Source: Zobellia alginiliquefaciens
GTDB lineage: Bacteria; Bacteroidota; Bacteroidia; Flavobacteriales; Flavobacteriaceae
NCBI RefSeq assembly: GCF_029323795.1
Contig: NZ_CP119758.1
Coordinates: forward strand, 1,302,001 to 1,366,000
Length of the DNA stretch: 64,000 nucleotides
Direction: 5' to 3'
Within the stretch, counting starts at the first letter, position 1. Every line of letters starts with the position of its first letter. The notes under the pieces were generated by a model, which made no database searches, was not told where the DNA came from, and saw only the letters and a list, made by a program, of their open reading frames with translations. This document shows positions 1-64,000 of this stretch, in pieces. Position numbers and translations under genes: made by a program.

Positions 1-305
1 GAAGCGATATTCAGGCAAAAATGGAAGCAATGGTTACCCTTGGTGTACCGTACACAGATGAAGATATTGCAAATGCCGAAGCCTCCATGGATGCACAAGC
101 CGAGCAAATTGAGAAAAACTTGTATACCGATCCGGACTTTGCAAAAAACTATGAAGCTGATAAAACGTATGCAGCAGAAAACGGCGAAGAGTTCGTAGAA
201 ATGAGAGACCGAGAAATTGTATCCTTAATTGCATATCTACAACGTTTGGGAACAGACATTAAGGTAAAGGAAACAGGTGAACTATTATCAGATAACAAAA
301 ACTAA
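1..305 (+). CDS. ccoO: cbb3-type cytochrome c oxidase subunit II (CcoO or C-terminal part of a CcoNO fusion), partial
   Basis: This is the 3' end of a gene that begins before the window; the reading frame is open from base 3. The visible tail ends with the segment RDREIVSLIAYLQRLGTDIK, the usual C-terminal helix of CcoO, the membrane-anchored monohaem cytochrome c subunit of cbb3 oxidase. In many Bacteroidota CcoN and CcoO are fused, so this may be the end of a fusion; the window cannot decide. The haem-binding CxxCH site is not in the visible part. ccoQ starts 5 bases after the stop, so the gene belongs to the operon that follows. The role is respiration with high oxygen affinity at the inner membrane. 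Confidence 0.88.
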   Translation, partial: SDIQAKMEAMVTLGVPYTDEDIANAEASMDAQAEQIEKNLYTDPDFAKNYEADKTYAAENGEEFVEMRDREIVSLIAYLQRLGTDIKVKETGELLSDNKN

Positions 306-310
306 ACATC

Positions 311-502
311 ATGTTCAAATTTGTAAAAGGTTACATGGAAACTATAGATGGTGTAGCAACCTACCCCATGATATCATTACTCATCTTTTTTGTGTTCTTC
401 ACATTGCTGTTCTGGTGGGTAATTACGGCATCAAAATCTTATATAAAAGAAGTTAGTGAATTGCCTTTGGAAGAAGATAACCAACAAAACCTAGACCTAT
501 GA
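311..502 (+). CDS. ccoQ: CcoQ-like small membrane subunit of cbb3 oxidase
   Basis: A 63-residue protein with one hydrophobic membrane segment (about residues 20-42, rich in F, L and W) followed by a short acidic tail. Size, topology and position between ccoO and ccoP match CcoQ/FixQ, the small subunit that stabilises the cbb3 complex. Its last codons overlap the ccoP start by 4 bases (ATGA), which indicates translational coupling. Sequence conservation in this family is low, so the name rests mainly on context. Confidence 0.8.
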   Translation: MFKFVKGYMETIDGVATYPMISLLIFFVFFTLLFWWVITASKSYIKEVSELPLEEDNQQNLDL

Positions 503-1452
503 AAAATACATCAACCTGGTGGATTAAAATACCGCTGATTTTCTTTTTAATATTCGGTTTAACGGAGTTCTTCGTTGACTCGGGAGAGTTGCCAGCCTTT
601 ATAAAGTACCCAATGGTACAGGTATTTCTTGTGTTCATATTGTTTCTGCTCATTATCATTGCAATAATTACCAGAGCTATTGAAACCGTTATGTTCCAAA
701 CCTTATCAAAAGAAGGGAAAGAGCGTTACCTGGAAAAAAAGAACAAAACATTTGAATGGAAATGGGGAGAAAGAATGTATCAAAAAATGCTTGGCTCCAA
801 ACCCATTGAAGAAGAAAGCGAAATCATCCTTGACCATAATTATGACGGCATACGCGAACTGGATAACAATTTGCCGCCGTGGTGGGTATATCTTTTCTAT
901 GCATCCATTGTTTTTGGTGTAGTTTACCTATTACGTTTTCACGTATTTAATGACTATACCCAAGACGAAGAATATGAGCAAGAAGTAGCTGCTGCTCAGA
1001 TTGAGATTGAAGAATACAAGAAAACTGCCAAAGGTCTTGTTGATGCCAATACGGTAGAACTGCTTACCGATGCATCGGATATTAGTGCCGGTAAAGTCAT
1101 ATTTGAGAGCAATTGTGTGGCTTGTCATATGGCAGACGGTGGCGGTGGTATTGGTCCTAACCTTACCGACCAAAACTGGATTCTAGGTGGAGGTATCAAA
1201 AATGTTTTTCATACGATTTCTGAAGGTGGTCGTGACGGTAAAGGTATGATTGCCTGGAAACAAAACTTAAAACCTGCCGAGATTGCACAGGTAGCGAGTT
1301 ATGTACTAAGTTTTCAAGGCACTACACCCGCTAATCCGAAAGCGCCAGAAGGCGATATTTGGGTTGACCCCAATGCTCCGGAACAATCTGCTCCGGCCCT
1401 TGAAACCCATATTGAACAGGAGATAGACTCTACATCCGTTTCCATGAACTGA
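499..1452 (+). CDS. ccoP: cbb3-type cytochrome c oxidase subunit III (CcoP), mono-haem form
   Basis: A 317-residue membrane-bound cytochrome c that passes electrons into the cbb3 oxidase. There are two N-terminal hydrophobic segments (about residues 8-25 and 36-56) and a third at about 130-150, after the FixP N-domain signature NLPPWWVY. The C-terminal cytochrome domain has one haem c motif, CVACH, with Cys206, Cys209 and His210; Met residues further on could be the sixth ligand. Proteobacterial CcoP carries two haem motifs, and only one is present here. A Pro/Glu-rich tail follows the haem domain. The start overlaps ccoQ by 4 bases. Confidence 0.92.
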   Translation: MKNTSTWWIKIPLIFFLIFGLTEFFVDSGELPAFIKYPMVQVFLVFILFLLIIIAIITRAIETVMFQTLSKEGKERYLEKKNKTFEWKWGERMYQKMLGSKPIEEESEIILDHNYDGIRELDNNLPPWWVYLFYASIVFGVVYLLRFHVFNDYTQDEEYEQEVAAAQIEIEEYKKTAKGLVDANTVELLTDASDISAGKVIFESNCVACHMADGGGGIGPNLTDQNWILGGGIKNVFHTISEGGRDGKGMIAWKQNLKPAEIAQVASYVLSFQGTTPANPKAPEGDIWVDPNAPEQSAPALETHIEQEIDSTSVSMN

Positions 1453-1496
1453 ATTGAGCGAAGGAAATCCTTCACTAGCCGATAAATAGAATTAAA

Positions 1497-2915
1497 ATGG
1501 CACAAGATCAAGATAACTTTAGGGATTCCATCGGCACCATTAAAGAAGATGGAAAACGGGCCTGGGTATATCCTAAAAAACCTAGCGGCAAATTTTACAA
1601 ATACCGTAAACATGTTAGCTATGTACTCTTGGCGTTCCTGATTTTATCGCCTTTTATCAAAATAAACGGCAATCAGTTTTTAATGTTCAATGTGTTGGAA
1701 AGACGTTTCAACATCTTTGGTTTTCCATTTTACCCGCAAGATTTCCACCTATTTGTGATCTCTATGATCATTGGGGTAGTTTTCATTGCCTTATTTACCG
1801 TTGCTTTTGGACGTATTTTCTGCGGATGGATGTGTCCACAGACCATCTTTATGGAAATGGTTTTTCGTAGGATAGAATATTGGATAGATGGTGACCGTGG
1901 CGCCCAAATGCGATTGGACCGGCAAGAATGGAATGCCGAGAAAATTAGAAAACGGGTACTAAAATGGTTCATTTTTTTCATCATATCATTTATTATAGCC
2001 AATGTTTTTCTTGCGTACTTAATCGGCAGCGACCGTCTTATTCAATATATCACGGACGGACCGGCACAGCACATAAGCACCATGGTGTCGCTACTTATAT
2101 TTACTGCGGTATTCTATTTTGTTTTTGCATGGTTTAGAGAACAGGTATGCATTATTGCCTGCCCTTACGGTCGTATGCAAGGGGTTTTACTTGATAATAA
2201 ATCGATTGTAGTTGCCTATGACCATAAACGTGGTGAAGCCGAAAACGGCCGAAAAAAATGGCGTAAGAATGAAGACCGTGAGGCTTTAGGCCATGGGGAT
2301 TGTATTGATTGTTTTCAGTGTGTAAACGTTTGCCCAACAGGTATAGATATTAGAAATGGAACACAGTTGGAATGTGTTAACTGTACCGCTTGTATTGATG
2401 AGTGCGATACCATTATGGAAAAAGTAAACCTACCAAAAGGTTTGATCCGTTACGCTAGTGAAGATGAAATCACCAAAAAAGAAAAATTCAAGTTTACACC
2501 ACGTTTAAAAGGGTATACCGCAGTTCTTGTCATTTTAACCGGAGTGCTTATTGGTATGATGTTCTTAAGAAATGACCTTGAAGCAAATATTCTAAGGTTA
2601 CCAGGGCAGCTCTACGAGCACAAAGAAGGAAACATAATTAGCAATGTATACACGTACAAGCTATTGAATAAAACCACAAAAACCGTAGAAGATGTTCACT
2701 TCAAATTATTATCCCCCAAAGGGGAAATAAAACTGGTACGCCATGAAAATTTTGATGTGCAACCCGAAGCTCTGGCTGAAGGCACTTTGTTCATAGAAAT
2801 TAATGCATCTGCCTTGAGTGGCGATAAAAATAACCTGAAAATTGGGGTGTACAGCAATGATAAATTAATAGAGACCACTACGGCCCGCTTTTTAGCTCCA
2901 CGTAGTTACAAATAA
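1497..2915 (+). CDS. ccoG: CcoG/RdxA-type membrane ferredoxin for cbb3 oxidase maturation
   Basis: A 472-residue membrane-bound 4Fe-4S protein of the CcoG (FixG/RdxA) family, which acts in copper handling during cbb3 oxidase assembly. It has N-terminal membrane segments, a CGWMCPQ motif and a CIIACPYGR motif in the NosR/NapH-like part. Next comes a two-cluster ferredoxin region starting CIDCFQCVNVCP and continuing CVNCTACIDEC (about residues 267-303). A further membrane segment lies near residue 345, and the C-terminal part is an Ig-like periplasmic domain. Length and motif order are typical. The gene lies 44 bases after ccoP and 17 bases before ccoH. Confidence 0.93.
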   Translation: MAQDQDNFRDSIGTIKEDGKRAWVYPKKPSGKFYKYRKHVSYVLLAFLILSPFIKINGNQFLMFNVLERRFNIFGFPFYPQDFHLFVISMIIGVVFIALFTVAFGRIFCGWMCPQTIFMEMVFRRIEYWIDGDRGAQMRLDRQEWNAEKIRKRVLKWFIFFIISFIIANVFLAYLIGSDRLIQYITDGPAQHISTMVSLLIFTAVFYFVFAWFREQVCIIACPYGRMQGVLLDNKSIVVAYDHKRGEAENGRKKWRKNEDREALGHGDCIDCFQCVNVCPTGIDIRNGTQLECVNCTACIDECDTIMEKVNLPKGLIRYASEDEITKKEKFKFTPRLKGYTAVLVILTGVLIGMMFLRNDLEANILRLPGQLYEHKEGNIISNVYTYKLLNKTTKTVEDVHFKLLSPKGEIKLVRHENFDVQPEALAEGTLFIEINASALSGDKNNLKIGVYSNDKLIETTTARFLAPRSYK

Positions 2916-2932
2916 AATTAAAATAAAAAGTC

Positions 2933-3379
2933 ATGAAAATAAATTGGGGTACAGGTATCGTCATAGCTATCATCGCATTTATCAGTTTTATCATGTTTTT
3001 TGTGGTCAAGATGACTACCAGCCATAATGCCAATCATGATTTGGTCACCGAAGAGTATTATAAGGCAGAACTGGGTTACCAGAAAGAAATAGATGCGGAG
3101 CAAAATGCCATTGACTCCCATGAACAAATTCAATTGGAAAAAACCGCTGACGGATTGTTGGTGATATTTCCTGAAACATATTCAAACACTACAGTATCCG
3201 GTATTGTATCCCTTTACAGACCGTCCAATAAGCACTTGGATTTTGACTTACCCATTAGTCTGTCCAATTCACATTTGCTCATACCTGACAAACGCTTGTT
3301 GGATGGTCGCTGGGATATAAAAGTTACTTGGAAACACCAAGGAAAGGATTTTCAATACAAAGAGAGTATAACCTTTTAA
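2933..3379 (+). CDS. ccoH: CcoH/FixH family cbb3 assembly protein
   Basis: A 148-residue protein with one N-terminal membrane segment (about residues 6-27) and a periplasmic beta-rich domain. The segment NHDLVTEEYYKAELGYQ is characteristic of FixH, and the C-terminal half (starting near GIVSLYRPSNK) is the usual FixH domain. CcoH is needed for stable assembly of the cbb3 complex. The gene follows ccoG by 17 bases and is followed within 7 bases by a TauE/SafE-like protein, the standard order in Bacteroidota. Confidence 0.9.
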   Translation: MKINWGTGIVIAIIAFISFIMFFVVKMTTSHNANHDLVTEEYYKAELGYQKEIDAEQNAIDSHEQIQLEKTADGLLVIFPETYSNTTVSGIVSLYRPSNKHLDFDLPISLSNSHLLIPDKRLLDGRWDIKVTWKHQGKDFQYKESITF

Positions 3380-3386
3380 TGAAAAA

Positions 3387-4091
3387 ATGATTCTATCTGC
3401 ACTCATATTAGGCCTTATGGGAAGCTTGCATTGCGTGGGTATGTGTGGGCCCATTGCCTTTATGCTTCCGGTAGATAGAACAAATAACTATAAGAAATTC
3501 GGTCAAATATTTATTTATCACTTTGGACGCTTGTTGGCCTACGGAATCATAGGTTTAATTTTTGGGTTTGTAGGTAAGGGGCTCTCTATTTTTGGTGCGC
3601 AACAGAAACTCTCTATTTTCATTGGCATTCTAATGATTTTGATTGTCTTGATTCCCTATAAAACCTTTAACCAATACAATTTATCAAAACCCATATACAA
3701 AGTCATATCAAAAGTAAAAAATCAACTAGGTAAAGAACTCAAAAAAAAATCACCGGACACCTTTTTAACCATAGGGTTCCTCAACGGATTTCTACCTTGC
3801 GGATTGGTCTACATGGCACTTTTTGGTGCTATAGCCATGGGAAATGCTATACAAGGTAGCCTTTATATGATGTTGTTTGGGCTAGGCACTATTCCACTAA
3901 TGACAACGGCAATCTATTTTAGCGGTTTATTAAAAGGCGGCCTACGCCAAAAAGTGCAAAAGGCCATTCCCCTTTTTGTGGCTGTCATTGGTTTGCTTTT
4001 TATATTGAGAGGCCTCGGTCTGGGTATTCCGTATGTATCACCAGCTCCTCTTACCGAGTTAGCTTCAAGTGCTATGGAATGCCATAACTAA
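3387..4091 (+). CDS. sulfite exporter TauE/SafE-like (DsbD_2-type) membrane protein of the cbb3 operon
   Basis: A 234-residue polytopic membrane protein with about six hydrophobic segments. It starts with GLMGSLHCVGMCGPIAFML, the signature of the UreH/DsbD_2-type 'sulfite exporter' family. A second conserved Cys segment, LNGFLPCGLVYMALFGA, lies near residue 135. Proteins of this family sit after ccoGH in most Bacteroidota and are thought to work in copper or haem delivery to cbb3 oxidase; sulfite export is only an inherited label. The start ATG lies 7 bases after the ccoH stop, so this is the last gene of the operon. Confidence 0.88.
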   Translation: MILSALILGLMGSLHCVGMCGPIAFMLPVDRTNNYKKFGQIFIYHFGRLLAYGIIGLIFGFVGKGLSIFGAQQKLSIFIGILMILIVLIPYKTFNQYNLSKPIYKVISKVKNQLGKELKKKSPDTFLTIGFLNGFLPCGLVYMALFGAIAMGNAIQGSLYMMLFGLGTIPLMTTAIYFSGLLKGGLRQKVQKAIPLFVAVIGLLFILRGLGLGIPYVSPAPLTELASSAMECHN

Positions 4092-4112
4092 ACGTTATAT
4101 CAAATCTTTACC

Positions 4113-4196
4113 ATGAAAACATTACCCAACGAAATTGTACTTCGCCCTAGGTTTCAGTTAGATGTAGGCAAAACTTACGAACGCTTTAAGAACTAA
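4113..4196 (+). pseudogene. 27-codon remnant of an EIVLRPRF-type protein N-terminus
   Basis: A short open frame reading MKTLPNEIVLRPRF, ending after 27 codons at TAA. The EIVLRPRF start recalls the N-terminus of a family of small START-like or membrane-tailed hypothetical proteins common in Flavobacteriaceae, from memory only. The rest of such a protein is missing, because the globin gene begins 25 bases later. It is best read as a deletion remnant; a genuine 27-residue peptide cannot be excluded. Confidence 0.35.
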
Positions 4197-4220
4197 GGCT
4201 AATAGTCTATTTTTGATACG

Positions 4221-4613
4221 ATGGAGAAAAAGGAAATTAAAACCCGAGACGATGTACAACTACTGGTTGAAACCTTCTATGGGAAAATACGGAAAGATGA
4301 AACCTTAGGGCCTATTTTCAATGGAATTGTTACCGACTGGCCTTCGCATTTGAAATTACTAACTGATTTCTGGGAAACCCAACTTTTTCTACAGCGCAAA
4401 TACAATGGCAACCCCGTTACCGCCCATCAAGAAGTAGACGACAAAACCAATGGCACCATAACTTCCGAACATTTCGGAATCTGGTTGAATCACTGGTTTG
4501 CCACCTTAGATGAATTTTTTGAAGGTGAAAGGGCTTGGATTGCCAAGAACAGAGCCCAAAAAATGAGTACTATGCTTTTTATCCAAATGTATCAGCACCG
4601 TGCAAGGGAATAA
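4221..4613 (+). CDS. group III truncated haemoglobin
   Basis: A 130-residue globin of the truncated group III type. The N-terminal segment LLVETFYGKIRKDETLGPIF and the proximal-His segment SEHFGIWLNHWF (His84) fit the family, as does the RA..MS.MLF C-terminal helix. These proteins bind oxygen or nitric oxide in the cytoplasm and are common in microaerobic bacteria. Its place next to the cbb3 operon, together with a low-oxygen hemN nearby, suggests a part in oxygen or NO handling. The 3' end overlaps the convergent PNPOx-like gene by 35 bases. Confidence 0.9.
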   Translation: MEKKEIKTRDDVQLLVETFYGKIRKDETLGPIFNGIVTDWPSHLKLLTDFWETQLFLQRKYNGNPVTAHQEVDDKTNGTITSEHFGIWLNHWFATLDEFFEGERAWIAKNRAQKMSTMLFIQMYQHRARE

Positions 4614-5091
4614 CATCTACCTCTTCATCTGTAACCCTATATTTTCCTATTATATCCGATATGTGAATACAATATACCACAGGTGCAGTTTCAGACTCCA
4701 TTTTACTTGAAAAGTCTTTGATATAATCAACCTTTGCCCCCTCCACACGCTTTAAAAAGTCTTGAACTCCATTCGCAAAGGTGTGCAGATATTTTTTGGC
4801 CGTAGCTCCTTTAAGTTCTTCAAACGTACCGTTGACCATTACCGAACGCCAGTTATGAATTGCTGTCACTTCTTCAACCTGAAGTGCCACTTCTGAATAC
4901 CTTCGCATTGACTCAACTTTATGTCCTTCTCCCGAGTAACTGATAAGACATTTATTCTCTTTATCATAGTAATAGGTCACCGGAACAATAAAGGGACTTT
5001 TACCCGCAATATAGGCCAAGTGACCTATACAATGGTTACTTAAAAACTTTATACAATCATCCTGGGTCATACTTCTTGTTTCATTTTCCAT
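4579..5091 (-). CDS. pyridoxamine 5'-phosphate oxidase-like FMN-binding split-barrel protein
   Basis: A 170-residue protein of the FMN-binding split beta-barrel group. The segment HCIGHLAYIAGKSPFIVPVT near residue 20-40 is typical of the small PNPOx-related (NimA/HugZ-like) proteins, and SYSGEGHKVESMRRYSEVAL follows as the second FMN-contact region. The exact substrate cannot be told; it is not a full PdxH. The start ATG is preceded at close distance by the purine-rich AGGAG in the minus direction. It converges on and overlaps the globin gene by 35 bases at the 3' ends. Confidence 0.85.
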   Translation of the reverse strand: MENETRSMTQDDCIKFLSNHCIGHLAYIAGKSPFIVPVTYYYDKENKCLISYSGEGHKVESMRRYSEVALQVEEVTAIHNWRSVMVNGTFEELKGATAKKYLHTFANGVQDFLKRVEGAKVDYIKDFSSKMESETAPVVYCIHISDIIGKYRVTDEEVDVIPLHGADTFG

Positions 5092-5176
5092 CTCCTAATG
5101 TTTTAATTATTTGAACAAGTATTCCATATTTCTTGTCCTATGAAATAAATATACCTACCAGAGCTAAGAAGTAATA

Positions 5177-5188
5177 TGACAATTATCA
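5177..5188 (-). promoter_or_regulatory. weak FNR/CRP-like palindrome upstream of the PNPOx-like gene
   Basis: The sequence TGACAATTATCA differs by one base from the TGAT-N4-ATCA pattern of FNR/CRP-family sites. It lies about 86 bases before the start of the divergent PNPOx-like gene. No clear -7 element was found between them, so this is only a candidate. Confidence 0.25.
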
Positions 5189-5353
5189 TGTTTACCTACT
5201 GAATAACAAACATTTAACCGAATCCTTTCAAAAAACAAGAAAAATTGAATGCTATTTTGAAAAAAGACCGACCATGGCTATTATTTGCAGCACAATCCGC
5301 AATTGTCTAAATTCCCCTTTCCAAACCATCTAATTGCAAAATCTCAATAGTTT

Positions 5354-6745
5354 ATGAAACAAAACAGTTCCCGTAGAAGCTTTATTAGAAAAGCGGCTCT
5401 AAGTTCCGCGGCTATTTCCTCGGCTCCCTTTATTTTATCAGCTTCTAAAAATGAAAATATCCTCATGCAGCGGGAATACGAGAACCACGTATTCACTTCA
5501 AACGACCGAATAAACCTTGCCCTCATAGGCACAGGTATTCAAGGTATTTTTGACACACAGGCCGCTCTTACCGTAGACGGCATACAGCTTGTTGCGGCAT
5601 GTGACCTTTATACGGGAAGATTGGAACGTGCCAAAGAACTTTGGGGCGAAGACCTATTCACCACACGCGATTATAGGGAAATCTTAAACAGAAAAGATAT
5701 AGATGCCGTTATCATTGCCACCCCAGACCACTGGCACAAACAAATAGTTATTGATGCCCTTAAGGCAGGCAAGCATGTATATTGCGAAAAACCCATGGTA
5801 CAACAATGGCAAGAGGGCCAAGATATAATTTTAGCCCAAAAAGCTTCAGGAAAAATATGTCAAATAGGTAGCCAAGGAATGTCTTCCCTAGGTAATGAAA
5901 AGGCAAAACAATTGTATAGCGATGGTGCTATTGGAGACATCGTTATGCTGGATTTCTACAACGACCGTTACTCGGCAGAAGGTGCTTGGCAATACCCTAT
6001 TCCTCCCGATGCCGGTAAAAAAACGGTTGATTTTGATACCTTTTTAGGTAACGCACCAAAAGTTCCTTATGAGGATAAACGTTTTTTTAGATGGCGAAAT
6101 TACAAGGATTACGGCACTGGTGTAGCCGGAGATCTCTTTGTTCATGCTTTCTCAACACTAAACCATGTAATAGATTCACATGGTCCAAACCGGGCTATGG
6201 CCACAGGTGGACTTCGTTATTGGAAAGACGGGAGGGATGTACCCGATGTTAGTATTACCCTTTACGACTACCCTAAAACCGAAACCCATTCAGCGTTCAA
6301 TGCCGCGTTTAGAATTAACTTTATTGCCGGAAGCGGTGGCGGAAGTGGTTTTAAGCTAATTGGTACTGAAGGAGAGATGGAAATAGGACAAAATTCCGTT
6401 TCCCTAAAAAGGTCAAAACTTAGTCTAGTACCTGGTGGCTATTCTATGATCTCCTTTCCCGAAGCCATGCAAAAAGAGATTAGAAATGGGTATGACAAAC
6501 AAAACCTGGAAACTCGTGCATCTGCGGTAGAAACGGGAACAACAAAATGGCAGGCTCCAAAAGACTATAAAGGAGGGCATCATGATCATTTCTACAACTT
6601 TTTTACGGCGATACGCCAAAACGGAAAGATCATACAAGACCCCACCTTTGGCCTTAGAGCTGCTGGTGCAGCGTTACTGGCCAATGAAAGTTATTATAAA
6701 AACAAACCAATAAACTGGAATCCCACCGAAATGAGAATAGGATAA
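5354..6745 (+). CDS. Tat-exported Gfo/Idh/MocA family oxidoreductase
   Basis: A 463-residue NAD(P)-dependent oxidoreductase. A twin-arginine signal, SRRSFIRKAALSSA, covers residues 5-18 and is followed by a hydrophobic stretch ending near residue 30. The Rossmann fold starts at INLALIGTGIQG (about residue 53), and the catalytic EKP motif lies in GKHVYCEKPM near residue 147. The C-terminal part is the alpha/beta dimer domain, with an HHDHFYNFF segment near the end. Secreted members are frequent in Bacteroidota and may act on sugars or sugar derivatives, sometimes with a tightly bound cofactor. It stands alone between divergent and convergent genes, so its substrate is unknown. Confidence 0.9.
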   Translation: MKQNSSRRSFIRKAALSSAAISSAPFILSASKNENILMQREYENHVFTSNDRINLALIGTGIQGIFDTQAALTVDGIQLVAACDLYTGRLERAKELWGEDLFTTRDYREILNRKDIDAVIIATPDHWHKQIVIDALKAGKHVYCEKPMVQQWQEGQDIILAQKASGKICQIGSQGMSSLGNEKAKQLYSDGAIGDIVMLDFYNDRYSAEGAWQYPIPPDAGKKTVDFDTFLGNAPKVPYEDKRFFRWRNYKDYGTGVAGDLFVHAFSTLNHVIDSHGPNRAMATGGLRYWKDGRDVPDVSITLYDYPKTETHSAFNAAFRINFIAGSGGGSGFKLIGTEGEMEIGQNSVSLKRSKLSLVPGGYSMISFPEAMQKEIRNGYDKQNLETRASAVETGTTKWQAPKDYKGGHHDHFYNFFTAIRQNGKIIQDPTFGLRAAGAALLANESYYKNKPINWNPTEMRIG

Positions 6746-6754
6746 ATAACAAAA

Positions 6755-6790
6755 GAAAGGGCGGTACGCATATAACGTACCGCCCTATAG
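6755..6790 (-). terminator. intrinsic terminator hairpin between convergent genes
   Basis: A perfect 11-bp inverted repeat (AGGGCGGTACG at 6758-6768 and its complement at 6776-6786) encloses a 7-base loop. In the minus direction the stem is followed by TTTCTTTTG, so it should end the uspA transcript. It also stops the convergent oxidoreductase mRNA if it works in both directions, though the plus side lacks a T run. Confidence 0.85.
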
Positions 6791-6809
6791 TTGCGTAGTT
6801 TAAGTGCAT

Positions 6810-7631
6810 CTATATCTTAAAGGTAACCACTGGTATTTTAGAGTGGTTAACAACATCTTCGCCAATACTACCCATAAAGAAATGGGCCAAACCTTTACGG
6901 CCATGGGTAGATATACCAATGGCATCGGCACTATTGGCTTCACTATAATTTAGAACCCCACGTTCCACACTATAGTCATTATATATTTCAACTTGTAAGG
7001 CCTGATTTACTTTTCCTATAAAAGTATTTATACGCTGGTATATATCTCCCGAACTTAAGAAATCATCACCTGGAGTATTGATATAGACCAAATCCAATTC
7101 CGCTTCTAGCATATCTGAAAATGCTTTTGCTTTTTCAAAAGCCTGTGCGCTTTCTTCCCTAAAATCAGATGCAAATACAAAACGTTCAATTTTGAAATTT
7201 TCTATTTCATTTTTAATTACAATTACAGGAATTTCAGCATTTCGGACTACTTTCTCGGCATTGGAACCGATAAAAATTTCTTCAAGGCCATCAGTTCCGT
7301 GAGACCCCATAACAATAAGTTCGGCATTATGCTCTAAAGCTATTTCGTTCACTTCACTAAACACCTTGTAATGTTTAATGATAGGGGTTACTTTCAACCC
7401 TTCTAAATAGGGTTTGTTCAAAAACTCGTTAAAACGTTTCTCTGCCAGTTTAATCAAAAAAACAGTTTGCTCTGGATGAAAACCTTCCGTAGAGGTAATC
7501 ATAGCCTGATTTAATTCCAACATGTGGAGCGCCAATATTTCCGCACCATGTTTCTTAGCAAGTGAGACTGCCACTTTTAAGGCATATTCAGACTGTTGAG
7601 AAAAATCTAAGGGTACTATTATTTTTTTCAT
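6810..7631 (-). CDS. uspA: tandem-domain universal stress protein
   Basis: A 273-residue protein with two UspA domains. The first (about residues 1-140) begins KKIIVPLDFSQQSEYAL and contains the ATP-binding pattern G-x2-G-x9-G-S in GSHGTDGLEEIFIGSNA. The second domain (about 148-273) ends with STHGRKGLAHFFMGS, a partly degenerate form of the same loop. It is cytoplasmic and probably a nucleotide-binding stress protein. It lies 31 bases downstream of hemN on the same strand, so the two are probably cotranscribed and both induced under low oxygen. Confidence 0.9.
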   Translation of the reverse strand: MKKIIVPLDFSQQSEYALKVAVSLAKKHGAEILALHMLELNQAMITSTEGFHPEQTVFLIKLAEKRFNEFLNKPYLEGLKVTPIIKHYKVFSEVNEIALEHNAELIVMGSHGTDGLEEIFIGSNAEKVVRNAEIPVIVIKNEIENFKIERFVFASDFREESAQAFEKAKAFSDMLEAELDLVYINTPGDDFLSSGDIYQRINTFIGKVNQALQVEIYNDYSVERGVLNYSEANSADAIGISTHGRKGLAHFFMGSIGEDVVNHSKIPVVTFKI

Positions 7632-7662
7632 GATATATCTATTTTTAACGATTAGGGCAGTA

Positions 7663-9024
7663 TTAAACAGTCATAGAGAACAATCTTCTTTTGGGCTCTT
7701 TTTGATGTAACAGCACATCGAACGCCATACAAATATTCCTAATAAACGGGCGACCTTTTGCAGTGACTTCAATGCCAGAAGTACCAATGTTGACCAAATT
7801 ATCCTCCTCCATTACACGTAGCCTATCAACAACCTCATCTATCTTTTCAAAACGTTGACTGAACAAACCCCATGTAGTTTTAAAATTGCACATTAAATTT
7901 AAGATGTGTCTTCTTATTACACGGTCTTCATCCGTTAGAATATGACCTCTATAAACCGGTATAATATTATTTTCCACAAGATGCTGATACTCTTCAATGT
8001 TTTTTACATTTTGGGCAAAACCATACCAACTATCGCTAATACTTGACGCGCCCAAACCTATCATTGCTTGAGTTCTGGATGCCGTGTACCCCATAAAATT
8101 GCGGTGCAAATCTCCTGATTCCATCGATTTATAAAGCGAGTCGGAAGTAAGAGCAAAATGGTCCATGCCTATTTCATGATAACCTACTTCCCCCAATAAC
8201 GCTTTACCGGTCTCGTATTGTTGTCGTTTTTCATCCGCAGACGGCAAATCAGTGTCTTTATAACCTCTTTGTCCGTTTCCTTTTAACCACGGCACGTGTG
8301 CATAACTATAAAATGCCAACCGATCCGGACGCAACTCCTTAGTCCGTAAAATGGTTTCGCGAACATGTTCTTCTTTTTGAAAAGGCAATCCGAAGATAAT
8401 ATCATGACCTATTGATGTATAACCAATTTGCCTAGCCCATTCCGTAACGTTTTTTACGTTAGCAAAGGGTTGAATACGATGAATGGCCCGTTGCACTTTA
8501 GAGTTATAATCTTGCACGCCAAAACTAACACGTCTAAAACCAACATCATACAATGCCTGAAGGTGTTCTTTAGTAGTATTATTAGGGTGACCTTCAAAGC
8601 TGAACTCATAATTTTCAGCTCTTTTTGCAATACTGAAAATACCTTTAATTAGGTTTTTTAGATGCTGTGGAGTAAAAAAAGTAGGTGTCCCACCACCTAA
8701 GTGTAGTTCCTTAACAATAGGTCTTCCTGAAAATAAATCGCAATACAGTTTCCATTCTTTTAGTACGGAACGTATGTACGGTTCCTCTACTTCATGCCTT
8801 TGGGTAATGCGCTTATGACAGCCACAGAACGTACACATACTCTCGCAAAAAGGAAGGTGTATATAAAGGCTAATACCTTCTTTGGCATTACTTTCTTCAA
8901 AACTTTGAATTAAGCTAGACTGCCACTTTTTACTTGAAAAAGTATCCATGTTCCAATAGGGAACCGTGGGGTAACTTGTATATCGTGGCCCGGCTACATT
9001 GTATTTCTGAACTAAACTGCACAT
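7663..9024 (-). CDS. hemN: oxygen-independent coproporphyrinogen III oxidase (HemN)
   Basis: A radical SAM enzyme that decarboxylates coproporphyrinogen III to protoporphyrinogen IX without oxygen. The N-terminus MCSLVQKYNVAGPRYTSYP matches HemN, and the radical SAM Cys motif CESMCTFCGC (CxxxCxxC plus the HemN-specific extra Cys) follows at about residue 60. The glycine-rich HLGGGTPTFF segment and the C-terminal HemN domain are present. The start at 9024 (453 residues) is preferred. A longer frame reaches 9069, but its first 15 codons overlap the predicted -7 element and do not resemble the family. It is likely cotranscribed with uspA. Confidence 0.93.
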   Translation of the reverse strand: MCSLVQKYNVAGPRYTSYPTVPYWNMDTFSSKKWQSSLIQSFEESNAKEGISLYIHLPFCESMCTFCGCHKRITQRHEVEEPYIRSVLKEWKLYCDLFSGRPIVKELHLGGGTPTFFTPQHLKNLIKGIFSIAKRAENYEFSFEGHPNNTTKEHLQALYDVGFRRVSFGVQDYNSKVQRAIHRIQPFANVKNVTEWARQIGYTSIGHDIIFGLPFQKEEHVRETILRTKELRPDRLAFYSYAHVPWLKGNGQRGYKDTDLPSADEKRQQYETGKALLGEVGYHEIGMDHFALTSDSLYKSMESGDLHRNFMGYTASRTQAMIGLGASSISDSWYGFAQNVKNIEEYQHLVENNIIPVYRGHILTDEDRVIRRHILNLMCNFKTTWGLFSQRFEKIDEVVDRLRVMEEDNLVNIGTSGIEVTAKGRPFIRNICMAFDVLLHQKEPKRRLFSMTV

Positions 9025-9039
9025 AAATTGTATCTTGTT

Positions 9040-9087
9040 TGATACAAACTTAGTGCTGTTCACCCACAAAAAACATGATATATATCA
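9040..9087 (-). promoter_or_regulatory. hemN promoter with class II FNR/CRP-type box
   Basis: Read on the minus strand, a perfect palindrome TGATATATATCA (9076-9087) fits TGAT-N4-ATCA, the core of the FNR/CRP-family site. A Bacteroidota -7 element TAAGTTTG lies at 9052-9045. If transcription begins near 9040, the box is centred close to -41.5, the class II activator position, and replaces a usual -33 element. A second perfect repeat, TTGTATC-N6-GATACAA (9028-9047), spans the predicted transcription start. Confidence 0.65.
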
Positions 9088-9112
9088 GGTATGAAAAAAT
9101 GCGTGTACAACC

Positions 9113-9322
9113 TCACAATTCTTCACATACAAAACCTTGATTTTTCAATACAGAAGCAACATCAATAGGGTGTTGGTGAGTTTCGACCCGGAGGATGTTA
9201 TCACAATCCTCCAAGTCAAAATTCCATCGCCCTTCGGGCTCTACCAATCCATTTAATAGTGGCTTCAGCCTTCTTACCTGCTTACTTTTTAAGACCGATG
9301 TTTTAAATACCAATACTGTCAT
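9113..9322 (-). CDS. small HMA-like (ferredoxin-like fold) protein without the CxxC metal site
   Basis: A 69-residue protein starting MTVLVFKTSVLKSKQVRRLK. The pattern beta-alpha-beta-beta-alpha-beta, with NFDLEDCDNILRVE in the middle and DVASVLKNQGFVCEEL at the end, resembles heavy-metal-associated domains found in Bacteroidota. The loop where a CxxC pair would sit reads SVLKSKQV, so metal binding through that motif is not expected. The start at 9322 leaves a 10-base gap after the DinB-like gene; a longer frame would overlap it. It is probably cotranscribed with the DinB-like gene. Confidence 0.6.
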   Translation of the reverse strand: MTVLVFKTSVLKSKQVRRLKPLLNGLVEPEGRWNFDLEDCDNILRVETHQHPIDVASVLKNQGFVCEEL

Positions 9323-9332
9323 CTTGTAGAAA

Positions 9333-9839
9333 TTAAATATCCCCTCTATCCCAAAACATTGGTGGTTCAATTCCTAATGAACGCAAATAGACATACCCCT
9401 GACCTCTGTGATGAATTTCATTATCGATAAAATAAAGAATGGCAGATTGAACAGTGCCTTCGTACAGGCCGAAACTTTTTATCTCATCATGAAACCGACC
9501 AACATCTATTTTTGACCAGTTTTCATTGATTTCCCTAGTTGCTTCGTCCCACAGTTCCAAGACTTTTTGTTTACTGTTACCATGAGCGATGTTTTCATTT
9601 TGTGCGGAAGTCACACCTGTAACAATTTCTTTGGTACCCGGGCCAGCGATACTTAAGAGTTCCTGAACTATTTCAGCATAAGTACGCATACCACCAATTG
9701 AATATTCAAAAAATTCTTTCTCAGGAAAATTCTCAATGGTCTTTCTTGTAAGAGCTCTGTGACCTTGCCAATGCGTCAATAGTTCTTCCGGCAGAATAAT
9801 TTGTTCTACTTTCTCTTTGGATGGATTTGCTGTGTTCAT
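9333..9839 (-). CDS. DinB-like metal-dependent four-helix protein
   Basis: A 168-residue DinB/YfiT-superfamily protein. Likely metal-binding histidines are in THWQGHRALT near residue 23-27 and in NEIHHRGQGYVYL near residue 141. Members are thiol-dependent or other small-molecule transferases; the DNA-damage label is historical. In Bacteroidota such genes are often linked to YafY-type WYL regulators. Its promoter here carries the same palindrome, at the same distance from the -7 element, as the promoter of the WYL gene at 18.4 kb. Confidence 0.85.
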   Translation of the reverse strand: MNTANPSKEKVEQIILPEELLTHWQGHRALTRKTIENFPEKEFFEYSIGGMRTYAEIVQELLSIAGPGTKEIVTGVTSAQNENIAHGNSKQKVLELWDEATREINENWSKIDVGRFHDEIKSFGLYEGTVQSAILYFIDNEIHHRGQGYVYLRSLGIEPPMFWDRGDI

Positions 9840-9876
9840 AATCTTAGTTTTTAGATTTGTATTGTTATTACAACAA

Positions 9877-9911
9877 CAAATGTAAAAGCGACAAGTGACA
9901 GCAGTTTGTCA
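9877..9911 (-). promoter_or_regulatory. dinB-like promoter with TGACA-N6-TGTCA operator
   Basis: The palindrome TGACA-GCAGTT-TGTCA (9896-9911) is followed on the minus strand, after exactly 11 bases, by a consensus -7 element TACATTTG (9884-9877). Transcription would begin near 9870, about 31 bases before the start codon. The palindrome covers the place of the -33 element. The same arrangement precedes the WYL regulator gene (18318-18352), which makes that protein the obvious candidate to bind here. Confidence 0.6.
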
Positions 9912-9974
9912 GTAGTAAATAGGGTAACCTAATTTTATATAGTAAAGGCTAATTTGGACTGCCTCAACAGGCTT

Positions 9975-11099
9975 TTATTTAAGCAACCGAGCAAAGTTAT
10001 AACTCGCATTTTTTAAATTCTCAAAACTGGAAACCATAGCCTCAGGCAATGTGGAAACCCCTCTTACAATGGAGTTCACGTATGTTAAACCAAATTTATC
10101 TTGTTGATCTATGGAAATGGAAACCGAACCACACAAGGCAGCAACCGGAACATTTTTCTTTTTTGCAGAAGTAACCACACCATTTATAGTTTTTCCCGAA
10201 AGAGTTTGTTCGTCCAACTGGCCTTCCCCCGTAATAATCCAATCGGCATCTGATATGGCCTCGTCAAACTGTGCCAACCCTTTTACCAGTTCAATACCGC
10301 TAGTCAGTTCTCCGCGTAAAAAAACAACGGCCCCACCACCAATGCCACCAGCGGCACCGGAACCTTCTATTTTTTGAACTTTTATATTATAGGTTTCAGA
10401 GATAACCGTAGCGAAACTCTTCAATCCTTTATCCAAAATTTCTATCTCTTCCTCGGAAGCCCCTTTCTGTGCTGCATAAATTTTTGCAGCCCCGTTCTTG
10501 CCATAAAACTTATTGGAGACATCACAGGCAATTTTAAACTTTGCATCCGCCAATGCTGGATGTACATTAGTTGTATCTATACTTTTAACTTTATCTAAAT
10601 TGCTTCCTATAGGTTCTAGATCTATACTAAAATCAGCTTTGAATTTATATCCCAGGGCATTGGCCATACCCATACCGCCGTCATTTGTAGCACTTCCGCC
10701 TATACCCAAAATAACCTCTTTAGCTCCTCTTTCCAAGGCATCTGCAATGAGCTCGCCCGTACCAAAAGTAGTGGTGTTCATACAATTTCTATCCGCATCT
10801 TCCAATAGCTTGAGTCCGGATGCTTCGGCCATTTCAATATACGCAATATGACTCTCCGGTGCATAAAGGTACGAGGCGCTGATGGGTCTGAACAGAGGGT
10901 CGTTAACGGTAATGGTTATTTTTTCGCCCTGTATATAATGTTTGACCACATCTATTGTTCCGTCACCACCATCCGCCAAAGGCATTAGCACAATTTCAGC
11001 TTCTTGGAACACATGTCTCAAACCCTCTTCTACGGCAGAACAGAACTCAAAACCTGTGAGCGAACCTTTATATTTATCGGGAGCGATTACAATTTTCAT
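9975..11099 (-). CDS. glxK: glycerate 2-kinase (GlxK/GarK type)
   Basis: A 374-residue kinase that phosphorylates D-glycerate, probably to 2-phosphoglycerate, which enters glycolysis directly. The N-terminus MKIVIAPDKYKGSLTGFEFC is the signature of the type I glycerate kinase family. The glycine-rich segments LGIGGSATNDGGMGMANALG (about residue 135) and GSGAAGGIGGG (about 247) are present, as is the ITGEGQLDEQTLSGK segment near residue 290. Length is normal. It lies 11 bases after the symporter gene and near a mannosylglycerate-hydrolase-like enzyme, which would supply its substrate. Confidence 0.94.
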   Translation of the reverse strand: MKIVIAPDKYKGSLTGFEFCSAVEEGLRHVFQEAEIVLMPLADGGDGTIDVVKHYIQGEKITITVNDPLFRPISASYLYAPESHIAYIEMAEASGLKLLEDADRNCMNTTTFGTGELIADALERGAKEVILGIGGSATNDGGMGMANALGYKFKADFSIDLEPIGSNLDKVKSIDTTNVHPALADAKFKIACDVSNKFYGKNGAAKIYAAQKGASEEEIEILDKGLKSFATVISETYNIKVQKIEGSGAAGGIGGGAVVFLRGELTSGIELVKGLAQFDEAISDADWIITGEGQLDEQTLSGKTINGVVTSAKKKNVPVAALCGSVSISIDQQDKFGLTYVNSIVRGVSTLPEAMVSSFENLKNASYNFARLLK

Positions 11100-11110
11100 A
11101 CTGCGAATTT

Positions 11111-12715
11111 TTAGTTAAATACAGTGGGTAGCAACAAGCAACCACAAAGAATGATTATAAAATACGTCACTAAAATGAATACTTCTTTTCTACCGGCATA
11201 GTAAACCACTTCAAGTCCCTCATTTATGGTTCTCTTTACTGTATAACTCACAGCCAAAGCAACTAAAATAGTTACCAAACAACCTAGGGCATTCCACCAG
11301 AACCAGAATATTTCCGGTACGTACAACCAAAGGTAAATATTGAACAATACTCCCGCAACGATACCTATGTTAGCACCAAGGGCATGCGTTCTCTTTGTTA
11401 GAATTGCTAAAATAAATGCCGCTAAAATAGGCCCATAAAAAACGGAACTGATCTTATTGATCACCTCAATAACGGTACCTTCTATATTACCTGCGAAAAA
11501 AGCAAAGAACAAACATACGAGTCCCCAAAAAATAGATAATAACCTTGAGTAGGACATGTATTGCTTATCTCCCATATTGGGCTTAAACCGTTTAACAAAA
11601 TCTTCCATAGTCACCGCCGATAACGAGTTTACAGTAGAACTTAAAGTAGACATAGCGGCAGACATAATAGCTACTATGAGAATGCCTATGATTCCGTTAG
11701 GTAGATATTTTATTATAAAAACCGGAACTAAAAGGTCGGCTTTTTTACCTTCTAAAGAAGAAATATTAGCTTGGTAGACGCTTTCCATTTGTTCCTGAAA
11801 ACCTAAATCCTGCATTAACAACGTACCCAAAACCAAGCCCATAATACAATAGGTAAGTGTAAAAGGAAAACGTAAAAGGCCATTTGCCATCATCAACTTT
11901 TTCAAGTTGGACATACTGCTCGATGACAATAAACGCTGTGATTGCGTCTGGTCCGTACCGTAATATGATGCGTATAAAAAGAAACCACCGATGACCATAG
12001 GCCAGAAACCGAATTCGTCATTTCCATCGGCATTACTAAACCCCCATTTATCAAAATCGATGGCGGTAATACGATTCTGATCAACATTCGCTAGGAAGTT
12101 TTCTACACCGCCAAGCTCACCAAAACCATAGACCAGACAGATGATAATACCCAAGAATAAAATACTCATTTGAATAACGTCTCCCCAAATAACCGCTTTC
12201 ATACCCCCTTGAAAGGAATAGACCATGGTAATAACCCCAATTATCAAAACCGATATCCAAAAATCCAACTGTATTGTAGCTTGTAGTATAAGTGCCATGG
12301 TATACACCATAACACCCGTAGCCACAGACCGGCTGATTTGGAAAACAAAACTTATTAATAACCTAGAAGATGCATCAAATCTAGTCTCCAAATACTCATA
12401 GACACTTACAATACCAGACTTGTATAAGGTGGGCAATACAGCTACGAGCAAAAATGCCATGGCCAGTGGCACCCCCAGCTCATAAGTTAACCACTGCATA
12501 CCTCCACCATCTTTGAGGCCCACAAATGCCGGGGCCGAAATAAAACTAATTGCGGAAAGTTGTGTCGCCATAGCCGAAAGACTTAAAGGCAACCAAGAAG
12601 TTTTTCTTCCCCCTAGAAAATAATCTCCCCCTGAACTATTCTCCTTGAACAAAAACCCAAGGCCCAAAAAAGCTACTAAGTAAAGAACGATTATGATATA
12701 GTCTAAATAATTCAT
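11111..12715 (-). CDS. sodium:solute symporter (SSS family)
   Basis: A 534-residue inner-membrane transporter with about 13 or 14 hydrophobic segments. The first segment YIIIVLYLVAFLGLGF and the following GGDYFLGGRKTSWLPLSLS are typical of sodium/sugar or sodium/solute symporters. The SQRLLSS and MSAAMSTLSSTVNSLSA segments belong to the conserved core. The gene is followed at 11 bases by glycerate kinase, so the likely cargo is the glycoside or one of its products (hexose or glycerate). The substrate cannot be read from the sequence alone. Confidence 0.92.
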   Translation of the reverse strand: MNYLDYIIIVLYLVAFLGLGFLFKENSSGGDYFLGGRKTSWLPLSLSAMATQLSAISFISAPAFVGLKDGGGMQWLTYELGVPLAMAFLLVAVLPTLYKSGIVSVYEYLETRFDASSRLLISFVFQISRSVATGVMVYTMALILQATIQLDFWISVLIIGVITMVYSFQGGMKAVIWGDVIQMSILFLGIIICLVYGFGELGGVENFLANVDQNRITAIDFDKWGFSNADGNDEFGFWPMVIGGFFLYASYYGTDQTQSQRLLSSSSMSNLKKLMMANGLLRFPFTLTYCIMGLVLGTLLMQDLGFQEQMESVYQANISSLEGKKADLLVPVFIIKYLPNGIIGILIVAIMSAAMSTLSSTVNSLSAVTMEDFVKRFKPNMGDKQYMSYSRLLSIFWGLVCLFFAFFAGNIEGTVIEVINKISSVFYGPILAAFILAILTKRTHALGANIGIVAGVLFNIYLWLYVPEIFWFWWNALGCLVTILVALAVSYTVKRTINEGLEVVYYAGRKEVFILVTYFIIILCGCLLLPTVFN

Positions 12716-13002
12716 GAGTATATTTTCTTTTGGTTTGGTTCTTAACTTTCATTTCCGTTCCGTGAACAGAATATGATTTTACGCTATTTGTTAATCTTAA
12801 CACTAAGATACAGCAGAAATATCTTACAAATAATTGATATATAGACTCTCCATGGCGGAAATTGGAACAACAAATAACAATTTACCACCATTTTGAGTCT
12901 AATGAGAACAAGGAAGGCTCAACAACTAGCAACTAATTAACGTTAACCACCAAGAGAATGGTTATACGAACACTTAGGTTTCCCTATCCTCACAAAAAAA
13001 AT
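12716..13002 (-). promoter_or_regulatory. intergenic region before the symporter, with a CG-centred palindrome
   Basis: A 287-base gap lies between the GH63-like gene and the symporter. It contains a perfect 10-bp palindrome TTAACGTTAA (12937-12946). The AACGTTA core with CC to its right resembles the first LacI-type operator at 17182-17193, so this may be a second site for the same regulator. No clear -7 element was found. No gene is visible in the gap. Confidence 0.4.
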
Positions 13003-14313
13003 CTAACTTTTAAACAGGTCTATTAAGAGCGCAGCGGTCCATGAGAAATTGTCCCCACCGTATCCTTTTCGGGTTTCTTCTCCGGTATCTTTTCTGCAAT
13101 CGAAATACTCAAAAAAGCCATCACGCTCCACAAGGTCAATTGAATCTTGCTTAACTCGCTCTGCAATCTCTTTATACCCGTAATCTTTCAATCCGCGGTA
13201 CAGCATCCAATTCATATTGATCCAGACGGGACCTCTCCAGTATTTTCTAGGATTAAAGCGGTCATCAGTGGGGTCAAAAGATGCACATAAATATTTATCA
13301 TCACCTCCAAAACGCTCCATCATGGTATTGACCAAAACTTCGGCTCTTTCTTTGCTAGGAATAGCAGCAAACAACGGAGAGAAAGATGAAGATGAAATAT
13401 GGCGAATTGGTTTTTCATTTCTTAAATCATAATGCACGTAAGCGCCCAATTCCGTATCGAACAACTTCTCATTAAACGAAGCGATGCTCTTTTCTTGATT
13501 TTTACGGAGGTAGGCTATTTTATCTTCATGGCCACCAATCAATTCATATAGCTCCATTAATGCTTGATTGGACTTGATGAGCATGGCATTAAACAAAGGG
13601 TCTTGTACCAAAAAAGGGGATAATTCAGCAATTTTGACATCATCATAATTGTTTTGCTTTGCTATGTCAATGATGTACAGGTAGTGGTCATACTCCCTTT
13701 TAGAAGGTCGCTGAGAGGCGTCTACATGTGTAGTATCTTTTCGCTCAAAAGTATATTCTGGCGGATTCATAGTATCCCAAATATCATCCCACACCGGAGA
13801 ATTATCCGTACCCGACTCCCAGTTGTGATAAATGTACATAAGACCTTCATTCTGCGGATCACGATTCTCGTAGAAATACACATGATTGTCATACACCTTA
13901 TCTATCTGACTTTTAATAAAGTCCAACATATCTTCTTTATCATCAACAATATTGAGCATATCTTGAAGAATAAACCCCGTAACCGGAGGTTGGGTCATTC
14001 CTGTAGATTTATATTTTTTAGATGAAAGCGGATGCACATCCGACCTATGGAAATCGTGGCCTGGAAAATAAGAATCGTCATCTGTGTGAAACACAATATG
14101 TGGTATAAAACCATTGCCCCATTGTGAATTCAACAAGGTCTCTATTTCTTTTTTTGCGTGATCTACATTGTAATGGGTAAGACCTACCGCAATGAAACCG
14201 CTATCCCATTTCCATTGAAAAGGATAAAGTCCTTTACTAGGAATGGTAAAACCTCCTTCTTGAAAATTAACGTCTAAAACGTCTTGTGCCCTTTTTATTA
14301 AACTTTTGCTCAT
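13003..14313 (-). CDS. mgh: GH63-type mannosylglycerate/glucosylglycerate hydrolase
   Basis: A 436-residue (alpha/alpha)6-barrel glycosidase of the GH63/trehalase-like group. Segments LYPFQWKWDSGFIAVGL (about residue 30), QWGNGFIPHIVFH (about 63), PVTGFILQDML and RKYWRGPVWINMNWMLYRGL (near 370) match mannosylglycerate hydrolases, which release hexose and glycerate. No signal peptide is seen, so it should be cytoplasmic. The ATG at 14313 is preferred over an upstream TTG at 14346, which lies inside the hairpin before the gene. Neighbouring glycerate kinase supports a glycerate-releasing reaction; mannosyl or glucosyl preference is open. Confidence 0.85.
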   Translation of the reverse strand: MSKSLIKRAQDVLDVNFQEGGFTIPSKGLYPFQWKWDSGFIAVGLTHYNVDHAKKEIETLLNSQWGNGFIPHIVFHTDDDSYFPGHDFHRSDVHPLSSKKYKSTGMTQPPVTGFILQDMLNIVDDKEDMLDFIKSQIDKVYDNHVYFYENRDPQNEGLMYIYHNWESGTDNSPVWDDIWDTMNPPEYTFERKDTTHVDASQRPSKREYDHYLYIIDIAKQNNYDDVKIAELSPFLVQDPLFNAMLIKSNQALMELYELIGGHEDKIAYLRKNQEKSIASFNEKLFDTELGAYVHYDLRNEKPIRHISSSSFSPLFAAIPSKERAEVLVNTMMERFGGDDKYLCASFDPTDDRFNPRKYWRGPVWINMNWMLYRGLKDYGYKEIAERVKQDSIDLVERDGFFEYFDCRKDTGEETRKGYGGDNFSWTAALLIDLFKS

Positions 14314-14327
14314 AACATGCGTAATAT

Positions 14328-14362
14328 AAAAACACACTGGCAGCAAGCCACCGCCAATGTGT
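14328..14362 (-). terminator. intrinsic terminator or attenuator between the receptor and GH63 genes
   Basis: In the minus-strand RNA a 10-bp stem with one G-U pair (arms 14353-14362 and 14332-14341, loop of 11 bases) is followed by UUUUAUAUU. It lies 31 bases after the stop codon of the receptor and 15-20 bases before the GH63 start codon. It should end some or all transcripts after the receptor, giving the receptor a higher level than the enzyme. Confidence 0.65.
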
Positions 14363-14393
14363 CTCTGAATTAAAAACTAAACTCAAATGCTTT

Positions 14394-17072
14394 TTAGAAG
14401 TTGAAGGTAGCCGTCAAGAAAAATCTTCTTGGAAGAATAGGACGACCTACAAAGAATTCAGATTCGCTCTGACCGGCAGCACCTGCTCTTGGGTTACCTT
14501 CAGTAACACCATCACTATCAAAAAGGTTGAAGATGGAGAACCCTAAACGAACCGACTGGTTTTCTTCTGGCTTCCCAAAAGTGTAACCTGCACCCAATCT
14601 ACCGATTGGAATAGCATCCAATTCTATATCATTTACATCAGAAGAATACTTGCTTCCCGTGTAGTTTACACCAAAGTTTGCATCAAATCTACTGTTATCG
14701 TAATATGCGCCCAATGACCCTAAGAAGTTAGGCTGTCTAGCCAATTCATTACCTACATTGGTTTCGGTAGAAGTACCATTTACCAAATCAAAATCTGTGT
14801 TTTTTGTAATCTCATGACCTTGGTAGGTTACCGTTCCTCTAAGATTAAAATTATCAGCAACTCTATAATCACCAGTAGCCTCCAAACCAATTGTTCTAGT
14901 ATCTTGTTCTGAACGGGTCTCATCTATCAATTGACCACCAACAATAGCTTGTTGTATTTTAATTCTATCTTTTAGAGCCACATAATAAGCAGCAACAGAA
15001 CCAGAGAATTTAGAAGTACCGAATTTAGCACCCGCTTCAAATTGAATAATGTTTTCAGGATCATACGCTAGTTCAGAAATACCAGCTACAGGTGCAAAAC
15101 CTCTAATTTGCGGAAAGAAGTATCCTTTGGAAAAGTTAGCATACAAGTTGGTTGCATCACTCAACTCATAAAGGCCTGCTAAAGAAACTGCCCAACCGGA
15201 AGCCTCTACCGAAGATCTGATAAAGCTACCATCAGCAGTTTGAACATCACTCAACGCAGTAGTCAATTCAGGATTGTCATAAACTGTTGCACTTGTTATT
15301 CCACCTCTACTGTTCTCACCATCTGTGTGCTCATATCTAAAGCCAACATCAAAACGCCATCTATCAAAAATCATCTCATCCGTAAGATAAAATGCCAATC
15401 TGTTTTGAGACAAGAAGTTATTTGAAGTTTGACCGATACGGTCATATAAACCTCCTTCTGAATACACTACATTCTCTCCACCTGCATCCGTATAATTTAA
15501 GTTTACCAATCTAGGCGCATTATTAAATTCGGATAGCACGCGGTACTGGTAGTTTACATCTTCAGCTTCTGTACGTGCAATGAAAGTACCAACCGTTATG
15601 TTGTGGCTTCCACCATTCATTGTCTCAATACTTTTAGTCAAAGAAGCTTCTCCCGAGTAATCCGTCATTGGACGTAAACGATCTACATGAAGGTTATCGA
15701 TTACCAAATCAGAACCGTTTATTTGAGAATTAGGGTTTCCACTTTGATACTGCGCGGAGTACCCCTGATTTCCAGGAGCAATGCTCTCTACATAATTATC
15801 AAGAGTTATTGGATTGGCATTATCTCCGCTTCCTCCAACATATAACGCAAAATTATGCTTGTAATTGGCATACCTTACCTTTGATTTAAATCTTAAATCA
15901 TCTTCAAACCTATAGTCAAAATCGGCCATTAAATATCCCCCAGTAGTAGAAACACCATCTGCAATAGGGCTATTGTACGTACCATCCGGCGTAAGGAAAG
16001 AAGTATTTGCCAATTCCCCTGTCAATAACTGCTCTACCGGTTCTCCATCATTTCCCGCCAAACGCTCCCTACTTCCTCCTGATAAAGGAATAGGAAGGTA
16101 GAACTGGGCCTTATCATTTATAAACTGACCATGTACGGTAAATGTACCTTTATCAAATTTCTTCTTGATATTAGCCCTAAACTGCACCCCTTTTGTAGGC
16201 AAACCTGTATCTATAGGACCACGGTCATATCTTACAAAACCTGTAAAAGCATAGTAGGTATTTGAGTCTTCTCCACCCAATTGGCCACCTGTATAGAAAT
16301 CGGTTTTTAAACGTCCCATATTGGCAACTTCAAGGTTTATTACATTACCAGGATTGGTGTCTCCCGTTTTACTTGTATAGTTAATGATACCCGCTACAGA
16401 ACCTGCACCGTATAAGATGGCAGAACCACCACGAACAAATTCCACTCCTTTAAAGCCAATATCCGGTCTTGCGTACACATCATGAGCAGAAGAGTTAAGG
16501 CCAAACGTACTCATTAATGGCATCCCATCGTATTGTAACGGGTTAAACACATATTGACCACCAGAAGGAAGACCCCTAACAAATACGTTGGTAGCCGTTT
16601 CACCACCACCACCTTCAGCGGTAATACCTGGCACACTTCTTAAAATATCTGCCTGACTGTTAGCTGATAGTTTGGTTATCTCTTTCATTTTTACCGAGCT
16701 GATAGATAAAGGCGCCTGCTTTTGAGATCTGAATGTACTAGACGCCGTTAAAACAACCTCATCTAGCTGCTGACCGCCTTCTTGAAGCACAAAATCTACC
16801 GTTAATGCTGTTCCGTTTAAATCAACCGACTTATCCAAAGTGGTAAAACCTAAATATGAAGTTCTCAGTACTTGACTGCCTTCTAGGTCCGTTGAGAATG
16901 TATAATTACCGTCAAAATCAGAGGTAGTACCCGAAGTGCTACCTACTATAATAATATTTGCCCCAGGAATTGGTTCTCCCGCGCTGTCCGTAATGGTTCC
17001 GGAAATTTCCGTCTGGGCAAAGACACCAGTACTAAGAAGAAGACCGACAACCGCAAAAAATGCTTTTTTCAT
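14394..17072 (-). CDS. solo TonB-dependent outer-membrane receptor
   Basis: An 892-residue outer-membrane receptor. It has a signal peptide (ending AFA-Q near residue 20) and a carboxypeptidase-regulatory-like domain (TEISGTITDSAGEPIPGANI, about residues 21-105). A plug with LDEVVLTASSTFRSQKQAPLS and FVRGLPSGGQYV follows, then a beta-barrel ending in FLTATFNF. It is of the FecA/ferric-siderophore-receptor shape, not the SusC shape, and no SusD partner is adjacent, which suits a small solute. It heads the strand that continues with GH63, symporter and glycerate kinase, with a LacI regulator divergent to it. Confidence 0.92.
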   Translation of the reverse strand: MKKAFFAVVGLLLSTGVFAQTEISGTITDSAGEPIPGANIIIVGSTSGTTSDFDGNYTFSTDLEGSQVLRTSYLGFTTLDKSVDLNGTALTVDFVLQEGGQQLDEVVLTASSTFRSQKQAPLSISSVKMKEITKLSANSQADILRSVPGITAEGGGGETATNVFVRGLPSGGQYVFNPLQYDGMPLMSTFGLNSSAHDVYARPDIGFKGVEFVRGGSAILYGAGSVAGIINYTSKTGDTNPGNVINLEVANMGRLKTDFYTGGQLGGEDSNTYYAFTGFVRYDRGPIDTGLPTKGVQFRANIKKKFDKGTFTVHGQFINDKAQFYLPIPLSGGSRERLAGNDGEPVEQLLTGELANTSFLTPDGTYNSPIADGVSTTGGYLMADFDYRFEDDLRFKSKVRYANYKHNFALYVGGSGDNANPITLDNYVESIAPGNQGYSAQYQSGNPNSQINGSDLVIDNLHVDRLRPMTDYSGEASLTKSIETMNGGSHNITVGTFIARTEAEDVNYQYRVLSEFNNAPRLVNLNYTDAGGENVVYSEGGLYDRIGQTSNNFLSQNRLAFYLTDEMIFDRWRFDVGFRYEHTDGENSRGGITSATVYDNPELTTALSDVQTADGSFIRSSVEASGWAVSLAGLYELSDATNLYANFSKGYFFPQIRGFAPVAGISELAYDPENIIQFEAGAKFGTSKFSGSVAAYYVALKDRIKIQQAIVGGQLIDETRSEQDTRTIGLEATGDYRVADNFNLRGTVTYQGHEITKNTDFDLVNGTSTETNVGNELARQPNFLGSLGAYYDNSRFDANFGVNYTGSKYSSDVNDIELDAIPIGRLGAGYTFGKPEENQSVRLGFSIFNLFDSDGVTEGNPRAGAAGQSESEFFVGRPILPRRFFLTATFNF

Positions 17073-17128
17073 AATTGTAGTTTTAAAGTTGAGTGATATT
17101 GAGTTTTATTAATTTGATAATACAGGAC

Positions 17129-17163
17129 CAAAACTATTGGAATATCATATTATTTCGACAAAA
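17129..17163 (-). promoter_or_regulatory. promoter of the TonB-dependent receptor gene
   Basis: On the minus strand a consensus Bacteroidota -7 element TAGTTTTG (17136-17129) lies 22 bases after a TTTTG -33 element (17163-17159). The leader would be about 50 bases. The putative LacI operators lie upstream of this -33 element, a position that fits activation more than blocking of the receptor promoter. Confidence 0.65.
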
Positions 17164-17181
17164 TTATTGCAAATTTGCTAT

Positions 17182-17205
17182 GCAAACGTTACCGCAATCG
17201 TTTGC
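17182..17205. promoter_or_regulatory. two adjacent LacI-type operator candidates in the divergent promoter
   Basis: Two back-to-back 12-bp half-palindromes with a central CG, GCAAACGTTACC (17182-17193) and GCAATCGTTTGC (17194-17205), lie between the receptor gene and the LacI gene. Together they also form the inverted repeat TGCAAACG...CGTTTGCA (17181-17206). LacI-family proteins favour such CG-centred palindromes. They are upstream of the receptor -33 element and close to the likely LacI promoter (a near-consensus -7 TAAATTTA at about 17212). Confidence 0.65.
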
Positions 17206-17268
17206 AATTCGTAAATTTATCCTAAAATTATTTACATAAGCCTGAGAATCAACACCCTTTTTGAGATT

Positions 17269-18294
17269 ATGAGCAAGAGACACAATACCACCCTAAAGGA
17301 ATTAGCCAAAGAATTACACCTCTCTGTTTCAACAGTTTCCAGAGCGCTAAACGATCACCCGGATATTAATGCAAAAACAAAGCAAAACGTAAAAAATTTG
17401 GCACGTCAGATGAACTACTCCCCAAATTTATTTGCCAGAAGTTTTAGATCTCAAAAGACAAATATCATAGGAGTAGTCGTTCCCAATATTTCGCACTACT
17501 TTACTTCTACCGTACTCAAGGGAATATTGGAAGAAGCCGAAATACAGGGATACCGAATAATTATATCCGAATCTAACAATAGTGAGACCAAACAGACCGA
17601 AATGCTAAATACCATGACCCAATTTGGTGTTGATGGTATTTTAATGTCACTAACCAGAAAAACCGTAAAAGTAGATGACCTGCTAAAAACTTTGAACCGC
17701 GTACCTATTGTCCTATTTGATAAAGTATCACAAAAAATACCTTGTACCCAGATTGTAATTGATGAGGAGCAAGCCGCTTTTAATGCTGTTGAGCACCTTA
17801 TAGAAATAGGAAAGAAACGTATAGCCATTATTAAAGAAACGGAAAACTCGTACAATTCTGAAAAGCGATACGCCGGTTACCTGAGAGCTTTGGAACATCA
17901 CGGGCTTCCTATCAGAGAAAAAATAATCCTGAGCACGGAAGATATTTCCCTCATTCATGGCAGACGTCTGACCAACATTCTTTTAAGCATGAAAAAGCGC
18001 CCAGACGCAATTTTCGCCATTACGGACAATGCTGCTATTGGAGCTATAAAAGCCCTTAATAAGTTTAAGGTTAAAATACCCGAAGAAATTGCTGTGGTCG
18101 GTTTTAGCAACTCGTCTAACTCTAAAATTATTCAGCCGGAATTAACCACTGTAGACCAACCTGGTAATAAAATTGGGCGTACCTCAGTAAAATATCTCAT
18201 TGATGAAATAGAAAACCCATCTAATGATGTTATCACCAAAACGGTGGAAATAAAAACAACCTTAGTGGTTAGAGACTCTTCATTAAGAGCTTGA
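17269..18294 (+). CDS. LacI family transcriptional regulator
   Basis: A 341-residue regulator. The LacI helix-turn-helix covers residues 7-55 (TTLKELAKELHLSVSTVSRA, then a hinge near MNYSPN), and a periplasmic-binding-protein-like effector domain follows (TNIIGVVVPNISHYF onward). It is divergent to the receptor/GH63/symporter/glycerate-kinase strand, with paired operator candidates between them, so it most likely controls that locus. In Bacteroidota LacI proteins can act as activators. The effector may be the glycoside or the released hexose; this cannot be read from the sequence. Confidence 0.93.
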   Translation: MSKRHNTTLKELAKELHLSVSTVSRALNDHPDINAKTKQNVKNLARQMNYSPNLFARSFRSQKTNIIGVVVPNISHYFTSTVLKGILEEAEIQGYRIIISESNNSETKQTEMLNTMTQFGVDGILMSLTRKTVKVDDLLKTLNRVPIVLFDKVSQKIPCTQIVIDEEQAAFNAVEHLIEIGKKRIAIIKETENSYNSEKRYAGYLRALEHHGLPIREKIILSTEDISLIHGRRLTNILLSMKKRPDAIFAITDNAAIGAIKALNKFKVKIPEEIAVVGFSNSSNSKIIQPELTTVDQPGNKIGRTSVKYLIDEIENPSNDVITKTVEIKTTLVVRDSSLRA

Positions 18295-18317
18295 CCTACA
18301 TTTTTCCGCAAACCTGC

Positions 18318-18352
18318 TGACAAACGGTTGTCACACTGCACACCTTACTTTG
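18318..18352 (+). promoter_or_regulatory. WYL-regulator promoter with TGACA-N6-TGTCA operator
   Basis: The palindrome TGACA-AACGGT-TGTCA (18318-18333) is followed after exactly 11 bases by a near-consensus -7 element TTACTTTG (18345-18352). The palindrome replaces the -33 element. The same two parts with the same spacing precede the DinB-like gene (9877-9911). This suggests autoregulation by the WYL protein. Confidence 0.6.
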
Positions 18353-18454
18353 TAGAAAGTGTACAATTTGCACGATAACCTTAAAAAAATGAAGTTCCGA
18401 TATGATTCAGTCCATCATCTGAAGTTTTATCTTTGGAATATATATCGCAACCTT

Positions 18455-19414
18455 ATGGGCCTGAACACAATAAACAGATTTGACCGCATTGTAGCTATAT
18501 TAATTCAACTACAATCTAAACGTATTGTAAAAGCCCAAGAATTGGCCGACCGTTTTGATGTTAGCCTACGTACCATCTACAGAGATATTCGTTCGTTAGA
18601 GGCATCCGGTGTACCCATTTCTAGCGAAGCTGGTGTTGGGTATTCCATAATGGAAGGATACCGTCTACCGCCCGTAATGTTCACCAAAGAAGAAGCTGGC
18701 AGTTTCGTAGCGGCTGAGAAATTAATGCAAAAATTCACCGATACTTCTTTAGGTTCCCATCACAAATCCGCTATGTACAAGGTAAAGTCGGTGTTAAGAG
18801 GGAAAGAAAAAGATTGGATTTCCACTTTAGAGGCTCAGGTACTAATTGACCCATCACAAACTCCTTTTGACGAAAACATACCCAACGCCCTAGAAATCCT
18901 TTTTGAAAGTATAGCAGATAAGAAACAGGTTTTTCTAAAGTATCATTCCCTTAATTCCGAGAAACCCTCTGACCGTTTCGTTGAACCCGTAGGCCTTTTT
19001 CATGAAAACAACTTTTGGTATGTATTGGCTTACTGCCTGGTCCGTAAAGATTATAGGCAATTCCGAACAGATAGAATGTTACGTATAGCGAGAACGGAGA
19101 AGCTCTTTACGCTAGAACACGGCATGTTAGATGACCATTTACTCAAAAGACCGGATACAGAGAAGACTAAAATTGTTATTTCCGTTGATAAAAGCGTAGC
19201 TCGCTATATCTCGGTTGGAAGAAAACAATATGGTTTTATATCTCAAGAGATTAAAAAGGACAAAATTCTTATGACCTTTATGACAGCAGATGTAGTCAAT
19301 GGTTTCCCCAGATGGTATTTGATGTTTGGCGATTATGCTGAAATAATTGAACCGCTAAGCCTAAAACAAAGGGTTATTGAAATTCTTAAGGAGACCCAAA
19401 ACCGACTCACATAA
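18455..19414 (+). CDS. YafY-type HTH and WYL domain transcriptional regulator
   Basis: A 319-residue DNA-binding protein counted from the ATG at 18455. The HTH_11/DeoR-like part (NRFDRIVAILIQLQSKR and RTIYRDIRSLEASG) covers about residues 5-65, and a WYL ligand-sensing domain lies at about 145-315. A longer frame starts with GTG at 18359, but that codon falls at the predicted transcription start and its extra residues do not resemble the family; an ATG at 18389 is a second alternative. Such proteins often control DinB-like and glyoxalase genes in Bacteroidota. No target gene is adjacent, but a matching site precedes the DinB-like gene at 9.9 kb. Confidence 0.88.
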   Translation: MGLNTINRFDRIVAILIQLQSKRIVKAQELADRFDVSLRTIYRDIRSLEASGVPISSEAGVGYSIMEGYRLPPVMFTKEEAGSFVAAEKLMQKFTDTSLGSHHKSAMYKVKSVLRGKEKDWISTLEAQVLIDPSQTPFDENIPNALEILFESIADKKQVFLKYHSLNSEKPSDRFVEPVGLFHENNFWYVLAYCLVRKDYRQFRTDRMLRIARTEKLFTLEHGMLDDHLLKRPDTEKTKIVISVDKSVARYISVGRKQYGFISQEIKKDKILMTFMTADVVNGFPRWYLMFGDYAEIIEPLSLKQRVIEILKETQNRLT

Positions 19415-19599
19415 AATATTTAAACGACCTACTGCTTCAGTATTTCAGTTTACAAATTTCAAAACTTGCAACTGCTATTAATTAAATCACTAAAGTCTAG
19501 CAATCCACAACATGTCAAAAAATTGTTATGTAAATAGAAATGACCTACAAGTTTTCAGGTTAAAACCTTATTTTAGCGGCTCTCAAAAAAAAGAAAGAC

Positions 19600-20490
19600 A
19601 TGACCTTATTATTAATGGCCGCTGGTAGCGGTAGCCGATACGGAAAACTGAAACAATTTGACGATTTAGGCCCTAACGGCGAATTCTTAATGGAATTTGG
19701 CATTTATGATGCCCTTAAAAACGGTTTTGACCATATAGTTCTCATTACTAAAAAGGAAAATGTTTCTTTAGCCGAAGACCATTTGCGTCCTAAATTACCT
19801 GCCAACATTAAACTAGATGTTTTGGCTCAAGAAATTACGGATTTACCAGAAGGATGTTCTTTTTCCGGTGAGCGTAAAAAACCTTGGGGAACGGCACATG
19901 CAGTTTGGACGGCGAGAAACGTGATCAACGGTCCTTTTGCCGTTTTAAATGCCGATGATTTCTACGGACAGTCCGCTTACGCAAACGCCGCTAATTTTGC
20001 GCGCGAGCATAACAATGACAATACGTTTGCCCTTGTTGGCTATACATTAAAAAACACCCTATCAGAACATGGTTCTGTATCCAGAGGGGTTTGCCAAGTA
20101 GACGGAGATGATTTAGTTTCCGTAGACGAGCGTTTAAAGCTTGAACCAAAAGATGGTAAAGTACTTGATCTTGATTCAGGAAACGAATATACAGGTGAAG
20201 AGCAAGTTAGTATGAACTTCTGGGTTTGTCAACCTTCTATTTTCGATAAAATCGAAAGCGAGTTCAGAACGTTCCTTGCTGATGATAATCTAGCCACAAC
20301 TAGTGAGCTCTATATTCCAAAGACAGTTCAAGAAATGCTACAGGCAGGTGAGATAAAAGTAAAAGTAGTACCATCAGGCGGTGATTGGTTTGGTGTGACT
20401 TACGCCAGTGACCGCGAAAAAGCTGTGGCTAACTTACAAGCTAAGACCGATGCAGGAAAATATCCTGCTCCGCTTTGGCCAAAACAATAA
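19600..20490 (+). CDS. sugar nucleotidyltransferase (NTP-transferase family)
   Basis: A 296-residue nucleotidyltransferase of the GT-A fold. The N-terminus has LLLMAAGSGSRYGKLKQF, with the G-x-G-x-R nucleotide-binding loop near residue 8-13, and NADDFYG (about residue 115) as the metal-binding DD motif. Such enzymes make NDP-sugars from sugar-1-phosphates. The stop overlaps the next start (TAATG), and the next gene encodes a probable sugar 1-kinase, so together they would turn a free sugar into an NDP-sugar. The sugar is not identifiable. Confidence 0.85.
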   Translation: MTLLLMAAGSGSRYGKLKQFDDLGPNGEFLMEFGIYDALKNGFDHIVLITKKENVSLAEDHLRPKLPANIKLDVLAQEITDLPEGCSFSGERKKPWGTAHAVWTARNVINGPFAVLNADDFYGQSAYANAANFAREHNNDNTFALVGYTLKNTLSEHGSVSRGVCQVDGDDLVSVDERLKLEPKDGKVLDLDSGNEYTGEEQVSMNFWVCQPSIFDKIESEFRTFLADDNLATTSELYIPKTVQEMLQAGEIKVKVVPSGGDWFGVTYASDREKAVANLQAKTDAGKYPAPLWPKQ

Positions 20491-21554
20491 TGAGTACGTA
20501 TTCTAACGAAGAACTCAATGAATTACTAGGGCACTTTTCCGTGCCCAAAACAAAGTACTTGATCAAACCGTTAACGGACGGTTTGATCAATGATACTTTT
20601 CTGGTATATGATACCACCACCCCATTATACATATTGCAACGTGTAAACCATCTTGTATTTACCAATGTAAAAGGGTTGATGAACAATGTTCAACAAGCTT
20701 TTAAATATTTGGAAGATGAAGATTACACCAAAATAATCTTAGTGCCGCCTAAAACAGGAGGCAGTCACTACACTTCTTCTACTGGCAACCATTGGCGCGT
20801 CATGACCTATTTAAATGGAAGTACCGCCTATAACACTACAGAAGACACCAATATTGCTTTCGAAGCCGGAAGAATCATCTCCAAATTCAATTCTCTTTTA
20901 CGGCAAGCGGACCTAGAAGATTACGTGGATACCATTCCTCGATTTCATGATATAAGTTTACGCCAAGATCAATATAAATCCGCTCTAAAAACTGCAGCTC
21001 GGGAAAAACTAAAGATTGCAGAAAAAGCGATTGTATTCACAAATGAGGTTTTAGAGAAATTAACTGCTTTAGATTTAAAAAACTTACCTGTAAGAGTTTG
21101 CCATAATGACACCAAATTGAACAATATTCTCTTTTCTAAAGAGACCAAAAAGGCACTTTGTCTTATTGATTTGGACACCCTTATGAAAGGTTATTTTCTC
21201 TATGATTTTGGTGATGCCGTTCGCACCATTGTCAATACAGCTGTGGAAGACGAAAAAGACCATGATAAGATTATTTTTGATAAAAATCTATTTGAAGCTT
21301 TCATAGAAGGCTTGGCTGTCAATGGCTCGTTTTTAACCAAAGCTGAAATTGACATTTTACCATGGGGTGCCGTTCTCATGCCCTTTTTGCATGGCATACG
21401 GGCTTTCACGGATTATCTTAACGGCAATGTATATTATAAGGTAGCTTACGAAAATCAAAACTTAGATCGCTGTCTTAGCCTTTATAATTTCACTCAAAAG
21501 TCGTTGAACCATTTAGACTATATGACTGCGGTCCTCAATGAAAAGCTTCGTTAA
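20490..21554 (+). CDS. aminoglycoside-phosphotransferase-fold sugar kinase (NahK-like)
   Basis: A 354-residue kinase of the APH/choline-kinase fold. The Brenner-like catalytic loop VCHNDTKLNNILF (HxDxxxxN, about residue 205) is followed by LIDLDTL with the metal-binding Asp residues. The start at 20490 overlaps the previous stop in a TAATG arrangement and gives MSTYSNEEL; an ATG 15 bases upstream is possible. N-acetylhexosamine 1-kinase (NahK) and relatives share this architecture and are often paired with a nucleotidyltransferase, as here. The sugar could be a hexose or hexosamine from glycan breakdown. Confidence 0.83.
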   Translation: MSTYSNEELNELLGHFSVPKTKYLIKPLTDGLINDTFLVYDTTTPLYILQRVNHLVFTNVKGLMNNVQQAFKYLEDEDYTKIILVPPKTGGSHYTSSTGNHWRVMTYLNGSTAYNTTEDTNIAFEAGRIISKFNSLLRQADLEDYVDTIPRFHDISLRQDQYKSALKTAAREKLKIAEKAIVFTNEVLEKLTALDLKNLPVRVCHNDTKLNNILFSKETKKALCLIDLDTLMKGYFLYDFGDAVRTIVNTAVEDEKDHDKIIFDKNLFEAFIEGLAVNGSFLTKAEIDILPWGAVLMPFLHGIRAFTDYLNGNVYYKVAYENQNLDRCLSLYNFTQKSLNHLDYMTAVLNEKLR

Positions 21555-21756
21555 TGTCAAAACACCTGTTCTTCATAGGCGAATACTGAACGGAACCTAT
21601 AATATCTCTTTACATTCATACGTCTAGTGTTGGTTTAAACGTACTTTCAAAAACAAACCTAGAATAAAAGGTAGGTTAGCCAACAACTATTGTATTTTTA
21701 CTACCTTGAAAATTAATTGCCAATATTCCATAGGTGTTAACTAGGTTTCTGGTTTT

Positions 21757-24700
21757 ATGTCCAAAAAACTTTTCTCAACATTAGTATGTATACTTTGCTT
21801 TCTGTGTCTTCATGCGCAAGAAAGTAAACTTGAATTCTCGCAAAACTATACCATTTTTGATGGTTTGGCCCATAATGGCGTTACCTCTATTCTTGAGGAT
21901 TCTAGAGGATACATTTGGGTAGGAACTTTTGAAGGTTTGAACCGTTATGACGGATACGAATTTAAAACTTTCAAAAACACACTTAACAATGATCTTTTTG
22001 TAAGCAATCGTATTAGGTCTCTTAAAGAAGATACCAAGGGCAATATCTGGATCGGGACGGATGAAGGCATATCATTGTATGATTACAATTTGGAAAAATT
22101 CACCAATATCTACTCCAATCAATTGGCAAAAAAAGGAGTTAAAGGGCCTGTCGTAAGAGACATAGCAATAAATGAAAGTAAAAAAACAATACTCTGCGCT
22201 ACCGAAAAATATGGCGTATTAATCTTTAATGAAGACTACACTTTAAAAGAAGAGTATTCTCCCACCGCTTTTTACCAAAATGGAGCTGTTGACTTTTCAA
22301 AATCAATTGCAATAGATGATAATACTTATCTCTATGCAACCTCGGTGGGCCTACTTTCTTTGAACTTAACAGACCAGCAGTTTACAAAACTAGTTCCGGA
22401 TGAAATAGATAACAGCCAGTCTGTTTTACAGATAGATGACCATACTATTTTAGCCACACTCAGAAGTGGTTTCGCCGTCCTATCCTATTCAAAAGTTGGT
22501 GACACTTATAAATACAGTGTAGTAAAAAATAATATTTTACCCTCCCGGAATTTCAATAGCTCCGGCTTTGACCATCAAAATAACATCTGGCTGGGCACCC
22601 TAAATAGGGGCGCTGTCCGTATTAACGACATTACTAGTTTGTACAAGGACTCAGGTCCGGATTATTCCCTGTTCGAACTGAAAAACAAACAACTTCGCAT
22701 GAGTTGTTTTCAAGCCACATCCAATAATAAATTTTGGGTAGGTACTTTTGACAAAGGGATTTTCCGGTTTGACCTGAAGAAAAATCCGTTTAAGGATTTT
22801 AAAGGAAAAAGCCCTTTTGAATTTGGAGTAAGTGACAGACATTTAATTCAAGTTGCCGCCTTAGATGACCACAGTGTTTACCTTACGAAAAATCAGGGAG
22901 GCTTAGCACTATTTAATACCGAAGCGAGCAAATTTGAGCCCCTCCCATTTGAACTCCAGGAAAAATTTACCTCAAGAATCAACTCAATTTATGTAGACAC
23001 CAACAAGAGAACCTGGATGAAAGTAGCTCAAGAAGGCTATTTTATGTTAAATACAGGTGAAGAAACTCCAACGCCCATCGACACAAGTTCACTACCGGAA
23101 TTTTCGGAAATAGAATCGTATAAAATTACGGAGGATAAAAAGGGGAACATTTGGCTAAGTACTAGAATAGGAGTTTATAAATTATCGGTAAGCGAAAAAG
23201 GTGCTGTTACAAGGATAGAAGCACTTAACGACAATCCGTATTTTGAAAATTTTAAAATTACCCTGGCCCGCTATATTTATGCGGACCCAGAATACGATTT
23301 TATTTGGGTAGGAACAGCCGAAGACGGTCTCTTTAGAGTAAACATTGAAGGTGACCCTCTATTAAAAGATGCGAAAATCAAACATTTACGGATAGACAAA
23401 AAAGAAGGCGGCCTGCCCAACAATTTTGTTTCCGCCGTTATAAGATCTCCCGATGGATGCTTATGGATAGGAACCGAAGGAGCCGGGATCTGTAAAGTAG
23501 AAAATAGTGAGAAGGAGCCCATTTTTATTCCTTTTTCCGAAAAAGATGGACTTTCCAACAACGTTGTAAAAAGCATTAACATTGACAATGAAGGCAACCT
23601 TTGGATTGCTACAAATGTGGGTCTGAATAAATTTTACCCTAAAGAAAAAAAGTTCAGGAAATTCGGCAAAGAGGATGGACTCCCCTTTGAAGATTTTTGG
23701 TACGCTTCCTCTTACTTAAAAAATGGCACTTTGGTATTGGCCGGTCTTGAGGGCTTCTCCTATTTTAAACCAGAATCAATCACCGATTCCGAACTACTGC
23801 CCACTTTACATTTTGGAGATTTCAAAATATTCAACAAAACTGTTTTTCCTCAAGATACGGTCAATAAAAGGGTGTTGCTTTCCGAACGGCTTCATGATGG
23901 CCAAAAGTTAAAATTAAGATACGATGAGAATGTTTTTACAGTAGAGGCTTTATCCCTGCATTTTGCTTCCACAGAAAATCACTTTCTAAAATACAGACTT
24001 TTACCCGTAGACCAGAATTGGCTACAGACTACCTCTGATCAACGCATGATCAACTACAATGGTTTACAGCCTGGAACCTATTCATTAGAGGTAGCGGCAT
24101 CAAACTCCATTGGAGAGTGGACCGCTCCCAAAACGCTTAACATAGTTATTTCCCCTCCATTTTGGAAAACTCCCTTGGCCTATATTCTTTATGCCTTGGC
24201 TTTCTTTTTAATTCTGGGTATTGTGCTCTATAATATTATAAAAGTACAATCGTTGCGCTACAACATTCAATTAGAGCAAATAGAAAAAGACAAGGTTAAA
24301 GAGGTAAATGCGGCCAAACTTCGGTTTTTTGCAAACATTTCCCACGAACTAAAAACACCGCTCAACCTAATTGCCAGTCCGGTTAAACTGCTGTCCGAGC
24401 GTTACAAAGACAATATAGATTCTCAGGAAAAACTGAATATCGTGGCCCGCCAATCCAAAAAAATAGCACAGCTTATAGACCAAATTCACGATTTTGAGCG
24501 GGTAGATGCCAATTTAATGGAAATGAACTATTCAAGATTTTATTTTGATGAGTTTATAGCAAGCCTAGTCCCTGACTTTCATTACCTGGCCTACAACAGC
24601 CACAAAAGGTTAGAAGTCGTTTCTAAAAATTCAAATATTGTGGTATCTGCAGACCGTGATAAACTAGAAAAGGTGTTTAATAACCTTTTGAGTAATGCCT

Positions 24701-25878
24701 TTAAATATACTGGAACCAATGATCTTATTACAATTACCTATGTAAGTGATGACAAAGACCTTCTTGTTTCCGTAACCGATACGGGAAGGGGCATTCATGA
24801 TGATGATTTACCTCATATTTTTGAAAGGTTCTATCAATCCCGAAAAAGAGAGAGCATACATTCTACAGGTTCGGGCATAGGGCTCGCTTTTTCCAAAAAA
24901 TTGGTAGAAATGCATTATGGTTATCTGGAAGCTTTTAGTGAAATAGGGGTTGGCACAACTATAACCGTGCGTCTACCGGTGGTCAAAAAAGAATCTACGG
25001 ACGACCAGGCTTCCAAAGAAAATGCTATCATAACGGCCGAAAATGAGGTGTCAGATGCAGAAACTACGATAGCAAAGACTGAAGTTTCCAAAATTAAAAC
25101 AAGCGGTGACCACTCAGAAAATCTTATCTTTTATGTGGAGGATGTGCTAGATATGCGGCTCTACGTATCTAAAGTGCTTTCTAAATTCTTTAAGATCAAA
25201 ACATTTACCAACGGAAGGGAATGCCTAGATGCCATGGAAGACCAATGGCCAGATTTAGTCATAAGTGATATTCAAATGCCGGTCATGAACGGATTGGAAC
25301 TTTGCAAACGTATTAAGGCAGATATAAAAACAAGTCACATTCCGGTTATATTACTTACTGCGTTAGATGATATTGAAAATCAGATTCAAGGTATCAAAGA
25401 TGGTGCGGATGCCTACATTAAAAAACCTTTTGATGCCCGCCAGTTGGTAGCTCGCACGGAAGCTCTGCTGGAAAATAAAAAACGATTACGGGAACGTTTT
25501 AAAATAGGGATTCCACTTACCAAGGACAACAACCTCAACATTAGAAACGATAATGCGTTTCTTGAAAAGCTATATCATCTCATGGCCGAAAATCTAGATA
25601 ATCAAAATCTAGATATGGACCAATTTGCACGTCAATTGTACCTCAACCGAACGCATTTCTATCAAAAAGTAAAAGCCTTAACGGATAAAACTCCGTTTGA
25701 AATGCTGAAAATGTATCGATTAAAAAAGGCCGCGGAACTATTGGTACAACAACCAGACCTATCCGTCAACGAAGTCTACACTATGACGGGTTTTAAAAGT
25801 CGAACACATTTTAGCAAGCTCTTTAAAGAAATGTATCATACCACCCCAGGGAAATATGCTTCCCAGAAAAACGACTAA
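21757..25878 (+). CDS. hybrid two-component system sensor/regulator (HTCS)
   Basis: A 1373-residue one-protein two-component system. A signal peptide (residues 1-21) leads two seven-bladed periplasmic propellers made of Reg_prop repeats (about 25-715) and a Y_Y_Y domain (about 720-795). A membrane helix follows at about 805-830. The HisKA domain has NISHELKTPLN with His863, and the HATPase domain has DTGRGI and GSGIGLAF. The receiver has SDIQMPVMNG with Asp1171 and a KKPF Lys near 1223, and an AraC-type HTH ends the protein (about 1265-1373). HTCS proteins sense glycan oligosaccharides in the periplasm and activate nearby SusC genes. This one lies just upstream of the first SusC and is the natural PUL activator. 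Confidence 0.96.
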   Translation: MSKKLFSTLVCILCFLCLHAQESKLEFSQNYTIFDGLAHNGVTSILEDSRGYIWVGTFEGLNRYDGYEFKTFKNTLNNDLFVSNRIRSLKEDTKGNIWIGTDEGISLYDYNLEKFTNIYSNQLAKKGVKGPVVRDIAINESKKTILCATEKYGVLIFNEDYTLKEEYSPTAFYQNGAVDFSKSIAIDDNTYLYATSVGLLSLNLTDQQFTKLVPDEIDNSQSVLQIDDHTILATLRSGFAVLSYSKVGDTYKYSVVKNNILPSRNFNSSGFDHQNNIWLGTLNRGAVRINDITSLYKDSGPDYSLFELKNKQLRMSCFQATSNNKFWVGTFDKGIFRFDLKKNPFKDFKGKSPFEFGVSDRHLIQVAALDDHSVYLTKNQGGLALFNTEASKFEPLPFELQEKFTSRINSIYVDTNKRTWMKVAQEGYFMLNTGEETPTPIDTSSLPEFSEIESYKITEDKKGNIWLSTRIGVYKLSVSEKGAVTRIEALNDNPYFENFKITLARYIYADPEYDFIWVGTAEDGLFRVNIEGDPLLKDAKIKHLRIDKKEGGLPNNFVSAVIRSPDGCLWIGTEGAGICKVENSEKEPIFIPFSEKDGLSNNVVKSINIDNEGNLWIATNVGLNKFYPKEKKFRKFGKEDGLPFEDFWYASSYLKNGTLVLAGLEGFSYFKPESITDSELLPTLHFGDFKIFNKTVFPQDTVNKRVLLSERLHDGQKLKLRYDENVFTVEALSLHFASTENHFLKYRLLPVDQNWLQTTSDQRMINYNGLQPGTYSLEVAASNSIGEWTAPKTLNIVISPPFWKTPLAYILYALAFFLILGIVLYNIIKVQSLRYNIQLEQIEKDKVKEVNAAKLRFFANISHELKTPLNLIASPVKLLSERYKDNIDSQEKLNIVARQSKKIAQLIDQIHDFERVDANLMEMNYSRFYFDEFIASLVPDFHYLAYNSHKRLEVVSKNSNIVVSADRDKLEKVFNNLLSNAFKYTGTNDLITITYVSDDKDLLVSVTDTGRGIHDDDLPHIFERFYQSRKRESIHSTGSGIGLAFSKKLVEMHYGYLEAFSEIGVGTTITVRLPVVKKESTDDQASKENAIITAENEVSDAETTIAKTEVSKIKTSGDHSENLIFYVEDVLDMRLYVSKVLSKFFKIKTFTNGRECLDAMEDQWPDLVISDIQMPVMNGLELCKRIKADIKTSHIPVILLTALDDIENQIQGIKDGADAYIKKPFDARQLVARTEALLENKKRLRERFKIGIPLTKDNNLNIRNDNAFLEKLYHLMAENLDNQNLDMDQFARQLYLNRTHFYQKVKALTDKTPFEMLKMYRLKKAAELLVQQPDLSVNEVYTMTGFKSRTHFSKLFKEMYHTTPGKYASQKND

Positions 25879-26203
25879 GAAACATCCAGTTTTATTAAGT
25901 CAAAAAAACCTTCAATTCACATTCCGTAAAGAAAATGAGGTTATACCTAGTACAACTTCACTTCTCGCTTACGAAAGTCCATTCGACTTAGAATTCCTCC
26001 AGGTAACCGATAAATAAGGGTTTTACCGTCTCTCAACCATATCCTCAAAATCGGCATTATTAATTTCTGAATACATAATATTTACGCACGAATACATCGT
26101 TTTTAGTGCGAAAAATACCTTTGTCCCATGTCAATGTTAAAAAATTAACATTTTGACTTTTTACATTTTCTCTCAACTAAATTTTAATAACTCAACTCAA
26201 ACT
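25879..26203 (+). promoter_or_regulatory. promoter region of the first SusC gene, with inverted repeat and 5' hairpin
   Basis: The 325 bases before SusC hold no gene. A consensus -7 element TACCTTTG lies at 26116-26123. Just upstream is CGCAC-N16-GTGCG (26085-26110), whose arms are 21 bases apart, two helix turns, and which could bind the HTCS. A hairpin AATGTTAA-AAAA-TTAACATT (26133-26152) begins almost at the predicted transcription start and could stabilise the long PUL mRNA. The leader is about 74 bases. Confidence 0.6.
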
Positions 26204-29200
26204 ATGAAAAAAAACAGGCCTAAAATTCCACAGTGTTGGTTGTTTTCGCTTTGCGTTTTGACATTGCTAACTTGCAGTGCCACTTTTGCACAAACAACTG
26301 TTACCGGTACAGTAATCAGTACCCAAGATGGTATGCCACTGCCAGGAGCCAATGTTTTGGTAAAAGGTACTACTATAGGTATCGTTACTGATTTTGACGG
26401 TAATTATTCAATTGATGTGCCTTCTAGCTCGGATATTTTGATATTCAGCTACATTGGTTATAGCACACAAGAGACAGCTATTGATGGCAGAACAACCATA
26501 GATATTTCCTTAGATACGGATTCTGCAAAATTAGATGAAGTAGTCGTTATTGGTTATGGTACATCTACCAAACGAAAAATGGTAGGCGCCATAACCACTT
26601 TAGCACCTGAAAAATTAGAACAGACCCCTTTCAATAATGTGGGCGAAGCTTTACAGGGTCAGGTATCTGGTCTTATAGTTGAAAATAGTGGCGGTGCTCC
26701 TGGTAGTTCTCCCGCTATATCCATCCGTGGTGGTGGCTCGCCTTTATACGTAATTGATGGGGTTATTACAGAAGAACAGGATTTTAACACGATCAACTCC
26801 AATGATATAGAAAGTATCAGTTTTCTAAAAGATGCAGCGGCTACAGCGGTTTACGGATCTAGAGCTGGTAACGGTATTGTATTGGTAACTACAAAACGAG
26901 GAAAAGACGGAAAAATAAATGTCAACTACTCGTACAATTATCAAATGAGCCAACCCACCATATTGCCAGAAATGATGAATTCTTACGAATTTGCCCAGGT
27001 TCAAAACGCCGCAAGTGCCTATGAAGGTATACCTGTACCATATTCTCCCGAACAACTGGAGACTATAAGAACTCATGCCGATCTTGACACGTACCCTGAT
27101 AATAACTGGCCGGACTTAACGCTTAAAGAGTTTGCGCCCGAGCAACGCCATAACCTTTCTCTTTCCGGAGGTGATAAAAAGACCAACTATTTTGTTTCGA
27201 TGGGCTATATAGACGAAGGAAGTCTGCTAAAGGAAGATGTAGTCAACTATAACCGCTTCAACGTTAGAAGTAATGTTACTACTAAGTTTGAAAAAATAGG
27301 ACTTGAAGTTGGCGTTAACCTAAACTCAAGTATTGAAAACTACGAAGAGCCTTCTGCCGGAATGTACGGTGTATGGCGTGCCGTAAACCAAAATACGGAC
27401 CCACTTTACCGCGGCTACAACCTAGACGGCACTTTAGCTGGTGGCGGTAACGGCGATAATCCACTTGCGCTAACTGATAAAGATGCAGGCTACAATCAAA
27501 CAAGAGATAAATTCATTAATGCTCAATTAGATTTAAAATGGCAAGTACCTACTGTTGACGGTCTAAGACTAGGTGTAATGGCCAATTACCGAGATGGTGA
27601 TGGATGGGGCAAATTATGGGAATACAACGTGCCTCTGTACATGCAGGACGGATCGCTCACACCACAAACTCCTCCTGCATTAAGTGTAAACTCCTATTAC
27701 AGCAACAGACTTTATTTTGAATCTAGTGCCAACTATTCACGAACCTTTGGCATGCACGGTCTTGATGCTACGTTTGTCTATAACCAAACTACGAGTAACT
27801 ATGCCGATTTAGGTGCGTCCAGAAGAAATTATTTATCCGGTGCGGTAGACCAACTTTTTGCCGGCCCCGCAGTTGGAAAAGATAATGATGGTAGTGAGCG
27901 CGAGGCTGCCAATGCGGGTTATGTTTTTCGACTTAAATATGATTTTGATTACAAGTACATCATTGAGCTTAGCGGGCGTTACGATGGTAATGACAATTTT
28001 GCCCCTAAAAAAAGATGGGGCTTCTTCCCAGCCATGTCTTTTGCGTGGAACATTGCCGAGGAAAACTTCATGCAAAAGCTTAAGGATGATAACATTATCA
28101 ACTCATTAAAATTAAGAAGTTCTTACGGTAAAACCGGGGTTTCAGAAGGCGTAAATAGATTTGGATATATTCCTGTTTACAATTTAGAATCCGGAGTGTA
28201 CACCATTGGTAATTCTTTGGTAAACGGTTATTCGGAAGGTAATCTCGTAAACCCAGATGAACTTACTTGGTACAATAGGGAGTCGTTTAACTACGGACTT
28301 GATTTTTCCACTTTTGGCGATAAATTCAGTGGTACCCTAGAATACTTCTACTATCTCACCACAGGTTTTTTGGTAAGCCCTCAGAATGTCTACTCTCAGC
28401 CATTGGGAAAACCGCTACCACAAATCCGGTCAGGGTCTAAGCAGCGTAGAGCTGGTTACGAAGTTTCGTTGCGATACAAAGGAAGCATCAATGAATTCCG
28501 ATTCGGACTGGGAGGAAATGTCTCTTATTTTGATCAGTTGTGGGAACAATTGGATACTGAAGATGAGGCAACCCTAAACAATCCTTACACTAGGGAAACA
28601 CATAGAACCGACTACTGGGAAGGCGGTAAAATATTCGTAACGGACGGTCTTTATCAAAACGACCAGGAAATCTTGAACAATCCGCGATTATTAAGTTCCA
28701 CGGAAACCCAAAACGGTGATATTAGGTATGTAGATTCTAACGGAGACGGTAAAGTAGATGAACAAGATAAAAGATTAGTTGGCCTGCCTTCTCAACCGCA
28801 CCTTACCTATGGTATAGATTTTAACATGAGTTACAAAGGATGGTTTATGAACGGGCTCTTTCAAGGTGCCGGAAACCGCTATATTGGTTTTGACCGATTT
28901 ATAGCTGCGGAGGCAAAAAGGTTAACATACACTTATCAATTAGACTATTGGACTCCACAAAACACAGATGCCGAATATCCAAGACCGGTTACTTCGGTAG
29001 ACGTTAACGGAGGAAATAATGATATCGTCAGCAATCCTTCAGATTACTTTCTTAAAAATGCCAAATATTTTAGACTGAAAAATATTCAACTTGGATACGA
29101 CCTTAAAAAGACTTTTTTGGCGGACAACAACTGGATTTCCTCTTGTAAAATCTTTGCTAGCGGAACGAACATTTTCACTGTTTCACCGGTGAAAGACTAC

Positions 29201-29299
29201 TTTGATCCAGAGCAGGTACAAGGCAGCGACAACGGCACAAACAGCTACGGATACCCAGTACAGCGCACCTATTCATTTGGTATAAACCTCGGATTTTAA
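26204..29299 (+). CDS. susC: SusC-like TonB-dependent transporter (first pair)
   Basis: A 1031-residue outer-membrane glycan importer. The ATG at 26204 starts a clear signal peptide (MKKNRPKIPQCWLFSLCVL, cleaved near AQT); an upstream in-frame start lacks that form. A carboxypeptidase-like domain (about residues 30-115) ends in LDEVVVIGYGTSTKRK, and the plug carries SIRGGGSPLYVIDG. The barrel ends with SFGINLGF. The gene is followed after 13 bases by SusD, and the pair forms the glycan-uptake lid-and-barrel complex of the PUL. Confidence 0.95.
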   Translation: MKKNRPKIPQCWLFSLCVLTLLTCSATFAQTTVTGTVISTQDGMPLPGANVLVKGTTIGIVTDFDGNYSIDVPSSSDILIFSYIGYSTQETAIDGRTTIDISLDTDSAKLDEVVVIGYGTSTKRKMVGAITTLAPEKLEQTPFNNVGEALQGQVSGLIVENSGGAPGSSPAISIRGGGSPLYVIDGVITEEQDFNTINSNDIESISFLKDAAATAVYGSRAGNGIVLVTTKRGKDGKINVNYSYNYQMSQPTILPEMMNSYEFAQVQNAASAYEGIPVPYSPEQLETIRTHADLDTYPDNNWPDLTLKEFAPEQRHNLSLSGGDKKTNYFVSMGYIDEGSLLKEDVVNYNRFNVRSNVTTKFEKIGLEVGVNLNSSIENYEEPSAGMYGVWRAVNQNTDPLYRGYNLDGTLAGGGNGDNPLALTDKDAGYNQTRDKFINAQLDLKWQVPTVDGLRLGVMANYRDGDGWGKLWEYNVPLYMQDGSLTPQTPPALSVNSYYSNRLYFESSANYSRTFGMHGLDATFVYNQTTSNYADLGASRRNYLSGAVDQLFAGPAVGKDNDGSEREAANAGYVFRLKYDFDYKYIIELSGRYDGNDNFAPKKRWGFFPAMSFAWNIAEENFMQKLKDDNIINSLKLRSSYGKTGVSEGVNRFGYIPVYNLESGVYTIGNSLVNGYSEGNLVNPDELTWYNRESFNYGLDFSTFGDKFSGTLEYFYYLTTGFLVSPQNVYSQPLGKPLPQIRSGSKQRRAGYEVSLRYKGSINEFRFGLGGNVSYFDQLWEQLDTEDEATLNNPYTRETHRTDYWEGGKIFVTDGLYQNDQEILNNPRLLSSTETQNGDIRYVDSNGDGKVDEQDKRLVGLPSQPHLTYGIDFNMSYKGWFMNGLFQGAGNRYIGFDRFIAAEAKRLTYTYQLDYWTPQNTDAEYPRPVTSVDVNGGNNDIVSNPSDYFLKNAKYFRLKNIQLGYDLKKTFLADNNWISSCKIFASGTNIFTVSPVKDYFDPEQVQGSDNGTNSYGYPVQRTYSFGINLGF

Positions 29300-29312
29300 T
29301 TCTAAAAAACTA

Positions 29313-31121
29313 ATGATGAAGAACGTATATATAACCCTATTTTTTATTTCGGTCGGCCTCATGACATTCTCATGTAACGACGACCTTTTAGATACCGAAC
29401 CCCTAGATAAATACACTGAACAAGATATTTGGAGCGATGCTAACCTTGCCCAAGGTTTTATCTATAACACCTATAATTCTGTGTTACCAGAGTTATTGGT
29501 AAACCCAGCGGACCCTGACCCTAAAGGCGGTGGGGCCGGCAATGATGACTTTACGGACAACACCGTACTGGTTCAAGCCAATAAAGTTGCTTTAGACCTA
29601 ATCGACCCATTTTTTGATGCCGGTTGGGCCAAGAACAATTCCTACTACTGGTATGGTAACGCTCCTCTCGGTTTAAAAAATCCTATTAAAGAAAATTCTT
29701 TTGAAGTAATTAGAGATTGTAATCTGATCATTGAAAAGACAACAGCTTCTGAAGGGATTCCCGAGAATATCAAACCAGGATTAATAGCACAAGGCAAAAT
29801 GCTACGTGCGCTTATGTATTATTCAAAAGCGCGCTTGTTCGGCAAATATGTCATTGTTGATAGGGTTCTTACGCAAGAAGACGATTTAAAACTTCCTAGA
29901 ACAGAGACCATCAAAGAAACGTATGACTTTATCATTAAAGACTTGCAAGAGGCCGCGGCAGCCCTTCCTGTGGCCAGCAATGCTGAAGCAGGTGAACTTA
30001 CAAAAGGAGCCGCCTACGCCATGCTCGCAGAAATTGCCCTTCATGGAGCTGCCTATATAGAAAGTGGAAAACAAGACTATTATGATATTTCCAAAAAAGC
30101 AAGTGAAGACCTTTTTGCATTAGGTTATGGTTTAGATCCTAACTATGCCCAAATATTCAACAATTATGATAATGCTTTAAATTCCTCGGAAATTATCCTT
30201 GGTCTATATACCAATATTGATGCTACACTTTGTGTTTTAACCCCTATGCAGCGGATTGTTCCTAACATGGAAGTGGCAAAAACCGAAGGCACGCCCAAGC
30301 TGAACGAATCGTTTTTAGGGTGGACAACAGCAATGCCATCTGTAGATTTAGTAGATGATTATTTAGTAACCGATACAGACGGAATAGCTAAAAAATGGGA
30401 TGAAACATCGTACTATCAAGATTTTGAAAGCAATGGCGGATTTCTTTCGGATGCCATTTACAACGAGCATCGTGATGCGCGTTTCTTTGCATCCATCGTA
30501 CAGGACTCATCACTTCTTTTTACAAATACGGTAACCACTAGAATTGGCGGCAATATGCATTATGAGCAAAGTACCAAAGGTACAGGAGCCTCCACTATCT
30601 CAGGATACTTTATTAGAAAAGGTATTTACCCGGATATTGAGGGGTACAAGGCCGTTAACTTCACAAATTATCACCAAGTAATTACCAGATTGGGGCGTGC
30701 GTATTTAAATTATGCAGAAGTAATGCTACGTCTCAATGATGCGGAAACGGCAGTTGAGTACATTAATAAAACCAGGGTTCAACATGGTCAACTTCCTGAA
30801 CTGATGGCAGGCATGACCATAGACGAAGTTTGGGAATGGTATAAAATAGAGCGCCGTGTAGAATTGTTTTTTGAAAACGATAGGTATTGGTCACTTTTAA
30901 GGTGGGGAAAAGAAGCCGGAGGTGGTATCATCCCAGAGCTAAACAGTAAAGAGCATACGTATTTTGAGATATCTGAAGATGGCAAAGGGTTTGAGAACAA
31001 ACCGATAGTATTAAAGCCAAGCAATCAGAAAAAACGCTTTTCAACAAGACGTTACTTGTTTCCCGTACCTGAAAACGAGCGCATTCTTAATGAGAAATTA
31101 GACCAGAATCCAGGTTGGTAA
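29313..31121 (+). CDS. susD: SusD-like surface glycan-binding lipoprotein (first pair)
   Basis: A 602-residue RagB/SusD family lipoprotein. The lipobox is LMTFSC with Cys21, followed by NDDLLDTEPLDKYTEQDIW, the classical SusD N-terminus. The TPR-like fold shows ALMYYSKARLFG near residue 168. The C-terminal SusD segment is ERRVELFFENDRYWSLLRWG near residue 515, ending in LDQNPGW. It is bound to the outer membrane and closes over the SusC barrel. The family is long, but this one is within the usual range. Confidence 0.95.
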   Translation: MMKNVYITLFFISVGLMTFSCNDDLLDTEPLDKYTEQDIWSDANLAQGFIYNTYNSVLPELLVNPADPDPKGGGAGNDDFTDNTVLVQANKVALDLIDPFFDAGWAKNNSYYWYGNAPLGLKNPIKENSFEVIRDCNLIIEKTTASEGIPENIKPGLIAQGKMLRALMYYSKARLFGKYVIVDRVLTQEDDLKLPRTETIKETYDFIIKDLQEAAAALPVASNAEAGELTKGAAYAMLAEIALHGAAYIESGKQDYYDISKKASEDLFALGYGLDPNYAQIFNNYDNALNSSEIILGLYTNIDATLCVLTPMQRIVPNMEVAKTEGTPKLNESFLGWTTAMPSVDLVDDYLVTDTDGIAKKWDETSYYQDFESNGGFLSDAIYNEHRDARFFASIVQDSSLLFTNTVTTRIGGNMHYEQSTKGTGASTISGYFIRKGIYPDIEGYKAVNFTNYHQVITRLGRAYLNYAEVMLRLNDAETAVEYINKTRVQHGQLPELMAGMTIDEVWEWYKIERRVELFFENDRYWSLLRWGKEAGGGIIPELNSKEHTYFEISEDGKGFENKPIVLKPSNQKKRFSTRRYLFPVPENERILNEKLDQNPGW

Positions 31122-31149
31122 ATCAACGCCTAATACAAAACCACATACG

Positions 31150-31614
31150 ATGAAAAAATATATAAAATTACTAATGTTCTTGCTTGTAGGCACCTCAATG
31201 ACCTCATGCTTAAAATCAGATTTGGAGGAGCTTCCCGCATTTAGCGATGCCGAAATCACCAATTTTAGATTTGAATACCGGTGGATAGATGACAGCCAAG
31301 ACTACAACCGCCTTCAGGTGGTTCAATTGGATACCGAAACAAATATTGACTCAGAAAACCAAAAGGTTACCTGCACAATATCGGTACCCGATTCAAGTGG
31401 TGATTTTCCAGAAATAATCCGTACCCAGGTAAGCCTTTCAGATATTGTCGGTTATGCCGATATATCTACTGCGGCCACCTTGGCTCCTTCAAACGGAGCT
31501 CCTGCTCTTGGAGAGGTAGGGGATTTTAGCAGCAATAATCTAAACTACGAAGTTACCGCCGCAGATGGGACTAAAGTGATATGGAGTTTGACCATTGCAG
31601 AATTCAACAAATAA
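31150..31614 (+). CDS. small PUL lipoprotein (SusE-position, DUF5018-like C-terminus)
   Basis: A 154-residue lipoprotein with lipobox MTSC (Cys20). The C-terminal YEVTAADGTKVIWSLTIAEF resembles the DUF5018-type beta-sandwich found in Bacteroidota surface proteins. It follows SusD by 28 bases, where a SusE/F-like surface glycan-binding protein often sits. Binding of glycan is inferred from position only. Confidence 0.7.
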   Translation: MKKYIKLLMFLLVGTSMTSCLKSDLEELPAFSDAEITNFRFEYRWIDDSQDYNRLQVVQLDTETNIDSENQKVTCTISVPDSSGDFPEIIRTQVSLSDIVGYADISTAATLAPSNGAPALGEVGDFSSNNLNYEVTAADGTKVIWSLTIAEFNK

Positions 31615-31691
31615 AACTTAAATGGAATAGCTAACTTACTGCAATAGTTCAACCTACCGGTGAACATCAACTTAACTTAATACCTATTCTC

Positions 31692-33248
31692 ATGATAACT
31701 TATGCCATACAAACCTTAGAATTTATTTTAAAATTCAGTCTTGTTGGTCTGCTTACGCTTACCTCAAACCCAACGGATAAAGAAAAAGATAGTAAGGCCG
31801 AACGTCCCAATATTTTATTCTGCATTGCCGATGACGCCTCAATGAAAAGTTTTGGCGCCTATGGTGATACGTTTGTAAACACCCCTTCCATTGACCGTTT
31901 GGCCAAAGAAGGTGTGGTATTTGAAAATGCGTACAACGGAAATCCTAAATGTTCACCGGCACGTGCCTGTATTTTAACGGGCAAGTACAGCTGGCAATTA
32001 AAAGAAGCGGCCGACCATAACGGTCGCTTTCCTTTGGAATTCAAGTCCTACCCACAATTATTGGAGCAAAAAGGTTATCGCGTAGGCTATACTGGTAAAG
32101 GCTGGGGACCTGGTGTTTACGACACCAAAGATAATCCTGCAGGGCCGCAACATAACGCCATCAAACTAGAACCGCCTTACAAAGGAATTACGGATGTAGA
32201 CTATGCCGCAAATTTTGAGGCATTTTTAGAAGAAGGCGCCAAGGATGCTCCCTTCTGCTTTTGGTTAGGAACCAAAGAGCCACATCGATTTTACGAATTG
32301 GATTCTTGGAAAAAAGCAGGACGCAGGCTAGAAGAAGCGAATGTTCCGCCCTTCTACCCAGATAATGAAGTGGTACGTGGCGATTTGTTGGACTATGCCA
32401 ACGAAGTAGAATGGTTTGACACCCATGTGGGCAAGGCCATAAAAACATTGGAAAAAAAGGGGCTGTTAGAAAACACCTTGGTGGTTATTACCTCAGATCA
32501 CGGTATGCCTTTCCCAAGGGTAAAAGGTCAGATTTACGAAGAAGGTTTTCATATACCCTTAATTGCCTATTGGAAAGGGAAAATCATCTCCGGTCGTACG
32601 GTGAGCGATTTTGTAAGCTTCTCGGATTTGGCGCCAACATTTATGGAGGTCGCAGGTGAAGCTCCACATCTGCAAATGACAGGTAGGAGCATTAAAAAAC
32701 AACTTTTTGCTTCTCAGTCGGGTCGAATTGACGCAGCTCGTGATCACGTACTTCTAGGAAAGGAACGGCATGATCTGGGCCGATCTAACGAAGATGGCAC
32801 CGATTTGGCATATCCTGTAAGAGCCATAAAAAACGACTCTCTTTTATACGTTCACAATATAAAACCAGAAAGATGGCCTATTGGCAATCCTGAATATGGT
32901 TTCATGAATACCGATGGTTCTCCAACAAAAAGCTACCTCACAAACTTAAAACCCGAAGATGAAGAGTATCATTATTTTGAGATGAATTTTGATAAGAAAC
33001 CGGAACATGAACTTTACAACATTCAAAAAGACCCACATTGCATCAACAATTTAGCAGAAAAACCTCAATACGAACCTGTAATTAAAAAACTTCGCACCCA
33101 GATGGAAACCGAGCTCATTGCTCAAGGCGACCCCAGAACACTGGGCAAGGGAGAGATATTTGACAATTACATCTATTACGGCAAAAGACTGGATTACAAA
33201 ACCGGTAAACGCCTGCCTCCATTAAAATATACAAAAAAGACCCACTAA
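31692..33248 (+). CDS. S1-family sulfatase 1
   Basis: A 518-residue formylglycine-dependent arylsulfatase-type enzyme. An N-terminal hydrophobic stretch may be a signal peptide, and PNILFCIADDASMKSFGAYG starts the catalytic domain. The activation motif is CSPAR (Cys87), converted to formylglycine by an FGE or anSME encoded elsewhere. The metal-binding motif SDHGMPFPR lies near residue 262. It removes sulfate esters from glycans, probably in the periplasm. Its stop is directly followed by the next sulfatase start with no gap. Confidence 0.95.
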   Translation: MITYAIQTLEFILKFSLVGLLTLTSNPTDKEKDSKAERPNILFCIADDASMKSFGAYGDTFVNTPSIDRLAKEGVVFENAYNGNPKCSPARACILTGKYSWQLKEAADHNGRFPLEFKSYPQLLEQKGYRVGYTGKGWGPGVYDTKDNPAGPQHNAIKLEPPYKGITDVDYAANFEAFLEEGAKDAPFCFWLGTKEPHRFYELDSWKKAGRRLEEANVPPFYPDNEVVRGDLLDYANEVEWFDTHVGKAIKTLEKKGLLENTLVVITSDHGMPFPRVKGQIYEEGFHIPLIAYWKGKIISGRTVSDFVSFSDLAPTFMEVAGEAPHLQMTGRSIKKQLFASQSGRIDAARDHVLLGKERHDLGRSNEDGTDLAYPVRAIKNDSLLYVHNIKPERWPIGNPEYGFMNTDGSPTKSYLTNLKPEDEEYHYFEMNFDKKPEHELYNIQKDPHCINNLAEKPQYEPVIKKLRTQMETELIAQGDPRTLGKGEIFDNYIYYGKRLDYKTGKRLPPLKYTKKTH

Positions 33249-34766
33249 ATGCATTATAACTCATTGTTCAAAAATCACTGTTTATTCCTTATTCTTTTTC
33301 TAATGTGCCCATGGTGTAATTGGGCCCAGGAAAAACAACCCAATATCATTTTTATTCTTGTAGATGATTTAGGCTATGCCGATGTGGGTTTTAATGGTTC
33401 CACCTATTTTGAGACTCCAGCATTGGATGCTTTGGCAAAAGAAAGTTTAATTTTCGACAATGCTTATATGTATCCTACCTGCTCCCCATCAAGAGCTGCA
33501 CTTTTCACTGGAAAGCAGTCCTTCCGAACCGGAGTGTACACCGTTCCCGTATTGGAAAAGGGAGACGCGGAAGAAAACATTTTTTCTAGATGGACCGTTG
33601 GCAAAGAACATACCATATACGCTAAACCTCTCGCCGAAGCGGGATACAAGTCTATTCACGTAGGCAAATGGCATATTGTTGGTCCATATCCTGAAAAAGA
33701 ATTGGCTATGGATTGGCCTATTCAGCAGAGATTGGACCAACCCCAACCTGGAGATTTTACTTGGGTAGAAAACCATAAAACCCCAACCGTAAAACAATAC
33801 TATCCTGAAGGAAGGGGCTTCATTAAAAATGTGGGCGGCACTTTTAGAGGTGACCCGGCCCTAGAAGAAGGAGGTTACAAAAGTGAACGTGGAGGCTACC
33901 GAGCTCCATTCAGCAACCCTTTTATCGAACCAAAAGCCGATGATGAATGGTTAACGGACCGATTAGCTGCCGATGCCATTGAATTTATAGACGACCATAA
34001 AAGCAATCCGTTTTTGGTCAACCTACATTTCTATGCAGTTCATCGTCCTATAAAAAATAGAAACGATGCGCTTTTTGACAAATACATGAACAAACCGGGA
34101 GATCCCATAACGGGGCAAGGCATGGGCAAAAACAAAGAAAGGATGGCCAGCTATGCAACTATGGTCCAGTCCATGGATGAGAATATTGGCAAAATCATGG
34201 CATACCTCAAAAAAAATAACTTAGAAGAAAACACCGTCTTAATTATTACCTCGGATAATGGCTATCACCCTATTGCTTCAGAAAATTTAAAAATGAGAGG
34301 CGCCAAAGGAGAAATCTATGAAGGCGGCATAAAGGTTCCTGCATTAATTCATTGGCCCGGTAAAGTGAAAGCGCGTAGAACGGAAATGCCCATTTCGGTT
34401 TTGGATTTCTTCCCTACTTTGATGGATGCTGCACAGATAGATTACAAAGGTCAGCTTGATGGAAACTCACTCACGCCCCTGTTTCAAAAGGATAATACGT
34501 TTTTTAGAGAACGACCCTTATTTTGGCATTTGGCAAGCCAGTACAAAAATGGCACTTGTTCGGTAATCAGAAAGGGAGATTATAAGTTGATTCAGTTTTT
34601 AGCCGATGGAAAACTAGAACTCTACAATTTGAAAAGTGACCCCATGGAATCGAACAACGTAGTAAAATCGGAACCAAAAACAACCCAGAAGCTACTTAAG
34701 GAATTAGTGACTTGGCGTACAAAAAATGATGTACCGCTACCTCCTAATTCCAGTCTCTCTAAATAA
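33249..34766 (+). CDS. S1-family sulfatase 2
   Basis: A 505-residue sulfatase with a signal peptide ending near WAQ (residue 27). The metal-binding start is IIFILVDDLGYADVGFNG and the activation motif is CSPSR (Cys78). The second metal motif is TSDNGYHP near residue 335. Its start codon follows the preceding stop without a gap, and its stop overlaps the next start (TAATG), so the three sulfatases are translationally coupled. Substrate position (O2, O4 or O6) cannot be read from the sequence. Confidence 0.95.
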   Translation: MHYNSLFKNHCLFLILFLMCPWCNWAQEKQPNIIFILVDDLGYADVGFNGSTYFETPALDALAKESLIFDNAYMYPTCSPSRAALFTGKQSFRTGVYTVPVLEKGDAEENIFSRWTVGKEHTIYAKPLAEAGYKSIHVGKWHIVGPYPEKELAMDWPIQQRLDQPQPGDFTWVENHKTPTVKQYYPEGRGFIKNVGGTFRGDPALEEGGYKSERGGYRAPFSNPFIEPKADDEWLTDRLAADAIEFIDDHKSNPFLVNLHFYAVHRPIKNRNDALFDKYMNKPGDPITGQGMGKNKERMASYATMVQSMDENIGKIMAYLKKNNLEENTVLIITSDNGYHPIASENLKMRGAKGEIYEGGIKVPALIHWPGKVKARRTEMPISVLDFFPTLMDAAQIDYKGQLDGNSLTPLFQKDNTFFRERPLFWHLASQYKNGTCSVIRKGDYKLIQFLADGKLELYNLKSDPMESNNVVKSEPKTTQKLLKELVTWRTKNDVPLPPNSSLSK

Positions 34767-36355
34767 TGTATCTGTACAAGGGCATTAGCATGCGTATCTC
34801 TAAACTCCTCACAAATATATTCCTGGTTCTCTTGATCGCACCAGTATGTTGGGCGCAAAAGAAACCCACCCAAAAACCCAACGTAGTTTTAATTTATGCA
34901 GATGATCTAGGAAGAGGAATGCTGGGCACCTATGGTCAAAAAATGTTGACCACACCCAATATTGACAAATTAGCCGCCCAAGGTATGCAGTTTGAAAGAG
35001 CTTATGGCGCTATGTACTGCGCTCCCGCAAGAGCCAGCTTGCTTACTGGAATGCATGACTGCCACGGTGGTGATGCCATGACTGTAGTAAAAGCCGGAAT
35101 CTATATGAAATTGGACAACGGACTTACCTTTGATGAAATTAAAACTAAGATTCACCAAGTAGCCGTACCTGCTAAAAAAGATGAAGTTTTTTTGGGTGAA
35201 GTTGCTCAAAGAGCGGGTTATACTACCGGGCAGTTTGGAAAATTGGAATGGGGTTTCGCTACCACTCCTGAACGTTTGGAGCGCCACGGGTGGGACCATC
35301 ACTTTGGATACTATGACCATGTACGATGCCATGGCTTCTATCCTCCTTTTTTGTTCGAGGATGGAAAAAAAATTGAGATTCCGGGAAATACGCATGTAGA
35401 CTGTGCCAAAACCACCGAGTACGATTCTCCGCAAAATTTCGCTATTCGCTGGAACATGGAGGGTAAAGCGGTCTATTCCGAACATATTATAATGGATAAA
35501 ATGTTGGCGTTCATGGATGAGAACCATCCCAAAAAAACGAACAAACCTTTTTTTCTCTATTTCCCTACCCAATTACCTCATGGACCGACCATGGTTCCAG
35601 AAGTACATCCAGAATTGGCCAACAACCCCAACCTGACCCAATGGGAAAAGGAATATGCTTCCATGGTAAAAATGTTAGATGACGACGTAGGACGAATTTA
35701 TTCGAAATTGGAAGAAATGGAAATTTTGGACAATACCATTATCGTTTTTACATCGGACAACGGCCATGAAATCTATTATCCTGAAGAAGGTCGCACCTCA
35801 AAAAACAACGTAAATGTTAAAGGCGAAGAATTTGATAATATCACCACTCGTTTCAACAGCCGGGTTACCGGCGATATTTTTGATGGCAACAATGGCATGT
35901 CCGGAAAAAAGCGCGACAATTGGGAAGGTGGTGTACGTGTCCCCCTATTCTGGTATTGGAAAGACCACATAAAAGCTGGTGCAGTTTCAGACCAAATGGT
36001 GAGCAACTATGACTTTTTAAATACGCTTGCTGAAATTGTAGGCGTGCCCCAAATCAAAGAAAAAGATGGAGTTTCCTATGCCAAAACCTTATTTGGAGGA
36101 AAAGCAAAATTCCGTAATTACACCATTTATTCTTCAAAAATGGGGCCTGCTTTGGTCACTCAAGATGGCTGGAAGTTAAGATACTATCTAAAAGAGGATA
36201 TTTATCAACTCTATTACCTGCCGGATGATTATGAAGAGGTGAAAGATTTAGCCAAAAAGCATCCCCAAAAAATAGAAAAACTAAAGGCCATTCTCTACAA
36301 AGAATGCAATCAAAACTGGAAAAATGGAATAGGGCCTGTCCAAAAAAGAATTTAA
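34766..36355 (+). CDS. S1-family sulfatase 3
   Basis: A 529-residue sulfatase. The overlapping start at 34766 (TAATG) is given; an in-frame ATG at 34790 starts the cleaner signal peptide MRISKLLTNIFLVLL and is a good alternative. The metal-binding segment is PNVVLIYADDLGRG. The activation motif is CAPAR (Cys85), inside MYCAPARASLLTG. A second metal motif TSDNGHEIYYPEE lies near residue 330. It is the last of three abutting sulfatases with different motif contexts, so they may remove sulfate from different positions in order. Confidence 0.94.
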   Translation: MYLYKGISMRISKLLTNIFLVLLIAPVCWAQKKPTQKPNVVLIYADDLGRGMLGTYGQKMLTTPNIDKLAAQGMQFERAYGAMYCAPARASLLTGMHDCHGGDAMTVVKAGIYMKLDNGLTFDEIKTKIHQVAVPAKKDEVFLGEVAQRAGYTTGQFGKLEWGFATTPERLERHGWDHHFGYYDHVRCHGFYPPFLFEDGKKIEIPGNTHVDCAKTTEYDSPQNFAIRWNMEGKAVYSEHIIMDKMLAFMDENHPKKTNKPFFLYFPTQLPHGPTMVPEVHPELANNPNLTQWEKEYASMVKMLDDDVGRIYSKLEEMEILDNTIIVFTSDNGHEIYYPEEGRTSKNNVNVKGEEFDNITTRFNSRVTGDIFDGNNGMSGKKRDNWEGGVRVPLFWYWKDHIKAGAVSDQMVSNYDFLNTLAEIVGVPQIKEKDGVSYAKTLFGGKAKFRNYTIYSSKMGPALVTQDGWKLRYYLKEDIYQLYYLPDDYEEVKDLAKKHPQKIEKLKAILYKECNQNWKNGIGPVQKRI

Positions 36356-36434
36356 TTCACTACCTACCGGCCATTGTTCTAAATAATAGGTAATACACCC
36401 TCTATATAAATACATATTTCTAACACCTCAACCA

Positions 36435-38150
36435 ATGTCAAAAAAATATACCGCCACACTTTTTCTCGTATTGACTTTTGCAATTTCGCATGGGCAACAG
36501 CATACACAATCCAACGACCGAAAAAAGAAAAAAGCCAGTGAAATGGTCGTAGAAAGAGAGCGTCCGGCCGAATGGAACAAACTGGTTTTAGGCGGCCGTT
36601 TTATGGACCGGTTTCTTCCCATGCCCGATTTGGGAGGTATGACTTCCGATACTTGGGGATCGCCCGGTGTACTACCAAGGGACATCAACAATGGTGTTGA
36701 GAGCCCCATATGGTCCTATTGGGGAGGAAATACCTTACTGGAGGAAGAAGATGGCAAATACCATCTTTTTGTTTGCAGGTGGCCAGAAAATGCAGAGAAA
36801 GGACATATGGCGTATCATGACAGTAGGGTTGTTCACGGGGTTTCTGAATCACCATTTGGACCGTTTAGAATTGCCGGGGAAGTTGGCCATGGGCACAACC
36901 CTACTTGGTACAGAATAAAAAAAGGCAGATATGTTCTTTATGCCATAGACAAATATTATGTGGCCCAACACATTAACGGCCCGTGGAAAGAAGGGATATT
37001 TGAGTTTGATAAACGTGATAGAGAAACTTCTAGTGCCCATAATTTCATGCACAACTGCACCTTCGCCCAACGTGAAGACGGTTCTTTTCTGATGGTCAAC
37101 AGACACGGATATTCGTGGTTCAGTAAAGACGGCCTGGCCAAATGGAATATGGTTGGCGAAAAATCTGTATATCCGCCGGTGGAAGGCAAATATGAAGACC
37201 CTGTTATCTGGAAAGACAATGTACAATACCACCTGATCGTAAACGATTGGCTGGGAAGGATTGCTTGGTACTTGCGCTCTAAAGACGGTGTAGATTGGAA
37301 AGTAGAACCCGGTGAAGCTTATATGCCCGGAATTTCGGTTCATGAATATGGAGAAAAGGAAGATTGGCACAAATACGAACGTATCCGAATACTACAAGAT
37401 GAAAAAGGCCGGGCCATTGCCGCCAACTTTGCCGTTATTGACACTTTGAAATATGAAGACCTGCCCAATGACCATCACAGCTCTAAATTGATTGTTGTTC
37501 CATTGATAAAGGATAAGTTACTAACCCTATTGAACGAGAATAAAATCACTCCAAAAACAAAAGAGATTCGAGTAAAAATAGAAGCTGAAAGTGATTTTAA
37601 CCCACAAACCGATATTGATTTCAATTCATTACGCTTTGGGGCTTCGGAAAAAGTAAATTTCGGAAAAGGAAGCCAACTCATCCGAAGCGAAAAACTAGGA
37701 AAAGACCTTGTTCTTATTTTTAATGGAAAAGGTAACGGACTCACAGCAGATAATTTTGCGGGAAAACTACTGGGTAAGGACAAAAAAGGAAAATTGCTCT
37801 TTGGCTACACCCGTTTACCGCAAGTTGAATACATACAACCTATGCTATCCGCTAGAGCACCAATGATTACAAAAACCTCCGAGGGCTATACTATTGAAGT
37901 GAAAGTGGAGAATTTTGGACAAATAGCATCCACAGAAACCAAAATTCTACTCACCCTCATTGAAAAGGAAAAAGAAAAGGAGTTGGCTTCAGGAAAAGTA
38001 AAGCCCATAAAGCCTTTTCAAGAAGTTACAGTGTCATTTCCTAGTAAAATAAAACTACAAAAAGGAACTACCTACACGGTTAAGAGCACCATCCTTACAG
38101 ATGATAACGAACCTGTACATTTCACCAAAACCATCACATTACAAGAATAA
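36435..38150 (+). CDS. secreted beta-propeller-like protein of unknown glycan role
   Basis: A 571-residue protein with a signal peptide (residues 1-20, ending SHG-Q). The central part (about residues 80-350) has repeated blade-like segments such as EEEDGKYHLFVCRW, HNPTWYRIKKGRYVLYAI and EDPVIWKDNVQYHLIV, in the style of GH43/GH117-like five-bladed propellers. The last 180 residues look like beta-sandwich domains (one CARDB-like). I cannot place it in a known GH family. Acidic residues in the blades could be catalytic, but this is unproven. It lies in the PUL between sulfatases and a GH31/36-like enzyme, so it is a candidate for a new glycanase. Confidence 0.8.
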   Translation: MSKKYTATLFLVLTFAISHGQQHTQSNDRKKKKASEMVVERERPAEWNKLVLGGRFMDRFLPMPDLGGMTSDTWGSPGVLPRDINNGVESPIWSYWGGNTLLEEEDGKYHLFVCRWPENAEKGHMAYHDSRVVHGVSESPFGPFRIAGEVGHGHNPTWYRIKKGRYVLYAIDKYYVAQHINGPWKEGIFEFDKRDRETSSAHNFMHNCTFAQREDGSFLMVNRHGYSWFSKDGLAKWNMVGEKSVYPPVEGKYEDPVIWKDNVQYHLIVNDWLGRIAWYLRSKDGVDWKVEPGEAYMPGISVHEYGEKEDWHKYERIRILQDEKGRAIAANFAVIDTLKYEDLPNDHHSSKLIVVPLIKDKLLTLLNENKITPKTKEIRVKIEAESDFNPQTDIDFNSLRFGASEKVNFGKGSQLIRSEKLGKDLVLIFNGKGNGLTADNFAGKLLGKDKKGKLLFGYTRLPQVEYIQPMLSARAPMITKTSEGYTIEVKVENFGQIASTETKILLTLIEKEKEKELASGKVKPIKPFQEVTVSFPSKIKLQKGTTYTVKSTILTDDNEPVHFTKTITLQE

Positions 38151-38154
38151 ACTC

Positions 38155-39597
38155 ATGAACAATAGAAGAGATTTTATAAAAAAAGCGGGCATGGGTGTTG
38201 CTCTTGCTGGTATTACTGGCCCATTGGCCGCAAGGACTACTCCCTCTCATTTTGAAATATCCAATAAAAAAGGAGCTTCCGAAGGTGAAAAAGTAAAAAT
38301 AAAGGTAACCAAACCTCTATTTTGCCCGTACAATAGTGATGGTACGCCAGCTCAAAAAGGCGGTGATGCCTATTATTTTCTAAGCGATTCTTTTACCCAT
38401 AATCCGTTTACGATTCCGGCAAGTGGAATGAGTGGTTCACCTATTATTCGCGACGCCGCAGGTAAATTCGTTGGTTTTATGACCTCTTTCGGTTTCGAAA
38501 ATTCAACCTTTAGTTTTGATGGAAAAGAAACCTTAACGATTAACGTTCCGGATGGCCAAGAACTTTTTGTGGATGAAAGTGGCAATGGCGATGAAGCCTG
38601 GAAAGCTTACAATACCAAAATGATGCATCGCTTGAATATTCAACCGTATAAAGTCCATCCTCATTTCTGGGCCGATGTTGAATATTGTACTTGGGTAGAA
38701 CAGAAAATACAATCCAATGTTCCCAAAGGACACTTTAACCTATTAAATCATGACTTTGTTGCGAAGTATTTGGATAAAATTATTGAATACGGATATCCAA
38801 AGGGAAAAATGACATTGGACCATGGCTGGGGCCAATTCCCTGACGGTAGTTTAAACTCCGGTTACGGTTCGTGGCATCCGGACCCGAAGAAATTTCCCGA
38901 TTTCCACAAGACCATGGACCTTATCAACGAAAAGGGTTTCACCCCTGGTCTTTGGATCGCTTTCCCAAAAATACATGGTGCCAGTACTATTGCTCAAAGC
39001 TCCCCCAATCTCTTGGGTGCTTTTAGGGCACAAGGCAAAACCAAATACGACAAAGGTGTGCGTTGGCTCAATCCTAAGGCGGATATTTTTGAATATGCCT
39101 CAGAAACCATTTACCGTTTTCACAAAATGGGGGTTCGAAAGTTTAAAATTGATATGTCTTACAACACAAAATCGGACATGCTACACATACATAAAGAACT
39201 ATACAAAGCGGCAAAAGGCATTGATGAAACTATTGAAATGGAGTTTCACGTTCCCGATATTTTCTTTACCAAATTTACGGATGTCACCCGAACCAACGAT
39301 GTTTGGCTCAATGATAAATATGATTGGCCCGCCCGTGTAAAAACACATTATGAGATTTCCTATAAGTCCTCACCAGGCCGCGGTATCAACTTGGATCACA
39401 TTGGGGGAAATGCGGAAAAGGACATCACCGAAGAAAAATACCTCCAGCATCTAGAAATGTTCAAATCCAAAATAGGATATCCTCTGGTTTCTGTACTTCC
39501 ACATCATATCAGCCAAAAGTGTGTTGATCAAACCGGTGATTACCTGTGGGATTACGAAAAAGGACCTAGAAACATCATTTCGGACTTTTATTTATAA
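38155..39597 (+). CDS. Tat-exported GH31/GH36-like (clan GH-D type) alpha-glycosidase
   Basis: A 481-residue protein with a twin-arginine signal (NNRRDFIKKAGMGVALAG). The N-terminal third is beta-rich. It is followed by a TIM barrel with MTLDHGWGQFPDG, HPDPKKFPDFHKTMDLINEK and GFTPGLWIAFPKI, as in alpha-galactosidase/alpha-glucosidase families. A likely nucleophile is Asp333 in VRKFKIDMSY; the acid/base is not certain. The start at 38155 follows the previous stop by 4 bases, and an upstream in-frame start lies inside that gene. It probably removes an alpha-linked sugar end. Confidence 0.78.
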   Translation: MNNRRDFIKKAGMGVALAGITGPLAARTTPSHFEISNKKGASEGEKVKIKVTKPLFCPYNSDGTPAQKGGDAYYFLSDSFTHNPFTIPASGMSGSPIIRDAAGKFVGFMTSFGFENSTFSFDGKETLTINVPDGQELFVDESGNGDEAWKAYNTKMMHRLNIQPYKVHPHFWADVEYCTWVEQKIQSNVPKGHFNLLNHDFVAKYLDKIIEYGYPKGKMTLDHGWGQFPDGSLNSGYGSWHPDPKKFPDFHKTMDLINEKGFTPGLWIAFPKIHGASTIAQSSPNLLGAFRAQGKTKYDKGVRWLNPKADIFEYASETIYRFHKMGVRKFKIDMSYNTKSDMLHIHKELYKAAKGIDETIEMEFHVPDIFFTKFTDVTRTNDVWLNDKYDWPARVKTHYEISYKSSPGRGINLDHIGGNAEKDITEEKYLQHLEMFKSKIGYPLVSVLPHHISQKCVDQTGDYLWDYEKGPRNIISDFYL

Positions 39598-39697
39598 AGG
39601 CTGGAAATTTACAGTGAGAGACAATAGATACACAGGTAAATACATGTTTTTGCTCATTTTAGGCTTCATTTGACAATAGTTTTAATCAGCAACCTCT

Positions 39698-41275
39698 ATG
39701 ATTCAAATGGTTAAAAATCTTAGTCTCGCGCTTTGTTGTATTTCCTTTTTTGCGATCTCATCTTGTAGAGAAAGTCAAAAAAAAGCAAACGTAGAAACAG
39801 CCGATACTCGCCCCAACATCTTATGGATCACCATTGAGGATTGGAGTCCGGATCTATCCTGTTATGGCACAAAAGGGATTCACACCCCTTTTGTAGATAA
39901 ATTGGCATCGGAAGGCATTCGTTATAACAAAGCGTTTACCACTTCACCGGTCTGTTCTACATCTCGCTCGGCAATGATGACCGGTTTCCATCAAAACTAT
40001 ATCCGTGCCAACCAACATCGTGAGCATAACAAACAGCCTTTGCCACACGGCATAAAACCCATTCCAAAACTGTTTGAAGAAGCTGGTTATTTCACCACGT
40101 TGATGAGCTGGAAAACGGACATGAACTTTCTACCCGACAGTAAAGAAGAGCTTTTTATGAATACCAATGATTGGAGAGACCGTAAACCAGGGCAGCCTTT
40201 CTTTGCTAGAATCACATTTGGAGGAACACACCGATCTTGGAACCGAGATCCTGAGAGGCCTATTGATATAAAGGATGTAGAGCTTCCGCCCTATTATGCA
40301 GACACTCCATTTGTACGTCGTGATTGGGCCAATGGCCTTGAACAGATGCAACTGGTAGACCGTGAGGTTGGTGCACTGTTAAAACGATTGGAAGATGAAG
40401 GCCTAGCAGAAAATACTATTGTGTTTTTTATTGGAGACCATGGTCGTTGTCATATTCGCGGAAAACAATTTTTGTACGATGGTGGTACACACATTCCTAT
40501 GATTATGAGATGGCCAGGGAGAATTGAACCCAAACAAATAAGTGAAGATATGGTCATGTCTATTGATATTGATGCAACCATCCTTGAAGCCGCTGGCATT
40601 ACCCCTCCGGTTCCACTTCACGGCAAAAACCTTTTAGAGGATGACATTAAAAACCGAAAATACACTTTTGCCGCGCGAGATAAAATGGACGAGACCCATG
40701 ATGCCATGCGTTCCATACGCTCCAAAGACTACAAACTCATTCTTAACTTGATGCCCGAAAGACCCTATCTGCAGTACAACCAGTACAAAGAAAATGCATA
40801 CCCAGTTCTGGCTGAAATGAGTATCATGCACCTGAAAGGCGAGCTTACTCTTGAGCAGGCCGCTTTCTTTGCTCCTACAAAACCCGAAATTGAGTTATAT
40901 GACCTACAAAAAGACACATTTGAGGTAGTCAATGTAGCCAATAACCCCGAATATAGCTCTGTGAAAAAAGAGCTGTTGGCCGAGCTTCAAAACTGGCGCA
41001 CCAACGTCATTGAAGATGAAGGTGTGAGTGATGAATTTAGAGCCGTTGGCGTTTTTCCAGATAAGAATCCATTTTCAACAGTGGACGAATGGGTAGCCAA
41101 AAACCAAAAAAACTATGATTTTAACCGTATAGGCTGGCCTGCATGGTATCCTACTAAAACGCTTCAAGAATGGCAAAAGGCCCGTAAAAAATGGGACCCT
41201 TATGTTATGAGAGGAGCTTCTGAAAATATACCTCGTCCTGAAATTGGCATTATCAAAAAGAAGAAAAAGAATTAA
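39698..41275 (+). CDS. S1-family sulfatase 4, lipoprotein, CSTSR motif
   Basis: A 525-residue sulfatase with a lipobox ISSC near residue 23, so it is likely attached to a membrane. The metal-binding segment is PNILWITIEDWSPDLSCYG. The activation motif is CSTSR (Cys86), where the third position is Thr, not the usual Pro or Ala. The second metal motif GDHGRCHIRGKQFLYDGG lies near residue 248. The family assignment is clear, and the Thr occurs in some S1 subfamilies. The gene lies 15 bases before a GH29 fucosidase. Confidence 0.93.
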   Translation: MIQMVKNLSLALCCISFFAISSCRESQKKANVETADTRPNILWITIEDWSPDLSCYGTKGIHTPFVDKLASEGIRYNKAFTTSPVCSTSRSAMMTGFHQNYIRANQHREHNKQPLPHGIKPIPKLFEEAGYFTTLMSWKTDMNFLPDSKEELFMNTNDWRDRKPGQPFFARITFGGTHRSWNRDPERPIDIKDVELPPYYADTPFVRRDWANGLEQMQLVDREVGALLKRLEDEGLAENTIVFFIGDHGRCHIRGKQFLYDGGTHIPMIMRWPGRIEPKQISEDMVMSIDIDATILEAAGITPPVPLHGKNLLEDDIKNRKYTFAARDKMDETHDAMRSIRSKDYKLILNLMPERPYLQYNQYKENAYPVLAEMSIMHLKGELTLEQAAFFAPTKPEIELYDLQKDTFEVVNVANNPEYSSVKKELLAELQNWRTNVIEDEGVSDEFRAVGVFPDKNPFSTVDEWVAKNQKNYDFNRIGWPAWYPTKTLQEWQKARKKWDPYVMRGASENIPRPEIGIIKKKKKN

Positions 41276-41289
41276 AGCCAAAATTCGGA

Positions 41290-42792
41290 ATGAAAACAAA
41301 AATCAAACTATTACAAAAAGTAGCTATCGTCAGCTTATTTTTTATGGAGATAACTGCATTGCACGCTCAGCTCAAACCAAAAAAATTTCAACCCGAATGG
41401 GAATCTATCCGTGAGGGGTATGAAATTCCGGAATGGTTCAAAGATGCCAAATTCGGTATTTTTCTACATTGGGGGCCTTACGCCGTACCTGCATACAGTA
41501 GTGAAAAATATCCAAAGGGAATATACGATCCAAGATGGTCCAAGGGTGGTAAAAAGCCCTATCCCTATCACCGCGAACATTATGGCGACCCCTCAAAATT
41601 TGGATATAAAGATTTTATACCCCAGTTCAAGGCAGAAAAGTTCGATGCCAACGAATGGGCAACTTTATTTAAAAAGGCAGGGGCACGCTATGTGGTACCT
41701 GTGGCCGAACATCATGACGGCTATGCCATGTACGCTTCTAACCACACCCGCTGGAACGTGAAGGATACGGGTCCAAAAAAAGACGTTATGCGCCTATTGT
41801 CCGATGCGGTCAAGGCCAACGGAATGAAGTTTGGAGCATCTTCTCATTTTGCATTGCACAGAATTTACTATGAAAAAGATGACCCAACGTGGGACACCAA
41901 TAATCCTGAATTTTACGACCTATATGGCGAACCTGTAGGTAACGACACCTTACCCACAAAAAAATTCCTCAACCTTTGGTGGAACCGAACCACGGATATA
42001 ATTGACAATTACGAACCCGATTTGCTCTGGTTCGATTTTGGGTTGGACAAACCCGGTTTTGAAGTCATGCACAAAAAAATACTGGCCTACTACTATAACA
42101 AAGGTGAAGAATGGAACAAGGGTGTTGTTTTTCAGGACAAGAACATGAGAAACAAGTCTTTTCCTGAAGACCTGATCGTGTTGGACATTGAGCGCGGCCG
42201 TATGGATGGCATTTACAAATACCCTTGGCAGACCGATACTTCAATAGGAAAAATTTCTTGGGGATATGTAACCAATGAAGAGTATAAAACACCAAATTAC
42301 CTTCTTGACGAACTGATAGACATTGTTAGTAAGAACGGATGTTTATTATTGAATATAGGCCCAAAGGCCGATGGTACCATTCCTTCAGAAGCAAAAAAAA
42401 TACTGAGCGAAATGGGCCAATGGTTAAGTCTTAATGGTGAAGCAATTTATGACACACGACCTTGGACCATATTTGGCGAAGGTCCTACGAAGGTAGAAAC
42501 AGGTCACCATTCCGAAAAGAAAAACAAGGAATCCGGACCGGAGGACTTTCGTTTTACCACCAAAGGCAAAACCCTTTACGCAACTGCCTTGGGTTGGCCG
42601 GAAGATGGAAAATTCAATATCAAATCGTTAGCAAAGAACAATCCTAATATCTCAAAAAACATAGCATCCGTAGAATTCGTTAGCGGCAAGAACCCTATAA
42701 AATGGAAGCAAACCGGCAAAGGACTTTCCATAACCGTTGATGGTCAAAAACCTTGCGAAGCTGCTTATGTATTTCGGATAAAATTCAATTAA
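41290..42792 (+). CDS. GH29 alpha-L-fucosidase
   Basis: A 500-residue secreted enzyme with a signal peptide (ending ALHAQ). The GH29 hallmarks are WFKDAKFGIFLHWGPYAVPA (about residue 50), AEHHDGYAMYASNHTRWNV (about residue 140) and the nucleophile Asp249 in DLLWFDFGLD. The segment NGCLLLNIGPKADGTIP precedes the C-terminal beta domain. It releases alpha-linked L-fucose (or a related sugar) by a retaining mechanism. Its presence points to fucose in the target glycan. It lies 15 bases after sulfatase 4, so they are cotranscribed. Confidence 0.94.
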   Translation: MKTKIKLLQKVAIVSLFFMEITALHAQLKPKKFQPEWESIREGYEIPEWFKDAKFGIFLHWGPYAVPAYSSEKYPKGIYDPRWSKGGKKPYPYHREHYGDPSKFGYKDFIPQFKAEKFDANEWATLFKKAGARYVVPVAEHHDGYAMYASNHTRWNVKDTGPKKDVMRLLSDAVKANGMKFGASSHFALHRIYYEKDDPTWDTNNPEFYDLYGEPVGNDTLPTKKFLNLWWNRTTDIIDNYEPDLLWFDFGLDKPGFEVMHKKILAYYYNKGEEWNKGVVFQDKNMRNKSFPEDLIVLDIERGRMDGIYKYPWQTDTSIGKISWGYVTNEEYKTPNYLLDELIDIVSKNGCLLLNIGPKADGTIPSEAKKILSEMGQWLSLNGEAIYDTRPWTIFGEGPTKVETGHHSEKKNKESGPEDFRFTTKGKTLYATALGWPEDGKFNIKSLAKNNPNISKNIASVEFVSGKNPIKWKQTGKGLSITVDGQKPCEAAYVFRIKFN

Positions 42793-42826
42793 AAAACAAT
42801 CCAAACCTATTTCCAATATATACGAA

Positions 42827-44539
42827 ATGAGCAAATTTTATTTTAACGAGGAACAAAGTTCCTATGATGCCATTGTAGTAGGCACCGGCGTTAGCGGGGG
42901 CTGGGCAGCCAAAGAATTATGTGAAAACGGATTAAAAACCCTGATGCTAGAAAGGGGCCGAATGGTGGAACACATAAAAGACTACACCACTGCCCATATG
43001 GACGACTGGGACTTTAAACATGGAATGGAACTTTCAATTGAAGAAAAGGCCAAAAGACCTAAACAAAGTAGAACCAACAAAGGCAAAAGCGCAGACTCGT
43101 ACAAGTGGTTCGTGAACGACTTAGAGCATCCTTACAATGAAACCAAACCTTTTAACTGGATGCGGGGTTATCACGTTGGTGGCCGTTCCATTACTTGGGG
43201 CAGGCACAGTTACCGATGGAGCGAAATCGACTTTGAAGCCAATAAAAATGATGGTCATGGGGTTGATTGGCCCATTCGTTATAAGGATATTGCCCCTTGG
43301 TACGATAAGGTGGAAAGTTATATAGGCGTATCCGGCGAAAAAATGGGACTGAGACAACTACCGGATGGCCAATTCCTTCCAATGATGGAATTGAACTGTG
43401 TAGAGCAACATTTTAGGGATAAAGTGTATGAAAACCTAGACGGAAGAGTAGTTACTTCTGGCCGTATTGCGCACATTACGGGCGACAAAGAATTTGAAGG
43501 GCGTACCAAATGCCAGTTTAGAAACCGTTGTTCCAGAGGATGTCCTTTTGGCGGCTATTTTAGCAGTAACTCGTCTACCTTACCTGCTGCGGAACGAACA
43601 GGAAATTTAACCTTGAGACCTGATTCTATTGTAACTGAAGTCATTTACGACCCAAATACTAAAAAGGCAACGGGCGTAAAAGTGATTGATCGCTTGACCA
43701 AAGAAGAACTAGTATTTAAGGCAAAAGTTATTTTCTTGTGTGCATCTGCCATTGCCTCCGCATCAATACTCATGCAATCAAAATCGGACCGTTTTCCTAA
43801 CGGAATGGGTAACGACTCAGACCAACTGGGCCGCAACATAATGGACCATCATTTAGGTGCCGGAGCAAACGGAAAATTTGACGGGTATGATGATAAATAT
43901 TATAAAGGAAGAAGGCCCGGTGGTGTATACATTCCGCGATTTAAAAACATTGATGCCAAATCTAAAAGTAAGGATTACTTACGCGGATTCGGGTATCAAG
44001 GAAGTGCAAGCCGTAAAAACTGGAAAGATGCAGTTGCCGAACTTACCATGGGCGCCGAGCTTAAAGAGGCTATCTTAAAACCAGGCGGATGGACCATGGG
44101 CGTAGGTGGTTTTGGCGAAATACTACCCTACCAAGATAACCGAATGACTTTAGACTATGACAATCTAGATGGATGGGGTCTACCTACCGTAACCTTTGAT
44201 GCCGAAATACGTGACAACGAGTTAAAAATGCGTGAAGATATTGTAGTACAAGCTGCCGAGATGCTTAAAAAGGCAGGTGCAAGAGACATCAACACCCACA
44301 ACAGCTCGTATAACATTGGTCACGGTATTCACGAAATGGGGACCGCCCGTATGGGAAGGGATCCAAAGACTTCGGTCTTAAATGGTCATAACCAAATACA
44401 CGAAGTACCAAATGTTTATGTTACCGATGGTGCCTTTATGGCTTCATCAAGTTGTGTAAACCCGTCATTGACTTACATGGCATTTTCAGCACGAGCGGCA
44501 AACCACGCAGCAGAAGAACTTAAAAAAGGAAATATATAA
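42827..44539 (+). CDS. GMC-family oxidoreductase (glycoside 3-dehydrogenase large-subunit type)
   Basis: A 570-residue FAD-dependent oxidoreductase. The FAD-binding fold opens with DAIVVGTGVSGGWAAKELC, and the C-terminal GMC region has HEMGTARMGRDPKTSV and VNPSLTYM. A Cys cluster, C229-x5-C-x3-C (C229, C235, C239 in KCQFRNRCSRGCPFGG), may hold an iron-sulfur cluster as in FAD-dependent glucose dehydrogenases. No signal peptide is seen; such subunits are exported with their partner (next gene). It probably oxidises a sugar hydroxyl. No c-type cytochrome subunit is adjacent. Confidence 0.88.
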   Translation: MSKFYFNEEQSSYDAIVVGTGVSGGWAAKELCENGLKTLMLERGRMVEHIKDYTTAHMDDWDFKHGMELSIEEKAKRPKQSRTNKGKSADSYKWFVNDLEHPYNETKPFNWMRGYHVGGRSITWGRHSYRWSEIDFEANKNDGHGVDWPIRYKDIAPWYDKVESYIGVSGEKMGLRQLPDGQFLPMMELNCVEQHFRDKVYENLDGRVVTSGRIAHITGDKEFEGRTKCQFRNRCSRGCPFGGYFSSNSSTLPAAERTGNLTLRPDSIVTEVIYDPNTKKATGVKVIDRLTKEELVFKAKVIFLCASAIASASILMQSKSDRFPNGMGNDSDQLGRNIMDHHLGAGANGKFDGYDDKYYKGRRPGGVYIPRFKNIDAKSKSKDYLRGFGYQGSASRKNWKDAVAELTMGAELKEAILKPGGWTMGVGGFGEILPYQDNRMTLDYDNLDGWGLPTVTFDAEIRDNELKMREDIVVQAAEMLKKAGARDINTHNSSYNIGHGIHEMGTARMGRDPKTSVLNGHNQIHEVPNVYVTDGAFMASSSCVNPSLTYMAFSARAANHAAEELKKGNI

Positions 44540-44541
44540 TC

Positions 44542-45105
44542 ATGGATAGAAGAAAAGCATTGATGCAAATAGGAATGTCAATGGGTTACGTAGTAGTCGC
44601 GCCGACATTCATGAGTGTTTTACAAAGTTGTAAGGACACCAAAGAAACTACATGGGTCCCTCAATTTCTTGACCAAGACCAAGGCGCCACACTAATAGGG
44701 TTTGTTGACAGTATATTGCCCAAGACAGACACACTTTCGGCATCCGAAGTAAACGTCCATATCTTTTTGGACAGTTTTGCCAATGAGGTTATGACACCAA
44801 AGCAACGAGACCAGTTCAAAGCTACTTTAAACCAACTGGCCTCTAACGCTCTTGCGAGCTCCAAAAAAGAAAACATTCACGACTTAACGGCTGCAGACCT
44901 TGCTCCAGAAATAAGAAAAGCATTGACCGATAAAATGGCAAAAGGTGTTCCTTTTGTAAAAAGGTTGCGTGACCTCACCATTTGGGGCTACAAATGCACA
45001 GAATATGTTGGAGAAGAAGTTTTAGCTTATGATTCCATACCTGGACAATATATTCCGTGTGGTGATTTAGATGAACTAACAGGAGGAAAAGCTTGGTCTA
45101 TTTAA
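44542..45105 (+). CDS. gluconate 2-dehydrogenase subunit 3-like (Tat lipoprotein) partner
   Basis: A 187-residue protein with a twin-arginine signal, DRRKALMQIGMSMG, and a lipobox-like LQSC near residue 31, as in Bacteroidota partners of GMC oxidoreductases. The body matches the gluconate 2-dehydrogenase subunit 3 family (TLIGFVDSILPKTDTLSA, then RLRDLTIWGYKCTEYVGEEV). The gene starts 2 bases after the GMC gene, so the two proteins surely form a complex. The partner carries the export signal for both. Confidence 0.9.
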   Translation: MDRRKALMQIGMSMGYVVVAPTFMSVLQSCKDTKETTWVPQFLDQDQGATLIGFVDSILPKTDTLSASEVNVHIFLDSFANEVMTPKQRDQFKATLNQLASNALASSKKENIHDLTAADLAPEIRKALTDKMAKGVPFVKRLRDLTIWGYKCTEYVGEEVLAYDSIPGQYIPCGDLDELTGGKAWSI

Positions 45106-45115
45106 ACCAAGCTTT
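45088..45115 (+). terminator. stable hairpin spanning the stop codon of the subunit-3 gene
   Basis: A perfect 10-bp inverted repeat (AAAGCTTGGT at 45088-45097, complement at 45106-45115) with an 8-base loop contains the stop codon. Only a weak T stretch follows, so it may be a transcript-end or mRNA-stability hairpin and not a strong terminator. The next gene begins 36 bases later. Confidence 0.4.
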
Positions 45116-45150
45116 AATCCACAAGAACCTACCAAACAAAGAGAACGAAA

Positions 45151-46071
45151 ATGAAAAGACGCAACTTCATACAAAAAACAGCATTATCTACCGGAGCGGT
45201 TTCAATGGGTCCAAGCTTATCTTATGCCTCTACCCTAGCTTCAGCAAAAGATCCATATAAATTCAACCTTAAATATGCCCCGCATTTGGGCATGTTTGAA
45301 AACCTTGCAGGCAAAGACCCAATTGACCAATTGAATTTCATGGCAGACCATGGCTTTACCGCTTTTGAGGATAATAAAATGCGCACCCGAGATGTAGCTC
45401 TACAAGAAAAAATGGCGCAAACCATGCACAAAAGGAGCATTGAAATGGGTGTTTTTGTAGCTGTTTTTCTAAAAGAAGGAAATGTAGCTTCCGGGAATCC
45501 CGAAAAAAGGAAAGCCTTTTTAGCACACTGTAAAGAATCCGTAGAGGTAGCGAAGCGAGTAAATGCAAAATGGATGACGGTTGTACCGGGAAATATAGCT
45601 ACCAAAATTAGGGAAGGATACCAAACCACAAATGTAGTTGAGACCTTAAAGCAAGCTTCAGCTATTTTTGAACCGCATAACCTTACTATGGTTCTTGAGC
45701 CTTTGAATTTTTTCAATCATCCAAATGCTTTTCTGACTGATTCACCACAGGCCTACGAGATATGCAAAGCTGTAGATTCGCCTTCTTGCAAAATTCTTTT
45801 CGACATATATCATCAACAAATCCAAGAAGGTAATCTCATACCTAATATGGAAGCCTGTTGGGATGAAATTGCTTACATCCAAATTGGCGACAATCCCGGA
45901 AGAAATGAGCCCACTACAGGAGAAATCAATTACTGGAATATGCTAAGATTTATTAAAGAGAAAGGCTACAACGGTATTTTAGGCATGGAGCATGGCAACT
46001 CCAAACCAAATAAGGAAGGTGAACAAGCGGTAATAGAAGCGTATAAAAATGTGGATTCATTCGCTCGTTAA
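45151..46071 (+). CDS. Tat-exported TIM-barrel sugar isomerase/epimerase-like protein (Hyi-like)
   Basis: A 306-residue AP-endonuclease-2-fold protein with twin-arginine signal KRRNFIQKTALSTGAVS. Metal-ligand segments MVLEPLNFFNHPNAF (Glu), CKILFDIYHQQIQEGN (Asp, His) and GILGMEHGNSKP (Glu, His) match the hydroxypyruvate isomerase group. In this exported setting it more likely acts on an oxidised (3-keto) sugar or glycoside than on hydroxypyruvate. It follows the GMC and subunit-3 genes, a recurring grouping in Bacteroidota. The function is inferred. Confidence 0.85.
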   Translation: MKRRNFIQKTALSTGAVSMGPSLSYASTLASAKDPYKFNLKYAPHLGMFENLAGKDPIDQLNFMADHGFTAFEDNKMRTRDVALQEKMAQTMHKRSIEMGVFVAVFLKEGNVASGNPEKRKAFLAHCKESVEVAKRVNAKWMTVVPGNIATKIREGYQTTNVVETLKQASAIFEPHNLTMVLEPLNFFNHPNAFLTDSPQAYEICKAVDSPSCKILFDIYHQQIQEGNLIPNMEACWDEIAYIQIGDNPGRNEPTTGEINYWNMLRFIKEKGYNGILGMEHGNSKPNKEGEQAVIEAYKNVDSFAR

Positions 46072-46399
46072 TTTTTCTTTCCATGATATGGTTGCTGAAC
46101 AACCAGGAAATCGCCCCCATAGAACTCTTTTACCCTTATTCCGGACCGAGAGAGACATTCAATTTACTGAGAGAGACACCATAACAAAAATCAAAGTTCA
46201 CTTTTGACCGGACTCAATCTGTTTGAACACGCAAATATCGTGTGAACGCTAATAAAAAACAGACTTCACAACTATTATACGTAGATCATATGTCACCCTA
46301 TTGAAACCATTTGTTATACTCCAAAACCAACATCAAAACTAAATTCGCATATTTAACAGTATATTAGCTTTTCTTAACTCAAAACTCTCAAATGCACTT
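46072..46399 (+). promoter_or_regulatory. promoter region of the second SusC gene, with 21-bp spaced direct repeats
   Basis: The 328 bases hold no gene. Two exact copies of GAGAGAGACA lie at 46148-46157 and 46169-46178, 21 bases apart, two turns of the helix. Further on is ACACG-N7-CGTGT (46227-46243). No exact TAnnTTTG element was found, although near matches exist. The paired repeats are candidate sites for a dimeric regulator, such as the HTCS upstream or a regulator outside the window. Confidence 0.5.
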
Positions 46400-49300
46400 A
46401 TGAAACACAAAAAACAATCGACCAAAAGACCCTTATTGCTGCGGCTTGGACTCTCCTTTTTGGGGCTCCTTTTAGCTACAGTGCAATTACAGGCCCAAGA
46501 TGGTTCAATTAGTGGAACCGTCTCTGATGATACTGGAATGCCTTTACCTGGTGCAAACGTGCTAGTGAAAGGAACGACAACAGGTACACAGACCGATTTT
46601 GATGGAAACTATACGATTTCCGCTCCAAATGATGCCACTTTGGTATTTAGTTACATCGGTTTTTCAACTCAAGAAATAGCTGTAAACGGTGAAGCTACCA
46701 TTGATGTTGCTCTTGCAGAAGATGCTAGTAAACTAGATGAAGTGGTGGTCGTAGGTTACGGCCAACAAAAAAGAGTAAACCTTACCGGTTCGGTAGCTGC
46801 TGTAGACGAAGAAGCCCTAGAAGACCGAAACGTCCAAAATGCGTTTCAAGCACTTCAAGGTCAAGCTGCTGGTCTACAAATTTCTCAAAATAGTGGTGCT
46901 CCAGGAAACGAAGGTTTGAATATTAAAATTCGTGGGCTTAACTCCTTTGGAAGTAATAACTCACCACTTGTATTAATTGATGGTGTTGAAGGTAACCTAC
47001 AGGATTTAGACCCATCCGTCATCAGTTCTATTTCTGTTTTAAAAGATGCTTCTTCTGCGGCTATTTATGGTTCCAGGGCAGCAAATGGTGTGATTTTAGT
47101 AACAACTAAAAGCGGCGGAAACAACGTTTTCAAAATTGAATACAACGGTAGCGTATCAACCGAAACGTTTACTAAAGTTCCTCAAATGATTTCGAATTCT
47201 GCCGACTACATGACACTTATGAACCAAGCGTTGATAAATACGCCTGGTGCTTCGGCAAATCCGTATCCACAAGAAGTAATCGATGCCTATAGAAATAACC
47301 AAGGCAACCCTGCCTATCCTAATACAGACTGGTTTGACGAAGCCTCTAGAACACCAATTGTTCAACGGCATGTGGTTACTGCAAGTGGTGCCATTGAGGG
47401 AACTAGCTACAATATATCTGTAGGTAACTGGGACCAACCGGGTATAATCCGTTCTTCGGGATTTAAGAAAAATAACTTCTTTATGAGTGTCAAGTCGGAT
47501 ATAGGAGAAAAGCTTACCGTAGGTGGTACTGTTTCTGGTGTAGCCTCTAAAACTAGCGGTCCTCAACAAGCAGGTACAGAATCTGGTTTGTTCAACTTAT
47601 TTAGAGTTAGGCCAACTTGGGGCGTATATACATTAGATGGCACCGGTCACTATTCAGGTAAAGCTTTCTCGGGTTCTGACCCAGAATTCCCTGGTTTTGA
47701 TGAAGGTTTTACCAGAAACAACCCAATAGCTGAGCTTGAAGTTCAAGATGGTGAGGTCTTAAACCAGTACAACTTTAACGGAAACCTATTTTTTGACGTT
47801 AAGCTTTCAGATGATTTGGTTTGGAGTACAAAAGGGGCTTATAAGTTTGATTACGATTACTACAAAAACCAGCGTATTCAATATGATGAATACAACTATA
47901 GAACTGGTGAATACCTAAGAACTACACGTGATCAATCTCAATTGACCATAGACAATGTTTGGAGTAAGCAAACTACATTGTTCTCTACCCTTACCTACTC
48001 AAAATTAATTGGAGACCATGATTTTAAAGTATTAGGCGGATATAGTCAAGAAGGTTTTGACCGTAGTTTTACACGATCACAAAGAACCGGTATACCCAAC
48101 CGTAACATTACAGATCTAGAAGGTGTTAACTCGGAAAATCAGTTTACCACAGGTTTTTCAGAAAGCTGGGCTATCCAGAGTTTCTTTGGTAGAGCCAACT
48201 ACAACTACAAAGAAAAATACCTTATTGAAGCTAATGTAAGGGGTGATATCAGCTCTCGTTTTGCAAAAGGGAATAGATTAGGCGTTTTCCCTTCGGTTTC
48301 TGCAGGTTGGAGATTGGACAAAGAGAACTTCTTTGAAGACATAGATGCCGTAAGTGAATTAAAACTTAGAGGTTCATGGGGGCAACTAGGTAACCAAAAC
48401 ATTGGTTTGAACGTTGCGGATGATGAGTTAAATTCAGGTATTTATCCATATCAGTCAACCCTGTCATTTGACCAATTTGGTTATCCTTTTGGCACCAGCG
48501 TTCTTGCAGGTGTAGGTCTAAGAAGCCTAGTGGATTCAGATATTACTTGGGAAACGACTACTGTGACGGATTTTGGTGCAGACTTCAGCCTTTTCAACAG
48601 AAAGCTTTACGGTTCCGTTGATTATTATATAAAAGAAACGGTAGATATTTTAAGACAATTACAAGTTGATGAAAGTAGTGGATTGAATCCTCCTGTTGTT
48701 AATCAAGGTGCTATGACCAACAAGGGTTGGGACATTGTAATTGGTCATGATAATAGCATTAACGAAAACTTACGTTACAGCGTGAACGGAAACGTGTCTT
48801 GGTTTAAAAACCGTCTAAAAACTTTTGGAGATCCAGAAATACAAGACAGAAACATAAACGAAGAAGGTTATGCTTTTGAAGATTGGTATATGTGGGAATC
48901 CGATGGTTACTTCCAAGATGAAGATGAAATAGCTAACTCTGCTGTGCAGCCACAACCTGGAAAAGTAGGTTTTATTAAATTAAAAGACCAAAATAATGAT
49001 GGTGTCATTGATGGTGAGGACCGTATTCATATAGATGGCAGATACCCTGCATTTGTATACGGACTTAATCTTTCGGTGAATTACAAGAGTCTTGATTTTA
49101 GAATGTTCTGGGAAGGTGTTGAAGGAACAAAAAACTACATTGCCCGTGACCCGTTCAGACAAGATGGAGGTACGGATGTTGCCTGGTTAACGGAAGCATG
49201 GACTCCTGAAAACAGAGATTCAAGCTTACCAGCAGTGTATTACGAAACTGCCGAAACACGAAGGTCTACAGTATATAACAACTCCTTCTGGTTATGGGAT

Positions 49301-49519
49301 ACATCATATTTAAGACTAAGAAATGTTACCTTGGGATATTCGCTACCTACAGAAGTATTGGACAAAACACCGTTCAATAAGTTAAGGTTCTATTTCGCTG
49401 CAGAAAACTACCTTACTTTTCAAAAAGATTACCCAATTGATGTAGATCCAGAAGCTAGTGGTGTAGATGCCTACCCATTTAGAAAGACATTAACTCTAGG
49501 TGTAAACATGACTTTTTAG
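46400..49519 (+). CDS. susC: SusC-like TonB-dependent transporter (second pair)
   Basis: A 1039-residue outer-membrane importer with a signal peptide (MKHKKQSTKRPLLLRL, cleaved near LQAQD). A carboxypeptidase-like domain (about residues 38-118) ends in LDEVVVVGYGQQKRVN, and the plug has IKIRGLNSFGSNNSPLVLID. The barrel ends in TLTLGVNMTF. It is similar in layout to the first SusC but clearly a separate sequence, so it likely takes up a different oligosaccharide of the same glycan. SusD follows after 19 bases. Confidence 0.95.
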   Translation: MKHKKQSTKRPLLLRLGLSFLGLLLATVQLQAQDGSISGTVSDDTGMPLPGANVLVKGTTTGTQTDFDGNYTISAPNDATLVFSYIGFSTQEIAVNGEATIDVALAEDASKLDEVVVVGYGQQKRVNLTGSVAAVDEEALEDRNVQNAFQALQGQAAGLQISQNSGAPGNEGLNIKIRGLNSFGSNNSPLVLIDGVEGNLQDLDPSVISSISVLKDASSAAIYGSRAANGVILVTTKSGGNNVFKIEYNGSVSTETFTKVPQMISNSADYMTLMNQALINTPGASANPYPQEVIDAYRNNQGNPAYPNTDWFDEASRTPIVQRHVVTASGAIEGTSYNISVGNWDQPGIIRSSGFKKNNFFMSVKSDIGEKLTVGGTVSGVASKTSGPQQAGTESGLFNLFRVRPTWGVYTLDGTGHYSGKAFSGSDPEFPGFDEGFTRNNPIAELEVQDGEVLNQYNFNGNLFFDVKLSDDLVWSTKGAYKFDYDYYKNQRIQYDEYNYRTGEYLRTTRDQSQLTIDNVWSKQTTLFSTLTYSKLIGDHDFKVLGGYSQEGFDRSFTRSQRTGIPNRNITDLEGVNSENQFTTGFSESWAIQSFFGRANYNYKEKYLIEANVRGDISSRFAKGNRLGVFPSVSAGWRLDKENFFEDIDAVSELKLRGSWGQLGNQNIGLNVADDELNSGIYPYQSTLSFDQFGYPFGTSVLAGVGLRSLVDSDITWETTTVTDFGADFSLFNRKLYGSVDYYIKETVDILRQLQVDESSGLNPPVVNQGAMTNKGWDIVIGHDNSINENLRYSVNGNVSWFKNRLKTFGDPEIQDRNINEEGYAFEDWYMWESDGYFQDEDEIANSAVQPQPGKVGFIKLKDQNNDGVIDGEDRIHIDGRYPAFVYGLNLSVNYKSLDFRMFWEGVEGTKNYIARDPFRQDGGTDVAWLTEAWTPENRDSSLPAVYYETAETRRSTVYNNSFWLWDTSYLRLRNVTLGYSLPTEVLDKTPFNKLRFYFAAENYLTFQKDYPIDVDPEASGVDAYPFRKTLTLGVNMTF

Positions 49520-49538
49520 TCACCAAAAAAAATATAAA

Positions 49539-51077
49539 ATGAATAAGACAATCATATTGATCGCACTATCCTTTCTGGGGATTTCGATAAGTTCGTGCGA
49601 GGACGACTTTTTAGATAAGCAGCCTACTTCCCAACTCTCTTCCGAATCTTTTTGGCAGACTGAAGCAGATGTGGAACTGGCATTGACCGGGGTTTATAGC
49701 AACTTACAGCAAAACATGTTAGCTATTCGCGCCGATGGTGGTTGGCCTCCAACCATTAAACCAAACTGGGATGCACTAACTGATGATTCTTACCAGACAT
49801 TTAACTATGGTTTCAGAGAAATTATTGATGGTACGGCTACCCCAACATCTGGTGGCACAAATGGTGCAATTGCCCAGTTATATAGTGTTTGCTATAAAGG
49901 AATTCAAACTTGTAATTTCTTTTTAGCCAATGTAGACCAAGTTGAAAATATTGAAGCGGATAAGATAAATGACTGGAAAGGTCAGGTCAGAACTTTACGT
50001 GCTTTTTTCTATTACAATTTAGTCACTACATACGGAGAGGTACCTCTTAGGGTTGAACCCACCACCTTGGAAAACCAAGATTTACCTAAAAGCCCTGAAG
50101 CGGATATTTATGCTCAGATTGAAGAAGATTTACAGTTTGGAGTTGCAAATCTTTCAGAAGCCCCATATGGTGATGGCTATGTCGTAAAAGGATCTGCCAA
50201 CGCATTATTGGCACGGACCTACCTATATCAAGGCAAGTATACGGAAGCAGCTGAAGCCGCCAAAGCGGTAATAGACGGAGAAAGCTTTGCATTGTCCCCT
50301 AACTACGAAGACCTTTTTGTTGACGGAGGACAAGTAGATAACCCAGAAATTATTTTCTCTACAAAATACTCAAGCGCTCCGGGAGAGTTTCAGGATAGGG
50401 GTAGCGAGATTATGTTAGGCTTTTGGGGAACGTTAAAACCTACGGAAGACTTTGTGGACGCCTTTGAAGCAACTGACGGCTTACCTATAGACGAATCTCC
50501 ATTATACAATGAAGCAAACCCATTGGAAAACCGTGATCCAAGATTAACAAAAATCGTTCAAGAGGGCGAATGGAATCCTGAAATCGAACAAAAAACGTTA
50601 TCAGGTTTTGGATTATTAAAGTGGATAAGTCCGCAAACAAGGGCTTCTCTAGTACAGAACTTTACTGAAGGCACCGATTATATCCATATTCGATATGCAG
50701 ATGTACTTCTTATGTATGCCGAAGCTAAAATAGAATCGGGAAGTATTGATACATCGGTATTAGATGCTATAAATGAAGTTAGAGCTAGAGCATATGGTGT
50801 AGCTGTAGGAGACACTGGTTCGTATCCCGCTATTACTACCACCGATCAGGGAGAGCTTCGCGAAGCTGTTCGTAACGAGCGTAGATATGAATTTGGCTTT
50901 GAGGGCTTACGCTATTTTGACCTGAAACGTTGGGGAATAGCCGATGAGGTTCTAAACGGTTTTTATGACCCACATGTAGATGCCAATAGAGTGTTCTTAC
51001 CTAAGCATTACAAATGGCCATTACCACAAAGCGCAATAGACAAGAATACGGCTTTAGAACAAAATCCCGATTATTAA
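49539..51077 (+). CDS. susD: SusD-like surface glycan-binding lipoprotein (second pair)
   Basis: A 512-residue RagB/SusD lipoprotein. The lipobox is ISISSC (Cys20), followed by EDDFLDKQPTSQLSSESFW. The TPR-like core shows RTLRAFFYYNLVTTYGEVPL near residue 150. The C-terminal part has NERRYEFGFEGLRYFDLKRW near residue 450, ending in LEQNPDY. It is about 90 residues shorter than the first SusD, mainly in the middle. It forms the uptake complex with the preceding SusC. Confidence 0.95.
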   Translation: MNKTIILIALSFLGISISSCEDDFLDKQPTSQLSSESFWQTEADVELALTGVYSNLQQNMLAIRADGGWPPTIKPNWDALTDDSYQTFNYGFREIIDGTATPTSGGTNGAIAQLYSVCYKGIQTCNFFLANVDQVENIEADKINDWKGQVRTLRAFFYYNLVTTYGEVPLRVEPTTLENQDLPKSPEADIYAQIEEDLQFGVANLSEAPYGDGYVVKGSANALLARTYLYQGKYTEAAEAAKAVIDGESFALSPNYEDLFVDGGQVDNPEIIFSTKYSSAPGEFQDRGSEIMLGFWGTLKPTEDFVDAFEATDGLPIDESPLYNEANPLENRDPRLTKIVQEGEWNPEIEQKTLSGFGLLKWISPQTRASLVQNFTEGTDYIHIRYADVLLMYAEAKIESGSIDTSVLDAINEVRARAYGVAVGDTGSYPAITTTDQGELREAVRNERRYEFGFEGLRYFDLKRWGIADEVLNGFYDPHVDANRVFLPKHYKWPLPQSAIDKNTALEQNPDY

Positions 51078-51141
51078 TCGTGTTAAAAACATGAAAACAT
51101 TAACATACCCGTTTTTGTTGAAAATGTTGAGTTAGTTTTTG

Positions 51142-51177
51142 AAAGCCAGAAGACCTTGTTGTCTTCTGGCTTTTTTT
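51142..51177 (+). terminator. strong intrinsic terminator after the second SusD
   Basis: A perfect 13-bp stem (51142-51154 and 51161-51173) with a 6-base loop CTTGTT leads into a seven-T run (51171-51177). It should end most SusCD mRNA here, leaving transporters at higher levels than the enzymes behind them. A near-consensus -7 element TTCCTTTG at 51212-51219 could start the next transcript. Confidence 0.93.
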
Positions 51178-51230
51178 AGGTCTTTACCGTAAATAAATAG
51201 TATTTTCAATCTTCCTTTGACAAGCAGAAC

Positions 51231-52757
51231 ATGAAAATTTTGAATAAAAAACTAAAACTGCTTACCACACTTCTTGTGCTTGCAGCTATTGCCCAAACCT
51301 ATGCTCAAAAGCCCAATATTGTCATTATTTATGCAGATGACATGGGGTATGGCGATTTACAATGTCAAAATGAAAATTCAAAAATCCCTACTCCTCATCT
51401 TAACCAATTAGCGGCTGAGGGCATGAGATTTACCGATGCCCATAGTTCATCGGGAATCTGTTCCCCTAGCCGATATGCGCTCCTCACCGGCACCTATCAC
51501 TGGCGTAGACAGCATGGCATCGTTAACTCTTTCGGCCCTCCATTTTTTGATGAATCGGATGTTACGCTTCCTGAGCTCTTGAAAACCAATGGCTATAAAA
51601 CTGCGGCTATTGGAAAATGGCATTTAGGCTGGAACTGGAAATTCAACAACGAATCTTCAGGTGAAGTTTTTCAGTGGAACAAAAAACGTAAGTTCTATAA
51701 ACCAGAGGATATTGATTGGAGCGACCCGCTTACTGGTGGACCTTTAGACCATGGCTTCGATTATTATTTTGGGGATGGCACTATTAACTTCCCCCCATAT
51801 GCATGGGTGGAAAATGACAAATTTATTGAGCTGCCAAAAGCGGTAATGGATGTTCACAATGTAGGTTTTGATGTTAACGAGGGGGAATGGGAATTTAGAC
51901 CAGGCCCAAAAGTAAATGGTTGGAATCCGTACGAAGTACTACCTACACTAACCAAAAAGACAGTTGAATACATCAATCAGCAAGAGGTTGACAAACCTTT
52001 CTTTCTCTACTTTGCGTTGCCATCGCCTCATGCACCCATTATTCCAAACAAAGAATTTATCGGAAAATCCGAAGCAGGTCCGTATGGTGATTATATGTTT
52101 CAAACCGATTGGGTCGCGGGCCAAGTTTTAAGCGCTTTAAAAGAAAAAGGACTGGACAAAAACACTATCGTAATTTTCACAGCCGATAATGGTAGCGAGA
52201 AATACGCTTTTGAAAGAGCTGAAAAATATGAACATTTTAGTATGGGCGAATTTAGAGGCCTCAAACGTGATGTTTGGGAAGGAGGCCATCATATTCCCTT
52301 CATCATAAAATGGCCCAATGAGATAAAGGCAGGTACAGTTTCCAACGAAGTCATATCTCAAATAGATATTATGGCAACCCTTGCCATTATTACCAATACA
52401 ACTTTACCCCACCAAGCGGCCCCGGATAGTTACAACTTGCTACCATTGCTAAAAGGCAAAAAATACAAGAACTCATTACGTGAAGCAACAGTACATAATA
52501 CATACAATGGCATTTGGGGATTACGTAAAGGAAATTGGCTCTACATAAATAAATCCTCTGGCGAGCACACCAAAATGCCCGATTCTTTTAAGAAATTGAG
52601 AAACTACACGGATTTTGATACACCAGGGTTGCTTTTTGATATGAGAACAGATGCCGGGCAAAGAAATAATATTTTTGAAGAGCATCCTGATGTAATTCAA
52701 GAAATGGCCACTATTTTAGAAACTTATCGCAAACAAGGGTATTCGGTAAAACGATAA
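51231..52757 (+). CDS. S1-family sulfatase 5
   Basis: A 508-residue sulfatase with a signal peptide (ending TYAQ near residue 25). The metal-binding segment is [20 protein letters not shown], and the activation motif is CSPSR (Cys77) in [18 protein letters not shown]. The second metal motif is [12 protein letters not shown] near residue 320. It is the first gene after the SusCD terminator and lies 23 bases before the FG-GAP protein. The LTGTYHWR context resembles arylsulfatase A-like members. Confidence 0.95.
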
Positions 52758-52780
52758 AAGCACTCTAGTAAATCAATCAT

Positions 52781-55700
52781 ATGCCTACACTTTCTTCTGG
52801 ACGTAATTCTATTTTACCAATCTCTCGGTTAAAGCTATTGGTTTCATTCGTATTGCTTTTGGTGTCCTGTAAAGAAAATAAACAAATCGAAACAGAGGGT
52901 AAGGAAAACACACTTTTCCAAGAGGTTTCCTGTGAAACTACCAATGTAAATTTTAATAATTCCGTTGAGGCCACCAAAAGTTTAAACTTATTCTCTTACA
53001 TGTATTTTTACAATGGTGGAGGCGTTGCCGCTGGAGACTTAAATGGCGATGGATTGGATGACCTTTACTTTACAGGTAATCAAGTGCAGAATAAACTTTA
53101 CATCAATAAAAGTAATTTTGAGTTCATAGATGTTACGGAACAAACCAAAACAGCTGGCGATTCAAATGCTTGGTATACCGGGGTTACTTTCGCAGATGTT
53201 ACCGGTGACGGAAAATTAGATATTTACGTTAGCCAGATTGGTGATATGCTTGGCACCCAAGGGCACAACCTACTATTCATCAACTTAGGAAACGATTCGC
53301 AAGGAGTTCCAAAATTTAAAGAAAGTGCTCAGGAAATGGGCTTAATCGTCAAAGGCGCCACTACACAGACCACATTCTTCGATTACGATTTGGATGGCGA
53401 TTTAGATGCCTACGTTATGACCCATTCTAATTTTAACGATGGCGTACTTCCACGTGCGGAAAAACGTTCAATTATTAGCTCTAATGGGGATAAATTATTC
53501 CGAAACGATGACACCAAGTTCACGGACGTAACCGAAGAATCTGGAATTTACAGCAGTACTCTCGGTTTCGGGCTGGGTATCAGTACTGCCGATATCAACA
53601 AAGATGGTTACCCAGATATTTATATTGGGAACGACTTTTACGAGGACGATTACCTCTATATTAACAATGCAGACGGTTCTTTTAAAGAAGATTTGGCCTC
53701 ACGAATAAAACATACGAGTCGTTTTTCAATGGGCAACGATATTGCCGATATAAACAACGATGCTCTGCCCGATATTTTATCATTGGATATGCAGGCCTAC
53801 GAGCCCGAAATTCTAAAAGCATCCCACGGGGAAGACTCATATGCCATTTTCAACTACAAATTATCTTTTGGCTATCAACATCAATACGCGCACAACACTT
53901 TTCAACTAAATAAAGACGGAAAACATTTTAGTGAAATCGCACGGTTGGCCGGCATTGAAGCAACGGACTGGAGCTGGTCCGTATTAGCCAACGATTTCGA
54001 TTTGGACGGGCATAAAGATTTGTTTATCACCAACGGCATTTACAGAAGAAGTAATGATATGGACTATATGCAATTTCTTTCAGGCGATGAAGTTCAGAAG
54101 CAACTTCGCTCTGGAAATTATGATTATAGTGAAGCGCTCACTGAGAAAATGCCCAGTTATCCGTTGCAGAATTTTTTCTATAAAAACAACAATGACCTCA
54201 GCTTTACCAACACATCAACCGCATGGGGCGGTTCTAAAAAAGGGTTCTCGAACGGAGCGGCGTATACCGACTTAGATAATGATGGCGACCTAGATCTAGT
54301 TGTTAACAACCTTAATGCAAAAGCATCCATCCTAAAAAACACAACCCTTGAAAACGACTCGCTACACAAAGGTTATTTGCGTATAAAACTAAAAGGAGAG
54401 TCCAGTAACAGCTATGGTATCGGGTCTAAAATTACAGTGAGCATACATGGCAATAAACAGTACCAAGAATTGTTAATCGCTCGTGGCTACCTATCCTCAT
54501 CTGCACCCTATCTTAACTTCGGAGTACCGAAAAATGCTAAAATCGATACGGTTCAAGTACAATGGCCTAATGGTGAAGAAACTATTTTAACCGATATAAC
54601 TTCCGGTCAAGAATTAACTATTTCACAAGAGAATTCATCCTTTCAAAAACCTAAGGTAGACAGTACAAAAATTTTATTCACAGCTCTAGAAACTAACCGG
54701 TTGGGAGTGGATTACCAGCATAAAGAGAATCGTTTTTACGAATTCAACAGAGAACATCTAATACCCCATATGAACTCCACTTGGGGGCCACCAATTTCTG
54801 TAGGAGATATTAATGGTGATGGTTTAGACGATTTTTTTGTGGGTGGAGCCCAAAACCAAACTGCTGAAATATATTTACAACGGCCCAATGGCAAATTCAT
54901 CAAATCAAACCAAAATGCACTACTAACCGATGTCGCTTCAGAAGATACCGCTTCAGAACTTATAGATGTAAACGGAGATGGTCATTTAGATTTAATTGTG
55001 GGCAGTGGCAGCAATCAAGAGATAAAACCAGACCCCAAGAGTCTAACCAGACTTTATATCAACAATGGTAAAGGAAACTTTTCTAGAAACACCGGCTTTC
55101 CAGAAATCTATACAACGGTTTCCAATCTCGCGATTGCCGATTTTGATAAAGATGGTGATAATGATGTTTTTGTATCCTCACGATCTATTCCCGGCAAATA
55201 TGGCTCCTCCCCAGATTCCTATTTGCTTTTAAATGATGGTAAAGGAAATTTTACCGTGGATACTCCTTTCCAAAAATACTTCAAAGAATGTGGAATGGTT
55301 ACTTCTGCAAAATGGGTTGATTTAAATAAGAATGGTTGGAAAGACCTTGTTTTAGTTGGGGAGTGGATGCCCATAAAAATATATTACAATTCAAACGGAA
55401 ATCTTAGCGAAGCGAATCCGGCGAAAAACCAACTACAGTTCTCGAACGGCTGGTGGAACACGGTAGAAATGGGAGATTTTGACAATGATGGCGATATCGA
55501 TTTGATTGCCGGTAATTTGGGGCTCAACTCAAAGTTGAGGGCATCGAAAAATGAACCTGTTCAGATGTATTATGCCGATTTTGACAAGAATGGATGGCCC
55601 GAAGGTGTTACCACTCATTTTATAAACGGGAAGGAACATGTTTTTTCCTCCAAAAGTCTTTTAGAGAAGCAAATGGTCTATCTCCGTAAAAAGTTTACCA

Positions 55701-56164
55701 CATATAGCGCTTTTGCGGAAGCCGACTTTAAAGACATTTTTACAGCGGAAGAATTACAGAATGCTAAAATTTTGAAAGCCTACGAATTCAGAAGCTGTTT
55801 TATAGAAAACCTAGGAGATCAAAAATTTAAACTTACCCCTTTACCTACAGCTGCACAATTCTCAACCGTAAATACAATACTTCCATTAGATTTTGATCAA
55901 GACGAAAATTTAGATGTATTGCTCGGAGAAAACTTCTATGATTCCAATACCGAATTAGGGCGCTACGATGCAGGTTATGGCACCCTTCTAAAAAATATGG
56001 GAAAAGCTAATTTCACAACAATACCCATTTCCCAATCAGGTTTATTACTGGACAAACAGACGAGACATATCAAAACGCTAACAAGCACAAAATATGGAAA
56101 ACTACTGGTTATCAGTAACAACAATGATAGCCTTCAGTTTTATCGGCATACTTCTTTTGAGTAG
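52781..56164 (+). CDS. large FG-GAP/VCBS repeat lipoprotein with ASPIC/UnbV domain (CRTAC1-like)
   Basis: An 1127-residue lipoprotein with lipobox LLLVSC near residue 30. Calcium-type repeats follow in two sets: GDLNGDGLDDLYFTGN, DYDLDGDLDAYV, DINKDGYPDIYIGN, then GDINGDGLDDFFVGGA and DFDNDGDIDLIAGN, each with the DxDxDG loop. An ASPIC/UnbV domain (about residues 545-615, SNSYGIGSKITVSIHG) separates them. These make two propellers around a central domain. Such proteins commonly follow SusCD and sulfatases in marine Bacteroidota; glycan binding on the surface is likely, and no catalytic site is evident. Confidence 0.9.
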   Translation: MPTLSSGRNSILPISRLKLLVSFVLLLVSCKENKQIETEGKENTLFQEVSCETTNVNFNNSVEATKSLNLFSYMYFYNGGGVAAGDLNGDGLDDLYFTGNQVQNKLYINKSNFEFIDVTEQTKTAGDSNAWYTGVTFADVTGDGKLDIYVSQIGDMLGTQGHNLLFINLGNDSQGVPKFKESAQEMGLIVKGATTQTTFFDYDLDGDLDAYVMTHSNFNDGVLPRAEKRSIISSNGDKLFRNDDTKFTDVTEESGIYSSTLGFGLGISTADINKDGYPDIYIGNDFYEDDYLYINNADGSFKEDLASRIKHTSRFSMGNDIADINNDALPDILSLDMQAYEPEILKASHGEDSYAIFNYKLSFGYQHQYAHNTFQLNKDGKHFSEIARLAGIEATDWSWSVLANDFDLDGHKDLFITNGIYRRSNDMDYMQFLSGDEVQKQLRSGNYDYSEALTEKMPSYPLQNFFYKNNNDLSFTNTSTAWGGSKKGFSNGAAYTDLDNDGDLDLVVNNLNAKASILKNTTLENDSLHKGYLRIKLKGESSNSYGIGSKITVSIHGNKQYQELLIARGYLSSSAPYLNFGVPKNAKIDTVQVQWPNGEETILTDITSGQELTISQENSSFQKPKVDSTKILFTALETNRLGVDYQHKENRFYEFNREHLIPHMNSTWGPPISVGDINGDGLDDFFVGGAQNQTAEIYLQRPNGKFIKSNQNALLTDVASEDTASELIDVNGDGHLDLIVGSGSNQEIKPDPKSLTRLYINNGKGNFSRNTGFPEIYTTVSNLAIADFDKDGDNDVFVSSRSIPGKYGSSPDSYLLLNDGKGNFTVDTPFQKYFKECGMVTSAKWVDLNKNGWKDLVLVGEWMPIKIYYNSNGNLSEANPAKNQLQFSNGWWNTVEMGDFDNDGDIDLIAGNLGLNSKLRASKNEPVQMYYADFDKNGWPEGVTTHFINGKEHVFSSKSLLEKQMVYLRKKFTTYSAFAEADFKDIFTAEELQNAKILKAYEFRSCFIENLGDQKFKLTPLPTAAQFSTVNTILPLDFDQDENLDVLLGENFYDSNTELGRYDAGYGTLLKNMGKANFTTIPISQSGLLLDKQTRHIKTLTSTKYGKLLVISNNNDSLQFYRHTSFE

Positions 56165-56261
56165 TATGTATTGATGCAGACATTTCTTGTACTGACAGAA
56201 ACATAAGTTTTTGTCCTTTAGGCTTTCTTTGAATTATTGAAACGCATATCCTTTCAAATCG

Positions 56262-57743
56262 ATGAAAAAACAGATTTTAAAATCTCCAGTAAAACTAGTG
56301 GTCTTTTTTACACTACTATTTTGCAGTTGTGGTACAAAAGAAGAACCAACCGCAAAAAAAGAACAAGGTAATAACGCTCCAAACATCATTCTCTTTGTTG
56401 CAGATGACCATGGCACGGATGCCATTGGTGCCTACGGAAACAAAGTTATTAAAACTCCAAATCTAGACCAATTGGCGGCAGAGGGCGTACGTTTTGACAA
56501 TGCCTATTGTACCAGTGCCAGTTGCGCGGCGAGCAGGTCCGTTATTCTTACGGGATTATATGGGCATGCTACAGGATCCTACGGCCACGTACATGATTAT
56601 CATCATTTTAGCAGCTATAACAACGTAAAATCACTACCCGTTCTACTTGAAAAATCGGGTTATGAAACGGCAAGAATTGGTAAATACCACGTTGCTCCTG
56701 AATCCGTCTATCATTTTCAAAAAGTATTGGAAGCCAACCCTAGAAACACAGTGGAAATGGCGGAAAAATGCAAGGATGTTCTCAATTCAGATAAACCGTT
56801 CTTTCTTTATTTCTGTACGGACGACCCGCACCGTGGCGCTCCATTTGAGTCGGAACCATGGAATCTCCCCAATAGCTTTGGCAACAAAAAAGAAGGATAC
56901 GAAGGTGTTGAAACCGTTACCTACGACCCCAAAGACGTAGTGGTACCCAGTTTTCTACCTGACAGTAAAGAAAGTCGTGAAGAAATTGCACAATACTACC
57001 AAAGTGTTTCCCGGATAGACCAAGGGTTTGGTAAGCTCATGAAAATGCTCAAGGAAACGGGCAAGGATAAAAACACTGTCGTTATCTATATTTCTGATAA
57101 TGGAATGGCCTTTCCCGGCGCTAAAACTACGGTTTATGAACCTGGCATCAAACTACCCTGTATTATAAAGGACCCCTTTGCCAACCTCAAAGGAGGTACG
57201 GTAAACAATGCCCTAATATCATGGACAGACCTTACGCCAACGATTTTGGATATGGCGAATGTCACCTATGATTCCAATGATTTTCATGGTAAATCGTTCA
57301 AAAACATACTCTCCGAAGAAAACCCAAAAGGGTGGGATGAAATGTATGCCTCCCATACGTTTCATGAAATTACCATGTATTACCCAATGCGTGTGGTAAG
57401 AGATAAAAATTACAAGCTGATTAGGAATATTGCCTGGCGACAAGAATACCCATTTGCATCAGACCTCTGGGCAGCTTCCACATGGCAAGAGGTCTACCGA
57501 AGTGAAAAAGAATACTTTGGAAAGCGCAAAGTTAAAGATTACCTCTTCCGCCCCGAATTTGAATTATTCGACCTGTCCAAAGACCCGGATGAAAGTCAAA
57601 ACTTAGCCAATGATGAAAATTACACAGAAGTTTTAGAGGGCTTGAAAACGAAAATGAAAGCTTTTCAACTAGAAACCAAGGACCCTTGGCTCATTTCGTG
57701 GGACTATGACAATTCGCTACAAGGCACTGGTGTTAATCTCTAA
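56262..57743 (+). CDS. S1-family sulfatase 6, lipoprotein, CAASR motif
   Basis: A 493-residue sulfatase with lipobox LFCSC near residue 22-24. The metal-binding segment is PNIILFVADDHGTDAIGAYG and the activation motif is CAASR (Cys88), with Ala in the third place. The second metal motif is SDNGMAFPGAKTTVYEPG near residue 290. In the N-sulfoglucosamine sulfohydrolase-like group, CAxSR forms are usual, so the enzyme may be of that branch. It lies 9 bases before the first GH110-like gene. Confidence 0.94.
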   Translation: MKKQILKSPVKLVVFFTLLFCSCGTKEEPTAKKEQGNNAPNIILFVADDHGTDAIGAYGNKVIKTPNLDQLAAEGVRFDNAYCTSASCAASRSVILTGLYGHATGSYGHVHDYHHFSSYNNVKSLPVLLEKSGYETARIGKYHVAPESVYHFQKVLEANPRNTVEMAEKCKDVLNSDKPFFLYFCTDDPHRGAPFESEPWNLPNSFGNKKEGYEGVETVTYDPKDVVVPSFLPDSKESREEIAQYYQSVSRIDQGFGKLMKMLKETGKDKNTVVIYISDNGMAFPGAKTTVYEPGIKLPCIIKDPFANLKGGTVNNALISWTDLTPTILDMANVTYDSNDFHGKSFKNILSEENPKGWDEMYASHTFHEITMYYPMRVVRDKNYKLIRNIAWRQEYPFASDLWAASTWQEVYRSEKEYFGKRKVKDYLFRPEFELFDLSKDPDESQNLANDENYTEVLEGLKTKMKAFQLETKDPWLISWDYDNSLQGTGVNL

Positions 57744-57752
57744 TTACAACCC

Positions 57753-59579
57753 ATGTTCAATTTCTATTCTTTAAAAGCACTTTACCTGTGCGCTATATTC
57801 TTTTTTAGTACTTACCATCTTGCGGCACAGGAGACCATTCACTTAAAGGCAGAAGCCGAAGACATGACCCCTTTGGTTCGTGAAGCCCTGGAGAATGCAA
57901 CCGATAAAAACTTGACTTTGGTTTTTGATAAAGGGATTTATAAATTTTTACCCGATTATGCCACCCAACAGTATTCTTACATCACGAATCACGGGAACGG
58001 ATTAAAAAACATTATTTTTCTATTGGAGGATTTTGATTCCGTAACCATAGAAGGCAACGGTGCTGAATTTATCTTTCATGGGCAAGTCGCTCCTTTCCAA
58101 ATTAGAAATTGTGGGAAGCTAACCGTAAAAAACCTAAAAATGGATTGGGATATTCCTTTTTTATTTCAAGGTGAAGTGTTAGCCATTGATAAAAAACAGG
58201 GGTGGCGAGATATTAAACCTTTTACCGACGGGTTTTCATGGGAATTGAAGAAAGACCGTATTTTCTTCCCCAATATAGATGGTTTCTCGTTTCCTGAGTT
58301 AGGCAGCACTTTGGCATTTAATGCGGAACATAAACGAGTAGCACATGGCGCATGGGATATGAGCAGCAGACCGCGTTGGGTAGAGAAAAGACCTAATGGA
58401 GTCCTTCGTTTTCATGAACATTTAAAGCAATATCCGGCTGTAGGTTCAATTTTAAATTCAAAGGGAGATCATGACCATAACCGCTATGCGCCGGCTTTTC
58501 AAATTACATCTTCCAAAGATGTTCATTTGGAAGATGTAACGATTCACCATGCCTTGGGAATGGGATTACTTTTTGAGCGAACTGAAAATATTACCATCAA
58601 CAATTGCGGCATTTATGTTCGTGAGGGCTCAGACCGAGTGGTTTCTACCATTGCAGACGCTACCCATTTTGCCAATTGCAAGGGTGATATTCTTATTGAG
58701 AATTCCACTTTTAAGCATATGCTGGACGATGGCACCAATGTGCATGGGACGTATGTAGTTGTAGATAAAATTTTAAATGACCATAGCGTCCGCGTATATC
58801 TTCAGCATTTTGAACAGATGGGTTTTGAATTTGCTGCCTCAGGCGATGAAGTATGGCTTATACAACAGCCCAGCCCAAAAAGGGGTCCTGAAAATACCGT
58901 AACCAATGTTGCCGTGGTAAATGACAAATACTCGGACATCACTTTTAAAAATAAATTACCTCATTCTTTAGCCGAGGGTGACATTCTTGAAAACAAAACA
59001 TGGAATCCTACCTTTACCATGCGCGGTTGCACGATTAAGGACCATAGGGCACGCAATATTGTTCTAAAAACACCTTTGAAAACCGTAATTGAGGGCAATA
59101 ATTTTTCCGCTATGATGTCTTCTATTTTCTTCAGGGGAGAAACCTATTTCTGGTTTGAATCCGGCGCGGTTGAAGATGTCCTGATTCAGAATAACAATTT
59201 TGAATATAGCGCTTACAGCGGTATGGAACATGCCATTTTAAATATCACGCCACGCCTCGGGAAGGATTTTGATCAGACTGAAATATATGACCGTAACATC
59301 CGCTTTATCAATAACAACATTAAAACTTTTGACAACCGGATTGTTTGGGCCGATCGGGTAGACGGATTAATCATATCCGGTAACACAATTGAACAAACCC
59401 GGGAAGAACTGTCTCTTTATCCCAATGCACATCAGTTCGATTTTAAAAATTGTAAAAACGTTGAAATTTTAAACAACACCTATAAAGGAAATGCAGAAAA
59501 GGTGCTTAAAACGGAAGGCTCATCAACTGAAAAAATTAAATTCAAACGTAATAAGGGGTTTGCAAACCACGAAAAGTAA
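57753..59579 (+). CDS. GH110-like alpha-1,3-galactosidase (right-handed beta-helix), copy 1
   Basis: A 608-residue secreted parallel beta-helix protein with a signal peptide (ending LAAQ near residue 25). Beta-helix segments such as SVTIEGNGAEFIFHG and KLTVKNLKMDWDIPF come first. The conserved GH110-type segments STIADATHFANCKGDILIEN and MLDDGTNVHGTYV follow, the latter with Asp325 and Asp326. GH110 enzymes remove terminal alpha-1,3-linked galactose with inversion. The neighbouring sulfatase is 9 bases before. Substrate could be desulfated galactan ends. It is paralogous to the next gene. Confidence 0.85.
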   Translation: MFNFYSLKALYLCAIFFFSTYHLAAQETIHLKAEAEDMTPLVREALENATDKNLTLVFDKGIYKFLPDYATQQYSYITNHGNGLKNIIFLLEDFDSVTIEGNGAEFIFHGQVAPFQIRNCGKLTVKNLKMDWDIPFLFQGEVLAIDKKQGWRDIKPFTDGFSWELKKDRIFFPNIDGFSFPELGSTLAFNAEHKRVAHGAWDMSSRPRWVEKRPNGVLRFHEHLKQYPAVGSILNSKGDHDHNRYAPAFQITSSKDVHLEDVTIHHALGMGLLFERTENITINNCGIYVREGSDRVVSTIADATHFANCKGDILIENSTFKHMLDDGTNVHGTYVVVDKILNDHSVRVYLQHFEQMGFEFAASGDEVWLIQQPSPKRGPENTVTNVAVVNDKYSDITFKNKLPHSLAEGDILENKTWNPTFTMRGCTIKDHRARNIVLKTPLKTVIEGNNFSAMMSSIFFRGETYFWFESGAVEDVLIQNNNFEYSAYSGMEHAILNITPRLGKDFDQTEIYDRNIRFINNNIKTFDNRIVWADRVDGLIISGNTIEQTREELSLYPNAHQFDFKNCKNVEILNNTYKGNAEKVLKTEGSSTEKIKFKRNKGFANHEK

Positions 59580-59729
59580 AGCTTATGAATTTCACTCCAC
59601 CCGAATTAACACACTCATAAACAACTTCTTGTATTAGTGAAGACATAATATTTACCATAGAGGACACGCAAAGTGAGGCCTACCCCTAATTTGGCTCCTG
59701 TTAATTGACCTCTTAAACGATCAGAACAA

Positions 59730-61613
59730 ATGAAAAGAGTTTTATCCCTTTGGTGCATTCTTATACTAACCCTTGTTTCGTCTCCTGTTTTCGCACAGCA
59801 TAGCGATGGCGAACAGGTATTATTCACAACTTCTATTTCGGATGATGCTACTCCTGCGGTTCTCGCACGAATTAGGCGCGCAGATAAAGAACCTATTTCA
59901 GAAATAAAATTTGAAAAAGGCACCTATCACTTTTATCCGGATAAGGCCTACGAACGTTTTACCCGTATTTCTAATCATGATGATGTAATGGCGAAAACTG
60001 CCTTGCCTCTACTTGGTTTTAAAGAGCTTACTATTGATGGTCAAGGTTCCACCTTCATTTACCACGGTAGAATGATTCCTTTTTTAATTGAAGGCTCTGA
60101 AAACATTACAGTGCAGAACGTAACCATAGACTGGGCTATGCCGTTCCATAGCGAAGGAACTATTGTGGCCAAGGACGAGAAGAACAACTCGTTCGATATT
60201 CAATTTTCCGATGAATATCCGTATGAAATCCGGAATGAGCAGCTAATCTTCATCAAAGAATATTATGAGCATACCTTGGGGCAATCCATTCTGTATGACC
60301 CAGCAAGAATGGCCATCGCTTTTGACACCGAAGCATATACCCCGATTGTAGCTTCTCGCAATTCAAAAGTGCAGCATAACTTGGATAAGATCAATTATAA
60401 ATACAAAGTAGACCCTCGTTCTAAAGTAGAAAAAGTTCGTGGCAAAGAAGACAATTTACGGGCAGAGGAATTAAAGCCTGGCACCGTGCGCATTTTCAAT
60501 CACAAAAAGAAATTGCCACCGGTTGGCATGATTCTGGTTTGCAAAGGCGACCAAAGTCTGAACCGTTTGGCTCCTGCATTCCGTATTACCGGTACTGACG
60601 GTTTTAACGCCAACAACGTTACCGTACACCATGCAGGTGGTATGGGTTTGATCGCCGAAAATTCTTCAGACCTTATTTTGGATGGTTTTCACGTAAAACC
60701 GTCAAACGGCAGAATGGTATCTACTTCTGCAGATGCCACTCATTTTGTGGGTTGCCGGGGTAAAGTGGTATTAAAAAATAGCACTTTCAACAATCAGCTA
60801 GATGATGCCACCAACGTTCATGGCACATACCAAGAGGTAATAGACATCCTAAGTAAAAATAGTATTGGTGTTCGCATAGGCCACGCGCAGCAACAGGGTT
60901 TTTCAATTGGTAAAGCCAATGATACTATTGGTCTAGTACGTTTAGCAGATTCATTTTTCGCCTATGGCCATTTAACCCTTAAGAAGGTAGAGGAGATAAA
61001 TGGCAGATATCAAATCATCACTTTTAAAGAACAACTCCCGGAAAATTTAAAAGTGGGCGACCTTATCGAAAACTTAGAAGGTTACCCTGATCTACTGGTC
61101 CAGAATTGCAATATTAGCCGCAATAGGGCACGCGGTCTTTTGATTTCCAACCCTAAGAAAACCTTGATAGAGAATAATTTTTTTAGCACTGAAATGGAGG
61201 CTATCTTAGTTCCTGTTGAAAGTAGTCATTGGTTTGAATCCGGCAACGCTGCCAATTTGATTATTAGAAACAATACTTTTCAAGATAGTCAGCATAGTGG
61301 ATTCAACAGGGGAATAATTCGTTTTGTTACGGATGATGACAATGACAATATCGCCTTTAAAAACATTCAGATAATAGACAACAAATTCAATCAGTTTGAT
61401 AATATGATTTTGGAAATTTCCAATGTTGACGGATTGTTGTTTCAAGGTAATACAATTACCAATTCAGGTACTTTTCCTATGTTACATCCCGAAAACCCTG
61501 CCATTAGGGTCGCGTCTTCCAAAAACATCGTTTTCAAGAAGAATGATTACAAAGGAAAAGCCAAAAATATTCTAGAAACCGATGATTCAATGCCCAAGCT
61601 AAAATTCCGATAA
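59730..61613 (+). CDS. GH110-like alpha-1,3-galactosidase (right-handed beta-helix), copy 2
   Basis: A 627-residue secreted protein with a signal peptide (ending VFAQ). It has the same layout as copy 1: ELTIDGQGSTFIYHG, ENITVQNVTIDWAMPF, then STSADATHFVGCRGKVVLKN and QLDDATNVHGTY, with Asp358 and Asp359. The middle differs from copy 1 by an insert near residue 220-245 rich in Lys, Arg and Glu. The two copies have diverged well beyond recent duplication, so they probably act on different ends or differently sulfated neighbours. The gap before it is 150 bases with no gene. Confidence 0.85.
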   Translation: MKRVLSLWCILILTLVSSPVFAQHSDGEQVLFTTSISDDATPAVLARIRRADKEPISEIKFEKGTYHFYPDKAYERFTRISNHDDVMAKTALPLLGFKELTIDGQGSTFIYHGRMIPFLIEGSENITVQNVTIDWAMPFHSEGTIVAKDEKNNSFDIQFSDEYPYEIRNEQLIFIKEYYEHTLGQSILYDPARMAIAFDTEAYTPIVASRNSKVQHNLDKINYKYKVDPRSKVEKVRGKEDNLRAEELKPGTVRIFNHKKKLPPVGMILVCKGDQSLNRLAPAFRITGTDGFNANNVTVHHAGGMGLIAENSSDLILDGFHVKPSNGRMVSTSADATHFVGCRGKVVLKNSTFNNQLDDATNVHGTYQEVIDILSKNSIGVRIGHAQQQGFSIGKANDTIGLVRLADSFFAYGHLTLKKVEEINGRYQIITFKEQLPENLKVGDLIENLEGYPDLLVQNCNISRNRARGLLISNPKKTLIENNFFSTEMEAILVPVESSHWFESGNAANLIIRNNTFQDSQHSGFNRGIIRFVTDDDNDNIAFKNIQIIDNKFNQFDNMILEISNVDGLLFQGNTITNSGTFPMLHPENPAIRVASSKNIVFKKNDYKGKAKNILETDDSMPKLKFR

Positions 61614-61643
61614 TATAACCCATCAACAAACGAACAAAACAAC

Positions 61644-63770
61644 ATGCCCAATTTAAAAACCGTATTCCAACTTGTGACGGCCATCATATGTGCGGCTGCC
61701 TTCTCTTCTTGCATGGGGCAACAGAAAAAGGAAAAACCAGAAGAAACTGCTCCAACCAAAAAGAAACCCAACATCATCTATATTCTCACCGATGATTTGG
61801 GCTTTGGAGATGTTGGCGCATTTTTTCAAAACCAAAGGAAAGAAAAAAATGACCGTAGCGAACCTTGGGCACTAACCCCGCAATTAGACAAAATGGCTTC
61901 TGAGGGTGCGATGCTCACCCATCATTATACCGCTGCTCCCGTGTGTGCACCTTCACGTTCATCGTTATTGTTAGGGGTAAGTCAAGGCCACGCTAACGTT
62001 CGTGATGGGCAGTTTGATAAGGCTTTAGCAGATAATCATACTTTGGGCAACGTTATGCAGCGTGCAGGATACAAGACAGCCGCAATTGGCAAGTGGGGTT
62101 TACAAGGGTCTAGCCGCTGGTCTAAAAATGGAGATTCTTGGCCGGCACATCCAAACAATAGAGGTTTTGACTATTACTACGGATATATGCGCCACAGAGA
62201 TGGGCATGAACACTACCCTGTTGAAGGCGTTTACCGAGGCAGAAAAGAAGTTTACGAAAATAAAAAAGAAGTAAGTGAAGGGCTGGATAAATGCTATACC
62301 GGGGATTTATGGTCGGCCGTTGCCAAAAAATGGATTGTAGAACAGGTGAAGGACAAAGCGGAGCAGGAGCCTTTTTTCATGTATTTGGCATTCGATACAC
62401 CCCATGCCGTTTTAGAGCTCGCCACACAAGCTTATCCTGAAGGAGGTGGCCTGAACGGTGGATTACAATGGTTGGGCAAACCAGGTAACATGATAAACAC
62501 AGCTTCAGGTGAAGTTGATTCGTACATTCACCCTGATTATGCCAATGTTACCTACGACCATGATAAAAATCCGAGTACTCCGGAAGTCGCCTGGCCAGAT
62601 GTATACAAGCGATACGCAAGTAGCACACGACGGATCGATAACGAAGTGGGCGATTTACTGCAACTGTTGAAAGACCTTAATATTGACAAAAATACACTGG
62701 TCGTTTTCAATTCGGACAATGGCCCGTCTATTGAGTCCTATTTGCCCGATGAAGAATACGAAGCAAATTTTTTCAATAGTTTCGGGCCGTTCGATGGAAT
62801 AAAAAGAGATGTTCTTGAAGGCGGAGAACGTACCCCTTTAATTGCGCGTTGGCCATCCAAAATTCCAGAGGGGCAGGTTATTACTTCACCTAGTATTGCC
62901 TATGATTGGCTACCCACATTTACGGAGGCTGCAGGTTATCCCGCTCCCGTGAATACTGACGGTGTTTCACTTTTACCAAGCTTAACAGGTAAGGGTGAGC
63001 AAAAGGAAAGCCTAATATATGTTGAATATAACCAGGGTAGAAAAACTCCCGAATACGAAGAATTTTCGACCAACAATCGCGGAAGAGAAAGAAAGCAGAT
63101 GCAAATGATGCGCGAAGGCGACATCGTAGGTATACGTTACAATATCAAAGGAGCAGACGACGACTTTGAATTATACAATATTTTAGATGACACGCATCAA
63201 AGCAAAAACTTGGCAAGCCACCCTGATATGGCAGTTCTTCAATTGCAGATGAAAGAACGTGTACTTCAAATACGGATGCCCGACACTACCGCTGCAAGGC
63301 CATATGACCATGCTATGGTTCCTTCAATTTCTATACCTGATGTAGTCAAAGGGCTAAAATGGACGTCTTTTGAGAGCCATTCACCTTGGTTGCCAAAAGT
63401 AGATGACTTGAAACCCCTTTCCAGCGGAAAATCTAGCACACCTACACTGAAGGAGATGGAAGAAAAAGGCACTATTTTTCTATTTGAGGGTTTTATAAAA
63501 GTTCCTACAGACGGCAGATACACCTTTCATTTAACCGCTACGAGCAACGCCTTTATTCGTATTCATGAAGCGAGTGTTATAGATGCCGATTATGGTTTTG
63601 ACACCGGCTCAACTAAGGAAGGATCTATGAACCTAAAAGCCGGTTTCCATCCTATTAGAGTGTATTGTAAAAAGAGTAATACAGGTAAAAACAATATAAA
63701 ACTTGAATGGAGCGGACCATCCGTAGCGAAAGAAAAAATTCCGGAATCCGCATTTTATTCGATGAATTGA
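61644..63770 (+). CDS. S1-family sulfatase 7 with C-terminal PA14-like domain, lipoprotein
   Basis: A 708-residue sulfatase, longer than the usual 480-530. The lipobox is FSSC near residue 24. The metal-binding segment is PNIIYILTDDLGFGDVGAFF, and the activation motif is CAPSR (Cys101). The second metal motif is NSDNGPSIESYLPD near residue 355. The last hundred residues (about 608-708) form a PA14-like beta-sandwich (FEGFIKVPTDGRYTFHLTAT, then IKLEWSGPS), likely carbohydrate binding. It lies 30 bases after the second GH110-like gene. Confidence 0.93.
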   Translation: MPNLKTVFQLVTAIICAAAFSSCMGQQKKEKPEETAPTKKKPNIIYILTDDLGFGDVGAFFQNQRKEKNDRSEPWALTPQLDKMASEGAMLTHHYTAAPVCAPSRSSLLLGVSQGHANVRDGQFDKALADNHTLGNVMQRAGYKTAAIGKWGLQGSSRWSKNGDSWPAHPNNRGFDYYYGYMRHRDGHEHYPVEGVYRGRKEVYENKKEVSEGLDKCYTGDLWSAVAKKWIVEQVKDKAEQEPFFMYLAFDTPHAVLELATQAYPEGGGLNGGLQWLGKPGNMINTASGEVDSYIHPDYANVTYDHDKNPSTPEVAWPDVYKRYASSTRRIDNEVGDLLQLLKDLNIDKNTLVVFNSDNGPSIESYLPDEEYEANFFNSFGPFDGIKRDVLEGGERTPLIARWPSKIPEGQVITSPSIAYDWLPTFTEAAGYPAPVNTDGVSLLPSLTGKGEQKESLIYVEYNQGRKTPEYEEFSTNNRGRERKQMQMMREGDIVGIRYNIKGADDDFELYNILDDTHQSKNLASHPDMAVLQLQMKERVLQIRMPDTTAARPYDHAMVPSISIPDVVKGLKWTSFESHSPWLPKVDDLKPLSSGKSSTPTLKEMEEKGTIFLFEGFIKVPTDGRYTFHLTATSNAFIRIHEASVIDADYGFDTGSTKEGSMNLKAGFHPIRVYCKKSNTGKNNIKLEWSGPSVAKEKIPESAFYSMN

Positions 63771-63784
63771 AAACATAGTATCAC

Positions 63785-64000
63785 ATGAAAAAATTCTTCC
63801 TTTTAATATTTCTCGTTAGCAGTATTTTTAAGGGTTCGGCACAAGACCAACCTAATATTGTGTTGCTCTTTGTTGATGACTGGGGCTGGGCCGATGTCGG
63901 TTTTAGAAATTCTAAATTCCACACCCCTAATATTGACCAATTGAAGAAAGAAGGTTTCAATTTTAACCGTGCCTATATCGCAACGCCAACCTGCAGTCCC
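63785..64000 (+). CDS. S1-family sulfatase 8, partial (cut by window end)
   Basis: The first 72 codons of a sulfatase. A signal peptide MKKFFLLIFLVSSIF, cleaved near GSAQ, leads into PNIVLLFVDDWGWADVGFRN with the metal-binding Asp pair. The window ends exactly within the activation motif: Cys70-Ser-Pro are the last codons. Sequence identity beyond this point is unknown. It lies 14 bases after sulfatase 7, so the operon continues to the right. Confidence 0.9.
   Translation, partial: MKKFFLLIFLVSSIFKGSAQDQPNIVLLFVDDWGWADVGFRNSKFHTPNIDQLKKEGFNFNRAYIATPTCSP

Follow-up and report, generated by a model that had tools for sequence, protein, structure and literature searches.

A candidate glycoside hydrolase family on a GH117-related five-bladed propeller in a sulfatase locus of Zobellia

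In a sulfatase locus of Zobellia alginiliquefaciens, one gene raises the question of which reaction, if any, its product contributes. It lies at 36435..38150 (+ strand) of the window, the whole 64,000-nucleotide stretch of DNA analyzed here, which belongs to a genome assembled as a single contig of 5.07 Mb. A first-pass annotation had described the product as a secreted protein with GH43/GH117-type propeller blades and C-terminal β-sandwiches that could not be assigned to a family. The open reading frame, its relatives and an AlphaFold model indicate a real gene, with an ATG start confirmed in the sequence and a product of 571 residues, which we present as a candidate new family of five-bladed-propeller glycoside hydrolases.

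Domain layout and predicted fold

Residues 1 to ~21 (36435..36497, + strand) form a Sec-type signal peptide, recognized by eye as a KK pair followed by a hydrophobic stretch at ~8-17 and matched by a modelled helix at residues 3-25, in agreement with the secretion signal noted earlier. The same by-eye reading found no Cys lipobox in the N-terminal signal region. The full-length AlphaFold2 model (md997afe9e9b0), run on a 58-sequence alignment, has a mean pLDDT of 91.8 and a pTM of 0.89, and consists of the signal-peptide helix, a disordered linker, an N-terminal segment, five blades and two β-sandwiches. The N-terminal segment and the predicted five-bladed β-propeller span residues 41-366 (36555..37532, + strand), with the five blade strands at ~93-357. 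Two C-terminal β-sandwiches follow as had been anticipated, at residues ~377-460 (37530..37832, + strand) and 477-568 (37842..38147, + strand). The first is kept in paralogs of about 840 residues and is thus considered part of the core, whereas the second, which resembles CARDB below threshold, is absent from them. The N-terminal half of these paralogs (L002, L022-L026 and L013-L016) is new and is followed by the propeller and the first sandwich, the second having been lost.

Structural similarity search with the full-length model was partly misleading, because the sandwiches drew integrins and sialidases among the matches, and the search was redone with the propeller alone. Modelled on its own, the propeller gave the same outcome (pLDDT 91.7). 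Its best query-normalized TM-score against the PDB was 0.60, to the GH117 protein Zg3597 (4u6b_C), followed by BT_3662 with 0.59 and by GH43 and GH62 proteins at ~0.55, among many GH43, GH32 and GH62 matches; a TM-score near 0.6 denotes a fold in common, not a family in common. The full-length model also resembles GH159, another five-bladed propeller, with a target-normalized TM-score of 0.62 and 14% identity in the structural alignment, but the two have no sequence match. The viral structure library gave no useful match to the predicted fold. The model and the PDB matches, a comparison proposed in the first-pass annotation, therefore bear out the five-bladed GH43/GH117-type propeller, and the predicted structure has the five blades characteristic of GH117. 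As the fold neighbors are mostly arabinofuranosidases, xylosidases and galactosidases, the protein could instead be a propeller hydrolase that, like GH43, GH62 or GH159, acts on another residue of the same polymers, for instance a D-galactosyl or L-arabinofuranosyl end. This alternative is possible but on balance doubtful, for reasons that appear in its motifs and neighbors below.

Family placement and blade motifs

The protein has no match to a characterized family in Pfam, NCBIfam or PDB sequences, so it is still without a family assignment. Its best Pfam hit, CARDB to the last domain (E 0.004), lies below the gathering cut-off; NCBIfam gave no match, and neither did the PDB sequence search, profile search included. 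Pfam GH43 (PF04616) does not match the window protein and stays below cut-off in all close members scanned, the best being L021 with 18.8 bits against a cut-off of 32.2. BLAST and hhalign connect the protein to a 390-residue GH117-like family (L003, L020 and kin). Against the L003 family, hhalign gave a probability of 99.8% and an E of 7e-29 with the entire propeller covered, and the L003 family in turn aligns with GH117 at a probability of 100% and an E of 5e-53. By contrast, the direct alignment of the target family profile (A2) with GH117 gave only local matches at a probability of 28%, which is not significant. Tied to GH117 through the L003 family and lacking a significant direct match, the protein is placed in a broader GH117-related group, outside GH117 itself. 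The 390-residue family carries WGG-like, HNP, NP, ED and ERP motifs at the corresponding five positions, but is only ~29% identical to the target and lacks the C-terminal sandwiches; L003 exceeds the Pfam GH43 cut-off, and the family has only distant matches to solved structures.

Judged by Pfam, NCBIfam and the PDB, and as far as these libraries show, the protein represents a new family whose fold class is known. It may also belong to a CAZy family that is already numbered, or not yet published, and absent from Pfam and NCBIfam, a case compatible with every other reading. NCBIfam and Pfam do lag behind CAZy, and several gut Bacteroides encode the family. Nevertheless we deem it unlikely, as the PDB sequences hold no match and no propeller is named among the fucosidase families (GH29, GH95, GH139, GH141 and GH151) or the endo-fucanase families (GH107, GH168, GH174 and GH187) listed in PMC12786026 (CAZy accessed November 2025). 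No propeller fucosidase turned up in our literature searches.

Further analysis of 112 sequences from three groups revealed a polar set common to all three, comprising W96, H110, W116, S130, H154, N155, N207, E254, D255, E315 and R316, of which H154, N155, N207, E254, D255, E315 and R316 are near-invariant across the superfamily. Each blade carries one motif (WGG, HNP, N207, EDP and ER), situated where its innermost strand begins (all + strand): W96-G97-G98 on blade 1 (36720..36728), H154-N155-P156 on blade 2 (36894..36902), N207 on blade 3 (37053..37055), E254-D255-P256 on blade 4 (37194..37202) and E315-R316 on blade 5 (37377..37382). The starts of the innermost strands mark the pocket in five-bladed hydrolases, so we expect the protein to have a conserved pocket that contains three carboxylates; the pocket side of the blades is predicted to bear the near-invariant E254, D255 and E315, which fits the acidic central pocket expected of a propeller hydrolase.

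GH117 comprises 3,6-anhydro-α-L-galactosidases and Zg3597/Zg3615. The target shares with this family the five-bladed propeller, the best structural score, the profile link through L003, the L-galacto sugar series and similar seaweed loci, but differs at the catalytic residues. Aligned via the L003 family, G97 occupies the position of the blade-1 Asp (RRDP), which we take to be the GH117 catalytic base, and N207 that of the second Asp (HDP) on blade 3. The blade-4 motif aligns with the GH117 His-Glu (GHE). The blade-5 E315-R316 motif is new, and the two C-terminal sandwiches are a further difference. With GH43, GH62, GH32 and relatives, the target has in common the five blades and a pocket at the strand starts, but probably not the Asp/Asp/Glu triad, of which two Asp appear to be lost as read from the alignment with GH117. 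GH43 and GH117, put forward earlier as models, hold for the fold and fail for the catalytic residues, and the apparent loss of the triad also speaks against an arabinofuranosidase- or galactosidase-like enzyme of the GH43 type.

The replacement of the GH117 catalytic Asp pair by Gly and Asn, together with the CARDB-like last domain, would suit a propeller that does not hydrolyze at all, either a carbohydrate-binding protein, as other propellers bind sugar without cutting it, or a lyase or transferase with the same pocket. We judge this very unlikely. The three carboxylates and the H/N/R residues where the blades start stay near-invariant in members as far apart as 45% identity and across three phyla, and one related propeller forms a fusion with an S1 sulfatase, as would suit an enzyme. 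One conserved motif per blade, which a passive scaffold would not need, suggests a rebuilt catalytic site.

The locus and the neighborhoods of relatives

The gene sits between sulfatases and glycosidases, as previously noted. Directly upstream are three S1 sulfatases (31692-33248, 33249-34766 and 34766-36355; 31692..36355, + strand), and downstream a fourth S1 sulfatase (39698-41275) and a GH29 α-L-fucosidase family protein (41290-42792; together 39698..42792, + strand). Between target and fourth sulfatase lies a Tat-signal protein (38155..39597, + strand) with weak similarity to GH31/GH36 α-galactosidases and no Pfam or NCBIfam enzyme family; Zobellia, Arenibacter and Kriegella are the only genera in which it adjoins the target, and from its sequence it is also a candidate new family. 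Further down are additional S1 sulfatases, and the latter half of the locus encodes two GH110-type proteins (GLAA-B barrel; 57753..61613, + strand). The locus also holds a hybrid two-component regulator, two SusCD pairs and a GMC oxidoreductase group. GH29, GH110 and the many sulfatases together suit a sulfated polymer bearing fucose and galactose. Two FucP homologs exceed the cut-off in the window genome. In a row inside the locus (42827-46071) stand genes for a GMC oxidoreductase, a gluconate-2-dehydrogenase subunit 3 and a xylose-isomerase-like protein, perhaps for oxidative handling of a sugar, and a 1127-residue FG-GAP/UnbV_ASPIC repeat protein is encoded at 52781-56164. At the place of the 36355-36435 interval, other Zobellia and Kriegella (L037:9175-9924) carry a GDSL esterase gene that is missing from the window genome, where the best match elsewhere is 27%.

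About 320 relatives were found in the genome collection, including orthologs in Zobellia. The nearest are from Zobellia, with that of Z. uliginosa C3R17 at 88%, and the family occurs in only 4 of 395 evenly drawn Bacteroidota genomes. Eighty of these relatives, from Bacteroidota, Planctomycetota and Kiritimatiellota, were taken with up to 10 kb on either side. Their neighborhoods contain 17 GH95 genes against 1.7 expected (from 215 GH95 in 161.5 Mb), 14 GH29 and three FucP. GH2, included as a control for the general clustering of genes in polysaccharide loci, is itself enriched 7.7-fold (24 against 3.1), and the excess of GH95 over GH2 by presence alone is not significant (P 0.21). General clustering thus explains much of the raw GH95 enrichment, which we dropped as strong evidence. 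The neighborhood claim rests instead on same-strand closeness. All 17 GH95, 13 of 14 GH29 and all three FucP (33/34 together) lie within three genes on the same strand, compared with 7/24 for GH2; for GH95 against GH2, this gives an odds ratio of 4.7 (P 4e-4), an indicative value as the three-gene cut was set after a first look at the data. The comparison uses all 80 loci, not a 29-genome subset chosen after the GH95 list had been seen. These neighborhoods occur in several clades of the protein tree, while 54 of the 80 loci, many of them truncated, have no GH95, GH29 or FucP in the stretch covered (33/56 among loci of at least 15 kb). The enrichment of GH2 and the two GH110-type proteins in the window locus would also suit a hydrolase for another sugar; yet among the counted neighbors only GH95, GH29 and FucP are nearly always so close.

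In gut relatives, the gene directly follows those for FucP, an amidohydrolase and a Zn-alcohol dehydrogenase, and in Bacteroides oleiciplenus a LacI regulator comes first, followed by aldo-keto reductase, Zn-dehydrogenase, amidohydrolase, FucP and the target-family gene. In six loci the adjoining gene is a GH123, which counts against the fucose reading. In Pontiella (Kiritimatiellota), the gene is accompanied by a sulfatase (68% identical) and a GH110-type protein (53% identical), which argues that the three were kept or passed on as a unit. An 826-residue paralog in Z. galactanivorans has a GH29 adjoining and further GH29 nearby, with a GH117 (PDB 4u6d) and a porphyranase-like protein close, and α-L-galactosyl units are the expected substrate there. 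In a Zobellia genome that is most likely Z. galactanivorans (G005), a protein matches this Z. galactanivorans GH117 structure over all 414 residues. The ZGAL_3628-3640 stretch has been considered more likely a porphyran locus (PMC5698469). The Z. galactanivorans locus orthologous to this one is L119/L120. A correspondence of L119/L120 to PUL26/PUL27, for which PMC9296495 reports induction by L. digitata as well as by sulfated polysaccharides containing fucose, forms no part of our evidence.

A proposed reaction

Because related bacteria have the gene close to others for cutting and taking up fucose, a fucosidase-like family is probable. L-fucose is the 6-deoxy form of L-galactose, and the substrate of GH117 enzymes, 3,6-anhydro-L-galactose, is likewise of the L-galacto series, so both clues point to one sugar series. 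Such neighbors are no proof of fucose as substrate, since they often serve other links of the same glycan. The GH29 and GH95 α-L-fucosidases share with the target the proposed substrate sugar and common gene neighborhoods, but have other folds, a TIM barrel and an α/α barrel respectively, and no homology to it.

We favor, with slightly less than even confidence, a secreted glycoside hydrolase with an exo mode of action, from an unclassified family related to GH117 propellers, that acts on terminal α-L-fucosyl or α-L-galactosyl residues after desulfation. Taken part by part, the protein very probably hydrolyzes glycosides, and its L-fuco/L-galacto specificity is an even call. The S1 sulfatases of the locus would first strip blocking sulfates from a sulfated algal galactan or fucan, and the enzyme would then remove the terminal α-L-fucosyl (or α-L-galactosyl) residue from oligosaccharides of the polymer, with the sugar end held in the pocket at the start of the five innermost strands. 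An inverting mechanism is envisaged, in which E254, at the GH117 His-Glu place on blade 4, would serve as general acid and E315 on blade 5 as general base. This pair is proposed because the usual blade-1 Asp base is lost; it is a guess, the simplest choice among three carboxylates, and rather unlikely to be right. Only tentatively, then, do we suggest a new family containing the first five-bladed-propeller α-L-fucosidase/α-L-galactosidase, a relative in the GH117 line whose catalytic base has moved off blade 1.

If true, the fucosidases would gain a new family with an unexpected fold, represented in seaweed degraders, in planctomycetes and in Bacteroides and Parabacteroides of the gut, and the protein would be a clear example of how an active site can be rebuilt inside a single propeller. 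The slow decay of sulfated, fucose-rich polysaccharides from seaweed matters for ocean carbon, and the enzyme would supply a step in their breakdown. Separately, a single frame (L019:841-3273, - strand), cut off at the edge of its locus, encodes both an S1 sulfatase and a GH117-like propeller whose motifs resemble the target's, a putative union, read from sequence, of sulfatase and glycosidase in one polypeptide.
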